Position numbers and translations under genes: made by a program | Source of the DNA: Manis javanica | Taxonomy: Eukaryota > Chordata > Mammalia > Pholidota > Manidae | DNA: 64,000 nucleotides | Assembly: GCF_040802235.1 (NCBI RefSeq) | Contig: NC_133158.1 | Coordinates: 154,330,401-154,394,400, forward strand | Reading direction: 5' to 3' | Shown: positions 1-64,000 of the stretch, one piece after another | Layout of the letters: each line of letters starts with the position of its first letter | Numbering within the stretch: the stretch's first letter is position 1 | The notes under the pieces: generated by a model | Seen by the model: the letters and a program-made list of their open reading frames with translations, nothing else | Database searches by the model: none | Told to the model about the DNA's origin: nothing

Positions 1-450
1 AAAGCTAAGCAGGGCTAAGAAAACTGAATACTCAAAAACCTTCCCCCCAACAAAAAATCACCTCCAGAAGGTTTAAAGATGATTTTACCATACCTCCAAA
101 GAATAGAAAATAAAAATTTTATAAACCATTTCATAGACCCAAAAGGGAAAGCTATTCAACTAATTCCATGAGGGTGGTATATATAACCTTGATACCAAAA
201 CTGAACAAAGAAAGTACAGTAAGAAAAATCATATGCCTTCTCATTTCAATGAATATGCAAAAATCCTAAATTAAAAAAATTGATAAACTAAAACTAGCAA
301 ACCTTTAAAAAAACTATAATCAAATAGTGCTTATTCTTAAATGTAAGATGATAATATAAAGTTTATAATATGATTCACCATATTAACTGATTACAAGTGA
401 AAAGGTACAAGATTATCTTAATGTATGCAGAAGAAGTATTTGAGAATTAA
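1..450 (+). repeat. Old L1 ORF2 fragment
   Basis: A-rich decayed sequence whose sense strand resembles the L1 ORF2 reverse-transcriptase region around 'CCTTGATACCAAAACTGA' (185-210), encoding a relic of the LIPKP motif. It is full of stops and indels. The left edge lies outside the window and the right edge is vague. The assignment rests on recognising this conserved segment; an alignment would be needed to name the subfamily. Confidence 0.6.
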
Positions 451-899
451 AGGAGGGGCTTATATATCGTATAAGATTGTCAAAGAAACCCCTCTGAAAA
501 ACTGACCTAAGTTGATATTTAAAGACTGAGGGTTCCTAAGTTGGGAGCTGTATTACACATTAGGAAACAATCCTGGTAAAGTTAAGTCCAGAAAGGCAAT
601 TTATTTTAAGGATATGGGAATACTCACAGGATTAAAAAGATGCTTGAAATACAGTCTTGTAAAGATTAATAACCAGTAGCTCTAATTGTCCCATGAAATC
701 AACATCCTCATCCTGACCGTACCATTCCAGCCATTTTCATCACTTTGCTCACAGTTCAAATTCCAGGGAAAGAGCCTTCCACTAGCTTACCTTGTGAATG
801 CATGTTTATCCCTTGATCAGGGTGCCTTAATTAGCTGTCCCATCAGATCACATACCAAAGGAGAGAAGTAAGGAAATTAGGATGATATCAAAAGAATAT
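451..899. other. Unannotated intergenic sequence
   Basis: AT-rich sequence. The only open frames are short and show no recognisable protein. I see no repeat family I can name. Confidence 0.5.
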
Positions 900-1760
900 A
901 GAATAAGTACTGAATAAGAGCATTGAAAGAATTGAAACAGCATATTCAAAGGCCCTGAGGCTGGAACAAGCCTGGCATATTTGAGGATAAGGAAGCCAAT
1001 GGGGCTAGAAAGTAATGAGAGAGGGTAAGAGTGATAGGAGATAAAGTTGTAATTGGGCATTACTATTCAATGTGTGACCCTTGACTGGCCAAATCCACCT
1101 TAGCTGGGAGCTTGTCAGAAATTCATATTCTCAGGCCCAAGCTGAGAATCAGATTTTCTGGGAGCCAGGCCTAGGAATCTGGGTTTTAATTAGTTCTCCA
1201 AGTAATTCTTCAACAAACTTCAATGCTTAAGTTTGGGAATCACTTATATAAAGTTTTGTGGTCCAAACAAAGAGCCTCCAGTTCTATCCTAAGGGCGACT
1301 AGGAATTTCAAGCAGAAGAGTGACATGATCTGATTTGTTTTTAAGAGAACCACCCTTGTATCAATATAAGAAATAAATTGAAGGAAGACATGAGTGAAAC
1401 AAAAAAACCAATCAGGAGATTGCTACAATAATCCAAGAAGATAATGATGGCAAATAAGGATGGAAAGAAATGGCCAGAATAAAGCTATATTTTGGAGTCC
1501 AAATTATGAGGATTTGCTGATGGATATGGAACATGAAGGAAAAGAGAAGAATTAACAATGACTCCCAGGTATCTGGTTTGTGCATTTGGGTGAGTGGTGG
1601 TACTATTTATGAGACCAAGAAAAATTTGGAGTGGACAAAGTTCAAGTTCACTTTTATACATGTTAAGATTGAGATGTCGAAATGGAGATGTACAGGAGGC
1701 AGCTGGATATAAAAAGGAGTGTTACAACAGGAAATATGAACTTAGGGATCTTCACTGAAA
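900..1760 (+). repeat. Ancient interspersed repeat, family unassigned
   Basis: Contains the recurrent mammalian repeat text 'GAGTGACATGATCTGATTT' (about 1318) and 'TGACTCCCAGGTATCTGG' (about 1559). Related pieces occur elsewhere here (31060-31300, 36640-36900, 37380-37900, 40140-40560, 41150-41400, 55090-55640). It is interrupted by a MER5A-like element at 1065-1245. I recognise it as an old dispersed repeat but cannot name the family without RepeatMasker. Confidence 0.5.
1065..1245 (+). mobile_element. MER5A-like hAT-Charlie MITE
   Basis: A ~180-bp non-autonomous DNA transposon relic. It shows 'GGGAGCTTGTCAGAAATTC', 'ATTCTCAGGCCC' and a terminal '...AAGTTTGGGAATCACT', the known MER5A layout. 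It sits inside the older repeat at 900-1760, whose text resumes on both sides, so it is a nested insertion. It has no coding capacity. Confidence 0.65.
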
Positions 1761-3084
1761 AAACAGCATTAAACAAACAGGAATGTATGAGATCACTTAC
1801 AAGCAGCCTCCTTTGCCGCATCTTAAAACCACTAAAATGTATTTAGAGCTAGCTTTTAGCATGTATTGAGCAGGTGGCCACCTACATGTTATGTTTTGAG
1901 GAATCCTTGGCTCCTAGCTCCGTAGTTTTTTCCACATAGAACCTTTACTGTGGTTATCTTAAATTCCCGCATTATTTTCTTTGGATTCAAAAAGGGCAGA
2001 TATTACAGATTTAATCATCAGCCATCAACACCTCGTATTTGTTAAGTTCTCCTCTCCCCCACCACTCTCTTGCAGATTGCAAGACCAAATTTTTCAAAGG
2101 AAAGTCTGCAGAATGGGAAACACTGAACAGAAAAGATGAGAACACAGAAGATCTGAGAAGGTACTGGCCTAATAAAATTTGATTCGATAATATTTAAGAC
2201 AAATTTTGATAAAATGGAGTTTTCTACACAATTTAGACACAGTATAGGGTACAACAGCCTGTTCAAGCAAAAGGAAAGAGGTAAGCATGATGTGCTTGAT
2301 TTTACTAAATAGGGCAGTGGTTGGGGTTAGAGTTTAATTCAACATTCTGAATTGATGTAAAACATTCCAACTAACACAATGATACTTAAACAGTACTGTA
2401 ATTAGCCTGCTGTTTGTTCTGTTTCAGTTAAGTTGACAATAAACTGTGTTTTACAACTGCTATTTCCCCAATACTGCTTGTTTTTCTTAATTGCAGATTT
2501 CTTTTCTGTTAGTGCTTGTTATTTCCTGTAGCAAGCACGAATTTATTCCAGCTATCAATTGCACAATTTCACTTCCTTAAAAGAGGCTTTGCATCTGGTG
2601 ACAAGCTCTGTAGTCTGGAACTTCTCCCAGCTTCTGTCCTGATTATATAGTTAAGTCTTATCAATCTTGGCAATTTAATGAAATGCATCTGCCCCTAGTT
2701 TGTTAATTTCCAAAAATAAAGACATGGGAGAACTGCTTAATTACATTTGCCATGTGTTCAGATGATCAGATTTTAAGGACTAGGTATGTTAGATTGTAAC
2801 AATAACCAAATAGTGGGAAAAAAACAGACATTGTATGAAAATTTGTAGAATTGATTCCTATTTTTAACCTTTTTGATTTTTACTTACAGTATTCTCGGTC
2901 TTATCCCTCTTCTACTTTATAATGATTTCACTCTTTATTTTTTGGTCTCTTCATGTTCAGTGCTAAGTAAATTTTAATTAGGCAGCTTATTCTCAAACCT
3001 TTCCAATCTTTCCTTCCACCATTGTTATGTCCAGTAGCCCTCTACCCGCAAGAGACCAGGGCTCTCAGAATATTCCCAGACTTT
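1761..3084. other. Unannotated intergenic sequence
   Basis: About 1.3 kb of unique-looking AT-rich DNA. A 74-codon minus-strand frame (2042-2266) has no recognisable product. Nothing here can be assigned. Confidence 0.5.
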
Positions 3085-3131
3085 TTATTGTTCCCACTGT
3101 TCCCCTTATTAATAACAGCAGCAGAAACACT
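3085..3131 (-). repeat. MIR, part 1 (split by L1 copy 1)
   Basis: Short stretch 'TTAATAACAGCAGCAGAAACACTG' in shortened form matches the start of a minus-strand MIR. The remainder continues at 11396-11580 beyond the L1. The two parts read as one MIR once the L1 and its target duplication are removed. Confidence 0.5.
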
Positions 3132-3146
3132 GTTTGGACCTTTTTT
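3132..3146. repeat. Left target-site duplication of L1 copy 1
   Basis: GTTTGGACCTTTTTT at the 3' side of the element pairs with GTTTGGAGCTTTTTT at 11381-11395. The copies are 15 bp with one mismatch. The T run merges with the element's poly(A) complement, so the exact border is uncertain by several bases. Confidence 0.65.
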
Positions 3147-3171
3147 TTTTTTTGAGAGGGCATCTCTCATA

Positions 3172-3177
3172 TTTATT
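3172..3177 (-). promoter_or_regulatory. Polyadenylation signal AATAAA ending the L1 copy 1 tail
   Basis: TTTATT on the + strand reads AATAAA on the element strand. It lies 19 nt before the terminal A-tract (3153-3141), a normal spacing for mRNA cleavage. This suggests that the retroviral signal, not the L1's own, defined the 3' end of the copied RNA. Confidence 0.75.
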
Positions 3178-3301
3178 GATCAAATGGTTGTTAACAACAA
3201 TAAAATTCAGTATAGGGGGGTCAATGCTCAATGTACAATCATTAATCCATCTCAAGCCTAACTCTCGTCAGTCTCCAATCTTCTGAAGCATAACGAACAA
3301 G

Positions 3302-3358
3302 TTCTTACATGGTGAACGAATTCTTACATAGTGAATAAATTCTTACATGGTGAACAGT
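3302..3358 (-). repeat. Three 19-bp tandem repeats in the LTR-like segment
   Basis: Units at 3302-3320, 3321-3339 and 3340-3358 all begin TTCTTACAT(A/G)GTGAA. Related repeats occur in the copy 2 tail at about 43405-43460. Direct repeats of this kind are common in retroviral U3 enhancers; that role is an inference here. Confidence 0.7.
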
Positions 3359-3476
3359 ACAAGGGCATTCATCACAGAAACTTTCAGTTTTGATCACGCA
3401 TTATGAACTATAAACAATCAGGTCAAATATGAATATTCATTTGATTTTTATACTTCATTTATATGTTCATCTCACA

Positions 3477-3487
3477 TTTCTCCCTTT
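3477..3487 (-). promoter_or_regulatory. Polypurine tract before the LTR-like segment
   Basis: AAAGGGAGAAA on the minus strand lies immediately upstream of TGTGAG. In retroviruses the polypurine tract primes plus-strand synthesis directly before the 3' LTR. In L1 copy 2 the matching site (about 43578-43588) has changed to a weaker purine run. Confidence 0.5.
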
Positions 3488-4126
3488 ATTATTATTATTA
3501 TTTTTATTTTTAATAAAATGCTGAAGTGGTACGTAGATGCAAGATAAAGGTAGAAAACATAGTTTGGTGTTGTAGGAGAGCAATTGTAGATGATCAGGTG
3601 TGTGCCTGTAGACTATGTGTTAATCCAAGCTAGACAAGGGCAATAAACCATCCACGGATGCAGAAGATTTCTCTCAAAGCAGGGGGGATGAGGTTCTGAG
3701 CCTCACCTCTGTTGATCCCCAATTTCTCACCTGATGGCCCCCCTGCGACTGTGTCTGTCTTAGGTTGTTCCTCCCTTGAGGAATCTTACCCGTCACTGGC
3801 TAACCAGTCATCTTCCGGGGCCATACAGGGAAATGTAAAGTTGGTAAGTGAGAGAGAAGCCATATTGTTTGAAAAGGTTAGCTTTTTACTTCTTTGCAGA
3901 TTTATGCCCTGTGGCTTCTATGCCCAGCACTTGTCTCGAGGTATCTTTACCACCTGGAGGAATTATGATACTCGGTAACTTCGATATGAGGCACGAATTC
4001 TATTTAAGGGTTGTAATTAGGAAGGAAGAAGAAAAGCTATAGAGGTAGCATATGGAAGAAAACATGGGAGGATTGATTATTTCTTTGACATATCTTCTTG
4101 TAGAGTACCTTAAGTATGTATAGGTT

Positions 4127-4600
4127 TTAAACTACTAATTTGCACACACATATTAACATAATAGGAATACGGTGACATAAACAAAGCAAATCTATAATTA
4201 CCATCCATCTCCAGTGAAGCCAAGAAAACCATTTAGGCACCCTAGGCATTTGTGAAAATTGGTCTATGATATGATGGATATTGTCCAACTGTACTTGAAC
4301 AGTCTGAGAAAAATCAGACAAATTAAAGCAGCCCATTTCTGGGTTCTGTTCACCTCCCATATATCCTTTTAACCATGGATAGTCTATAGTCATAAGATTT
4401 TGGAGTGCTACACCTTGCACCCCTCCCAACTCCTGGTTGAGTTCCAACAGTACAGATCCGGTCAAATTCGTTGTCTCACTGTATAAACATGCCAGCCTAG
4501 ACATCTCCCTCCTCATTCCAATGGCAAGTCCAGAAAACGGTGGGGTGAACGCAGCCACGACCGCAGCATCGCCTGGATCCCTGTGGAGGCTTTTTGATGA
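4127..4600 (-). pseudogene. Endogenous retroviral env transmembrane-subunit remnant (copy 1)
   Basis: A minus-strand frame is open from about 4600 to a stop at 4127. The first ATG (4516) would give about 129 codons. The product has an LQN-containing heptad region, then a Cys-Phe-Asn-Leu-Ser-Asp segment, a further amphipathic helix region and a C-terminal hydrophobic Trp-rich anchor (about 4240-4130). This order is that of a retroviral env TM ectodomain and membrane anchor of the gamma/alpha type. The surface subunit and signal peptide are missing. At the disulfide motif two cysteines expected for the class read as glycine, so it is not a normal TM. It lies ~750 nt past the L1 ORF2 stop on the same strand. 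Whether it is translated is unknown. Confidence 0.7.
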
Positions 4601-4796
4601 TCATCCCCCAGCACGAGTCCTCCAGAGAGTGCTGATGCCGGAAGCTCCTCCTCATATCGTATCTTAGTTCATTTTCTGGGAATCCAAGCTAGGCCTTGAT
4701 CTTCTGCATAGAAACAAACAGACCCTTTGCCCACACTTTGACATGCCCTCTATACCACTGTGCAGAACTCATTGGAGGTCAGCACACAGGGACTGC

Positions 4797-5007
4797 TTTT
4801 TTTTTTTTTATTAAGAGAAAGGAATATTATCAGAAAAGAGTACCTCCATAGCTGATCATCTGACACCCTTTAAATGATCAACATTAAGGATATTTAATGT
4901 TGAGTTCCATTGTGATGATGGATGCGTTGATCTTTGATTTACCAATAGTTTTATCCTATCAAGGAGTAATCCCCCTTTTCTTTCTTTCTTTCTTTCTTTT
5001 TTTTTTT
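4797..5007 (-). repeat. Internal A-tracts and 160-bp linker in L1 copy 1 tail
   Basis: Element-sense order: the usual L1 3' end, then an A-rich/AAAG run (5007-4972), a non-L1 segment (4971-4810) and a second A13 tract (4809-4797). L1 copy 2 has the same plan (45065-45046, 45045-44906, 44905-44893). Stacked A-tracts separated by unrelated segments are the signature expected of successive 3' transductions. Confidence 0.75.
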
Positions 5008-5348
5008 AATCTTTAATCTACACTTACATGAAGAATACTATATTTACTATGCTCTCCCCTATATCAGGTCCCCCCTAACAACCACATTAAGGTTACTGTC
5101 CATCAGCTTAGCAAAATGTTGTAGAATCCCTACTTGTCCTCTCTGTGTTGTGCAGCCCACCCTCCCCTTTCTCCCTCCCCCCCATGCATGCTAATCTTAA
5201 TACCCCCCTTCTTCTTCCCCCCCCTTATCCCTCCCTGCCCACCCATCCTCCCCAGTTCCTTTCCCTTTGGTACCTGTTAGTCCATTTTTGGGTTCTGTAA
5301 TTCTGCTGCTGTTTTGTTCCTTCGGTTTTTCTTTTGTTCTTATACTCC

Positions 5349-8300
5349 TCAGATGAGTGAAATCATTTGGTATTTCTCTTTCTCCACTTGGCTTATTTCA
5401 CTGAGCATAATATTCTCCAGCTCCATCCATGTTGCTGCAAATGGTTGGATTTTTCCACTCCTTATGGCTGAGTAGTATTTCATTGTGTATATGTACCACA
5501 TCTTCTTTATCCATTCATCTACTGATGGACATTTAGGTTGCTTCCAATTCTTGGCTATTGTAAATAGTGCTGCGATAAATATAGGGGTGCATCTGTCTTT
5601 CTCAAACTTGATTGCTGTGTTCTTAGGGTAAATTCCTAGGAGTGGAATTCCTGGGTCAAATGGTAGGTCTGTTTTGAGCATTTTGATGAACCTCCAAACT
5701 GCTTTCCACAATGGTTGAACTAATTTACATTCCCACCAGCAGTGTAGGAGGGTTCCCCTTTCTCCACAGCCTCGCCAACATTTGTTGTTGTTTGTCTCTT
5801 GGATGGCAGCTATCCTTACTGGTGTGAGGTGATACCTCATTGTAGTTTTAATTTGCATTTCTCTGATAATTAGCGATGTGGAGCATCTTTTCATGTGTCT
5901 CTTGGCCATCTGTATTTCTTTATTAGAGAATTGTCTGTTCAGTTCCTCTGCCCATTTTTTAATTGGGTTATTTGTTTTTTGTTTGTTGAGGCGTGTGAAC
6001 TCTTTATATATTCTGGACGTCAAGCCTTTATAGGATCTGTCATTTTCAAATATATTCTCCCATACTGTAGGGTTCCTTTTTGTTCTATTGATGATGTCTT
6101 TCGCTGTACAGAAGCTTTTCAGCTTAATGTAGTCCCGCTTGCTCATTTTTGCTGTTGTTTTCCTTGCCCGGGGAGATATGTTCAAGAAGAGGTCACTCAT
6201 GTTTATGTCTAAGAGGTTTTTGCCTGTGTTTTTTTCCAAGAGTTTAATGGTTTCATGACTTACATTCAGGTCTTTGATCCATTTTGAGTTTACCTTTGTA
6301 TATGGGGTTAGACAATGGTCCAGTTTCGTTCTCCTACATGTAGCTGTCCAGTTTTGCCAACACCATCTGTTGAAGAGACTGTCATTTTGCCATTGTATGT
6401 CCTTGGCTCCTTTATCAAATATTAATTGACCATATTTGTTTGGGTTAATGTCTGGAGTCTCTAATCTGTTCCACTGGTCTGTGGCTCTGTTCTTGTGCCA
6501 GTACCAAATTGTCTTGATTACTATGTCTTTGTAGTAGAGCTTGAAGTTGGGGAGTGAGATCCCCCCTACTTTATTCTTCTTTTTCAGGATTGCTTTGGCT
6601 ATTCGGGGTCTTTGGTATTTCCATATGAATTTTTGAATTATTTGTTCCAATTCATTGAAGAATGTTGCTGGTAATTTGAGAGGGATTGCATCAAATCTGT
6701 ATATTGCTTTGGGCAGGATGGCCGTTTTGACGATATTAATTCTTCCTAGCCATGAACATGGGATGAGTTTCCATTTGTTATTGTCCCCTTTAATTTCTCT
6801 TAAGAGTGACTTGTAGTTTTCAGAGTATAAGTCTTTCACTTCTTTGGTTAGGTTTATTCCTAGGTATTTTATTCTTTTTGATGCAATGGTGAATGGAATT
6901 GTTTTCCTGATTTCTCTTTCTATTGATTCATTGTTAGTGTATAGGAAAGCTACAGATTTCTGTGTGTTAATTTTGTATCCTGCAACTTTGCTGTATTCCG
7001 ATATCAGTTCTAATAGTTTTGGAGTGGAGTCTTTAGGGATTTTTATGTACAGTATCATATCATCTGCAAATAGTGACAGTTTAACTTCTTCTTTACCAAT
7101 CTGGATTCCTTGTATTTCTTTGTTTTGTCTGATTGCTCTGGCTAGGACCTCCAGTACTATGTTAAATAACAGTGGGGAGAGTGGGCATCCCTGTCTGGTT
7201 CCCGATCTCAGAGGAAATGCTTTCAGCTTCTCGCTGTTCAGTATAATTCTGGCTGTGGGTTTATCATATATGGCCTTTATTATGTTGAGGTACTTGCCCT
7301 CTATTCCCATTTTGCTGAGAGTTTTTATCATGAATGGATGTTGAATTTTGTCATATGCTTTTTCAGCATCTATGGAGATGATCATGTGGTTTTTGTCTTT
7401 CTTTTTGTTGATGTGGTGGATTATGTTGATGGATTTTCGAATGTTGTACCATCCTTGCATCCCTGGGATGAATCCCACTTGGTCATGGTGTATGATCCTT
7501 TTGATACACTGTTGAATTCTGTTTGCTAATATTTTATTGAGTATTTTTGCATCTACATTCATCAGGGATATTGGTCTGTAATTTTCTCTTTTGGTGGGGT
7601 CTTTGCCTGGTTTTGGTATTAGGGTGATGTTGGCTTCATAGAATGAGTTTGGGAGTATTCCCTCTTCTTCTATTTTTTGGAACACTTTTAGGAGAATGGG
7701 TATTATGTCTTCTCTGTGTGTCTGATAAAATTCCGAGGTAAATCCGTCTGGCCCCGGGGTTTTGATCTTGGGTAGTTCTTTGATTACCGTTTCAATTTCT
7801 TTGCTCGTAATTGGTTTGTTTAACTTTTGTGTTTCTTCCTTGGTCAGTCTTGGGAGGTTGTATTTTTCTAGGAAGTTGTCCATTTCTTCTAGGTTTTCCA
7901 GCTTGTTGGTATATAGGTTTTCATAGTAGTCTTTAATAATTCTTTGTATTTCTGTGGAGTCTGTCGTGATTTTTCCATTCTCATTTCTGATTATATTGAT
8001 TTGTGTTGATTCTCTTTTTCTCTTAATAAGTTGGGCTAGAGGCTTATCTATTTTGTTTATTCTCTCAAAGAACCAGCTCTTGGTTTCGTTGATTTTTGCT
8101 ATTGTTTTATTCTTCTCAATTTTGTTTATTTCTTCTCTGATCTTTATTATGTCCCTCCTTCTGCTGACTTTAGGCCTCATTTGTTCTTCTTTTTCCAGTT
8201 TCCATAATTGTGATGTTAGACTATTCATTTGGGATTGTTCTTCCTTCTTCAAGTGTGCCTGGATTGCTATATACTTTCCTCTTAAGACTGCTTTCGCTGC

Positions 8301-9191
8301 GTCCCACAGAAGTTGGGGCTTAGTGTTGTTGTTGTCATTTGTTTCTATATATTCCTTGATCTCTATTTTGATTTGTTGATTGATCCATTGATTATTTAGT
8401 AGCATGTTGTTAAGCCTCCATGTGTTTGTGAGCCTTTTTGTTTTCTTTGCAGAATTTATTTCTAGTTTTATACCTTTGTGGTCTGAAAAATTGGTTGGTA
8501 GAATTTCAATATTTTGGAATTTACTAAGGCTCTTTTTGTGAGCTAGTATGTGGTCTATTCTGGAGAATGTTCCATGTGCACTTGAGAAGAATGTATATCC
8601 TGTTGCTTTTGGATGTAGAGTTCTATAGATGTCTATTAGGTCCATCTGTTCTAGTGTGTTGTTCAGTGCCTGTGTGTCCTTACTTATTTTCTGCCCAGTG
8701 GATCTATCCTTTGGGGTGAGTGGTGTGTTGAAGTCTCCTAGAATGAATGCATTGCAGTCTATTTCCCTCTTTAATTCTGTTAGTATTTGCTTCACATATG
8801 CTGGTGCTCCTGTATTGGGTGCATATATATTTAGAATGGTTATATCCTCTTGTTGGACTGAGCCCTTTATCATTATGTAGTATCCTTCTTTATCTCTTGT
8901 TACTTTCTTTGTTTTCAAGTCTATTTTGTCTGATATTAGTACTGCAACCCCTGCTTTCTTCTCTCTGTTGTTTGCCTGAAATATGTTTTTCCATCCCTTG
9001 GCTTTTAGTCTATGCTTGTCTTTGGGCTTAAGGTGAGTCTCCTGTAAGCAGCATATAGATGGGTCTTGCTTTTTTATCCATTCTGTTACTCTGTGTCTTC
9101 TGATTGGTGCATTAAGTCCATTTACATTTAGGGTGACTATTGAGAGATATGTACTTATTGCCATTGCAGGCTTTAAATTCGTGGTTACCAA
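5349..9191 (-). CDS. L1 ORF2 protein (endonuclease-reverse transcriptase), uninterrupted
   Basis: A 1280-codon frame, about the normal L1 ORF2p length, without stops or frameshifts. The N-terminal APE-like endonuclease (about 15-245) shows LNVNGLN with Asn22, QETH with Glu51, GDFN (152-155), RIDHI (211-215) and SDH (236-238). The reverse transcriptase (about 480-780) shows SIDAEKAYD (606-614), [12 protein letters not shown] and the catalytic FADD at 708-711. The C-terminal cysteine-rich segment [18 protein letters not shown] is present. ORF2p nicks target DNA and reverse-transcribes the L1 RNA in cis at the nick. The usual start may be Met10 (MAISTY) rather than Met1. It lies 168 nt after the ORF1 stop, as in a bicistronic L1. 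Every key residue I can check is present, so it looks coding-competent; activity is not shown. Confidence 0.95.
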
Positions 9192-9359
9192 AGGTTCAAG
9201 GTTAGCTTCTTTAGTATCTTACTGCCTAACTTAGCTCGCTTATTGAGCTGTTATATACACTGTCTGGAGATTCTTTTCTTCTCTCCCTTCTTACTCCTCC
9301 TCCTCCCTTCTTCATATGTTGTGTGTTTTGTTCTGTGCTCTTTTTAGGAGTGCTGCCAT

Positions 9360-10258
9360 CTAGAGCAGTCCCTGTAGGATGCCCTGTAGAGGTGGTTTGT
9401 GGGAAGCAAAATCCCTCAGCTTTTGCTTGTCTGGGAATTGTTTAATCCCGCCATCATATTTAAATGATAGTCGTGCTGGATACAGTATCCTTGGTTCAAG
9501 GCCCTTCTGTTTCATTGCATTAAGTATATCATGCCATTCTCTTCTGGCCTGTAGGGTTTCTGTCGAGAAGTCTGATGTTAGCCTGATGGGTTTTCCTTTA
9601 TAGGTTAACTTTTTCTCTCTAGCTGCCTTTAAAACTCTTTCCTTGTCCTTGATCCTTGCCATTTCAATTACTATGTGTCTTGGTGTTGTCCTCCTTGGAT
9701 CCTTTCTGTTGGGGGTTCTGTGTAAATCCATGGTCTGTTCTATTATTTCCTCCCCCAGTTTGGGGAAGTTTTCAGCAATTATTTCTTCAAAGAGACTTTC
9801 TATCTTTCTATCCCTTTTCCTCTTTCTTCTTCTTCTGGTACCCCTATAATACGAATATTATTCCTTTTGGTTTGGTCACATAGTTCTCTTTGTGTTGTTT
9901 CATTTCTGGAGATCCTTTTATCTCTCTCTATGTCAGCTTCTGTACGTTCCTGTTCTCTGGCTTCTATTCCTTCAATGGCCTCTTGCATCCTATCCATTCT
10001 GCTTATAAATCCTTCCAGGGATTGTTTCACTTCTGTGCTCTCCTTCCTGACATCTGTGATCTCCCTCCGGACTTCATCCCATTGCTCTTGCATTTTTCTC
10101 TGCATCTCATCCCATTGCTCTTGCATTTTTCTCTGCATCTCTGTCAGCATGTTCATGATTTTTATTTTGAATTCTTTTTCAGGAGGACTGGTTAGGTCTG
10201 TCTCCTTCTCAGGTGTTGTGTCTGTGATCTTTGCCTGCCTGTAGTTTTGTCTTTTCAT
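9360..10258 (-). pseudogene. L1 ORF1 (RNA-binding chaperone), broken by one frameshift
   Basis: L1 ORF1p is a trimeric RNA-binding protein that coats L1 RNA. The N-terminal part (10258-9800) begins [10 protein letters not shown], carries a long heptad coiled coil and enters the RRM ([10 protein letters not shown]). It then meets a stop at 9800. The rest (RRM end and C-terminal domain, RPARL-like segment, through 9360) is open in another frame. Comparison with copy 2 shows that an 8-bp tandem duplication (9797-9804 and 9805-9812) causes the shift. The coiled coil also has an in-frame 33-bp duplication (10078-10110, 10111-10143) absent from copy 2. Summed length is about 300 codons, near normal for the family. 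Confidence 0.9.
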
Positions 10259-11380
10259 GGTGATAGAGATAGTTTGCAGGGCTGGTACAAGTGACCTCTG
10301 GAAGAGCTTCCGTTCTTGTTGGTTTGTGGCCTTCCTCTCCTGGGAGAATAGCTACCTCTAGTGGCTTGTGCTGGGCAGTTGTGTGCAGATAGGGCTTCTG
10401 CTTCCTGCCTGGTTGCTATGGGGTTTATCTCCGCTGTAGCTGTGGGCGTGACCTGGCTGGGGCTGCTCCTCCAAAATGGTGGAGCCCTGTTGGAGGGGGA
10501 GCGGCCGGGAGGCTGTTTATCTCCATAAGGGGCCTCTGTGCTCCCTGCTGCCCAGGGGGTTAGAGTGCCCAGCGATCCCCAGATTCCCTGCCTCTGGTCT
10601 AAGTGTCCTGTCCTGCCCCTTTAAGACTTCCAAAAAGCACTCTCCAAACCAAAGCAACAACAGCAGCAATGAGAGAGGGAACAGAAAAAAAAAAAAAAAA
10701 AAAGGAAAAAACACGCGATTTTTTTTTTTTCCCTCAGGCACCAGTCCCAGGCACCTGCTCACTGGTCCTGCTGCCCTGCCTCCCTAGCACCGGGGTCCCT
10801 GTCCCTTCAAGGCTTCCAAAAAGCACCCGCCCACCGGTCCTGCAGTGAAAAACGCGCGATATTCTTTGTCTTCAGGCGCCGGTCCCAGGCACCCTCTCAC
10901 CGTTCCTGCTGCTCTGCCTCCCTGGCACCAGAGTCCCTGTCCCTTTAAGGCTTCCAAAAAGCACTCGCCAAAAAGAGAAAAAAAAAAGGGGAAAAGCGCG
11001 CGATTTCCTCTGTCCTCAGGCACCGATCTCAGGCACCCGCCCACGGGTCCCGCCACCCTGCCTCCCTAGCAACGGGGTCCCTGTCCCTTTAAGGCTTCCA
11101 AAAAGCACTCGCCAAAAAAAAAAAAAAACCGCTCCGGTTTCTTTCCACCCACCGGGAGCCGGGGGAGGGGCGCTCGGGTCTCACCGGGCCAGGGCTTGTA
11201 TCTTACCCCTTTCGCAAGGTGCTGGGTTCTTGCATGTGTGGATGTGGTCTGGATGTTGTCTTGTGTCCTCTCGTCTCTATTTTAGGAATAGTTTTGTTTG
11301 TTATATTTTCATAGCTCTATGTGTTTTTGGGAGGAGATTTCCACTGCTCTACTCACGCCGCCATCTTGGCTCCGCCTCAA
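10259..11380 (-). promoter_or_regulatory. L1 copy 1 5'UTR / internal promoter region
   Basis: About 1.1 kb between the element start and ORF1, GC-rich with many CpGs, as in L1 internal promoters. It begins with GGCGGAGCCAAGATGGCGGC, which contains a YY1-type AAGATGGCGGC near +10, known to position the start site in other L1s. It holds about 3.5 tandem monomers. Promoter function is inferred from position and family. Confidence 0.7.
10611..11135 (-). repeat. Tandem monomers in the L1 copy 1 5'UTR
   Basis: Units beginning CCCTGTCCCTTTAAGGCTTCC (or close variants) start at 10611, 10797, 10935 and 11079, giving lengths of 186, 138, 144 and a partial ~57 bp. Each contains an A-rich linker, a CGCGCGAT-type CpG cluster and a CAGGCACC block. 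The first is lengthened by A and T homopolymers. Copy 2 has a single such unit (about 50609-50780). The layout recalls monomeric mouse L1 promoters but the sequence is unrelated as far as I can tell. Confidence 0.8.
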
Positions 11381-11395
11381 GTTTGGAGCTTTTTT
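11381..11395. repeat. Right target-site duplication of L1 copy 1
   Basis: GTTTGGAGCTTTTTT, partner of 3132-3146, one mismatch in 15. Confidence 0.65.
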
Positions 11396-11580
11396 ACACA
11401 TTATTTTATAATCCTCATGATAACTTAGGTCTTTTTCACAAATCAGGAAACTATGGTTCAAAGAAATTAAGTAACTCATCCAAACTCATACAGTTAGTGA
11501 GATTTGGAGCAGACCTCTTGTGCTCTGGAACTGGCATTCGAATGCAAGTCCATAGATATCAGAGCCTGATTTCTGAACTG
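11396..11580 (-). repeat. MIR, part 2 (split by L1 copy 1)
   Basis: Minus-strand MIR with the decayed core 'CAAATCAGGAAACTATGGTT' followed by 'AAGTAACTCATCCAAACTC' and 'CAGTTAGTGAG'. It continues the fragment at 3085-3131. Confidence 0.7.
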
Positions 11581-11859
11581 AAATGATAAACAATGAGTAG
11601 CCAGTATAACATGAAAGGAAGAGCTCCAGGAGGGACCCAAATGACTCTCTCCTATGTGATCTGGAATAAGTAATGCAACCTTTTGTTCCTAGATTTTATC
11701 ACAGTCTATCTCTGCGTATCTGTCCTGCCTGAATAGTATCCCTTTTCTGAGTCTATCCTTTACTCTCTAATGCCTAAAATTTACCTGTCATAGATCTCCA
11801 AAGCTCTGCTTCCTCCTGTCTAAATTTAGAAGACTTTAAAACAAATGAATTCAAGAGTC
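11581..11859. other. Unannotated intergenic sequence
   Basis: Unique-looking DNA with no recognised repeat or gene. Confidence 0.4.
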
Positions 11860-11868
11860 AGCTTTGTT

Positions 11869-12022
11869 CATGGAGAATATAGTCAATGATTCTGTACCTT
11901 CTTACTATGTTGAGAGATAGTAACCCCACTAGAGGGGATGAGGATTTAATAATATGGGTAACTGTTGTGTTGTACATTTGACTAACAGAAGATTGTGTAT
12001 CAATGATACATTAATAAAAAAA
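11869..12022 (+). mobile_element. Short L1-type 3' end
   Basis: A 5'-truncated 3' end with 'GAGAGATAGTAACCCCACTA', 'GGATTTAATAATATGGGTAA' and a terminal AATAAAAAAAA. It is related to the insertion at 25461-25749. AGCTTTGTT (11860-11868 and 12031-12039) probably marks an eroded target duplication. No coding content. Confidence 0.6.
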
Positions 12023-12174
12023 AGAGTATTAGCTTTGTTAAAGGTATGTATTTTATAGGGTAGCTTCCCAAACTACAGTACCTTAAATGAAAATGAATTT
12101 TAGGTACTGAAAAGAGATGAACACTTGGCAGTCAAGAGAAGTCCTCCTGGTATGCCTCAACTATGACATCCAGG

Positions 12175-12335
12175 GTTACCCAAACTTTAGTATATTCATG
12201 GTAACACCTGAGAGTTTGTTAAACATAGATTCTGAGTCAGTAGGTCTTGGTGAAGCCTGAGATTCTTATAGTCCCAGCAAGTACCCAGGTAATACTTAAA
12301 CGCTGCTCATCCCCAGACAAACTTGTAAATCATTC
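12175..12335 (-). mobile_element. MER5A-like hAT-Charlie MITE
   Basis: Shows 'CCCAAACTTTAGT', 'GAGTCAGTAGGTCTTGG', 'AAGCCTGAGATTCTTATAG' and 'CCAGGTAATACTTAAACGC', the opposite orientation to the copy at 1065-1245. It is non-coding and heavily diverged. Confidence 0.6.
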
Positions 12336-14754
12336 ACTCCTTCTACAGGCTGAGTCCATCTTCTTTTGTCTATGATTCTTCTCATATTTTTATTTGTTAA
12401 ATATCAAATTTCAGGTTCTTGCTGCCCTCTTGGGTTGACCCAAGAGGTATCCCTTACTTTCTTGCAAGCTCTCCTGTACACTAACAAAGATGTATTATAT
12501 GTAACCCAAAATATCTAGTGTTTTAGGATCATCCAAACCTGCATAATTGCTTTTCCAGTTAAACAAATTTTTTAATTACCTAAAAAATTTTAAAAAACTA
12601 AGACTTTACCTTAAGAGGATCAGAAATAATATGAGGACAGGAAGAATATTGAGAATTAAGAATTCCACTTCCTTTTTTCAAACTTGTTTTTATTCTCAAA
12701 AATCTGGCCTGGGGCAACATAAAGGCCAACCTGGCACTACAGACAAATGCTTTCTATTAAAGTCTTTTCCAATTAGCAAGCGCTACATAGAAGTGAGAGT
12801 CAACATCCTACATCATCCCACCTAACTCACATTCAAAATAAATACTACTAGGTCCTACACTTTGGGGAGGTTGAAAAACAAGAAGCAAGATTTGTGGTCA
12901 AAATAAGCTTGCATCTTTTTATTTCCTAAAAAATTATTTTTTAGTAAGTGTAAGTTTTAAAAAACCATGAATTTAGAACTAAAGGTAGCTCACTTTTATT
13001 AATCTACAAGTGAAAAATGCTTATCAGTATCAGACATATCTCAATAGATTTTTTGTTTATATCCTTTATCATTTTCAATAAAAAAGGAATGCAGGATTGA
13101 AATCATTGTTTTGTAAGTCTATCTGAGTGGAAGTTTAAAGAATGACTTACTTCTGACTTTCTTTGTATTAAACTGGGAGGCGGTGGGTCAAAATCTCCTT
13201 TTACAATTACTTTTCAAAAAGTCTCCATGTAGCTTCTAGTTCCTCGCTATTTAGAGAAAAGTCCAGGGAGTTGTTAAAACTGAAGATCTTAGGCCCCACT
13301 TTAAAATTACTAAGTCAGAATCCACATATTAAGAGGATCATCAGATGATTCCAATGCATATTTACTCTTTCTTAGATGGGAAGAACAGAACTCAATGACA
13401 AAGTTTAAAAGTTACAATAATAAAAACGTAGCTGTATATTAAAAAGAGATGCTATCAATTCTTTCCCAACACATCAGCATTAAGTATTTTCATACTAAAA
13501 TAGATACTCCTAAGGTAAATAATACTGTAGAGGAGCACCAATCATTTAGCATTCCTTTATAATATGATTTACTGTGTGACGTAAAGTTCTATTTCTTATT
13601 ATTTTATATATTTCATAAAACATGTATGACATGGATCCATATATAATAAATCAGAAAATACTTTTAAACTCAATTAAACGTGTGTAATTATTTCAGAGTT
13701 TTTAACAGGAACCTGAAGTAATGGGTTTAACTATAATAGGAAGAAAGCCATGACTGTAAGTGCAGAAATAAGAATTAAGTAATTGATTTCCATTTTTGAA
13801 ACATTTGAGATCAGACGACTAAAATAATAGTCATCGATTGTGACATAGGTGTTTCTTTTTCACTCTGGTCCAGATCATATAACATTATTATTGTCTTTCT
13901 CTTTCTGTCTTGGTATGTGTCATCTTCCTATTTAGTTGTTTTCCCTACATTGAACCTAATTCCTACCATTATTCCCAATAAGCAATTCCTTCTCTGTTTC
14001 TTTATATTTATTTAGTCTTTATCTTTTCCATGCTTATCCCTACTATCTGGCCATTTCTTTAAACAAAGCTTATTTATTTATTGCATATTAATTGTTGTCT
14101 TTGTTCCTTCCCCATTCCTTACCTACCCTGGACCTTTCCTTCACCCTAAGCACATGCACACATGCACAGTTTTGCCTCTCTCATCACACTTCATACTAAA
14201 ATACATTTCCTGGCCCAGGTGTTTTGGACAACTATCACCTCCCCTTCTCATGGAAAATCCCTCAAGATTACACTCACGACTAAATCTTCCAAAGACCTAG
14301 CATAGTACATTGCATGTAAGAGGCACCAAGTGAACACACTAAATTAATTAAAAACTAGAAAAAGAAAAACAACTCAAAAAGGGCCTCTAGATGCTAATGC
14401 AAGCTATTCCTAGGTAGCAACTAGGAAAATTTTTAGTCTAATCTTTATCATTTCAAATTGTCCATAGATTGTTAAGAGGGATTTCCAGTCTACCTATCAA
14501 TCCATTATTACAAGCCAACTTTTAATGATATCAATCTACAGTAATCTAGCTTGTTTATTCAGCCATTGTAAGGCACTGGCCACTGGGGATACAAAAGTGA
14601 TTAAGAATGTATGAAGCAGTGAAAGAATAGAGAAAGAGGTCAACTTTCCTGGGGAGATCAGGAAGACTGAGTGGGCTTTTTAAAATTTTATTTTAATGTA
14701 TTTAATTTCTTTTTTTTTTTGACTAGTTAATGCATTCCCATGATTCAAAATTTG
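12336..14754. other. Intergenic sequence with minor repeat relics
   Basis: Mostly unassignable AT-rich DNA. A MER5A-like scrap lies at about 13255-13365 ('GTTGTTAAAACTGAAGATCTTAGGC'-like text) and an L2-like end near 14285-14350. No credible gene; open frames are short and featureless. Confidence 0.45.
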
Positions 14755-15612
14755 AAAAGAATAACAAAATAATACAAACACTGACAACAATAAAGCCTGG
14801 TGAGGATGTGGAGCAATAGGAACTCTCATTCCTTGCTGGTAGAAATGCAAAATTTATAGTTACTCTAGAAGACAGTTCAACAGTTTCTTACAAAACTAAA
14901 CATACTTTTACCATACTACACAGCAATTGTACTCCTGGGTATTTGCCCAAATGAGCTGAAAACTCACGTCCACACAAGAACCTGCACACAGATGTATGCA
15001 ACAAGTTTATTCATAATTGCCAAAACCTGGAAGCAACCAAGATGTCCTTCAGTAAGTGAATGGATAACCAAAACTGTACTACATCCAGACAACAGAATAT
15101 TATTCTACACTAAAAAGAAATGAGCTATCAAGCCATGAAAAAACATGGGAGAACCTTATTACTAAGTGAAAGTGCCTTATCTGAAAGTGATACTTACTGC
15201 AGCACTCCAAATATATGACATTCTGGAAAAGACAAAACTATGACAGTAAACAGATCAGTAGTTAACAGGAGTTAGGGGAGAGTAAGGGATGAATAGGCAA
15301 AGTACAGAGGATTTTTAGCACAGTCGAACTACTCTGTGTGCTACTATAAAAAGTGGATACATGTCATTATACATTTGTCAAAACCCATAAAATGTACAAC
15401 ACCAAGAGTGAGCCCTAAGGTAAACTATGGACTTTGGGTAACTATGACATGTCGGGCTAGGTTCATCAATTGTAACAAATGTACCTCTCAGTTTGGGATT
15501 TTGATAGTGGGTGAGGCTGGAGCATATGGAGGCAGGGAGTATATGGATATATGAGAACTCTGTGTACTTTCTCCTCAATTTTTCTGTGAATCTAAAAGTT
15601 AAAAAAACAGTA
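14755..15612 (+). mobile_element. Old L1 (L1M-type) 3' end
   Basis: Sense-strand relic of the ORF2 C-terminal region and 3'UTR: 'GGTGAGGATGTGGAGCAATA', 'TGTACTCCTGGGTATTTGCC', 'CTGGAAGCAACCAAGATGTCC' and an end near TCTAAAAGTTAAAAAAACAG. The reading frame is destroyed. Divergence suggests an early mammalian L1M family. Confidence 0.8.
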
Positions 15613-17760
15613 TAGTGAAATGTATTGTTCTCATCCTTGATCCCTGGCTGCTCAAGTGTCCTTTCCACATGCCCAATGTTTCTATTTTCCAGAGTGTACT
15701 TCCAGGGATTTTGAGGTATGTGCAAACTATGTATATTATATATCATATCTATTGGTATTATTTCCCTCATTTATCCTCCAGTAGTAGTGTACTACACTGT
15801 TTTGCACCTTACTTTTTTCATCTAATGATATACCTGGAAGATTTTTCCATATTGATACAAAAAGAGCATCCTTCTTCTTTTTTATAGCTATAGAGCTTTG
15901 TATGAATGAAAAATAATTTATTTAGTAGTCTATTGATAGACATGGAAGATATTTCTAATCTTTGCTATTACAAAAAACTGACAATGAATGACGTTGTACC
16001 TATGTCATTTTGCAAATAGGTATATGTATTTGTAAGGATAAAGTCCTAGAAATGGAATTGTTAGGTCAAAAAATACATGCATTTGTAATTTTAATATATA
16101 TTTCCAAATTTTCCTTTATGTAGAATTGTACCAAATTACACTCCCTATGGCAAAGTATGACTGAGATAGATTCAGCAGGAATGTATAATCAAACCTGTGA
16201 ATCTTTTCCAATTTTCTTTTAAAAAATAGTGTTATGTTATAGTTTCAATTTCCATTTCTCCCATTACAAGTTAAGCATACATAAATATTTGAAAGCCACT
16301 TGTATCTCCTTTTCTTTGAACTGTCTATCTGTACCATTTGTTCATTTTTCTACTGAATTTTTGGTCATTTTCTTACTAATTCACAGGTACTCTTTACATA
16401 TTAAGGAAATTAGCCTTTATCTGTAAGAGTTACAAAGAGTTTTCTGATTCACTTGTCTTTGGCGCTATATCAAGGGATTTTTGCCATACAGATTTTCTAA
16501 AATACACTTGAATTTATCAATGTTTTTTTATAGCTTCAGTAATTTTTGTCACAGAAGACCTTATCACTACAGGTGATTTTTTTTAAACTTCACATAAAAA
16601 TATTATGACTACTGTTTTCATAGTTACATTTTTTACATTTAAATTTTTGAGTCATTTTTAATTTCTCATGATGCAGGGTAAAAAAGTATAGCTGCACTTC
16701 TTTTTTTTTCAATTAATCCAACACTATCTTGTTTTCCCACACCATCACCTCTGGTACAAGGTGTCACTTTTATCATATACTAAATTCTTACAGGTCCACT
16801 TTTATGCTATTTTTCCATTGAATTTTTTTTTACTCTTCATATACCAGTACCACACTGTTTTAATTATTGTAGCCTTATAACATGTTTTAACTTTAGCTAG
16901 GTGTGTATCTGTCATTACTCTTCTTCTCCAGGGTTTTTCTAGCCATACTTTCTTATTTTTCTACATTAATTTTAGAATCATCTTGTCTAGTTTGGAAAAA
17001 TCCTATTGATTAACAATACTGTTGCTAAGGGTAGACCTTAAATGTCCTAATCACAGATACACAAAAATGCTAACTGTGTGAGGTGATATATGATATTAAC
17101 TAATCTTACTGAGGGAATCATTTTGCAATATGTATATATATATATGTGTGTATATATATATATGTATACATATATATCAAACCATCACACATATACCTTA
17201 AATTGACACAGTGTTCTATGTCAATTATAGTTCAATAAAGCTGGGAAGAATCCTATTGGTATTTCTGTTAGGATAATATTAATTTATATGTTAATTTTGA
17301 AAGAATTGATGACTTTAATGGTTTTGAACCTTTCTTCCAAATTAATGATATGCCTGTCTACTTGTTCAAGTCTCTTCTGTTCATTGGTTGTGTTTTTATA
17401 TTTATTTTACACATCTTGTTTCTTGCTAAGTTTACTCCTAATATGTTATCTTTCTTATTTTACAAATGGAGTATTTTCTTCCATTATGTTTTCTATATTG
17501 TCATTTGTTTCTTAGAAAGCTATTATTTTCCAACAGAGCCACCCAATTGAATTATTTCACTATTAGTAGCTTAGTAGCAGTCTTAAAAATTTGATTGTCA
17601 CTGTTTTTATGGCTTACAATTATGTCTCCTTTGATAGGGATCATTTTACTTATTCTTTTCTGATTTGTATTACTTGCATCAAAAGATTTTGACTAGTATC
17701 TTGGCAACAACAACTGTGGTGATAATGAACACCTTTATCTTGTTCCAAAAGAATTTGAAT
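15613..17760 (-). mobile_element. Old L1 (L1M-type), minus strand, with a nested L1 end
   Basis: Antisense L1 ORF2 and 3'UTR relic: 'CCTAGAAATGGAATTGTTAGGTC' in shortened form near 16045, 'CCAGTACCACACTGTTTTAATTA' near 16845, and RT-domain text up to 17760. It is interrupted at 17009-17248 by a younger L1 3' end in the opposite orientation, flanked by a 10-bp duplication of the host L1. All frames are broken. Confidence 0.75.
17009..17248 (+). mobile_element. L1 (L1MA-type) 3' end nested in another L1
   Basis: Starts near GGGTAGACCTTAAATGTCC and ends TTCAATAAAGCTGGGAAG, the familiar L1MA 3' terminus. It contains an expanded TA/TG microsatellite (17129-17177). The flanking AATCCTATTG (16999-17008 and 17249-17258) is a perfect 10-bp target-site duplication. 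Inserted opposite to its host L1. Confidence 0.8.
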
Positions 17761-19500
17761 CTTGAAGGATGAGTATGAGTTACAACTTTTGATTTTTAGT
17801 ACCAGAAACCACTGGAGCATGCTGTATCAAAATGAGGAGAATTTATTATATAGAGACAGGGCGTCGCAAAAATTCAAGGGCAACTAAAACTATGGGAGTG
17901 AGAGTGGTGTCTGGCTCTCTATGCCTTCTGTTTCTCTTCATATGTCTGCTTCATTCTTTCCTAGTTAGTTTTCTGCCACTCAGTCACATTAGAGGAAAAT
18001 GGTTCACCCACAGTTACTAAGTTGCATGCTACAGATCAGACCACAAAGTCATATTTTTCCTCAGTCCACAAAGAAAGGAGTCTGACAGTTCTTTCCTGGT
18101 CCAACCAACTGTGATGATGAGAATAGGGTCACCTTACAAACATGGCTATGGGGAGGCAGGGATAGGGAGCGAATATTTAATGATGTATTTTGAGCTGAGC
18201 ATTTACTCCAAAAGGCAAGTCTACTATAGTGTACAAAAATGTACATACATAAATAAACATGTAATTCAGGAAGCTAAACAGCACTTGGTTGTGATTTCTG
18301 AAAGCATGTGAGCTTCTCTAAGATCCTCTGCCCTTAGGTTCGTTTCTCTAAAAGCAGAACCTGACACAGGGATTGGGATGCATGTCAATTATCAAGGGAG
18401 TGCCTTGATAGTAAGGGAAAATAGTAAGGGAAAGAGTTAAGCAGGATTGGGAAGAAGAAAGAGCCAAGGAAGAGTCTCAGGTAAAGTCCAGTCATGGCCT
18501 GATCTACAAGGCTCCTTTGCAGAGTTTTCACCCTTTGATGTGAGAAAGTGGACTTTTTATATTCCCTTAGTAGTCAGTTATTGAGAGGGATGCCTAGAAT
18601 TCTGTCCTAGATCAGGAGGAATTTTAGGAAGATTTACATATATGAAAAAATAATGAGACATAAGAGCATTAAACTAGTGTACCATACTGGAGATTTCAGA
18701 GGACAGTCATAGAATTAAACGCTAGTAAAATACTCCAAAAACTTGATAATGGTGCTTAATATCTTTGCTCATTTATTGAGTGGGGTTTGAAAGAATTTCC
18801 ACCAACACCAAGGGAAGTTGAAGAGATAACAATGATAAATTGTTCTAAATAACATAAAGCAAAGACTAAAAGAAATACCAACGATATCGTGTTGCTAATA
18901 GGCAGATCCACTAGACAAGAATGGGAAGGGAAAGCCACAGAGTCCTTTGCCTACACATTCGTTTCCTTGGTGCAAGTGGGTATTGTTCTGTACCCCATGG
19001 CAGGATTAGAAATACCGCCAGGGAACAAGTACACAAAGTTGTTATGGAAACCAGAATGCTTCAGCTCAGAGTTATTTACAGGGAACTTTCAGGATTATCA
19101 CATTCAATAAAACCAACGGTTTGGCTCCACTCAGTACCAATGCAGCCCAATCAAGAATCTATTTTGAAGGGTCCTTCAATCAGCTAGACTCAAGAATTAG
19201 TGGATGGGAGTCCCATGGCAAAGTGTAATTTGTGTGTCATTTCTGTATTATGTATTTGATGCTTGTTTGCACTTGCCCCAACCATTGTGCTAGTTTCCGT
19301 AGTATAAGAACAAGGTAGCTGTGGATGGCTACCATGGGTGGGGAAAGACTTCCTCCCACGTAACTACTGTCTGTGTTGCCCAATACTGGGAGACTGCAGG
19401 ACTTGTCTCTTCACATTCAACTCACTTTGAGGCTTGGCAGTAACCACTTGCCTCTGGCAATCATTTTTGTTCTTAATTGTGAATTGGAATTTTTCCACTA
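17761..19500. other. Intergenic region upstream of ANKUB1
   Basis: No gene recognised. At 18335-18560 an old LTR- or L1-like repeat may be present ('GTTTCTCTAAAAGCAGAACCTG'-like text) but I cannot name it. No CpG island is visible upstream of ANKUB1, so the promoter is probably CpG-poor. Confidence 0.4.
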
Positions 19501-19565
19501 TCCAAGAGGATCTTTGCAAAAAGTTGTGGAGTTTGTTTTCTGCCTTTTTTGTTGTTGTTGAGAAA

Positions 19566-19655
19566 ATGAGGATTTTCATCGCCTTTGAAGGATCGTTTGA
19601 ACCGTTTGATGTTTCAGCAGATGAAACTGTAGGGGCTGTCAAGCTGATGATACAG
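19566..19655 (+). CDS. ANKUB1: ANKUB1 coding exon 1 (residues 1-30)
   Basis: ATG at 19566 begins the conserved [15 protein letters not shown]. The exon ends ...ATACAG with donor GTATGT, phase 0. A T-rich run ending in AG just before the ATG (19560-19562) could be an acceptor for an upstream non-coding exon, so the transcription start is undefined. Confidence 0.92.
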
Positions 19656-22600
19656 GTATGTACTTCATTCCTGAGCTACTAAGATGTGTATTAATTTTAA
19701 CTATGCAGCAAAGTTTAAGCTGCACATGGGTAGAGGTACTATTAGGTACATTTTCAGCAAACACGGAACTGATAGTCTTTGAAAATATTTGCTTACACAA
19801 TACCTTGATAAGAAGATAGTAACTATACTTCAATTTAAGAAAAAAGAAGATAATAACTATAGAGGTGTTAGGAAAACAATCCTACAATTGCAAAATATGC
19901 AAATTCTCAGGAAAAAAAAGTTTTCAATTTCTCTTTATGAAATCTGTAGGTTGTGCATAGGCCATATAGTATTACTGCAATTCTTCATAAAAGGACAAAA
20001 ACAGGACATTAACTCTAGGCTAGATAAGTGGAGCATGCCAACTGTCAGGTAGATGGCTTGTTTACTGAGCAAGCAGCTATGAAAAAAACCAAAGGATTTT
20101 GTAGGTGGACAGAACTTTCAAGAACTTCTGGGGTTTAGCCTTATTTTGCATTCAGGGAAACTAAAGCTCAGAGAGGTTGACCATCTTACCTAGGATCAGA
20201 GAAACAAAATTAGAAATAATTTGAGTGCAATATCTTTCTTAGAGGTTTCTTATAAATATCTACTCTAAAATAGGAAATTAAGACAAATATTTAGGTCCTG
20301 ACCATCAAACAGTATTTAACTGGAGATGATCATTCCCATTTGCTAGGTAGCATCTATTGAATTATACTTACAAGATATATTCAGTAGATTACTGTGATCA
20401 CTGAAATCTAGATCTTCTAATACAGAGGCTCTTAAACTTTATGCCTCATGGATCCCTTTGGCTGTCTGGTGAAGCTTATGGACTCCTCAGAATGTCTTTA
20501 AATGCATAAAATAAAATACATTCAAAGAAAAGGAACCCAGTTATACTGAAATATAATTTTCAAACATTAAAAGACAAATTTGTGATATAGCAACATGTGG
20601 GCTTCTTTGTTAATACATTAACAAATTCTAGCAGTGTATCTAATAACCATTGTCATTTCAAAGTAGTGATCAATACATTTTGAGATATCTGCAACAGTTG
20701 TAATGTGATGTGAAAATACCTATGATTTCTACTGGTGACAAAGTCATAGGTACAGCCAACTACAACTATTTTAGTTTGTTGTCTACATGCATAATTGAAA
20801 GAAAATCTCAATTTCATTTACAGTTAATAAAAATAAAACTTTTTCCCATTTATTTATTCTATCCATAAGCTTTTGGTGAAGGCTATATAGAGTCCAAGAA
20901 GCCCTGTCTAAGACTTTTTCCTCCATCACAAACAATTTTACAATGCTCAGTGGAAAAGATGTAAAAGAAAAAATATTACATTGCTGGTCTAGTACCATAG
21001 AGATGTACTGTTTTCATGATTTGCTGTTGATTTTTAAGGATTATTTCCATATTAGTCTGTCTGAAGATGAACAAGGCAGGCGGTATCTGGAGCTGATATA
21101 TGCTGGAGCACCCCTAAAGGACAGCTGGAGTCTTGCTGATGTTGGAATATCTTTTTGTTCAACTCTCAAATGCTCTGTTAAGGTATGATGATCAGAATAA
21201 CATTTGTCCAAGATGTCTACTTCATTTTGAATAAAATTATGGATAATTCAAAGGTAGTAATTTTATAAATTAAGAGGAGAAACCTGTTCTTGCCTTCTCT
21301 CACCTTCTCTCTCTCCCACGTGTGTAACTGGCCTTATGCACAACTTGTGCTATAAAGGGAAGTAAGGAGTGGAGACTGGATAGTTTCCTTTGTTTACTCT
21401 TTCCCTCCCTTCCCTCACCCATAATTCTTGTTGCCTGCGCCAAACGGTCATCACACAGCAACCCACAAACCAATATTAGAACAAGGCCAAAGGGTGGATC
21501 ATTAATGTGGGAGAAAGATTAGATCACTTCAGTTGGTCCACAATAGATTAGGGACAGTGGAGTGAGGAAGGGAAGAGAGGAAGGGAAGAAATTCTCAGTA
21601 ATAATAAGAATGAAGGGGTAGTTTTTACATCCAAATCCAGCCCAAGTAGCTATTCATGAATTAGGTGTACATACAAAAGAAATAGTCTTTTCCATTTATA
21701 GGTTCTTTAATTAGTGTTGCTTAACTTGGGGTCCATGGGTGGGCTTTAAAAACTTTACAGAATCCTACAATTGCAAAATATGCAAAATGGAGATTTTCTA
21801 GATGGAGAACTCTTAACTTTAGGAAATTTTTTTAAAGAGACAAGTAGGCTAAAGAGTTTAAGGGCTGTTCTCTGGGGGTAGGAACATTAGTCAATACTAG
21901 TTCTTTACCCTGTAAGAAAACATGAGTCTCAGGGAATTTAGTAAAGCATATATTTTCTGCTAAACAGCATTAATTTTCTCATATTTAACATTTTAAGGAA
22001 ATGTCATGGTAGCCAAAGCTCTTTTTGTTTTAATATGTTTTAGTGATTGTCTAAGTGGGAAGTCTATGTTTAAAAGGAATCCCCTAAAATATTTATTATT
22101 AAGTAGTAAAGACAAGTTACAGAAAAATAAGTATTATATGATTCCATTTATGTAAATAAAAAGACTGCATTGTGTATGTATTAATGTTTTATGAGCATTT
22201 ACTCATGTACTATTTTTATATTCTTGAAGAAAGTTTAATTATCAAAAAGAAATAAAAACAACTTCTCTCCTTCAGACTCCAAAAATTATAGTATAATATA
22301 GTACTTTTTAAAGAAGACTAAGTTCCATGTCATTTCTTAAATGTCTTTTATGTCTTTAAATATATTTGTATACTGGGCTTTTGAAACTGTACAGGATAAA
22401 CCATCTAAAATTTCTTGGATTTTCCAATGCCAAAAATGATGTTCAAAAGTTTTTCTTGTTTGCTTACTTGGAGATAGTGGTAGAAATTCATTACTAAAAT
22501 TTGAGATGGCTGGAGAAATGTGATTAAGTTATGGTTATTGAGGGATGGTGTGTTAAAAGAATTAAGATTCTATTATTTAACTAAGCACTGACTTTTTCTT

Positions 22601-25600
22601 TAAAAAATTAAATTTTTCTTTATCTTTGAGTAAGTACATTCAATTGCTACTCAATTCAGAAGATCAGAAAAAGAAACAAAGTAAAAAGTCTCCCTCCAAC
22701 CTCTGGCACCCAGTTTCCCTCCCCAGAGGCAATGTATGTTTATAATTTTACTTGTAAAAATATTTCATAAATTTTGCCAGTAAAGCATCAGTTAGCATAG
22801 TGATGCAAGCTGCCTTTGCACTGAACCCTAAACCTTCCCTGGAGTTTAAACTGCTAATGAAAGAAACAAGAGTCTAGAGGCAATGGGCCTATTCAAGAAA
22901 CGCAGACTAGAACCAGGCATCACAGAACTGGCCAACAGGTAGAGTTTAATTAAAAACTCTCAGATTCCATGGAAATCTTACTGATCCTAATCTTCACCTT
23001 CTCCAGTGGAACCACTTTTAGAGAATTTCTTATCACTGGTTTGGGGGAGGGAAATAATACTATGAGTCTGATGGAAGAGAATTACCTGCAAAGGCCATAT
23101 ATATTGGTTTCCATCCTAACTTAGCTCCTGTTTAGTTAGATAATAAAAAACAGGTCTTTTCTAAAAATCCACACTATTTACTATGTGTGTATGATAACAG
23201 TACAAAATGGGCTTACAACAAAAATACTTCATGAAAATGTTCCATGCCCTAAGGACTGCAGTCATAGCAGCTCTATGCTGTTTGCTCTACCTTAGGTAAC
23301 CAAAGGCTGCCTTCTACGGCATGTTGTTGATTTATTGCATAATTAGATATATGCAAATTTAAGTAGAACCTTTCATATTCAACCATGTTGCTGCATGTAA
23401 TTAGATCTATCTTCTGAAAATCTAGAAAGTTAGAGTCTATTTTGGTACAACTTAGAAATATCAAGCTATTAACCAACTTTGGGATAGTTTAAAACTTCAA
23501 GTAAGCAATTTCTTGTTTTAAAATGATACAAGTAGATATTATGAGTCATGAAATAAGTCCAAAATATTTGGTTTCTTTATGGTCCTTATATTTCTGTGTG
23601 GATATGAGGTTTTGCTTGTGTGAAAAGAAGGAAAGACAGATACAGTAAGAGGCGATCTGCTCTTAAATACATATTTTAAATAGTCAATACATTTTCCAGT
23701 TTCCCTGAGTTTTACACCTTCTTTAATGGTAATGGAGTCACCTTTGGAAAAATGAAGAGGGGAGTGACCTAAGAATAGTGAAGAAAGAACATTGCATTAA
23801 TTTTTCCTTCTTTGGTAAAAAACTACAGAGACTATAAGAAATATTTTCTATGGTACATAAGTACAAGTTCTATTAACACACGAGTCAGTCCCACCCATTC
23901 ACCACGGCCCTGCTGCAGTTTGCTGTGTTCCCATAAAACACAGCATGCGTTCCCATAAAGCACAGCGCGTGGCATGGCAGAGGCCCAGGTTGTCGTCCAG
24001 CACGTGGAGGTGCCGATGCATTTTCCTCCTCCATTCTCACCCGTGTCGTTGTGGAAACCATTGCTTAAATTTTGCACTGTCTTCACCCAGTGCCTAGAAT
24101 AGTACTTGGCACATGTTAGGCTTTCCATTAATATGTGTTAAATAAATGAGATGATAAAGGCTTGGAGAGGTAAAGTATGAAAATTAACAAGAAAGTATGT
24201 GATTGTTGTCAGAAATGTCCCAGCAAGGTATTGAGGCATTTCAGGGTTGGATTCCCTCCCTTAGCGTGGCCTCTCTGTCCTCTCTACCCTGAAGACAAGG
24301 CGCTCCTGTATCCTATCCCTATCCCTTAGTTGCAAGCAGCAGAAAGGAACCCTGAACAATTTAAGCAGAAAGTGAACATATTGGAAAGCTATGAGTATAG
24401 TCTTTACAGGAAGATTGGAGAATCGGCTCAGAGATTATGCAGCCAGAAACAATACCTAAATTATGCCCCAGACCTAGTCAAGGCCCCACCACCTGCAGCC
24501 ATCCCTGAGCCCTTGAAGTGGGCCTTGGATGCGGTGGCCAACCCTGCTGCCAGGCCAGCAATGCTTCAGGTCGGCCCCTGCCAGGGAGGATTCCCTGTGT
24601 CGGCTGCTTCTCTGCCTTACTGGGTTCTAATTCAAAGTGGGGTGGATGGGTGGGCCTGACGGGGAGTACCCTAGTCACAAGTCTGGGCCCTGATATAAAG
24701 GGGACTGAGAAGCAACTGGCAGGTTTGCCTCCTATAAAGTGTGAGGTGGGCTCAGGCTCCCACCACAACTTGTGGTTTCCCTGCCTCCTTCAATCACTTA
24801 CTACCAACAACCTGGACTGGGGTTAAGATTTTATTTCCCTTTCTGGGATCCTTGGAATGGGCTAGGGTTAAAACTTCATTAATCTTTTCTGGCATCCTTG
24901 GAATGTTGTTTTACAGGAAGAGATTGGCTTAATTGTGTTAGAACTGAGTAGATGTCTATCAGACAAGTTGGAGAAGTTTGAACTTTATTAGTAAGTCTAA
25001 AATTGATTTAAAGTACATTTTAGCTTTTGAAAACACTGTTAATGTATAAACACCAAAATCCAAGAGACACATAATATGTGAATTTAGGTTTTAAATACAT
25101 TTTATACACAAAAACATGTATAAACCTGCTTCTTAAAAATGTATAACTTAGAAATGAAAACATGTTCCTAAAAAATGGCTATTTCTTCTAAGGTGAATAG
25201 AAAGAATTTAGTGAAGAAAAGTTGCAATTAAGTGTCCTAGACTCCACAGATAACATCTCCAGGATGACTATCATACAAAAAGAGGAGTTTATGAAGACAT
25301 CATAACTTTAATTAATTCAGTTCAACAAAAACAGACCTGATTTCCTCTTTTGGTCTCCTCTGGAATAGTTAGGATAAGTTTCTGCTTATTTGGAGTTCTA
25401 CTGTAACTCCAAAGCAGCAAAACCAAAAAAGCAGAACTTGTGAAAAAAGTACAGCAGTGTGAGAAGTGACTTGTGGTTGCCATGGGGGAGGGGTTGGGGT
25501 TGGGGAAGGAGATAAAGGGGCACAGAAATTCTCAAGCATAGTATCAGTTGGTCATGGAGATGATCACATCATGGAGAACATAGCCAATGCTTCTGTAAGA

Positions 25601-28600
25601 TTATCCTATGTTGACAGATAGTAACCACACTAGAGGGAGTGAGGATTTAATAATATGGGTAACTGGTGAGCCACTCTATATACTTGAAACCAATTAAGAT
25701 TGTATATTAACTATACTTCAATTTAAAAAGAAAGGACCTTCCAAAAGAGAAGTACAGCAGTGTTCAGAATCTGCATTAACTTCCGTTTTCTTTCTGTTTC
25801 TCTTTAACTTTTCCTCTTTTATTATTAACGCCCATTTACGTATTTACAGTGAGTTTGACTTTTTTTAAGAAGCAAGTAGAATTATTCTATGAAGTAAATC
25901 TCTGTATTTTATTGAAAGGTAAGACACTTTGCATGTACCTCCTACCATGGTATCTTGATGTATTTGTGAAGGAAAAATTCTAATTTTACTTATGTCTGAC
26001 AATGATTTGTGTATGGTATTGTCTATTTAGTAGCACCTGAGTTCCTAGTAACTAACATTGTTCCCTTATTCAGAATATCTGAGGAGAGGTATCTTATAGC
26101 CAGATACCTTCTCTTATGTCAATAATGTGAGTTAGCAAGTTGCTGTTAATCAGCATCTACCTGGTCCCTCTCCATCTAACCAACATGAAGAAATGTCTCC
26201 AACTGGTGTGCTTCCTCTGAACTTAAAATGCATTTTCCCATAAAAATAATAAGGTATATAAAATGGTGGATATACAGAATTAAAATAGTGCAAAGAGAAC
26301 TACGTGACAAATACATTAAGAATTAAATGGGCCAGATGCTAAAAAAAAAAAAACATGAACACGGTTGTTAGTTTTCTTGAGACTTACTTTCTTGCACTTT
26401 TGACTTTCAGCTAGATGGCCAGATATTTTGCAATTGCTTCTTATTACTTGTTTCAGAGCTTTATGTATACTTACGTCATAGATGCTTATTCATATTCTGA
26501 GAAGCTCCCTTTTAACTTACCTTACTTCCTAACATCAAATAGTAGCTAGTTAACTCCTAAGAGTCACTTGCTCTTTTGCTACTTTGCGTGGAGCCATAAC
26601 AAGGCATAGTACTAAAGAGAAATCAGAGTATTCATGAAAGAAATAAAGAACAGCTATTATATAAAATAGAATTTTTCTCTCTTCCCCTCTTTTTACTCAG
26701 TTTTCATAGGAATTTCTTCCTACCCAGAAGTATCACATGGATTGGTTAATGGAGCCATAGGAAAGCCAGAGTATGGTGGAAGGAAAAGGGTGAATCCCAG
26801 GTCCTTTCACTTTTTACTGAACAGGTTTTGGACAAGCTGTTTAGAAAGATTATTCTAACTAAGCACTGTAGACTCAGGGGGCAGTTCAGCTTGCTGGATG
26901 GCTTTATGCTCCGCAGAAGAGTGCCGGAACCTGCTCCCAGCCATCTGAGTCACTGAATGGGCCCTAGATCAAAGCATTGCACTTTAGAACTCTAAGTTTT
27001 CATCAATATCATCACTCCTTAAAGTCTCTTTCAAAGAGATCTGGATGTTGACGATATTATGGCAATGTGTTATCCAGGAAGAGGGGAGTGAACTTAATGT
27101 ATTATCAGCCTGAAGGCAGGGAGGGGCCCCTGAAGAAACTGCAGATGGATGGGAGGAGGAGGAGGGGAACAAGGGTGGAGCAAGGAAGCAGTGACTGCCT
27201 GGAGCCCCCTTGAGCAGCTGCAGGCCACGTGCCCACTCTTCAGGTTTGATCAAGGCCCCCCTCGGGGAGTCCCATGCCCCCGGGCACTCAGTGGGGCATT
27301 GCGCACTCCCGGCTGCCAAGGCAAAACCAAAGCATTGAAGACAAGTAGGACTGTCCACAGTCTGCTGAAGAGGATATTGAGCCAGTTTCATTTTTCTGTT
27401 TAAAAAGTGAAAATATTTATAATCTTCTCCTCTCCTCCCCTGCCCTCCATTTTTCCTGTTTGCTGTGTTTTTAATTTTGGTTTGGCTTGCTTTACCTGTT
27501 GTTTACAGAAGGATTAGTATTTTCCCCAAACTTTCCATCTTAATTCTACCTCAGATATATCAGTTCCATTTGCTTTCCTATTTCAGAAAAAAAGGAACAA
27601 AGGAAACGTTTTTTCACTCATATTTAGAACTTCCCTTTTTAAATAGTAAAAACAAATATACATGGTTATTTTTTTAAAAGTCAGACCATACTGACAATGT
27701 AGAGCATAAAAGCATAAACAAAACTCCCCTCCCACCCAGAACTCAGTTCCACTCTCCAGAGATAACCTCTCAGAGAGGATTTTTAGAAACTGAAGGTTTA
27801 GAATCCACAGTACTTCCCAACTAAAGCTCAGTACAATGGAGGAGCTGTTTCTAACCTAACACCTTCATAAGCATAGCCTGGATATAAGTTATCAACATTC
27901 CTCTTGTGTATCAGGGTCTGTAGACTAAGAAGAAAGGTCTCAAAGCCCTCCCAAGTCTCCTTCATTTACTCAAAACAGGAGGCCTCATTAATACCCTCAG
28001 GAGAGAAGAGCAAGGCTCAGACCAGAAGTCAGGGAACTTAGCTGGCCTGTGATTTCATCCTCAGCACCCTGTTGTGGGAGCTAGAGGCACTCAGAGCCAC
28101 CCTCTGAAATGTCTGTCCCCAGTCCCAACCTCCAGATAGTCCTTAATCCTGAGTTCCCTCTTTTCTCTCCCTTTAGGAAGAAAATAAGCCAACTCTCTAT
28201 GTGTTCAATGCTGTGACCCAAGAGATAATGCCGATGATGGAGAGCATTTCTTTTCTTGGTAAAAAAGTGTCTGATCTGAGGACAATGGTATCTCTGAGAT
28301 GTGGCTTCCCTGTGAGTGTCTTCTGTCTCCGGACCCCAAAAGGACTGGAGATGTATGACTGCAACACCCTCGGGGACTACAAGGTGGCCATCGGTACTGC
28401 CCACCACGTGTGATATGAGCTACTACTCAGCGCTAGGGTTCTTTGATACCAGATTTGCCACCAATGGATAAATTGTTTCTAAACTAAAACCTCTGCAATC
28501 GCAGTGGGGCTGTAAATTAGCAACACCCTTTTCTGGTGTCTGGGTCTCTAGTAAGAAAGATAAGGCCCCATATCTTGTTCTCTTTACTCAAAGCAGAAGA

Positions 28601-31600
28601 ACTTGATAATATCCTCAGGATGAAAGAGTGAGATTCATACCAGCTTATATTTTTCTCTTTCAAAATACATTTTGAGTATATATAGAAATAAGTTCAAATA
28701 CATATTCTTTTCCCTCTTTTTAACACAAGTGGTAGCATATGATACACACTGTTCTGAATCTTGCTTTATGAAATCTCATTTAAAAATATCATCAGTTATA
28801 TTAAACAGCTTTAAACAGTGTGAAGCCAAAACTTCAGGCTGAACCACTGCCTCGGTGAACTGGCATTCACCCTGGATGGACACATTACAACTCTCTTTAA
28901 ATATGCTTCTTCTAGGTCGTGTCTGCCATAACCATACACCATTAAGACAAAGTCAAAGCATTATCAGATGTATTTTAACCATATTGGAAAATGGTTCAAG
29001 CCTTGTAGAGATTCTTGCCTGAGGTGAATGAGTCTCTGCTGACAATCTGCACATCTTTAGGTGACGTACTATGACATTTGTTGCGATGGAATTTGAGTCC
29101 TCCCAATTTACAGCAGGGTTCTGTAGAGTTAAATAGTTTTGCTTTTTAGAATTGTTAAATTTGCATATATTGTTACTTCCTATTATACTGGCTTATTCTC
29201 TCATGTTATTTTTAATTGAGGGCTCTCAGAGCTTTGCCATCAATTATCATCCTTGTTTTTGATCAGAGGAAGAGATGTTCTAGGATTTGTCCCCAGAGCA
29301 CCTCACTGTACAGCAATTACCTGCTCTGTGTTCGTGCTGGGGATCAGCTCTGCCCAGAACACAGTGGGGCTTATGTGAGTAAGGGCACTCAAGGGGTATT
29401 TATCCCCAAGCAACTTATGATCTACCACTTTAATGAAATAACAAAGGAGAAAGGAGAAAACTAGCGTGACTGCTTTTCAGGCCTCTGCTATTCAGATTGT
29501 GACATAACATTTTAGAGCTGAAAAATAATTTCGAAATGGTGTAGCCCAACCTCAAATCTTTATATATTTAAAGAAAGCCAAAAGGTTCTGAATGGTTAAG
29601 TGACTTGCTCAGGTGGCGTCAAGGACAACACATTAGCCCCTTAAAATGACCCACCAGCAGTGAAGGTTTTCAAACGTCAGGTTACAGGCTAGAGCAGGAA
29701 TAGGGTCGACTGCTTTGGCCACCGTGAGAACACAGAGCATGAGGAGAAGCCAGGAGAGAACAGGGAAAGGGACGGAAGGAAGAGTCTTCGGCCTGCTTTG
29801 CATCTTTTTTTTTTAAGGTTTTATTGATATACACTCTTACGAAGGTTTTACATGAAAAAGCAATGTGGTTACTACATCTACCCATATTATCAAGTCACCC
29901 CCCATACCCCAATGCAGGCACTGTCCATCAGTGTAGTAAGATACCACAGATTCACCATGTGCCTTCTCTGTGCTACAGTTTTCCCCGTGACCCCCCCACA
30001 CCATGTGTACTAAACATAATACCCCACAATCCCTTTCTCCCTCCCTCCCCATCCACCTTCCCCTCCCCTTTGGTAACTGCTAGTCCCTTCTAGGAGTCTA
30101 TGAGTCTGCTGCTGTTTTGTTCCTTCAGTTTTGCTTTGTTGTTTTACTCCACAAGTGAATGAGGTCATTTGGTACTTGTCTTTCTCCGCCTGGCATATTT
30201 CACTGAGCATAATGCCCTCTAGCTCCATCCATGTTGTTGCAAATGGTAGGATTTGTTTTCTTCTTATGGCTGAATAATATTTCATTGTGTATATATACCT
30301 CCTCTTCTTTATCCATTCATCTACTGATGGACACTTAGGTTGCTTCCATATCTTGGCTATTGTAAAAAGTGCTGCAATAAACATAGCAGTGCATATGTGT
30401 TTTTGAATCTGAGAAGTTGTATTCTTTGGGTAAATTCCAAGGAGTGGGTTTCCCGGGTTAAATGGTATTTCTATTTTTAGCTTTTTGAGGAACCTCCATA
30501 TTGCTTTCCACAATGGTTGAACTAGCTTACATTCCCACCAGCAGTGTAGGAAGGTTCCCCTTTCTCTGCATCCTTGCCAGCATTTGTTGTTTTTAGTCTT
30601 TTCGATGCTGGCCATCCTTACTGGGGTGAGGTGATATGTCATTGTGGTTTTAATTTGCATTTCCCTGATGATTAGTGATGTGGAGTGGCCTGCTTTGCAT
30701 CTTATCTTTACCTGAAGCACCCCTAGCATTCCTTAAGTAGCCAGGCCACCTTTTTTAACTGGAGGGTGAAGAAGTCCTTGATCAGCCTCTCTGCCAGGTT
30801 CTCCTCTTTGCTGTCAATGAGTCATCCCCTGGTGCTGTCAGAAATTGAACCTTGGCCCTTTTCCAAAGACAATGGAAGACCAGAAGGTTTTGGAGAAGCA
30901 GTTAAGCTTAGATTGAAAATCAAAGATTTAGGTAGTTCAATTAGTCACTGCACCTACTAGCTGCAGAGAAATACACAAAACTGCTTCTGCACACCGGGCA
31001 TTTAGGGTGAGGTGGGAACAACAAGACATGCACATACACTCAGTTATGATCCAGCGAGCCAGTTCAGTGCGGGCCGAGGGGCCCAAGGGAAAGCATTCTG
31101 GAGAATGTTGGGCCTGAGCACACAAATATGTGGGATATATGAACCATCTGAGAGGTGGAAGGGAAAAACATTCCAGGCTTCCAGCCAGGAGAAAAACATG
31201 AGCCACAGGTTCATGAACATGGGCATAATCCAGGGAAGACAGAAAGCAGGAGACAGTTCTGAAGAGCAGAGAAGCCTCGCTGGGATCTGTGGGAAAGAGC
31301 TGAGGTCAGACTGAGGAGCGTTTCAGGGGCGAGGCAACAGGGTGCAACCCTCATGTGCTTGTAACCAGAGCCATGTCCATTCTGGAACAGGACTGTTTTA
31401 ATAGACGTTTAATCTGGCAGCCAGCAGCATGAAATATAAAGGAGTGAGGAGGACTGACAGCAGGGAGATACGCTAACTGGTGCTTTTGGTAATGCCCATA
31501 TTAACTAATTCTCCCAGCAATGGTAGAGACAAATCTAAGACACTCAGAAGAAGAGAAAGAATGGCGTGCAGGATCACATTTAAGAAGAGGGAAACACCGG

Positions 31601-34600
31601 GGCTCTGATACCAGAACACTGGTTGTGAAGTTGGAAAAGGAACTTATGCTTTGGATCCTAAACTTTACATACAAGGAAATTTAGAGTACATTTTTTTTCC
31701 TGAAAGTTACTCTTAGTGGAAAAGCTGTAAGTACAACTAACGTCTTCTAATTTTCCTCCGTAACAAACATGGAGCTGAGACCTGAGTAATGGGCTGGGTT
31801 AGGAAATACTGCTGTTGGCATCCTGCCCATGGAGTTGGGGGCCCAGCCCTATGAGAGGTGTTTTCTTAGAGTGGGACACATCAAGGGCCAGTGCTCCAGA
31901 CATGCCGAAGGCAGGGCTAGGATACGAGGAAACAGGGGAGCTGTCAGAGTCAGGAGAACTGGGACTTTGCATTGTCACAGAAGACAAAGAAAAAACTGTG
32001 TTCAGGCTGCTGGTAAAAAGCCAAAGATGATGTATGAGGAGAACATTTGATGTGGCTTAAAGGTCATTGGTGAGCTCAGAGAGAGAAGTTTTAATAAAAT
32101 GGATGGAGACAAGAAGATTACAGAGATTAAGAAGATAAGTAATAAGGGAATAAAGGGTTTCTTTGGTGGTAGAATATTTGATAGTTAACTTATAAGGAAT
32201 TTATCAAAGCTACACATCCCCCAATATGTGTGATTTTATGATTTTGTGACTTGAGGTTTAGTGTCACGATATTAAGTCCAAGACACACCCACTCCTATTC
32301 TTGTATCAACCTATGTGGGACAGATGTTTATTTTAACCCTATTTCTGGTTCTTAAATCTACCTTGGCTTTTGCTTTCCTCCTGCTTATCTATGTACTGGT
32401 CTTCTTGTTGTTCTGTCTATATTTAATATATGCTTATAAATTGACATTAGTCCTTTCTGGAACAAGGTGTACCTAAACAAATGAGTGAGTGAATGAAGGA
32501 CTTTCCTTTACAGGATGGTGCCATGGGTACATTTCATTGTAAATGCCTCATGTGTTCATAGCCAGATGGAGCACATAATACCTGAGGGACTGTTCCAGGA
32601 GCAGGAACAGCTTAGACCCAGGAATCTGGGCTGGCTCCAGGGTCCCTCTACCAGGCATAGGCCCCTTGGAAACCTACTGTGTCATTTTAATTTCTTTTAT
32701 AAATAAGAATACTCAGGCTCAAAGAAGTTAAGTGACCTGCTGAAGGGCATACCACTAATAAATGGTAATCACACACTCAGGATTGGGTTTTTCCCAACAA
32801 TTTATACTGTATGCTCTTTATTGATTCCTATATTTATTGGTGCTCTTTAAGTTCTGATCAATGTTTTGGTTTGTTTCCTGGTAGGGGAAACCCAAATCAG
32901 AGAAATGGTTTCCACATTCAAGAAGAAAAAGCCCAAATCAGACAGGCAGATACTGACCCCAGAGAGTGAAAAAGGAATCCAGAAACTTAGGATACAGGGA
33001 CCACATGAGGAGAGATTGAAGACAATTCCCCAGAATAGGCACTGTTGCTTGCAGCTACTTCCCTGCCTGCTTGGCATGGTAGTGGGGGTTGCAAGTAGAG
33101 GGATCTAAGAGAGATTTTGTAAATACATACAATTCTGTGGTCCTCTTTAGAAAAGTAATCCAAAATTATGAATAAAGAATTAGAATGCTCATGCAGGAAG
33201 AGGCCCTGAAGCTTAATTAAGTGTCATTAATTTTACTTTCATTTTGGCTAGAAATTTTAGTTATATTTCCTGGAGCAACATAGTGTTTTTTGAGTAAATT
33301 TCTATTTCCCACAGAATTCCTAAGCTTATGAAGAAATTTAATGTTTTACAAAGGAGGCATGACAAATCAATTGGGATGGAAGATTGTCCAATAAATCATG
33401 CTGATTAACTTACTTAGAAAGTCTCTGGACATTCAAACTTTAAGCCTTAATGTAAAAACCATCCATTGTTATTCTTGTTCTTTGAGGACTTAGGACTGCT
33501 TCATTGCAAGAAATGGAAATTGATAGTTACAACATCTGTAATATTTGCTCCTAGATAGAGAATAAAAGGAGAACATAATACAGGGAGGGCTTGATAGATG
33601 TGTCCTACTGCTAATGAGGATTTCAATCATATAGCCTGTATGTACTCTGTAGTTTTCAGAATTAGGGCTCATCATCAGTGGAGAGGCTAACCAAGGAAGA
33701 GCTGAGACCCTGAGGCCAGGCAACCACTTAGGGAAGGTCAGATGGGCCAGGAAGAACCCGCTTGTAGACATCTCACAGAGGGAGGTTAGCTTCAAGTAAG
33801 TCCTGCTGGTGGGATCCTAGGATAGGCAAGTATGTCTACAACCGGCAATTGGTAAGACTGAAGAAGCCAGAAGGTGAGACTCAAGGATACCCAGCAGGAA
33901 CCCAGTAGGTGAACCATAGTATAGTATCAAGGTAGTAAATGAATAAATGAAAGAATGACATAAAAGGTGGGAAACCAGTCAAGGTGGTTGTTGACTTCAG
34001 AGGTTCTGACAATATATAACAGACAGCTAAACCCAGAGATTGGAGTTCCAAGAAGGAACTTCCGTTCTAGGCTCAGAGAACAGAGATAGAACCTCAGTTC
34101 TAAAATCCAAAGATAGAGAGGGATACTGGGTCATAAGGTGAGGATTTGGTCAGGAGGAAGAAGGCAAACTACTAGAATGGGGACAACTGAGCAGGATGAA
34201 TCATTAACACCAACTTCCCACCAAACTTCTGAGCTACTGGCCTGGAATCTTAACAAATCCCCTGCTACTGGAATTAAGATTGTTGGCTGGGCCTGGGACT
34301 GGGCTGTTTCTTCAAATTGAAGTTGCGTGGCTCAGCTATGGGGGACGAAGGAGGCTGGAGTACAGCACCCAGCTAAAGCTTTCTAATGCTCATCTGTGAG
34401 TGATTTGCATAGTAAACTAAAAATAGAGTAAATCATTTACATCAGGAATAAATGTACTTGGAACAGTGTTTAAAATCCTTTGTTTCCAGCGCTACCCATA
34501 AGAATCAAACATTTTACAAAGAAAACTTAAGTACAGCTTGAAGCTTTAGAGAATCTAAATCTATTATATCAAGATGATCCATATTTTGGAAAATGTTTAT

Positions 34601-37600
34601 TAAGGCATTTCTATAGGATATCTGCAGAACCACTACAGAATAATTCCATAATTACCTAGCACAAAGAGTGAACTCTCCCAACTCAGGCCAGATTTGTAAG
34701 GTTTGAGGCAGGTTAGACTCAGGTTAAAGGGCCATAATATAGATCAGGATCTGTGAGTAAGCAAGCATGGCAAATAGGAATCAATACACAAGGAAAGTCA
34801 AGAAATCCATGGCCAGGGTAGGGAGTAATGGAGGAAGAGCTGTTTCAAGCCATTTCGAGATTATAGGTTATAACACAAGATCCAGAAAGAGACGGATCAG
34901 CAGAGAGAACATATACTTAGGTGTGTGTCTACCTGTGGAATGGAGACAAGAAGGGAAAGACAGGGAAGTAGAAAGGAAACTGAAAGGAGAAGGCTTTCTA
35001 AGTATTAGAAAGATTCTTAAAGACATAAATTCCACGCCAAACTCTATGCCCTGCTTGCTGAGTAACCTCAGGCAGTTTACCCATATTTTTGGGCCTCAGC
35101 TTCCCAGTCTATTCAAGGGGGCAACTGAGTCATTTAGGATCTCTTTATCTTCAGCATTCTGTGACTCTAAGATTATGGATGTTGCAATATGCCAGCCAAC
35201 AAAAACAAGCAGGGCTCCAAAGAGCTAATGACACCTGCCTTCTTTCTTCCCTCCCTCCCTCCTTTTTAGCTTCTCATCTGCAAATACTTATTATGAACCT
35301 ACTGTGTTTCTGAGCCTGAGGATGTGTATGGATAAACCAAGTCACACATATGCCCAGCTCTATTGCCATGGCCATCACCTGGATGCGAAAGCTGTCAATC
35401 CATAGACTGTCCGTGACGTCAGCGGTGACAGCTGAACCGATTAGAGTCTTGTTTGGAGACAAGTATAACATAGAGAGCAGGGACATGGACACAGGGGCCA
35501 GACTGCCTAAGCCCAACACCTGGTTCCACTAGTTACTGGGTTTGTAAAACCTGAGCAAGTTACTTAAGCTCATAAAGCCTTGGTTTCCTCAGCTGTAAAA
35601 TGGAGACAATAATACAACTTGTCAATTAGAGTTGTTGTGAGTTTTAGATTGCCTGCTCATGTAAAGTACTTACAGCAGTGCACAAATATAATAAACATTC
35701 AAAAATCTTAGCTTTTCATTTTCAATACATTATTATTATTATTCATTTTTATTATTACTAATAATTAATACTTATTAATCTTGTGCATTCAAACTGGGAA
35801 ATGCAGAGAGACAAAAATTGGTTATCGGTAGGGGCAGAAAATGAAGGGTATCATGAAGGAGCCATGGGTCATGGCAAACCAATGTTGCATGCATGCCGAG
35901 GTTACGATAGGACAGAAACTGCAAGTAAGTGGAGCAGTCTGTGTGAGGAGAAACAGAGAAGACCCACAAAGAGACATAGAGGGCATGAGAGTGATCCTGT
36001 GGTCAATGGGAGAAATGGGAGTGGCCCATTATAAGAGGTGCCTTGGTTGCTAATGTACGCCAGATCCAGGCATTGTCTCAGTATAACAAACCCCATTTTC
36101 TTTTGGGCCTCCGTGCAACCCAAGAGCATAACTAAAAGAGATCCCATAGACCGAATGAGAGATGATGCTTGGGCTCAAAGAGTTCTCAGTTAGTGTTTGT
36201 AAACTGATAATTCCAAAGCAGAAGTGTATGTTCAGTGATAAAGAGTTTCAAAGTAACTAGTGGAACCCAGTAACTAGTGGAACCAGGTGTTGGGCTTAGG
36301 CAGTCTGGCCCCTGTGTCCATGTCCCTGCTCTCTATGTTATACTTTGTGGTATATATTGTGGTAATGAACTGAGCAGTCCTTTATTTGGAGAGGTGAAAG
36401 GACAGTTAAAGATAGTCTAGGAGGGCTTCCTGGAGGAGATTATGCCAGGGTTGCATCATAAATTATTGGTAGTGAAGGGTTCAGAAGAATTTAAACAGCA
36501 AAAGGGCAGCAAAAGAAGAAGCCCTGAGGCCAGAAACAGCCTGGTGTATACACTGAAGTGCAAGCTAACCTGCTGGGCTGCTAAAGGTTAGGAGGGCAGC
36601 ACATGGCCAGAATGGGTTTGCAGAGTAGGGCAGAATTTCGCTCAACAAATATTTACTGAGCATCTACCATGAGTCAGGCACCAATGGGGAAGCAGGCACC
36701 AAGCTTGAGCAAGAGCAGCAAGGTTCCTACCCTCTTGAAGCTTGCATTTCAGTGGGGAAGGCAAACAACATCAAATAAACAGAAAAAGATTGAATTTTAA
36801 ATAGAAATAAAAACTATGAAGCAAAAAGAAAGCAGCGTAGAGTGATGTGGTAAGGTGGGGGGGGGAAGCTATTTTAGTTAGCTAGAAAAGGAGATGACAT
36901 TTCGGCAAAGATGGGGAGGCTGCTGGAGTTTCTCAGAGTTCATTTAGGCAAGAGATTATCTCGACATGAAAACGGTGGAGCTGGTTGTGATGGTGGCAAG
37001 AAACCAGAGTTCTTAAACATTTACAAAATAAACTTAGCTTAGCTTAGCTTAGCTAAGTCAATGCTTAGCGATTGTGTACAAGTAGGGCATGAGAAAAAGG
37101 GAGGTATGAAGAGCAACTCCCATATTTCTAGTTTAGGTAGCAAGGAAGATAGTGGTGCCACAAACAGAGTCACAGAATGCAGGGGAAAAGGAGGTTGGGG
37201 ATGAAAGCTGACAAACCTCCTTTTCAAAAAATGGGTCATAATGCAATTCCTCAGATGGCAATGTCCCCAGCAAAGCGACTGTGCTGGTGGAGCAGAGGCC
37301 TGGGCTAAAGATTTGAACTTGAGAGTGAGTGGCACATGGATAATGAAGCCATAACGTCACTGAGATTGTTTGTTGGTCAGCCAACAAGGATTTAATGAGC
37401 ACTTACCAAGTGTCAGGCTGTGTGGCAAGTCCTGAAAGAGCTTTCTTTTTAGTGTGGGCATGACAAAAAAAATCTCCAAACAAGGAAAACAAATTCAAGT
37501 ACTGATTATAGGGATTTTGAATAAGCTAAAAGAATGTCATGGGATAAAGAATACTGAGAGGGGAGGAGGTAGTGGAGGCAGAGGTCGCTTTAGCTGTGGT

Positions 37601-40600
37601 GGCCAAGAGGGTCTGCTGTGGAGACATGACACTTGAACTGAAAGCTGATTACAAAGGACACTGTTCTGTAAAATTCTGGATGAAGACCCTTTGTAACAAA
37701 GCAAATTGCAAGTCTTTTGGTTCTGAGATGGGAATGGACTTGCGTATCGGAAGGACAGATGAAAGGTCAGAGTGGCTGGAACAGAATGAGCGAGGCCATC
37801 TAGGAGTAGCTGAGAGAGGTCAGGAAGGGCCAGATAGAGGGGAGATCGGGTTTTATCCCAAGGGAATGTGGAGCATGTAAAGAGCAGAAGGCTAAGGAAA
37901 GATTCCTGGAAAACACCAACCTGAAGGACAAAGGGAATGTGTCATCACAGAAACCAGGAGAGGGTAGACTTGTGAGGAACAAGTGATAAATTCTACAGCA
38001 ACAACAAACATTAATTTTGTGTTCATAACATAGAATGGCTCCTATTTTGTGAAGGAGAGACGAAGGATCACTTGACTCTGCCCATAGCTTGCCCCTCAGC
38101 TGAAGGCCCAACGGCCCATCTGTCCTTTGGTTTCCTCTCCCAACATCACGGCTTTAGTTTACATAGGGATGTATCTGTTAGCAGGGAATCAAGGTCCAGG
38201 ACTGTTCTAAGATAGCTGCAAAAAATATTTCAGCATTATATACAGTCACTGTGTAGATGCAAAAATGGAAATGCACAGAAGTTAAATGGCTTTTCTAAAT
38301 CAGTACAAGCCCAAGCTAAAAATACCATCCCTGTCTACTTCTTCCAAGGTTACCTTTTGTTTGGCATCCAGCTCATGCCTGTTTGGGGAAAGCTGTCATT
38401 ATATGGACTGCCAAACCACAGTGATGGACTGAACCCATCAATTGCCTCTCCTGATCCACAGGCACAACACTGCGCTTGGACGTCTGGGATGGATGGAAGG
38501 AATTCCTGAAAGGCTGTCTCCTCGGACAAAAACTTAAAGCCCAGCGCTATTTATCAAATGAAGGACCAGTACTCAAGTATGGAGATAAAGCAAATGCTAA
38601 GTTAATTTAAGTAATTTTCACTTAACTTCCAAAGGACCTTGAATCTGCAATTCATCTACAGCTGGAGTGCTGCTCCATGCCAGTGCCACTTAGCACGTCT
38701 CCACCAGACATTATTATTGAGATATTTGCTGAAATAAGACAGCAAGGATGCCACCAGGGCTGACAGCCTTTGGTGATGGGTGGCAATTCAGGCTGATTTT
38801 CCTTAATGGGTGCTTTCAGTTTGGTTTGGATATCAGGCTTTTAACAGCACTTATCAAAGCTGTCAGAATAAGTACCTTACCACACTCACATTCAGTTATT
38901 CTCAAAAGTACTAGTTGTTACTTGATTGGCTGAAAACATTGGCTTCTCTTCCTAAGGTCCCATGTAATTTTTCAAACTACATTTAATACAAGCATTCGTA
39001 CTTTTGCCAACATGAAGGGTAACGTGTGGCTGGGACAGGATGGTCTTTTAGAAAAGCAGGTGGACATTCTAATATATCTCTGAAGTCAGCAGCTTCCCAA
39101 ATACCTGAGTTGCATTGCCCTTTAGGGTTAAATTCAGCGGTATTTTAGGACAGTGCCCCCTGGTGGATGACTTAATTGTGCTTCACAGAAGCAACATACA
39201 CCCAAGGAACTCTATAAAGAGCTCTGTGAAGGGACAGATTAGAAAACCAGCTTTAGCAATATAAAATATTCAAAAAATATTTAATGAATTTCTATTTGGA
39301 GATAGTGATAATTCTCTTTTTTCGTGCTCTGAATCCAAATAGCTGTGTTGTACTGTTACTTTTAATAGTGCATATTTATTGAGTACCAAGACACTGTCGT
39401 ATTTATTACCTACTTTTATACTTATAACAGCTTTATGAGGTAGATACTATTTTATCTTATTTTACAGACAAGGAAACTGATATTAGGAAATCTGACCAAT
39501 GTCACACAGTTTGCAAGGGCACAGCTGGGTGCTGGATTCCCAACAATCTAACTCTAGTGTTCATAGGCTTAACCATTTCCTTTTGGCTGAATCTTTAAAT
39601 AAAATCTAAGAGCCCAGAGAATGTCAATCAATGACCAGACTGAAAAGCTCCTTTCATCCCTCCACCCAATCAATAGATATCTATTGAGCATTTACTATGT
39701 ACTATGCAAGATCCCAGGAATATAGCAATAAACAAGATATGGTCCCCACCTTAAGCAAGCTTACGGTCCAGTAGGGGAAACAGAAACAAGTGACCAATTC
39801 CTGGAAAAGCAGAACTATAAAATGTTTGGGAATATAAACTCCAGGGACGATCTGCTTAGGTTCAAAGCCCTACTCCCTCGGTGTTTAGTTCTATGAACTT
39901 GGGCAAGTTATATAGTCATCCTGTACTTCAGTTTTCTCTTCTATAAAATGGGAATAATAGTAGTATCTATCTCGTAGAACTATTTTAAAAGATTGAATGA
40001 CCAGTAGTCATAAGAAATGTAAAGGGCTGCCTGGCACAAGGTAAACAGGATATAGATAATAGTTGTCGTCATCATTACCATTCAGTATGAAAAGTAATAT
40101 GACAATGCTCATTTGGGGGTGTATAATATAGACAACTAACTAGACTTAGGGACTCAGGTAAAGCATCCAGAGAAAAGGAATTGATGTGGAGACCCCAAGG
40201 GCTGGTACTCAGGTAAACAGTAGGGAGAAGAAAAAGATGTTCCAAAACAGATGGAACCACCAAGTACAAAGACCCCAGGGGCAAGAGAATAGATACAAGG
40301 AACTGAAAGAAGATCCACGTGGCTGATCACAGAGTGAGAGGGAGCTAGTGGCCAGAGGCTACAAAGATAAGAAGAGGCCAGCTCATGTAGACCCCTGGAG
40401 GAATGTAAGGAAATTTGGGCTTTATCTTTTAGGTGTTGGGAAGACATGGAAGGTAGAGACAGCCCCTGATGAGATCTCCCTTTTAGAATGTTGGCTCTGG
40501 CTGCAGGCAGAGGAGGCACGCAGGGATACAGGGACAGTCAGGAGATGGTGGTGGTCTGAAACAGGCTCACGACAGCAAGAGGTGGGGCTAAGCGGACAGA

Positions 40601-43600
40601 CCGTGAAAAGTTACATTTGGAGGCAAAATGAACTAGTCTCCATAACAGGAGTGCCTTTAGCTCCCATATGGGTGCTGAGGATGAAAGCAGAGACCAGTTA
40701 GTCCATCCAGAAAGAGCTCTTCTCCACAAATTGAAAAAACCTGATCAAATTCAGAGATGTTGATTTGCACTAACAAACTTCAAAAGAAATTGATATGTGA
40801 ACCAAAATACCAGTATATTAACATATAACTCTAGTTAGCTATAATAATCTAACTGCCAGAGGGTCCTAGAGACACATGTTCTGAGCAGACCAGTTTCCTC
40901 ATACAGGAAAGTTACATGGGAAGCTGCACGCACACCAGAAGATGGTGTGGTGAGCATGCAGTCAGACACCAGAGAATTAGTTACGCACAGCAGATTTTGG
41001 GTGATGCCAGGTCAGCGGTTGTCTCTGTCTCTACCGTGGGGTCAGATAGCCCTGCCCAAGTATATCCTGAACAATACCTGGTGGGACCCTGTCTAGATTT
41101 GCTCCCCTAATTCTTATTTCTCTGAGCAGCCTTCACTAATCATTCAACTAATACCTTGTGGGGTCCTGGAGGGACAGTAGGAAGGCCAGTGTGGCTCCAG
41201 TGCAGTGTAAGAGAAGAGAAGTTGTGGGAAATGGGGTGGGAGAGGGGACAGAGGCCAAATGACCAGGGGCCTTGTAGACCAAGGTGAGGAGTTAGAATTT
41301 CAATTGCAGTGGGAGGCTGATGGAAGGTTTGGGGCAGAGGATAGGTAACCTCCAATTTAGGGAATAAAAGGGTCACTGAGCACTGTGTGAGGAAAAGCCT
41401 GTAGGGGGATAAGAGGCAGTGGGAGGCTGGTTAGGAGACAAGGGCGTTGGCGGTGGTGCTCGTGGGCGCGACCTAGTGGTGTCCATCAGAGTAGCGGTAA
41501 ATGTTTTGAGAAGCCAGAAAATAAGGACTGTTAGAAAAGAAAAACAAACACACAAGACTTTCAAATTTCTAAAGTATGCTGCATTTCTTGAAATACTTTC
41601 CCAATTAATATAAACCTTGATATTTTTCCGGAGCATTTGATTTTCTTAAGAAAGAAAACTACTCCAAGGAAATGAGTTTATTTACATGCACATAGTAGAA
41701 TAACATGTATAAACAGGATCTGTGCCATTTAACCTGTATATTACTACCTGCCTTTCCTGAAGATATTTTAGGTTAAAAATTAGGAAGAAATAAACATTTT
41801 AACTAGAATGTTTCATAGGTATTTAGTGTAACTACCATTGTCTATTTGCTGACTTACTAAACAGCCCTACCCCTACTTCTTTCTTTTGTTCAGGTATCAG
41901 AAAAGGGTAGCCCTGTACATTGCTGCCTTTTACGGGTACGTCGAGCTCACAGAATGGGCCCTGAAGCAGGGCGCAAGGCCCTATGAAGCAGTCGGTGTTC
42001 ACCCCTGTCGAGTATGGTGCCACGAAGCCCTTCATGCAGATGTCTCTAAATGCCCCATTCATGCAGCAGCAGAAGCCGGCCAACTGTTGATTCTGAAGGC
42101 CTTTGTCAACTGCAGCGTGCTGTGCCTGGAATGCAAAAATTTATCAGGCCAAATTCCCCTGACCATTGCATTCAAACACCAGCATAAAGACTGTGTATTA
42201 TATTTATTGAGTAAAATGTGGTCCACGGTTTCTTTTCCAAAAATTTCAGTCCCCATGAGGATTTATGTTAGAATAAAACAATGGGTCCTCAGAGCTCAGA
42301 GTCACAACTTTAATAAAAGTCAGCTTTGCAGAGCAAGGGTCTTTGGGGAGAAAGTTGGAGACACTGTGGTGGTGGATGGTTTCACCAAACCGAAAATGAC
42401 CTCCAAGAGCTGGCATAAGGCTGGGAACAAGAACTCACAAAGCCCTGTGGGCAAGCTACCAACTCTGGGCAACCAAACTGCAAGCAGGAAACCTGTCGAT
42501 CCTTCAGCAATTTCTCAGCAGAACACAAGACAAGAAGCCCTCAAATTTCCTCCTCTGGTAGATGCAAATACATTCTCTGAATTACAGAGACATCAACAGC
42601 AAAGTCAGGAAAATATTACTATCATAGCAAGGAAAAAAGAAAAGCTTTTAAAAAATACGTATCTCCCCCAGCTCCCGCTCCCTCCAGTTTCAAGAGTGGC
42701 CTATTCACACCCATCATTTTACTATGCAACACCCAGTGCTGACTGGGTATTCAAATCCTCCTTCGCCTCTTTCTCAGAGCACAGTGGGAAGACACCAAGG
42801 GAGAACGCCATCTACTGCTTAGCTGTGGCCAGGTAACATTTTTTCTTGAAACTTACAAAGGCAAATCTTTAATAGGGCAGATCTGGGGCAGGGAAAGGTC
42901 CATGAATCCCTACCATTCCATAGAGTTTAGAACAGGTTGTTCTAATGCATCAGTACCCACCTTCAAGGACTTCATCTTAGCCTTGTGTCTAGGACAAAAT
43001 GAACTGATTTGTTGGCCAATCCAATCTGTGTAGTACTTTACTCCTCCAGCTTTCAGGAAGAAAAGAGATGTAGTGAAGAGTGGTATCAATTAACAAGGTC
43101 CCTTGACAGGTTGGACAAGGTTTGTCCCTTGGACAGATTGACAAGTTTCTTTTTTTTCCTTTCTTTCTTTCTTTTTTTTTTTTTTAATTTCTGTTCAGTG
43201 TAGTTCATTTTTTTGTTGTTGTTGTGTTTTTGGGGGGGTTTTTTTGGGTTTGTTTTTTTTTGAGAGGGCATCTCTCATATTTATTGATCAAGTGGTTGTT
43301 AACAACAATAAAATTCTGTATAGGGGACTCAATGCACAATCATTAATCAACCCCAAGCCTAATTCTCAACAGTCTACAATCTTCTGAAGCATAATGAACA
43401 AGTTTTTACATGGTGAACAAGTTTTTACATAGTGAATACGTTCTTACATGGTGAACAGTGCAAGGGCAGTCATCACAGAAACTTTCTGTTTTGATCACAC
43501 ATCATGAACTATAAACAATCAGGTCAATTATGATTATTCATTTGACTTTTATACTTGATTTGTATGTGAATCCCACATTTCTTCCTTATTATTATTATTA

Positions 43601-46600
43601 TTATTATTTTTAATAAAATGCTGAAGTGGTACGTAGATGCAAGATAAAGGTAGAAAACAGTTTAGTGCTGTAACAGGGCAAATGTAGATGATCAGGTGTG
43701 TGCCTGTAGACTAAGTATTAATACAAGCTAGACAAGGCCACCAAAACATCCATGGATGCACAAGATTTCTCTCAAAACAGGGGGATGAGGTTCTAAGCCT
43801 CACCTCTGTTGATCCCCAATTTCTCACCTGATGGCCCCCCTGCGACTGTGCCTGTCTTAGGTTGTTCCTCCCTTAAGGAATCTTACCTGTCTCTGGCTAA
43901 CCAGTCATCTTCTGGGCCATACAGGGAGATGTAAAGTTGGCAAGTGAGAGAAAAGCAATATTGTTTGAAAAGGTTGGCTTCTTACTTTTTTGCAGATTTA
44001 TGCCCTGTGGCTTCTATGCCCAGCATTTGTCTTGAGGTATCTTTACCACTTGGAAGAATTATGATACTCAGTAATTTCGATATGAGGCATGAATTCTACT
44101 TAAGGGTTGTAATTATGAAGGAAGAAGAGAAGCAATAGAAGTATCAGATGGAGGAAAACATGGGAAGTTTGATTATTTCTTTGACATATCTTCTTGTAGT
44201 GTAACATAAGCATGTATAGGTTTCAAATTACTAATTAAATTGCGTGCATACATTAACATAATAGGAATACAGCTACATAACCAAAGCAGACCTACAATTA
44301 CCAGCCATATCCAGTGAAACCGAGAAAACCAGTTAGGCACCCTAGGCATTTGTGAAAACTTATCAATGATATGATGAGTATTGTCTAACTGAATTTGAAT
44401 ATTTTGAGAAAAATCAGACAAATTAACACATTCCTGGGAACTGTTCACATCCCATATGTTCTTCTAACAGTAGATAGTCTACAGTCGCAAGATTTTGGAG
44501 CGCTGCAACTTGCACTTCTCCTAATTCTTGGTTGAGTTCCGACAGTACAGATCCAGTCAAATTTGTTGTTTTACTGTATGCACAGGCCAGCTTAGATATC
44601 TCCTTCTTCATTCCAATGGCAAGTCCAGGAACCAGTGGGATGAATGCAGCTACAACTGCAACAGTTCCAGGATCTTTGTTGAGGTTTTTTGATGATCATC
44701 TTCGGGAGTGACTCTTCCAGAGAATCTTGATGTTGGAGGTTCCTCTTCATATCGTATCTTAATTCATTTTCTGGGTAGCCAAATTAGGCTTTGATCCTCT
44801 GTATAAACACAAACAAACCCTTTGCCCACACTTTGATATGCCCATTATACCATTGTGAAGAACTTATTGGAGATCACCACACAGGAACTGCCTTTTTTTT
44901 TTTTTAAGAGAAAGGAATATTATCAGAAAAATGTACTTCCATAGCTGATCATCTGACACCCTTTAAATGATCAAAGTTAAGGCTATTTAAAGAATACATT
45001 AATCAGTGATTTGCAGTTAGTTTTATCCTATCAGGGAGTAATCTTCCCTTTCTTTTCTTTTTTTTGTTATCATTAATCTACAATTACATGAAGAACATTA
45101 TGTTTACTAGGCTCTCCCCTATACCAGGTTCCCCCCACAAATGCCCTTACAGTCACTGTCCATCAGCATAGCAAAATGTTGTATGATCACTACTTGTCTT
45201 CTCTGTGTTGTACAGCCCTCGCCTTTCTCCCACCCCCCCATTATGCATGCTAATTGTAATACCCCCCTTCTTCTTCACCTCCTTATCCTCCCTACCCACC
45301 CATCCTCCCCAGTCCCTTTCCCTTTGATACCTGTTAGTCCATTCTTGGGTTCTGTGATTCTGCTGCTGTTTTGTTCCTTCAGTTTTTCCTTTGTTCTTAT
45401 ACTCCACAGATGAGTGAAATCATTTGGTATTTCTCTTTCTCTGCTTGGCTTATTTCACTGAGCATAATAGCCTCTAGCTCCATCCATGTTGCTGCAAATG
45501 GTAGGATTTGTTTTCTTCTTATGGCTGAATAATATTCCATTGTATATATGTACCACATCTTCTTTATCCATTCATCTACTGATGGACACTTAGGTTGCTT
45601 CCAATTCTTGGCTATTGTAAATAGTGCTGTGATAAACATAGGGGTGCATCTGTCCTTTTCAAACTTGAGTGCTGCATTCTTAGGGTAAATTCCTAGGAGT
45701 GGAATTCCTGGGTCAAATGGTAGGTCTGTTTTGAGCATTTTGAGGAACCTCCATACTGCTTTCCACAATGGTTGAACTAATATACATTCCCACCAGCAGT
45801 GTAGGAGGGTTCCCCTTTCTCCACAACCTCACCAACATTTATTGTTGTTTGTCTTTTGGATGGTAGCCATCCTTACTTTTGTGAGGTGATACCTCATCGT
45901 GGCTTTAATTTGCATTTCTCTGATAATTAGCGATGTAGAGTATCTTTTCATGTGTCTGTTGGCCATCTGTATTTCTTTTTTGGAGAACTGTCCACTTCCT
46001 CTGCCGATTTTTTAATTGGATTATTTGTTTTTCGTTTGTTGAGGTGGGTGAGCTCTTTATATATTTTGGACGTCAAGCCTTTATCAGCTCTGTCATTTAC
46101 AAATATATTCTCCCATACTGTAGGGTACCTTTTTGTTCTATTGATGGTGTCTTTTGCTCTACAGAAGCTTTTCAGCTTAATATAGTCCCACTTGTTCATT
46201 TTTACTGTTTGTTTTCCTTGCCCAGGGAGATATGTTCAAGAAGAGGTCACTCATGTTTATGTCTAAGAGGTTTTTGCCTATGTTTCTTTCTAAGAGTTTT
46301 ATGGTTTCATGACTTACATTCAGGTCTTTGATCCATTTTGAATTTACTTTTGTGTATGGGGTTAGACAATGGTCCAGTTTCATTCTCCTACATGTAGCTG
46401 TCCAGTTTTGCCAGCCACATCTGTTGAAGAGACTGTCGTTTCGCCATTGTATGTCCATGGCTCCTTTATCAAATATTAATTGACCATATATGTTTGGGTT
46501 AATGTCTGGAGTCTTTAATCTGTTCCACCCGTCTATGGCTCTGTTCTTGGGCCAGTACCAAATTGTCTTGATTACTATGGCTTTGTAGTAGAGCTTGAAG

Positions 46601-49600
46601 TTGGGAAGTTGGATCCCCCCTACTTTATTCTTCTTTCTCAGGATTGCTTTGGCTATTTGGGGGTCTTTGGTGTTTCCATATGAATTTTTGAACTATTTGT
46701 TCCACTTCGTTGAAGAATGTTGCTGGTAATTTGAGAGGGATTGCATCAAATCTGTATATTGCTTTGGGCAGGATGGCCATTTTGATGATATTGATCCTTT
46801 CTAGCCACGAGCATGGGATGAGTTTCCATTTGTTAGTGTCCCCTTTAATTTCTCTTAAGAGTGACTTGTAGTTTTCAGGGTATAGGTGTTTCACTTCTTT
46901 GTTTAGGTTTATTCCTAGGTATTTTATTCTTTTTGATGCAATTGTGAATGGAATTGTTTTCCTGATTTTTCTTTCTATTGGTTCATTGTTAGTGTATAGG
47001 AAAGCTACAGATTTCTGTGTGTTAATTTTGTATCCTGTAACTTTGCTGTATTCCACAATAAGTTCTAGTAGTTTTGGAGTGGAGTCTTTAGGGTTTTTTA
47101 TGTACAATATCATGTCATCTGCAAATAGTGACAGTTTAACTTCTTCTTTACCAATCTGGATTCCTTGTATTTCTTTGTTTTGTCTGATTGCCATGGCTAG
47201 GACCTCCAGTACTATGTTAAACAACAGTGGGGAGAGTGGGCATCCCTGTCTAGTTCCCGATCTCAGAGGAAAAGCTTTCAGCTTCTTACTGTTCAGCATA
47301 ATGTTGGCTGTGGGTTTATCATATATGGCCTTTATTATGTTGAGGTACTTGCCCTCTATTCCCATTTTGCTGAGAGTTTTTATCATGAATGGATGTTGAA
47401 TTTTGTCAAATGCTTTTTCAGCATCTATGGAGATGATCATGTGGTTTTGGCTTTCTTTTTGTTGGTGTGGTGGATGATGTTGATGGATTTTCGAATGTTG
47501 TACCATCCTTGCATCCCTGGGATGAATCCCACTTGGTCATGGTGTGTGATCCTTTTGATATATTTTTGAATTCAGTTTGCTAAGATTTTATTGAGTATTT
47601 TTGCAAATACATTCATCAGGGATATTGGTCTGTAATTTTCTTTTTTGGTGGGGTTTTTGCATGGTTTTGGTATTAGGGTTATGTTGGCTTCATAGAATGA
47701 GTTTGGGAGTATTCCTTCCTCTTCTATTTTTTGGAAAACTTTAAGGAGAATGGGTATTATGTCTTCTCTGTGTGTCTGATAAAATTCAGAGGTAAATCCG
47801 TTCGGCCTGGGGGTTTTGTTCTTGGGTAGTTTTTTTGATTACCATTTCAATTTCTTTGCTCGTAATTGGTTTGTTTAACTTTTGTGTTTCTTCCTTCGTC
47901 AGTCTTGGAAGGTTGTATTTTTCTAGGAAGTTGTCCATTTCTTCTAGGTGTTCCAGCTTGTTGGCATATAGGTTTTCATAGTAGTCTTTAATAATTCTTT
48001 GTATTTCTGTGGAATCTCATGATTTTTCCATTCTCATTTCTGATTCTGTTGATTTGTGTTGATTCTCTTTTTCTCTTAATAAGTTTGGCTAGAGGCTTAT
48101 CTATTTTGTTTATTTTCTCAAAGAACCAGCTCTTGGTTTCATTGATTTTTGCTATTGTTTTGTTCTTCTCAATTTTATTTCTTCTGTGATCTTTATTATG
48201 TCCCTCCTTCTGCTGACTTTAGGCCTCATTTGTTCTTTTTCCAGTTTCAATAATTGTGATGTTAGGCTATTCATTTGGGATTGTTGTTCCTTCTTCAAGT
48301 GTGCCTGGATCGCTATATACTTTCCTCTTAAGACTGCTTTCGCTGCGTCCCACAGAAGTTGGGGTTTTGTGTTGTTGTTGTCATTTGTTTCCATATATTC
48401 CTTGATCCCTATTTTAATTTGTTCATTTATCCATTGATTATTTAGGAGCATGTTGTTAAGCCTCCATGTGTTTGTGAGCCTTTTTGTTTTCTTTGTAGAA
48501 TTTATTTCTAGTTTTGTACCTTTGTGGTCTGAAAAGTTGGTTGGTAGGATTTCAATATTTTGGAATTTACTGAGGCTCTTTTTGTGGGCTAGTATGTGGT
48601 CTATTCTGGAGAATGTTCCATGTGCACTTGAGAAGAATGTATATCCTGTTGCTTTTGGATGTAGAGTTCTATAGATGTCTATTAGTTCCATCTGTTCTAC
48701 TGTGTTGTTCAGTGCCTTACTTATTTTCTGCCCGGTGAATCTATCCTTTGGGGTGAGTGGCATGTTGAAGTCTCCTAAAATGAATGCATTGCAGTCTATT
48801 TACCCCTTCTGTTCTGTTAGTATTTGTTTCACATATGCTGGTGCTCTTGTGTTGGGTGCATCTATATTTAGAATGGTTATACCCTCTTGTTGCACTGAGC
48901 CCTTTATCATTATGTAGTGTCCTTTATCTCTTGTTACTTTCTTTGTTTTGAGGTCTATTTTGTCTGATATTAGTACTTCAACCCCTGCTTTCTTCTCTGT
49001 TGTTTGCCTGAAATATGTTTTTCCATCCCTTGACTTTTAGTCTGTGCTTGTCTTTGGGTTTGAGGTGAGTGTCTTGTAAGCAGCATATAGATGGGTCTTG
49101 CTTTTTTATCCATTCTATTACTCTGTGTCTTTTGATTGGTGCATTAAGTCCATTTACATTTAGGGTGACTATTGAGAGATATGTACTTATTGCCATTGCA
49201 GGCTTTAGATTCGTGGTTACCAAAGGTTCAAGGTTAGCCTCTTTAGTATCTTACCGCCTAACTTAGCCTGCTTATTGAGCTGTTATATACAATGTCTGGA
49301 GATTCTTTTCTTCTCTCCCTTCTTATTCCTCCTCCTCCATTCTTCATATGTTGGGTGTTTTGTTCTGTGCTCTTTTTAGGAGTGCTCCCATCTAGAGCAG
49401 TCCCTGTAAGATGCCCTGTAGAAGTGATTTGTGGGAGGCAAATTCCCTCAACTTTTGCTTGTCTGGGAATCGTTTAATCCCTCCATCATATTTAAATGAT
49501 AATCATGCTGGATACGGTATCCTTGGTTCAAGGCCCTTCTGTTTCATTTCATTAAATATATCATGCCATTCTCTTCTGGCCTGTAAGGTTTCTGTTGAAA

Positions 49601-52600
49601 AGTCTGATGTTAGCCTGATGGGTTTTCCTTTATATGTGACCTTTTTCTCTCTAGCTGCCTTTAAAACTCTTTCTTTGTCCTTGATCTTTGCCATTTTAAT
49701 TATTATGTGTCTTGGTGTTGTCCTCCTTGTGTCCTTTCTGTTTGGGAGTTCTGTGTATTTCCATGGTCTGTTTGATTATTTCCTCCCCCAGTTTGGGGAA
49801 GTTTTCAGCAATTATTTCTTCAAAGACACTTTCTATCCCTTTTTCTCTCTCTTCTTCTTCTGGTACCCCTATAATACGGATATTGGTCACACAGTTCTCT
49901 TAAAATTGTTTCATTCCTGGAGATCCTTTCATCTCTCTCTGTGTCAGCTTCTATGTGTTCCTGTTCCCTGGTTTCTATTCCATCAATGGCCTCTTGCATC
50001 TTATCCACTCTGCTTATAAATCCTCCCAGAGTTTGTTTCACTTCTGTAATCTCCTTCCTGTCATCTGTGATCTCCCTCTGGATTTCATCCCTTAGCTCTT
50101 GTATATTTCTCTGCATCTCCATCAGCATGTTTATGATTTTTATTTTGAATTCTTTTTCAGGAAGACTGGTTAGGTCTGTCTCCTTCTCTGGTGTTGTCTC
50201 TGTGATCTTTGTCTGCCTGTAATTTTGCCTTTTCATGGTGATAGATATAGTTTGCAGAGCTGGCATGAGTGACAGCTGGAAGAAATTCCCTTCTTGTTTG
50301 TTTGTGGCCTTCCTCTCCTGGGAGAATAACGACCTCTAGTGGCATGTGCTGGGCAGCTGCGTGCAGAAAGGGCTTCTGATCCTTGCCTGGCTGCTATGGA
50401 GCTTATCTCTGCTGTTGCTGTGGGTGTGACCTGCCTCAGGCCGCTTCTCCCATATGATGGAGCTGCGTTGGAGGGGGTATGGCCGGGAGGCAATTTATCT
50501 CCGTGAGGGGCCTCCTTACTCCCTGCAGCCCAGGGGGTTAGAGTGCCCAGAGATTCCCAGATTCCCTGCTGCTGTACTAAGTGTCCCGGGACATTTCCAT
50601 CCAGTTTTGGGGTCCCTGTCCCTTTAAGACTTCCAAAAAAGCACTTGCAAAAAATTAATTAATTAATTAATTAAAATAAATAAATAAATAAAAAGTAAAT
50701 CCGCTCGCTTTTCTTTGTCCCCTGGTGCCGGCCTCAGGCACCCACTCACCGGTCCTGCTACCCTGTTTCCCTAGTATCCAGGACCCCACGCATGCACTGT
50801 GTCTGCGCTCTGGTGCAGATGGCTGGGGCTGGGTGTTCAGCAGTCCTGGGGTCCCTCTCCCTCCCTGCTCTGACTCATCTCCTCCTGCCGGGATCTGGGG
50901 TGAGGGGCGCTCGGGTACCACTGAGCTGGGACTTGTATCTTACCCCCTTCACGAGGCACTGGTTTCTCGCAGGTGTGGATGTTGTCTCGATGTTGTCCTG
51001 TGTCCTCTGGTCTCTAGTCTAGGAAGAGTTGTCTTTGTTATATTTTCATAAATATATGTGGTTTTGGGAGGAGATTTCCACTGCTCTACTCACGCCGCCA
51101 TCTTTGCTCCACCCCCCTTTTCTTTTTCTTTTTAACTAATAAGAAATTATTAATTATATTTAAAGGAAGAATGGGGAAACTTGAAATGTGAGAAGAGACA
51201 TCAAAAGTGTCACAGAAGACTGGATGTTAATGAAAGTGGAAGGAAGGAAGGGAGCAATTTAATGTCAAACGGCCCCATAAAGACTTCAGTTAACTTACTG
51301 GGCAAGATCCACAGGCTGGGGGAGATCTATATTGGACAGAGTAATACAATTGAAATTAGTAGTTTGTCCCGGCCCGCGGGACAAACGTGGAGTGTGCCGG
51401 AGACGCCTGCAGAAATGAGACAAGCAGGGGACACAAAGAATGACCAGCAAGACAGGATGTCTGATCAAGCTGGCGAAGTTTATTGTTTACAGGCTCAATT
51501 TATACAAGTAGCAAGTAAGGGGTGGGTCAGGAGATAATTGGACCTTAGGTGGCGCTGGCGGGGAGGTGTTTTCACACATCCTCAAGGTCTCCCTATTTTC
51601 AGAGTGAGGAGTCTTGGCCCATCTTCAAGGACAAGATATGTTTTTGTGAGCAGATAACTTCCAAGGACTGCACCGGTTGCTCTCAAGCTTGTGCTTTCCC
51701 ATGCTGCGTTCAGACGTGGGGGAAGGGACATAGCCCCGGCTCCCAACAGTAGTTAAGGAAAATTTTTTAAGTAATCCATTATCACATTTAAAGACATAGA
51801 CAAGTGTATCAGAAGTGGATTTTTCAGGCATATTCATCTCATAAGAGAAAACATATACTGGTCATGAGATTTCACTGAGAACACAACTCAGATAAGATCT
51901 CAGGTCCCATCCATTTACTTATGAGGTATTATTGGGTGCCAATATTCCAGTAGAAATAGCGATTTATGAGTGGCTTTTCCTTTTACTCAATGTAATGAGA
52001 AGGAAAATATACACAAGGTTCATTAACTTTGGTTGCCTTTCTGATGGGTGTTTATTTCAGGTAGGTTGTTGCCACCTAGTGGTGAGAGTGATTTGGGGTA
52101 CAAAACTGGCAAAATTCAAGATCCAGCACAATGAGATAGACAGTAAATAAAGACACTGTAGAACAGTTTAGATCTTTGTAATTTGTGAGGTATCTGTGAC
52201 TAGAATGCATGTGAAGAGATAATCTAAAAATCTAGAAAAATACTAGAGCATGGTATATTGAAAAAATTATGCAGCCCATCTTAAAAATCAGGCTGTAAAC
52301 ATGAGAGGAAAAACTGCTGAGTTTTATCAACAAATGCATGTTAAAAATTAGTTTAATTTTCAACCATCCAAGCATTCCTTATTATGGCCCAGTGCAGTGC
52401 TAAGCAGAATAGCAATGTGCAAAAAATCTGTGTTTAAGGTGGGCATATGCACAAGTTTGGGGTGAGAAAGACTGCCAGTGTCTATTGTGTGTAGTGCTTT
52501 CGGGGGAAGAAATTGAAGTATGAAATATATAGTAAATTACATAAGGAACATTTATCTCAGATGTATGGCTCATTGGGTTTTTACATTTGTAGATATCTGT

Positions 52601-55600
52601 ATAACCACTCACATCAGATGCAAAATGTTTCCAGTACCCTACAAAGTTCCCTCAGTCAGTAACCCCTCCCAGATATAAGAAATTATTAATTATAGTTAAA
52701 GGAACTTTATACAGATCAGAGACTATCTCCAAGGTGTGCCTAGAAAGCACTCTTCTTTATCACTTACTGTCCAATTCCAGTGAGGTTTATGTGACTTAGC
52801 AGGCCAGTTTAGTGAAGATTCAAATGTGGAGGATTGGTCCAGAATTGCTGACTGGACTGAGAACAGATAGAACTCCCCCAGGGTGACTCCTATGTGCTCA
52901 GCTCGCATGCTCCTGATTACAGGAGAGAGCTCTCTCCTTGCTGTTTTTATAAAAAGTAACAGGGATGGGGTAGGGCACTTTGCCGCAAGTTTAGACTAGC
53001 TGATGAGGGTGTTTGCCTCAGGCTAGGAAATCGAATACAGGGATAAACCTGCTTGGCCTATCATGTCCCTAATCTTCACTCTTAAAGTAGGGATAATTCC
53101 TCCCCAAAGGCCTCTGGATAAGTGGCCTAGCTGTTGGGGAACTAGGAGCACAGGAGAGTTTGAGGTGGGGAGAAAACAAATGGGGAGGTGGAGCAGAAGT
53201 CTGTGTAGCCTATAGGCAGTGTTGGTACAGAAGGGAAAGCTGAACGATGGACTATTTTTCCCTTGAAAAAAATTTTAATCACAAAATACAGCGATATGTG
53301 CTTTCTGGGAAACACCCAAACAACATAGGAATATATTAAGTAAAATCAATATCTACGTCTCCATCCATCCTACCACTCCTCTCCCCTCTCACACATCCCA
53401 GAAGGTATCATTACTCCTATTTGGTTTGTAGCCTCCTAGAACTTTTCTGTATCTCAATATATGGATGCGAGATATGTATATGTTCATGTCCTTTATATCA
53501 TAAAAGGGATTTTACTCTATTTATTATCCCCAACTATATATCTTTCAACCATATCTGTCAAATCTTTCCACACTTGCAAGAGCAAACTGCTTCACTCTTT
53601 CTAAAGGCTGCTAGAATTCCACTGTGTCACATATAATAAGTTATTTAACTAGCCCCATCTTGATTTACATCCAAGTTGTTTCCAGTTTTTCACCATGATA
53701 GCAGTGGTGTGATAGATCTTTTCAGATATAATGCTTATTCATTTGAGGAAGTATTTCTATAGGTACTTACATTGAAGTGAAATAGTTTGTTCAAAGAACA
53801 TATACATATGGCTTTTCAGATATAATGCTTATTCATTTGAAGAAGTATTTCTAGAGGTACTTACATTGAGGTGAAATGGTTTGTTCAAAGAACATATGCA
53901 TATGGCTGAGTTACCTTTCTAAAAGGTCATACCAAATTATATCCATTTATAGAGAGAGTATGAGAGGCTACTTTTGAGTTAATTACAAATGTCCAGCTAG
54001 GAGGGGCCAAACCAGAGGAAATTGTAATGGGGGAGTGACGGAGAGGACCTCACAAAGTCTCTGGGGCCAGTCTGTGTGGTTCCAGGTAACGAGTCAGCCT
54101 CCCATGAGAAGTGACCGACCCTACCTTAACCAAGACAAGTTTGGTGCAATTCAGCTGGTGGCTCTAGTGGGACAAGGCCTGCCTTAAAATGGGGGTGGAG
54201 CAGATATTTTCTCTCTTTGATTCTTCAAGGATAGAAACTACCCTCTCCCTGTCCCTCCCCTAACCTCCTCCTTCATTAGATGCCAGGGCACGGTGGGAGC
54301 AGAGGCTAAAACTCTGCTGATCTGTTACTGGCAAACCCTGCCATTTTGCCCAGGTGAGCATGTGGGCCCTAGGGAACTAGACAGTGAGCAGGTCCCTGTT
54401 CTTGTGCATTCGTTAGCACTGGGTTCAGGAGACCTGTTGCATTGAATCCTCTTCTCAGCTCAGCTTTAGATGAGAAAGCCCCCACAGGATCAGCAAAGGG
54501 AAGCATGAGCTGGGCCTTCAGCCTCATACACAGGCCAGAGTGCTGACTGAAACCTGAGAGTACAGCCTCCCAGGCTAGCTTGTCAAACAGTGCAGGCTCC
54601 AGACTTGCCCTCCAGTTGAGGAATCTTGAATTCTGTGACCCATCCAGGTGGGCAAGAACCTTATTTCTTTTATCCAAGTTTGTATCTGGCACAGTACTGG
54701 CATATAGTAAGGGCTCAATGAATAGTTGTTTAATGATTGCACAGAAGCCAGGGAGAAGTGTTTATAGTTAGACCATCCTTCCCTCCCTGAGCTGAGAATT
54801 TTCATGCTGAAAAGAAATGCTAGGATTTAGTCAGGTGGTTGGGATGACGGCCCAATTAATGGTTATTAATGGTTATTCATTCAACAAACATTTATAAAGC
54901 TGGTGATATAGTGGTTGGATCAGTGGTTGGGTAACTAGATATAGTGGTTGGGTGGGTAAACTAGTTTTTTCCAAGTTTTAGCACTGCAAGTCTTGTTTTA
55001 CTGGGAAATCTCTGAGTTCTAAGCAACCAAGATGGCTGATCAGCCCATAACATAGAGAGCAAACACAGGTACAGCCCTGCCCTTGGGAAGCAAACTGTTC
55101 AGTGGGGTGTTATGGGCATTTTCAGAGGCTTCCTGAGAAAAGTGCTGTGAAGGAGAGGAACTTGGAGGGAGTGGTTCTAGGGAAGTCTCTGACATGGACC
55201 TTGACCTCTCTGAGAAAATGTCTGAGTTGAGATTGAAAGGATGAGTAGAAATTAGCCAGGTGAAGGAAGAGTGAAGAAAGAGTACTCCAGATAGAGGAAA
55301 TGGCTTGTGCAAAGGCCTGGCTACAGTTCATGGGACATTTGTGAAACAGAAAGCTGCGTTACAACAAAGAGAAAGAAGAAAGGTATGAGGTAGACCTGGA
55401 GAGGTAGGCAGGGGTCCATATGAAGGATCCGGCAGTTTTAATCTAAACATGAGAGGATTGAAGGGTTTGTCTTGATCAGCTTTGGATGTTTTCAACACCA
55501 CTTTGGCTACAATGTAGGAGAACTAGAATGAGTTCTGGAAGTCAGATAGGGAGAACCACAGGGGTCCAAGTCGTAGATGCACTACAGGAGTGACGCATAA

Positions 55601-57325
55601 TGGAGATGAGTCCATGGGTTGGAGGCAAATGTAGGAAAGAAATTGAGAGGAGTTGGTGGTGGATTGCATATGATAAGGAATAAGGGAGAGGGTAAATGCA
55701 GGGTACTCACAGAGTACAGATATCTACATAATATTAACTGGAAAATATACCACTTAAAAAACAGAACTTATCACTATTACAAGTATGTACAACTTGATTG
55801 TTTCATGAAAATTTATAAACAGGAAATGAAATAGTTTTCTGTAAGGGCCTTCGTTTTGTATCTAACCTTGCCATAGTCAAGCATTACTTGGTAGAAAATG
55901 TAATTGGTTGTCCTTTTTAGTCACCTTGAACCCTATATCCCTTCATTACCCCAAGTTAAGACAGAAGGGAGGCCTAGGAGCTTTGCTGTGTAGTCCCTCA
56001 GGCTGGAGACAATTTGATGGATCATGAATGATTTAAGAATGTCTTCTTATATCTCAATAAAACTGGAGGGAAATTTATATAAAGGAGAAAAAAAGTTCAG
56101 TCTTTTGAGCTAATCAAAGCAGGGTGAGGTTCAGGGCTCCTGGATACCCTCAGCCACCTCTGTGGCACCACACACAGTCTGTAGCGCTCTGCTCCCACCT
56201 CCAGAGAGACACGGGCTGCTACCGGAACTCCCAGGCTTCTCAGGAGCTTGCAGATGTATTTAAAGTGGGGCATAGTGTTCAGAGAACCCAAGCAAGTACC
56301 TAACTGTTGGAGGGAACATGCTGCTGCAGCACAACAGCCCTGTTGGCCAGGGTGCTTGTAGCCCTTGCCTTCCAAAGCAACAGGAACTACGTCTGCCTCT
56401 CCTGGGTCAATGCCAGAGACTCAGAAATGATGACTTGAGGAAAAAATGTCTACCTTCACCCACTTCCACATATTCACAGCGGGGCCTGGGCCTGGCAAAG
56501 AGGCAGGGGCTGTTAGAGAAGAAACTGACCTGACCGGGTGCCCAGCCTGACCGCCTCTCTCTAGCCCTGCTGTTTTTATTCATAGTCCTACCAGTCTGAT
56601 ATTTTATTAGCCCTCTATTTGTGTTTTTGTCTTTTCCTAGAATGTAAGTTCCGTAAGGGCAGGGACCTTGTGTATTTTGTTCACTTTTTATATCTTCAGC
56701 ACATAGAATAGTGTTTGTCATGTAATGAGATAAACTAGCCACAGCTACAAATCAACCTAAAGATTTCTTTTTTTATAGATTTAAAAATTTTAAAGATTTC
56801 TATCATTTCAGCTGTAAATGGAGCAAGATTGGACCTCCTTATGACTCCAAGAATGAACTAGTGGTTACCAAAGGGGAGGGGTGTGGGAGGGTGGGTGGAG
56901 AGGGAGAGAGAAGGGGACTGAGGGGTATTATGTTTAGTACACATGGTGTGGGGGATCACGGGGAGAAGAGTGTAGCACAGAAAAGGGACATAGTGGATCT
57001 CTGGCAACTTGCTGCACTGATGGACAGTGACTGCATTGGGGTATGGGTGGGGACTTGATAATCTGGGTAAATGTAGTAACCACATTGTTTTTTCATGTGA
57101 AACCTTCATAAGAGTGTATATCAATCATACCTGAATAAAAAATTTAAAAAAAAAAGATTGGACCTCCTTATAAATTATATCTTGTTCTCTTGCAGTTCCT
57201 TTAAAGAGAAACGATGGCTTCAGCAGTTAGAAATAGCAAGAGTTCTAGCCAGAAAGAGCATCTCTAACCTGACTACCCAAGGCGGCCTGACAGCATGTGA
57301 AAATTCCCCAGAAATTATGCTTTGA
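19566..57325 (+). CDS. ANKUB1: ANKUB1, ankyrin repeat and ubiquitin-like domain protein (six coding exons)
   Basis: Spliced CDS: 19566-19655, 21039-21182, 28177-28393, 38462-38576, 41894-42832, 57196-57325. All introns are GT-AG and phases agree; the total is 544 codons plus TGA. Residues 1-78 (exons 1-2) form an N-terminal ubiquitin-like fold beginning [15 protein letters not shown]. Residues 79-~165 look like a second ubiquitin-like region. Residues ~190-300 carry ankyrin repeats ([34 protein letters not shown]). A long, likely disordered tail and a short conserved C-terminus ([17 protein letters not shown]) follow. I recognised it from the human protein as remembered. The molecular role is not well established; ubiquitin-like plus ankyrin modules suggest a protein-interaction scaffold. 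The exon 1 start is supported by family conservation, though the frame is open a little upstream. Confidence 0.95.
20130..20250 (-). repeat. MIR fragment
   Basis: 'CAGGGAAACTAAAGCTCAGAG' in part, then 'GACCATCTTACCTAGGATCAG', the conserved MIR core read on the minus strand. Confidence 0.65.
20425..20760. repeat. Old DNA-transposon-like repeat, family unassigned
   Basis: Begins 'GGCTCTTAAACTTTATGCCTC' in part and runs to 'CAAAGTCATAGGTACAGCC'. I recognise the text as a repeat found in many mammals but cannot name the family reliably. No coding content. Confidence 0.5.
21039..21182 (+). CDS. ANKUB1: ANKUB1 coding exon 2 (residues 31-78)
   Basis: Acceptor TTTTTAAG, then GATTATTTC (DYFH). It ends TGCTCTGTTAAG with donor GTATGA, phase 0 at both sides, 48 codons. 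Encodes the second half of the N-terminal ubiquitin-like domain ([19 protein letters not shown]). Confidence 0.94.
24065..24155 (+). repeat. L2-like 3' end
   Basis: 'CCCAGTGCCTAGAATAGTAC' then 'TTGGCACATGTTAGG' and 'GTGTTAAATAAATGAG', the L2 terminal text. Confidence 0.6.
25461..25749 (+). mobile_element. L1-type 3' end with target-site duplication
   Basis: A 5'-truncated, non-coding 3' end with 'GACAGATAGTAACCACACTA' and 'GGATTTAATAATATGGGTAA', related to 11869-12022. AAGTACAGCAGTGT at 25447-25460 and 25750-25763 is a 14-bp perfect target duplication. Same orientation as ANKUB1. Confidence 0.8.
28177..28393 (+). CDS. ANKUB1: ANKUB1 coding exon 3 (residues 79-150 plus one base)
   Basis: Acceptor CTCCCTTTAG, then GAAGAAAATAAG (EENK). 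It ends ATCG with donor GTACTG, phase 1. Encodes [20 protein letters not shown] and [11 protein letters not shown]. Reading past the donor meets a stop within 20 bases, supporting this splice site. Probably a second ubiquitin-like fold. Confidence 0.92.
29515..29645 (-). repeat. MIR-like fragment
   Basis: 'GAATGGTTAAGTGACTTGCTC' in part, the conserved MIR segment on the minus strand; strongly decayed. Confidence 0.5.
29807..30686 (-). mobile_element. 5'-truncated L1 (880 bp) with perfect target duplication
   Basis: Minus-strand L1 3' part. The ORF2 C-terminus is recognisable with [18 protein letters not shown] in a nearly open stretch, followed by the 3'UTR and the usual L1 end at the A-tract. 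GGCCTGCTTTGCATCTT at 29790-29806 and 30687-30703 is a 17-bp perfect target duplication. Inserted antisense in ANKUB1 intron 3. It ends at the ordinary L1 3' terminus and lacks the retroviral tail of copies 1 and 2. Confidence 0.93.
32690..32800 (-). repeat. MIR fragment
   Basis: 'CAGGCTCAAAGAAGTTAAGTG' in part and 'CTGCTGAAGGGCATACC' match the MIR core on the minus strand. Confidence 0.6.
35030..35180 (+). repeat. MIR fragment
   Basis: 'GCTTGCTGAGTAACCTCAGGC' in part, then 'GGGCCTCAGCTTCCC', a plus-strand MIR. Confidence 0.55.
35461..35542 (+). repeat. Left arm of 82-bp perfect inverted duplication
   Basis: Identical at all 82 positions to the reverse complement of 36264-36345. The arm covers the 5' part of a plus-strand MIR (35465-35700), so this is the original copy and the right arm is the derived one. 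Spacer is 721 bp, within ANKUB1 intron 3. Confidence 0.97.
35465..35700 (+). repeat. MIR
   Basis: Near full-length plus-strand MIR: 'GCCAGACTGCCTAAGCCC', 'CTGAGCAAGTTACTTAAGC', 'TTTCCTCAGCTGTAAAATGG', 'TGTAAAGTACTTACAGCAG'. Its first ~78 bp are inside the left inverted-repeat arm. Confidence 0.85.
36264..36345 (-). repeat. Right arm of 82-bp perfect inverted duplication
   Basis: Reverse complement of 35461-35542 without mismatch. At its left edge GTAACTAGTGGAACCCA is immediately followed by a second near copy, a 17-bp microduplication typical of a template-switch junction. No MIR 3' part accompanies it, so it is not an independent MIR insertion. Confidence 0.97.
36640..36900 (+). repeat. Ancient interspersed repeat, family unassigned
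   Basis: 'CAACAAATATTTACTGAGCATC', shortened here, then 'CAGGCACCAA' and 'AAGCTTGCATTTCAGTGGGG': the common mammalian repeat text. Similar to 39665-39800. Confidence 0.5.
37033..37055. repeat. (CTTAG)n microsatellite
   Basis: Four and a half CTTAG units next to a short inverted CTAAG. Confidence 0.85.
38462..38576 (+). CDS. ANKUB1: ANKUB1 coding exon 4 (residues 151-189 in part)
   Basis: Acceptor CTGATCCACAG. Two bases complete the split Gly codon, then ACA ACA CTG CGC TTG GAC GTC TGG (TTLRLDVW). It ends CTCAA with donor GTATGG, phase 2. Encodes [20 protein letters not shown], leading into the ankyrin region. Confidence 0.93.
39350..39590 (-). repeat. MIR
   Basis: 'CAGACAAGGAAACTGATATT' in part, 'TGTCACACAGTTTGCAAGGGC' in part and 'TTTATGAGGTAGATACTATT', a long minus-strand MIR. 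Confidence 0.8.
39855..40080 (+). repeat. MIR
   Basis: 'GAACTTGGGCAAGTTATATAG', 'CTTCTATAAAATGGGAATAA' and 'GGGCTGCCTGGCACAAGG' match a plus-strand MIR. Confidence 0.8.
41894..42832 (+). CDS. ANKUB1: ANKUB1 coding exon 5 (residues 189-502 in part)
   Basis: The largest exon, 939 nt. Acceptor TTTTGTTCAG; one base completes Lys189, then TAT CAG AAA AGG. It ends GCCAG with donor GTAACA, phase 2. It encodes the ankyrin repeats (about residues 190-300), a basic segment ([17 protein letters not shown]) and a low-complexity Ser/Gln/Pro-rich tail with [20 protein letters not shown]. Fully open over 312 codons, indicating a functional gene. Confidence 0.95.
43262..43577 (-). mobile_element. 3'-truncated LTR-like segment at L1 copy 2 tail
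   Basis: Counterpart of 3154-3476. Element strand starts TGTGGG after a purine run and ends 19 nt past AATAAA (43285-43280). Contains the same three 19-20 bp direct repeats (about 43405-43460). No U5. Confidence 0.6.
44173..44620 (-). pseudogene. Endogenous retroviral env transmembrane remnant (copy 2)
   Basis: Homologous to the frame at 4127-4600, but split: one frame (44611-44423) carries the LQN heptad region and ends at the cysteine motif, and a second frame (44448-44173) carries the following Asn-Leu-Ser-Asp segment and the hydrophobic anchor. A frameshift therefore lies at the disulfide motif, near 44425-44445. Here cysteines of a CX6C-type motif are visible that copy 1 has lost. Not translatable as one protein. 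Confidence 0.7.
45397..49223 (-). pseudogene. L1 ORF2 pseudogene (copy 2)
   Basis: ORF2 homologue broken into at least six open pieces: 49223-48978 (endonuclease start), 48763-48152, 47506-46625 (reverse transcriptase with FADD), 46458-46177, 46199-45948 and 45768-45397 (C-terminus). The Cys-rich motif falls in a broken stretch. Small deletions and stops separate the pieces. Non-functional. Confidence 0.93.
49392..50236 (-). pseudogene. L1 ORF1 pseudogene (copy 2)
   Basis: Starts [10 protein letters not shown] with one copy of the coiled-coil block that copy 1 has doubled. A ~16-bp deletion near 49887 removes the codons around the RNN segment before the RRM and shifts the frame. Another shift lies near 49700-49750. 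An Arg codon CGA in copy 1 is TGA here (about 49503-49505), a typical methyl-CpG decay. The C-terminal part down to 49392 is otherwise recognisable. Confidence 0.88.
50237..51113 (-). promoter_or_regulatory. L1 copy 2 5'UTR
   Basis: About 880 bp, homologous to the copy 1 5'UTR but with a single monomer unit (about 50609-50780). Its A-rich linker has become a TTAA/AATA microsatellite (50652-50692). Fewer CpGs remain than in copy 1. Confidence 0.75.
50652..50692. repeat. (TTAA)n/(AATA)n microsatellite in L1 copy 2
   Basis: AATTAATTAATT followed by AAATAAATAAAT units, replacing the monomer's A-rich linker. Confidence 0.9.
51359..51364. repeat. Target duplication of the solo LTR, left
   Basis: GTAGTT, repeated exactly at 51749-51754. 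Confidence 0.85.
51365..51748 (-). mobile_element. Solo ERV LTR (384 bp) with 6-bp target duplication
   Basis: On the minus strand it reads TGTTGGGAGCCGGGG...GGGCCGGGACA, with the TG/CA ends of an LTR. It is flanked by GTAGTT on both sides. A TATAAA (51504-51499) and AATAAA (51484-51479) lie in order on the element strand, only ~20 nt apart. A 6-bp duplication is typical of class II (betaretrovirus-like) elements. No internal retroviral sequence adjoins it, so it is a solo LTR left by LTR-LTR recombination. It is not similar to the LTR-like tails of the L1 copies. Antisense within ANKUB1 intron 5. Confidence 0.88.
51749..51754. repeat. Target duplication of the solo LTR, right
   Basis: GTAGTT, partner of 51359-51364. 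Confidence 0.85.
51755..53264. other. Unannotated intronic sequence
   Basis: Nothing recognised except a 30-bp sequence (52675-52704) that recurs at 51139-51168 with one mismatch. Confidence 0.45.
53265..53960 (-). mobile_element. Old L1-like relic
   Basis: 'CATCCAAGTTGTTTCCAGTT' and 'ATTCCACTGTGTCACATATAA' in part resemble the antisense L1M 3' region. Contains a 94-bp tandem duplication (53718-53905). No intact frame. Confidence 0.5.
53718..53905. repeat. Tandem duplication, 2 x 94 bp
   Basis: 53718-53811 and 53812-53905 are near-identical, starting CTTTTCAGATATAATGC and ending CATATGG with a handful of substitutions (GAGG/GAAG, TATAGG/TAGAGG, GAAG/GAGG, ATACA/ATGCA). Confidence 0.95.
54640..54745 (+). 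repeat. L2-like 3' end
   Basis: 'TATCTGGCACAGTACTGGCA' followed by 'TAGTAAGGGCTCAATGAATAG'. Confidence 0.6.
55090..55640 (+). repeat. Ancient interspersed repeat, family unassigned
   Basis: 'GGCTTGTGCAAAGGCCTGG' and 'TGTCTGAGTTGAGATTGAAAG' belong to the same family as 900-1760 and 36640-36900. Confidence 0.5.
56635..56735 (+). repeat. L2-like 3' end
   Basis: 'GTAAGGGCAGGGACCTTGTG', 'TATCTTCAGCACATAGAATAG'. Confidence 0.65.
56843..57153 (+). mobile_element. 5'-truncated L1 3' end next to the ANKUB1 exon 6 acceptor
   Basis: A 311-bp sense-oriented L1 3'UTR end finishing AATAAAAAATTTAAAAAAAA. It is the reverse complement type of the 3'UTR seen at 29807-30100. AAGATTGGACCTCCTTAT at 56825-56842 and 57154-57171 is an 18-bp perfect target duplication. 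The right duplication ends 24 bp before the first base of exon 6 (57196). The acceptor AG and its pyrimidine run are preserved, but the branch-point zone now consists of the duplicated target and the L1 tail. Confidence 0.93.
57196..57325 (+). CDS. ANKUB1: ANKUB1 coding exon 6 (residues 502-544, stop)
   Basis: Acceptor TTGTTCTCTTGCAG. One base completes the split Ser codon, then TCC TTT AAA GAG AAA CGA TGG (SFKEKRW). The conserved [21 protein letters not shown] follows and TGA is at 57323-57325. Confidence 0.92.
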
Positions 57326-57789
57326 AGTCAAAACAACCCCAGTGTGGGCAAAGACCTGGTCAAACTGTAACTCCCAGTTCTAATGTTAACATTTCTAATA
57401 ACTAATGCTATAATTTCTAGCAACAGTTCTAATGCTGCATCCCTATCAACAGGATATTCCATGTTTAACACCTGGTCTTTTGAATTCCATCACCCTAAGT
57501 GAAAATTTAGGACATTTGCTTCTGCATAAAGAGCTGAAGAAGAATTCATAAGAAACTGAGAATTGTATTCACCTACCAGCTAGGGTAATTAGGAGTACAG
57601 GAGAGAATTTTTACTGTTTCTCTTTTTTTCCTTTCCTGGGTTTAATGCTTTTTGTTTTTAAACCATGTTAATTTAGTTCATAGTAAAAATAAAATTTTTT
57701 AAGTTCTATATAAAGGAAGTACCGAGGAGAGTTATGAATACCAGCTAGTCTAGTACTGGTCTTAGATATCTTTTGAACTTCTGCTAAAA
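57326..57789 (+). other. Probable ANKUB1 3'UTR
   Basis: No repeat or gene recognised. AATAAA at 57688-57693 (and another at 57821-57826, in an L1 relic) could end the transcript; neither is proven. Confidence 0.5.
57688..57693 (+). promoter_or_regulatory. Candidate ANKUB1 polyadenylation signal
   Basis: AATAAA 363 nt past the stop codon, the first canonical signal downstream of exon 6. Confidence 0.45.
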
Positions 57790-59830
57790 CATTGCTTTCT
57801 ATTACATTTTTTAAAATTGAAATAAAGTTTACTTATAGTGAACTGCATAGATCTTAAGTGTAAGATTCAATGGCTTTGACAAATATAAACATTTGTGTAA
57901 CCATTATCCCAATCAAGATGTAAATACTTCCCTAGAAAGTTCCTTCAAGCTCTTATATCTAAGTCTATCCCAATCCCCTACAGGTGACTATTCTGATTTT
58001 TAACTCCATGCATAAAATTTCCCTAAGGAATCATATCGTTGTTCACTTTTGTGTCTGGGTTATTTTGCTCAACTTAATGCTTTGAGATTATTTACATTGC
58101 TGCATGTATCAGTAGTACATTCTTTTTTTCTCTCTATGTAGTAATATTCCCTTTTTCATACCCAATATTGGTAACTTTTTTTTGTTCTCCCTCCTTTTAT
58201 ATTTGTCATGAATAGTCAGCCCTATACTGGTTTTATCAATTTTACTAGTTTTTTACAATGAGCTATTACTTTAATTAACTCTTTCCATTGGATATTTGCT
58301 TTCTAATTTATTAATTTCCTTTTTCTTTTTTGCAGTTTCTACTTCTCTTGATTAAATTCTTCATCAGTCATTTAATGTTTTGGATATATTATGCATTGTT
58401 ATGGGTCCAAATCTTATAACTCTAATATCTGTACTTCCTTCATACAGGTCTTCCTTAGATCTTATTTATTACTGTATAGTATTCCACATGTGGACATACC
58501 ATAATCTATCTCTTCAATTGTATGTACATTTTGGTTGCCTCCAGTTTTGTGGTATTGTGAATAAAGCTGTTATGAACATATGCTATGCTTTCAATTCTTT
58601 TTGGCAAAAACATAGAAGAGGAATAATTAGTAATAGGGTAAATGTACACTTAACATAAGAAACTGCCTAACAATACTCCAAGGTGCTTTTATGATTTTAT
58701 GCTCTCACTAACAATGAATAAGTGTTCTGGTTGCTTCACATACTCCCCAGAATTTGGTGTCATAAGGAGTTTTGATTTTTGGTTATTCTAGTGCGTTTAA
58801 CATGACATTTCAGTGTGGTTTAATTTGCAATTTCCTGATGACTAATGATAGGGAATGCTTATTCATGGGCTTATTAGCCATTTGTATGACTCCTTTTGTG
58901 AAGTGTGAAGTTCTTTCTCATTTAAAATGTTGGGTTGTTTATCTTTTAATTATTGGTTTATGGGAATTTTTTTATATACTCATGATACAAATTCTCTGTT
59001 AAATATATGTATTGCAAATATTTTTCCCAGTCTGTGGCTCACTTTATCATTTTATTAATGGTGTCTTTTGAAGACGGAACATTTTTAACTTTAATGAAGT
59101 ATAATTTATCTTTTTTTCTTTCTTTTTCCTCCCTCAGAACTTTCTGCCTACCTCAAAGCTGTGAAGATATTCTCAGATGTTTTCTTCTACAAGTTTCATA
59201 GTTTTAGCTTTTATGTTACATTTATAGTCTATCTGAAATATATTTGTGTGTGATGTGAGGTGAATATTAAGATTCATCTTCTTCTCAAAATTTATCAAAT
59301 TGGTATAGCACCAACAGTTGAAAAGACTTTCCCTCATTGAATCTTTGACACCTTTGTCAGAAGTTAATTTATAATATGTGTATAGATCTATCTTCCAGAG
59401 TCTCTAGTTTGTTCCATTGACCTTTTTACTTAGACTAATACCACACTCTCTTAATTACTGTAGCTTAATAGTGGATCTTGAAATCCAGTAGTATGAATTC
59501 TCTAGATCTGTTCTTTTTCCAAGTTTGCTCTGGCTATTCTCAGTCTTTTGCATTTCCACATAGATTTTTAAGTGAACTTTTCATTCTCTATAAAAAAGCC
59601 TTCTGGGATTTTGATGGCACAGAACTGATACCTTAATAATACTGAATCTTAAAACTCCTGATATAGTTCTCTATTCATGGTATATGTCCTTATTTATTTA
59701 AGTCTTCCTTAAATTCTCTCATCAGTGTTTTTTAGTTTTTAGTGTAAAGGTTTTACCAATCTCTTGTTAATGTTTTTCTCTTAAATATTTTATGTTTTTT
59801 GGTGCTATCTGATAGGAAGATTTTAAAGAT
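57790..59830 (-). mobile_element. Old L1 (L1M-type), minus strand
   Basis: Antisense 3'UTR and ORF2 relic: 'CATTATCCCAATCAAGATGTA', 'GTATAGTATTCCACATGTGG', 'ATTTGCAATTTCCTGATGAC' and 'GAATTCTCTAGATCTGTTC' are decayed L1 landmarks in order. The part at 58180-58400 matches a more 5' L1 region, so a rearranged or second fragment is probably included. No open frame. Confidence 0.7.
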
Positions 59831-60734
59831 AGATTCTATTACAACTGTCAGAGGCACCTAAAACCTAAAGCTCATTTTTAAAAATACCTGTAAGTTTCTA
59901 GTGAGATGTTATGAGATTAGGTCACATAGGAGGCTAATACAAAGGGAAAAATACAAAGTTGATGTTAAAGAGTTGTTTTAAGGCAGCATATATACAGGTA
60001 CTAATTGACTGTAGAGACAGTAAGAGAGATAGAGACTGGAAGAGGGTACAGTAGAGGTTCTGGGGGTGCTGGTAACAGTCTGTTTCTTGATCTGGGTTAA
60101 TAAGTGTTGCTCAATTTCAGAAAATTAAAAAAAGAATATTTTTTACCTGTTCCCTTTTCTGTATGCATTTTATAATCCGATTGAAAAAGTGAATTAAAAT
60201 CATGAAAAAAATCTAAGGAACTAATTCATACATTCATTGCCAATTGCATACTCATGAGAGGGCAGTTCATGTGATGATGGGTGCCACCATGCTGTTGCCT
60301 CTGACAGTATGCTGAATTGAGCTGCAATTCCTTGCAAGAGATAATAATATTTTTTGTATCACTGAAACAGCTAAGCAAATGCCTGATGCAAAAATTTGGG
60401 GGCTGAAATGCCTAAAAAGAAGAAAGGAATATGGGCAAAGAGGATGCTAAATGAGTTGGAGGCAGAAAGAAAAATGATGAAAGAATGTGAGAGGAAAATT
60501 GATATGAAACCTTGTTTCCTGCCAGAATCAACTGAAAAAATGCTGAGTACTCTTTCCTCACTTTAGACCCAGGAGTAAGATAGCATGAAGTGGTATTAAG
60601 ATCTTATGTACTTATAATGTTATATAATTGTGTATACATACAATAGTAAAGCATTTTTATTAGCAAGCAGAGGATACCGTGACATTTATTCTAAGTCTGA
60701 ATCTTACTGAAATCAGAGTTAATTGCTACTTTAT
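59831..60734. other. Unannotated intergenic sequence
   Basis: About 900 bp without a recognised gene or repeat. Confidence 0.5.
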
Positions 60735-60750
60735 GCTCCCATAGCATTTT

Positions 60751-61566
60751 TTTTGTATCATTAATATACCATTACATGAGCAACATTATGGTTACTAGAC
60801 TCTCCCCATTATCAAGTTCCAACCACATACCCCATCACAGTCACTGTCTATCAGCATATTGAGATGCTATAGAAGCACTACTTGTCTCTGTTATACTGCC
60901 TTCCCCGTCTCCTCCCCACGACATTATGTGTGTTAATCGTAATGCCCCTTTCCCCCCCTTATTCCTTCCTTCCTTTATACCCACCATCCCCAGTCCCTTT
61001 CCCTTTGGTAACTGTTGGTCCATTCTTGGGTTCTGTGAGTCTGCTGCTGTTTTGTTCCTTCAGTTTTTCCTCTGTTCTTCTACTCCACAGATGAGTGAAA
61101 TCATTTGGTATTTGTCTTTCTCTGCTTGGCCTATTTCACTAAGCATAATATCCTCTAGCTCCATCAATGTTGTTGCAAATGGTAGGATTTGTTTTCTTCT
61201 TATGGCTGAATAATATTCCATTGTGTGTATGTACCACATCTTCTTTATCCATTCATCTACTGATGGACACTTAGCTTGATTCCATTTCTTGGCTATTGTA
61301 AATAGTGCTGCAATAAACATAGGAGTGCATATGTCTTTTTCAAACTGGGCTGTTGCATTCTTAGGGTAAATTTCTAGGCGTGAAATTCCTGGGTCAAATG
61401 GTATTTCTATTTTTGGCTTTTTGAGGAACTTCCAAACTGCTTTCCACAATGGTTGAACTAATTTACATTCCCACCAGCAGTGTAGGAGGGATCCCCTTTC
61501 TCCACATCCTTGCCCACATTTGTTGTTGTTTGTCTTTTGGATATTGGCCATCCTAACTGGTATGAA
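60751..61566 (-). mobile_element. 5'-truncated L1 (~815 bp)
   Basis: Minus strand. The ORF2 C-terminus is open for 163 codons (61551-61060) with [18 protein letters not shown], then the L1 3'UTR and A-tract. GCTCCCATAGCATTTT (60735-60750) and GCTTCCATAACATTTT (61567-61582) form a 16-bp target duplication with two mismatches. It ends at the ordinary L1 terminus without a retroviral tail. Confidence 0.9.
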
Positions 61567-61649
61567 GCTTCCATAACATTTTGTTCAATCATCAAGTACT
61601 AGCACTCCTCACACTGCATTGAAATTTCTTGATTTTAAATTTATTGTCA

Positions 61650-61765
61650 CCTGCTAGAGGGCAAGGACATTGTTTTATTCATCTCCAAATTGCCACAGCA
61701 TAGCATGTGCTTGAACCTTTGAAAAATTGTGCTCTAAATATTTGTTGAATTAAATGAATGGGTTC
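61650..61765 (+). repeat. L2-like 3' end
   Basis: 'TAGAGGGCAAGGACATTGTTT' in part and 'AATATTTGTTGAATTAAATGA'. Confidence 0.65.
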
Positions 61766-61919
61766 CAGGGTGATCATGCACATGGTATTCTCAATGTACA
61801 CATAAATCTGCTCTGATAAAATACAAATGCTTCAGTTTACAAACTCTTCAGTTGCTTCATGCTCATCTATTGTTAGATTTTATCACTGAAATCAATTTAT
61901 TAATATGAATTTATTAGTT

Positions 61920-62090
61920 CATCTGAGCATAAGAACAACCCTGTATGGCACAGAAGGGAAGTCATCATTTTACAAATGAAGAGACTAAATTTACAACTAG
62001 TTGGAGTTGTAATATAAAACAACTGGTTGGAGGCCTTACAATTAGTAAGTGTCAGAGCCAGATCTGGAATAAAAACTTTTGATTTTCTAC
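61920..62090 (-). repeat. MIR
   Basis: 'CATTTTACAAATGAAGAGACT' in part and 'TAGTAAGTGTCAGAGCCAGA', a minus-strand MIR. Confidence 0.75.
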
Positions 62091-63119
62091 TCAGTTAACT
62101 TCCTCTAAACTGCTACAGGACATTTGGTAACAAAAAGTTGTTCTATAATTATACTAGGGTGTTTTAACTCCCAGGCTGCTCTCCCCCAGTTATATACTGG
62201 GCTTTCAGCCACTTTCTTTGGTCACCCCATTTGGCTCTCCCTATTATTCCCTCCCTTCACCTCCCTTGCCCCCACTTCAGTCCCTGAGATCTCAGGAAAG
62301 AAAGGCTATGTCAGATTGGCATAATATTGTATCTATTTATAAATTTACTTCAGCATTCCTTATTCCCTACATATGTACAGTTCTAGAAACAGGTGACAAC
62401 TGTAATCTTACTGATTTCCTCTTTAATTCATGAGTTCAATACAATCTCTGACATGTGTTTGTTGTATATTTGTAGAAGAATCATTTTACCTTTTCTGAAA
62501 ATTAGTCTTATCTATTATTCTTGTTCTTTCTCAATAATGTATGAATAAAAGCTTTTTCAGAAATGATGCCATTTTTGCTGATCTGCAACTTACAGTCTAA
62601 GAAAAAAACTGGGCTCTCTCTGCAAATGCTGCTTCGAAACCTGACTAATAAGTTAAAGAAACTACCTTTCTTTGCCCCAGCAGAGGAAACAATTCCAATT
62701 TCAGTCAGATGTGAGGGAGAGGTAAACACAGACAGCAGAGCTGAAACACTATTCCAATTTTCATTTCTGCCCAGCAGACTTGGAGTATAGAAAGAGTTGC
62801 TTCAGTAACTATATATAAGGATAGAAATGAAGTCTCCCTGTCTCTTTCCCCTTTTCCTTTCCACCACCCTCACCCCTACCAAGGGGCTGAGATTTGGAGA
62901 GCAATATTCCTATCAAATTGCAATTCTGTAGTCTCTTATATTTGAACAACAGCAGATGAGAAAGGAAGGAAAGAAACCAAATTGTCACACCATCCTCAAC
63001 ACATTAAAAGAAGACATTGTTCTGAACCTTGCAAACACCTGTCATTGCCTTCATCATCTTTATCCTAATCTATAATCATCCACAGAAATTGTTATAAATC
63101 TTCAGCTTTCAGCCTGTTG
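62091..63119. other. Unannotated intergenic sequence
   Basis: About 1 kb with no recognised gene; open frames on both strands (for example near 62560-62790) lack family features. Confidence 0.5.
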
Positions 63120-63290
63120 TGTAGAATGATGGGCTTTGGAGCAGGTGATCAACAGATCAACGCTCTCCTTCCAGCGCTGTCACTGGTTTATTATGTAATC
63201 TTTGGTGCTTTGATTCTTTATCTGTGAAAAGGAGGTCACAGCTATTGAGCATATTAAATGAGATAAATCAGTATAACATCTATAAAAACT
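63120..63290 (+). repeat. MIR
   Basis: 'GATGGGCTTTGGAGCAGG' and 'TTGATTCTTTATCTGTGAAAA' in part, plus-strand MIR. Confidence 0.6.
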
Positions 63291-63329
63291 CTGCCCAAAC
63301 TAATAGTTCTATAGAAGTTAGTATCAGTT

Positions 63330-63470
63330 GCTTGACCTGTTTCCAAATCTCTAATGGGAAAAAGAATAATGCTACCTACCTCATAGGATTCTTATGAACT
63401 CTAAATGAATTAATAAATGTGAAAACAATTCCTGACATAGTGCTTAATAAATGTTAACTATTATTATTAA
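63330..63470 (+). repeat. MIR 3' part
   Basis: 'GCTACCTACCTCATAGGATTC' in part, then 'CATAGTGCTTAATAAATGTT', followed by an ATT-rich tail. Confidence 0.7.
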
Positions 63471-63599
63471 TAATACATTTTTATTATTAATAATAAAGAG
63501 CTTGTCAGATTAAACATCTTTTTCATCTTCCACAGAGAACAGACCCATGCACCCAGCAGGCTGCATCTTTCTGAGAATGTTTGCAAATGGAAGAATCAT

Positions 63600-63768
63600 C
63601 TGACCCCAGCATACGCCGCGAGAGGAGGTTGGAGGGTAGGACGGCCATAGGCCGGAACCCAAAGCTTGGGGTCGTGAGGCGCCGGAGCCTCTTTGCGGTT
63701 GCACGCAAGCACCGGAAGTGGAGAGGGCGGATTCCGCGCTGCCCTGTGAGGCCGGCTGCCTGGTGAAA
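63600..63768 (+). promoter_or_regulatory. COMMD2 CpG-rich promoter and 5'UTR
   Basis: GC content and CpG density rise sharply from about 63610 and stay high to the window end. CCGGAAGTG at 63712-63720, about 50 bp before the ATG, is a consensus ETS-family (GABPA-type) site common in housekeeping promoters. No TATA box. Transcription start not defined. Confidence 0.75.
63712..63720 (+). promoter_or_regulatory. ETS-family site
   Basis: CCGGAAGTG matches the ETS/GABPA consensus; its position just upstream of the COMMD2 start is typical for a TATA-less promoter. Confidence 0.6.
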
Positions 63769-64000
63769 ATGCTGCTGGACCTGTCCGAGGAGCATAGGGA
63801 GCATCTGGCCTTCCTGCCGCAAGTAGACTGCACAGGTCAGGCGGCCCGGCAGCGGAGGGTGGTGGTGCGTGTCGGGAGGGAACCAGGGGGAGCGCCCGGC
63901 GCTCACGGTCTTCTGGCTTCCGTTGCAGTGGTCGCCGAGTTTGGGCGGATCGCAGTGGAGTTTCTGAGGCGAGGCTCTAACCCCAAGATCTACGAAGGAG
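63769..64000 (+). CDS. COMMD2: COMMD2, COMM domain-containing protein 2 (5' part, two exons)
   Basis: Exon 1 (63769-63835) encodes MLLDLSEEHREHLAFLPQVDCT and ends with donor GTCAGG. Exon 2 starts at 63929 after TTCCGTTGCAG and encodes VVAEFGRIAVEFLRRGSN, then PKIYEG, to the window edge. Phase 1 at the junction. I recognise the N-terminus of COMMD2, a member of the COMMD family that forms the Commander/CCC complexes in endosomal cargo recycling and is also tied to NF-kB and cullin control. The C-terminal COMM domain is beyond this window. It lies 6.4 kb downstream of the ANKUB1 stop, same strand. Confidence 0.95.
   Translation, partial: MLLDLSEEHREHLAFLPQVDCTGQAARQRRVVVRVGREPGGAPGAHGLLASVAVVAEFGRIAVEFLRRGSNPKIYEG
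63836..63928 (+). other. COMMD2 intron 1 (93 nt)
   Basis: Very short GC-rich intron with GT-AG ends and a pyrimidine run before TTGCAG. The exon phase is kept across it. Confidence 0.9.

Follow-up and report, generated by a model that had tools for sequence, protein, structure and literature searches.

An L1 family with a retroviral env-LTR 3' end and a 3'UTR intron in the pangolin Manis javanica

The window analysed here, a stretch of 64,000 nt from the Manis javanica genome, holds two minus-strand L1 elements, A (3141-11380) and B (43261-51113), which are full-length or near full-length and carry a common tail of retroviral appearance. Such an arrangement raises the question of whether the tail is copied together with its L1 as one chimeric element and, if so, how an L1 could have come by a retroviral 3' end.

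Structure and genomic spread of the tail-bearing L1s

A preliminary description of this DNA had stated that both L1s extend into a tail of the same order, and end-to-end alignment of tail A (3154-5008) with tail B (43261-45064) bears this out, with identical segment order. Read in the sense direction, the ordinary L1 3' end is followed by A-tract 1, a ~160-nt linker, A-tract 2, an env-like part in which a TM stretch is open, a spacer of about 640 nt, a purine tract, a U3/R starting with TG, AATAAA, GATGCCCTCTC and poly(A). A and B are about 85% identical in the tail and about 90% in the L1 body. Features are listed below for element A unless stated.

3132..3146: target-site duplication of A, 3' copy
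3141..3153, minus strand: poly(A) tail of A, 13 A
3154..3476, minus strand: U3/R part of the retroviral LTR, with TG start at 3476 and end at the poly(A) site GATGCCCTCTC
3172-3177, minus strand: AATAAA of U3/R, 18 nt ahead of the poly(A) site
3477..3487, minus strand: polypurine tract before U3, present also in L062 and L063 with the last base changed
3488..4129, minus strand: spacer from env TM to polypurine tract
4130..4600, minus strand: open env TM stretch, 157 aa, alpharetrovirus-like
4601..4795, minus strand: remaining upstream env-like sequence, the start of the spliced-in exon (CAGTCCC in A)
4793, minus strand: end of the second acceptor, inside the upstream env-like sequence
4796..5273, minus strand: 478-nt 3'UTR intron, donor CAG/GTACCA at 5274/5273, acceptor AG at 4797-4796
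directly before the second A-tract, minus strand: pyrimidine tract of the intron, TTCCTTTCTCTT
4797..4812, minus strand: second A-tract (A2)
4813..4975, minus strand: linker, transduced sequence that the comparisons made assign neither to ordinary L1 nor to env
4976..5007, minus strand: first A-tract (A1), at the ordinary L1 3' end
5008..11380, minus strand: L1 body of A, with ORF1 broken and about three 144-bp tandem units near the 5' end
5349..9164, minus strand: L1 ORF2, open for 1271 aa
11381..11395: target-site duplication of A, 5' copy
43261..45064, minus strand: tail of B, with unchanged order and a TM frame split in two by indels
45065..51113, minus strand: L1 body of B

The env TM-like frame claimed for the tail proved to be real, as the open stretch at 4130-4600 (minus strand) matches solved TM chains of avian sarcoma/leukosis virus (ASLV) with E values of 1.3e-4 and 1.4e-4. 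The purine tract, TG start and AATAAA that had been described are likewise present, at 3477-3487, 3476 and 3172-3177, respectively. In Pfam, no family was found at E 1 for the TM stretch of A; two stretches of B matched no family at the cut-off and one stretch of B gave two weak sub-cut-off matches to unrelated families. A search for homologous proteins returned 19 proteins, all on short ENA contigs, and was uninformative.

Variation in the TM frame was examined by codon position. Variants common to at least 3 of 45 copies fall at positions 1/2/3 with counts of 28/40/40 (p=0.26) and private variants with counts of 50/61/79 (p=0.034), with no difference between the two classes (p=0.65). Column differences between old and young copies (9/9/18) lean to the third position with p about 0.1, and the corresponding mean divergences are 0.122/0.140/0.191; the ORF2 control for this test is itself weak (37/28/49, p=0.054). 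Most of 150 scored TM matches are stop-free, a set that is biased since the best-scoring matches were picked and thus chosen for openness.

As for the L1 part, ORF2 of A is open for 1271 aa, close to the ~1,270 aa of a LINE-1, and ORF2 of B is broken. ORF1 of A is broken and therefore A is not competent in its present form, which does not remove a decayed copy from the LINE-1 family. Stop-to-stop frames of 335, 318 and 315 aa stand at the ORF1 place in three other copies (L009, L016 and L018, among eight copies listed). About three tandem 144-bp units are present in the 5'UTR of A (window 10686-11128), and the unit is matched several times in other copies; its repetition suggests a putative monomer-type promoter. 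Elsewhere in the window, a 94-bp unit occurs in two tandem copies with 94% matches (53718-53907). Beyond the poly(A) of B (43160-43260) lies an extra stretch of about 22 nt and then a second A-tract, possibly a short additional 3' transduction.

Three further L1 ends in the window had been described as lacking the tail, and all three are real. One, at about 29807-30686, has a 17-bp target duplication read by eye, and the others lie at 60757-61565 and at about 56847-57150, the latter being a plus-strand fragment. A dog SINE consensus, sought in the window, was absent.

Exact pattern searches of the genome gave 17,366 matches to a 32-mer of the tail end followed by AAAA and 4,342 matches to the linker-A2-env junction, with 0 matches for both reversed-pattern controls. 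These counts are not insertion counts, since exact patterns pass over diverged copies and register tandem end modules and local duplications repeatedly; nor are the first-look candidate numbers (1,121; 1,988; 30,690; 899) copy counts. The junction is clearly not confined to the two loci at which it was first described. A 251-base junction query from A yielded 1,121 first-look candidates and, among them, 40 scored matches, of which the 39 besides A are 95-99% identical to it, and the corresponding query from B gave 40 out of 1,988, with 39 besides B at 92-95%.

We fetched the 20 best of the 39 loci listed besides A (8.8-9.0 kb each). The L1 is continuous into the tail in 20/20, and the blocks across the junction share 94.4-96.5% identity with A; the copies are 5'-truncated in various ways and some contain nested insertions. 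The common end motif (at most three mismatches) followed by an A-rich tail is present in 19/20, L016 lacking the motif; in L022, TC precedes the A's at the tail end. This continuity and common end do not agree with the tail segments being separate insertions.

Target duplications of at least 14 bp (one mismatch allowed) were found in 8 of 13 testable copies, namely A, B and the 11 fetched copies whose 5' boundary lies inside the locus, as compared to 1 of 156 mismatched control pairs; the observed count is favoured because 5' boundaries were picked from match starts, in several cases where a duplication showed. A has a 15-bp duplication with one mismatch (3132-3146 and 11381-11395). None of this length was called in the other 5/13 copies, including B, where none is callable in the low-complexity flanks. 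Comparison of the A and B flanks (about 2 kb on each side) revealed no similarity at E 1e-3. The copy counts, the continuity in all the fetched loci and the target duplications therefore indicate an independently amplified chimeric L1 family and not a segmental duplication, and the earlier view of A and B as independent insertions is upheld by their unrelated flanks and by the separate duplications.

Several arrangements of tails were seen in addition. The terminal purine tract-U3-R module appears to be tandemly repeated in some tails: it follows the first A-rich tail of L009 (C3:154266400-154275200) from about 8533, and at C1:2241791/2242161/2242533 and C1:6426337/6426715 neighbouring tail ends of one strand are separated by 370-378 bp. 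Junction pairs in opposite orientation exactly 4,747 bp apart occur three times among the first ~100 listed places (C1:1823007/1827754, C1:4500634/4505381 and C1:23476200/23480947) and are a duplicated inverted arrangement. L027 (C1:201258400-201267400) is a chimeric L1 with the env part of an older tail copy as its 3' flank, apparently a nested insertion. Three same-strand tails at C3:154233012, 154253112 and 154273489, about 57-97 kb from the window, are spaced by 20.1 and 20.4 kb and are possibly a local tandem duplication.

Origin of the retroviral 3' end

The explanation that we favour, with a probability of about 0.86, is that A and B belong to a large and long-lived L1 family whose retroviral 3' module was founded by 3' transduction and whose 3'UTR intron is sometimes spliced out before re-insertion. 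A founder L1, whose own 3' end lacked AATAAA, would have been followed downstream by the 3' fragment of an ERV of alpharetrovirus-like type. Read-through RNA of this L1 would have been cleaved after the viral AATAAA and re-inserted by the L1 machinery, and the chimera would then have become a new master, with the tail supplying both a poly(A) signal and the 3' end copied by the L1 enzyme. In keeping with 3' transduction, the copies carry non-L1 sequence after the L1 A-tract and a new poly(A) after a downstream signal. An amplifying chimera founded by an L1 near a provirus 3' end had been proposed from the window alone, and the junction counts, the continuity and the target duplications lend support to it.

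No AATAAA is present just before A1 in 22/22 tail-bearing copies. ATTAAA is a common variant poly(A) signal, and a sequence of this type precedes A1 in 21/22 copies, B having neither form; the old L1 end therefore need not be signal-less. Among the tail-less copies of the window, AATAAA is kept at 29807 and 57150 and absent at 60757. It seems plausible to suppose that the chimeric L1 now depends on the viral poly(A) signal and has profited from it while active.

Capture of a viral poly(A) site fits these observations, and the search for the parental provirus that had been suggested yielded only a candidate U5-like sequence. An exact pattern of the 17-mer tail end followed by non-A occurs at only 8 genome sites, of which five read AATATAT in the match itself and the other three were fetched. 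Two of these, L059 with a plain flank and L061 with a rearranged tail, were rejected as proviral continuations. In L060, the tail end is followed by a CpG-bearing U5-like stretch of about 110 nt and then by L1 ORF2. This stretch gave 40 scored matches including itself (of 899 candidates), the other 39 being 87-96% identical, and these contain two same-strand pairs 5.8 and 14.1 kb apart (C6:116417605/116423398 and C19:59902007/59916141). A pattern spanning the R-U5 border occurs at 2 loci, L060 included. From the L060 stretch and its matches, an LTR family with this U5 probably exists. An LTR start preceded by a non-A base was matched 178 times genome-wide; two of these sites, L062 and L063, were considered as the parental provirus and rejected as ordinary tails with a changed last purine. 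The portion available to us of a survey of Chinese pangolin ERVs reports an alpharetrovirus-like ERV-Alpha-Mpen (PMC12584738), a candidate relative of the tail matched by description only, and does not describe an L1 family with this tail.

Two other routes to the same chimera deserve attention. A two-step capture, in which an L1 with a transduced linker (A2 being its poly(A)) inserted in a proviral env and was read through to the 3' LTR, is in our estimate unlikely but worth serious consideration. It accounts for both A-tracts and has a precedent, likened by description only, in ERV-Gamma.b9-Mpen, the one ERV in which, by the consulted part of the same survey, a nearly complete L1 stands between env and the 3' LTR (PMC12584738). 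Against it, B has no AATAAA at the usual distance before A2 and A-type copies have one only at the A2 border itself; in addition, the TCTT/AAAA at A2 resembles an L1 target, which would fit instead with an ERV 3' fragment inserted downstream of an L1. Improbable, in turn, is a template switch, by which, within one insertion, the L1 enzyme would have left the L1 RNA for an ERV env mRNA and the fused copy become the master. The accessible part of PMC12593883 reports a switch of this kind that joined an SVA and a processed pseudogene, but here the linker and A2 between the two parts require an extra step.

A 3'UTR intron and its spliced copies

Beyond what had been described earlier, the fusion holds a 478-nt intron in the 3'UTR. 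An env start without the preceding A-tract (pattern CTAACA-GCAG) occurs at 67 exact sites, of which 30 were read. These sites were at first taken as proviral env, a view that was rejected since 25 of the 30 are spliced L1s: the L1 3'UTR runs up to ACTAACAG, 75 nt after the ORF2 stop, and is joined directly to env at CAGTTCC, with three further bases missing at the joint in one of them (L042). The other five (L032, L034, L035, L041 and L054) are unspliced or 5'-truncated copies. The missing 478 nt start in A with GTACCA and end with AAG, and a pyrimidine tract stands ahead of A-tract 2.

Genome-wide, 78 exact junctions of L1 3'UTR and env were found (gap of 0-3 nt allowed, all listed; control 0). 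Tallied by eye twice from the full list, 52 have a gap of 3 nt (CAG in 49), 26 have 0 nt and none has 1 or 2. With AAGCAG at the acceptor, a further product, shorter by 3 nt, is expected, and the gap pattern is the signature of an AAG/CAG tandem splice acceptor; the 78 direct junctions are spliced L1 RNAs that were re-inserted. Unspliced copies have the donor GT in 22/22 cases, whereas TT stands at the aligned place in 3/3 tail-less copies of the window. Judged by its sequence, the donor CAG/GTACCA appears strong. The L1 3'UTR gives the donor, and the linker with its A-tract the pyrimidine tract and the tandem acceptor; the minority of RNAs that lose the 478-nt intron before re-insertion give rise to the spliced copies which the junctions reveal. 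By the usual rule, an exon junction this far (75 nt) after a stop codon invites nonsense-mediated decay, which may limit the spliced RNAs.

To place the two forms relative to each other, a tree of 45 tails was used (25 unspliced, 19 spliced and 1 ambiguous), from which six spliced rows (too short) and the unspliced L010 (start motif not found) were left off; its sampling is biased, as similarity to A decided which unspliced copies were included and a pattern match which spliced ones. Spliced copies occur in old as well as young parts of the tree and the unspliced B stands among old spliced copies. The spliced label is clustered (0/500 shuffles as low); with irreversible intron loss, it must have arisen separately at least 6 times when forks under 95 are collapsed, and up to 13 times. 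Part of the spliced set may descend from a spliced master or consist of duplicates; L049, L050 and L051 are alike and look like copies of one insertion.

End branches of the tail tree range from 0.011 to 0.042 in unspliced copies (A 0.014, B 0.042) and from 0.020 to 0.082 in spliced ones. At a mammalian rate of 2.2e-9 per site per year, the branches would correspond to roughly 5 to 37 million years and the chimera family would be long-lived.

That the direct junctions represent a genomic deletion inherited by one lineage, with no splicing, is very improbable. The clustering on the tree and the likeness of L049, L050 and L051 would agree with it; the GT-AG borders, the two junctions 3 nt apart with none at 1 or 2 nt, and the spread of spliced copies over old and young parts of the tree with several origins do not, and splicing before re-insertion is the better account. 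As for a segmental duplication or an assembly artefact, three C3 tail copies are apparently in duplicated blocks, judged from their spacing only, and the idea is next to negligible in view of thousands of copies, distinct target duplications and the unrelated flanks of A and B.

Simple alpharetroviruses carry an RNA export element between TM and the polypurine tract. By analogy, the spacer at this place might be such an element and let unspliced L1 RNA, with its intron, out of the nucleus, so that the balance of spliced and unspliced RNA together with the poly(A) signal would have driven the spread, a proposal that we put forward as speculative and doubtful.

Comparison with known systems

A literature search for this L1-env/LTR chimera found no description at the level of titles and abstract starts, and the consulted portions of PMC9604959, PMC5020319 and PMC7353768 contain nothing on it. 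The closest parallel is the SINE-R of primate SVA elements, which consists, according to the part of PMC12593883 available to us, of the env 3' end and 3' LTR of HERV-K10 followed by an A-tail. The pangolin tail likewise comprises the 3' part of env, the LTR up to the viral poly(A) site and a poly(A) tail, and is spread by the L1 machinery. In contrast to SINE-R, its virus is alpharetrovirus-like with an ASLV-like TM and not HERV-K10, the module is joined to an L1 that has an ORF2 of its own instead of to a non-autonomous composite, and a linker, two A-tracts and an intron are added. Neither a HERV-K10 origin nor the hexamer, Alu-like and VNTR parts of an SVA are found, and the 5' part is L1. 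The pangolin tail therefore works like SINE-R and is no SVA.

In L1 3' transduction, downstream sequence is carried along after the internal poly(A) signal is bypassed (PMC12593883, in part), and families of such transductions are reported in the accessible parts of PMC4862182 and PMC6425141. The pangolin chimera carries downstream sequence in the same way; it differs in that the carried piece is retroviral and has become a standing 3' end, with over ten thousand tail ends.

Spliced and re-inserted L1 RNAs are known in human as SpIREs, which make up 131 of 6,609 full-length L1PA1-6 copies (about 2%); the consulted portion of PMC5860796 places their introns in the 5'UTR or 5'UTR/ORF1, where promoter activity is reduced or ORF1p spoiled, and describes them as generally dead ends. 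The pangolin copies similarly are re-inserted spliced L1 RNAs from which a GT-AG intron is absent, in a similar share (78/4,420, about 1.8%, from exact patterns of unequal strictness). In contrast to the human introns so described, the pangolin intron lies in the 3'UTR (4796-5273) and leaves promoter and ORFs untouched, and spliced copies therefore need not be dead ends.

Pangolin LTR totals may include L1 tails of this kind, and such tails may be taken for the 3' ends of proviruses in ERV surveys. SVA has taught that a retroviral env-LTR end can serve a non-autonomous passenger of L1. Here an L1 lineage itself appears to have adopted a retroviral end and amplified with it (4,342 junctions; 17,366 tail ends), gaining a 3'UTR intron on the way. 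The family is thereby a natural experiment on the requirements of an L1 3' end in terms of poly(A) signal, 3'UTR and export, and on whether spliced L1s stay active when the intron is harmless.
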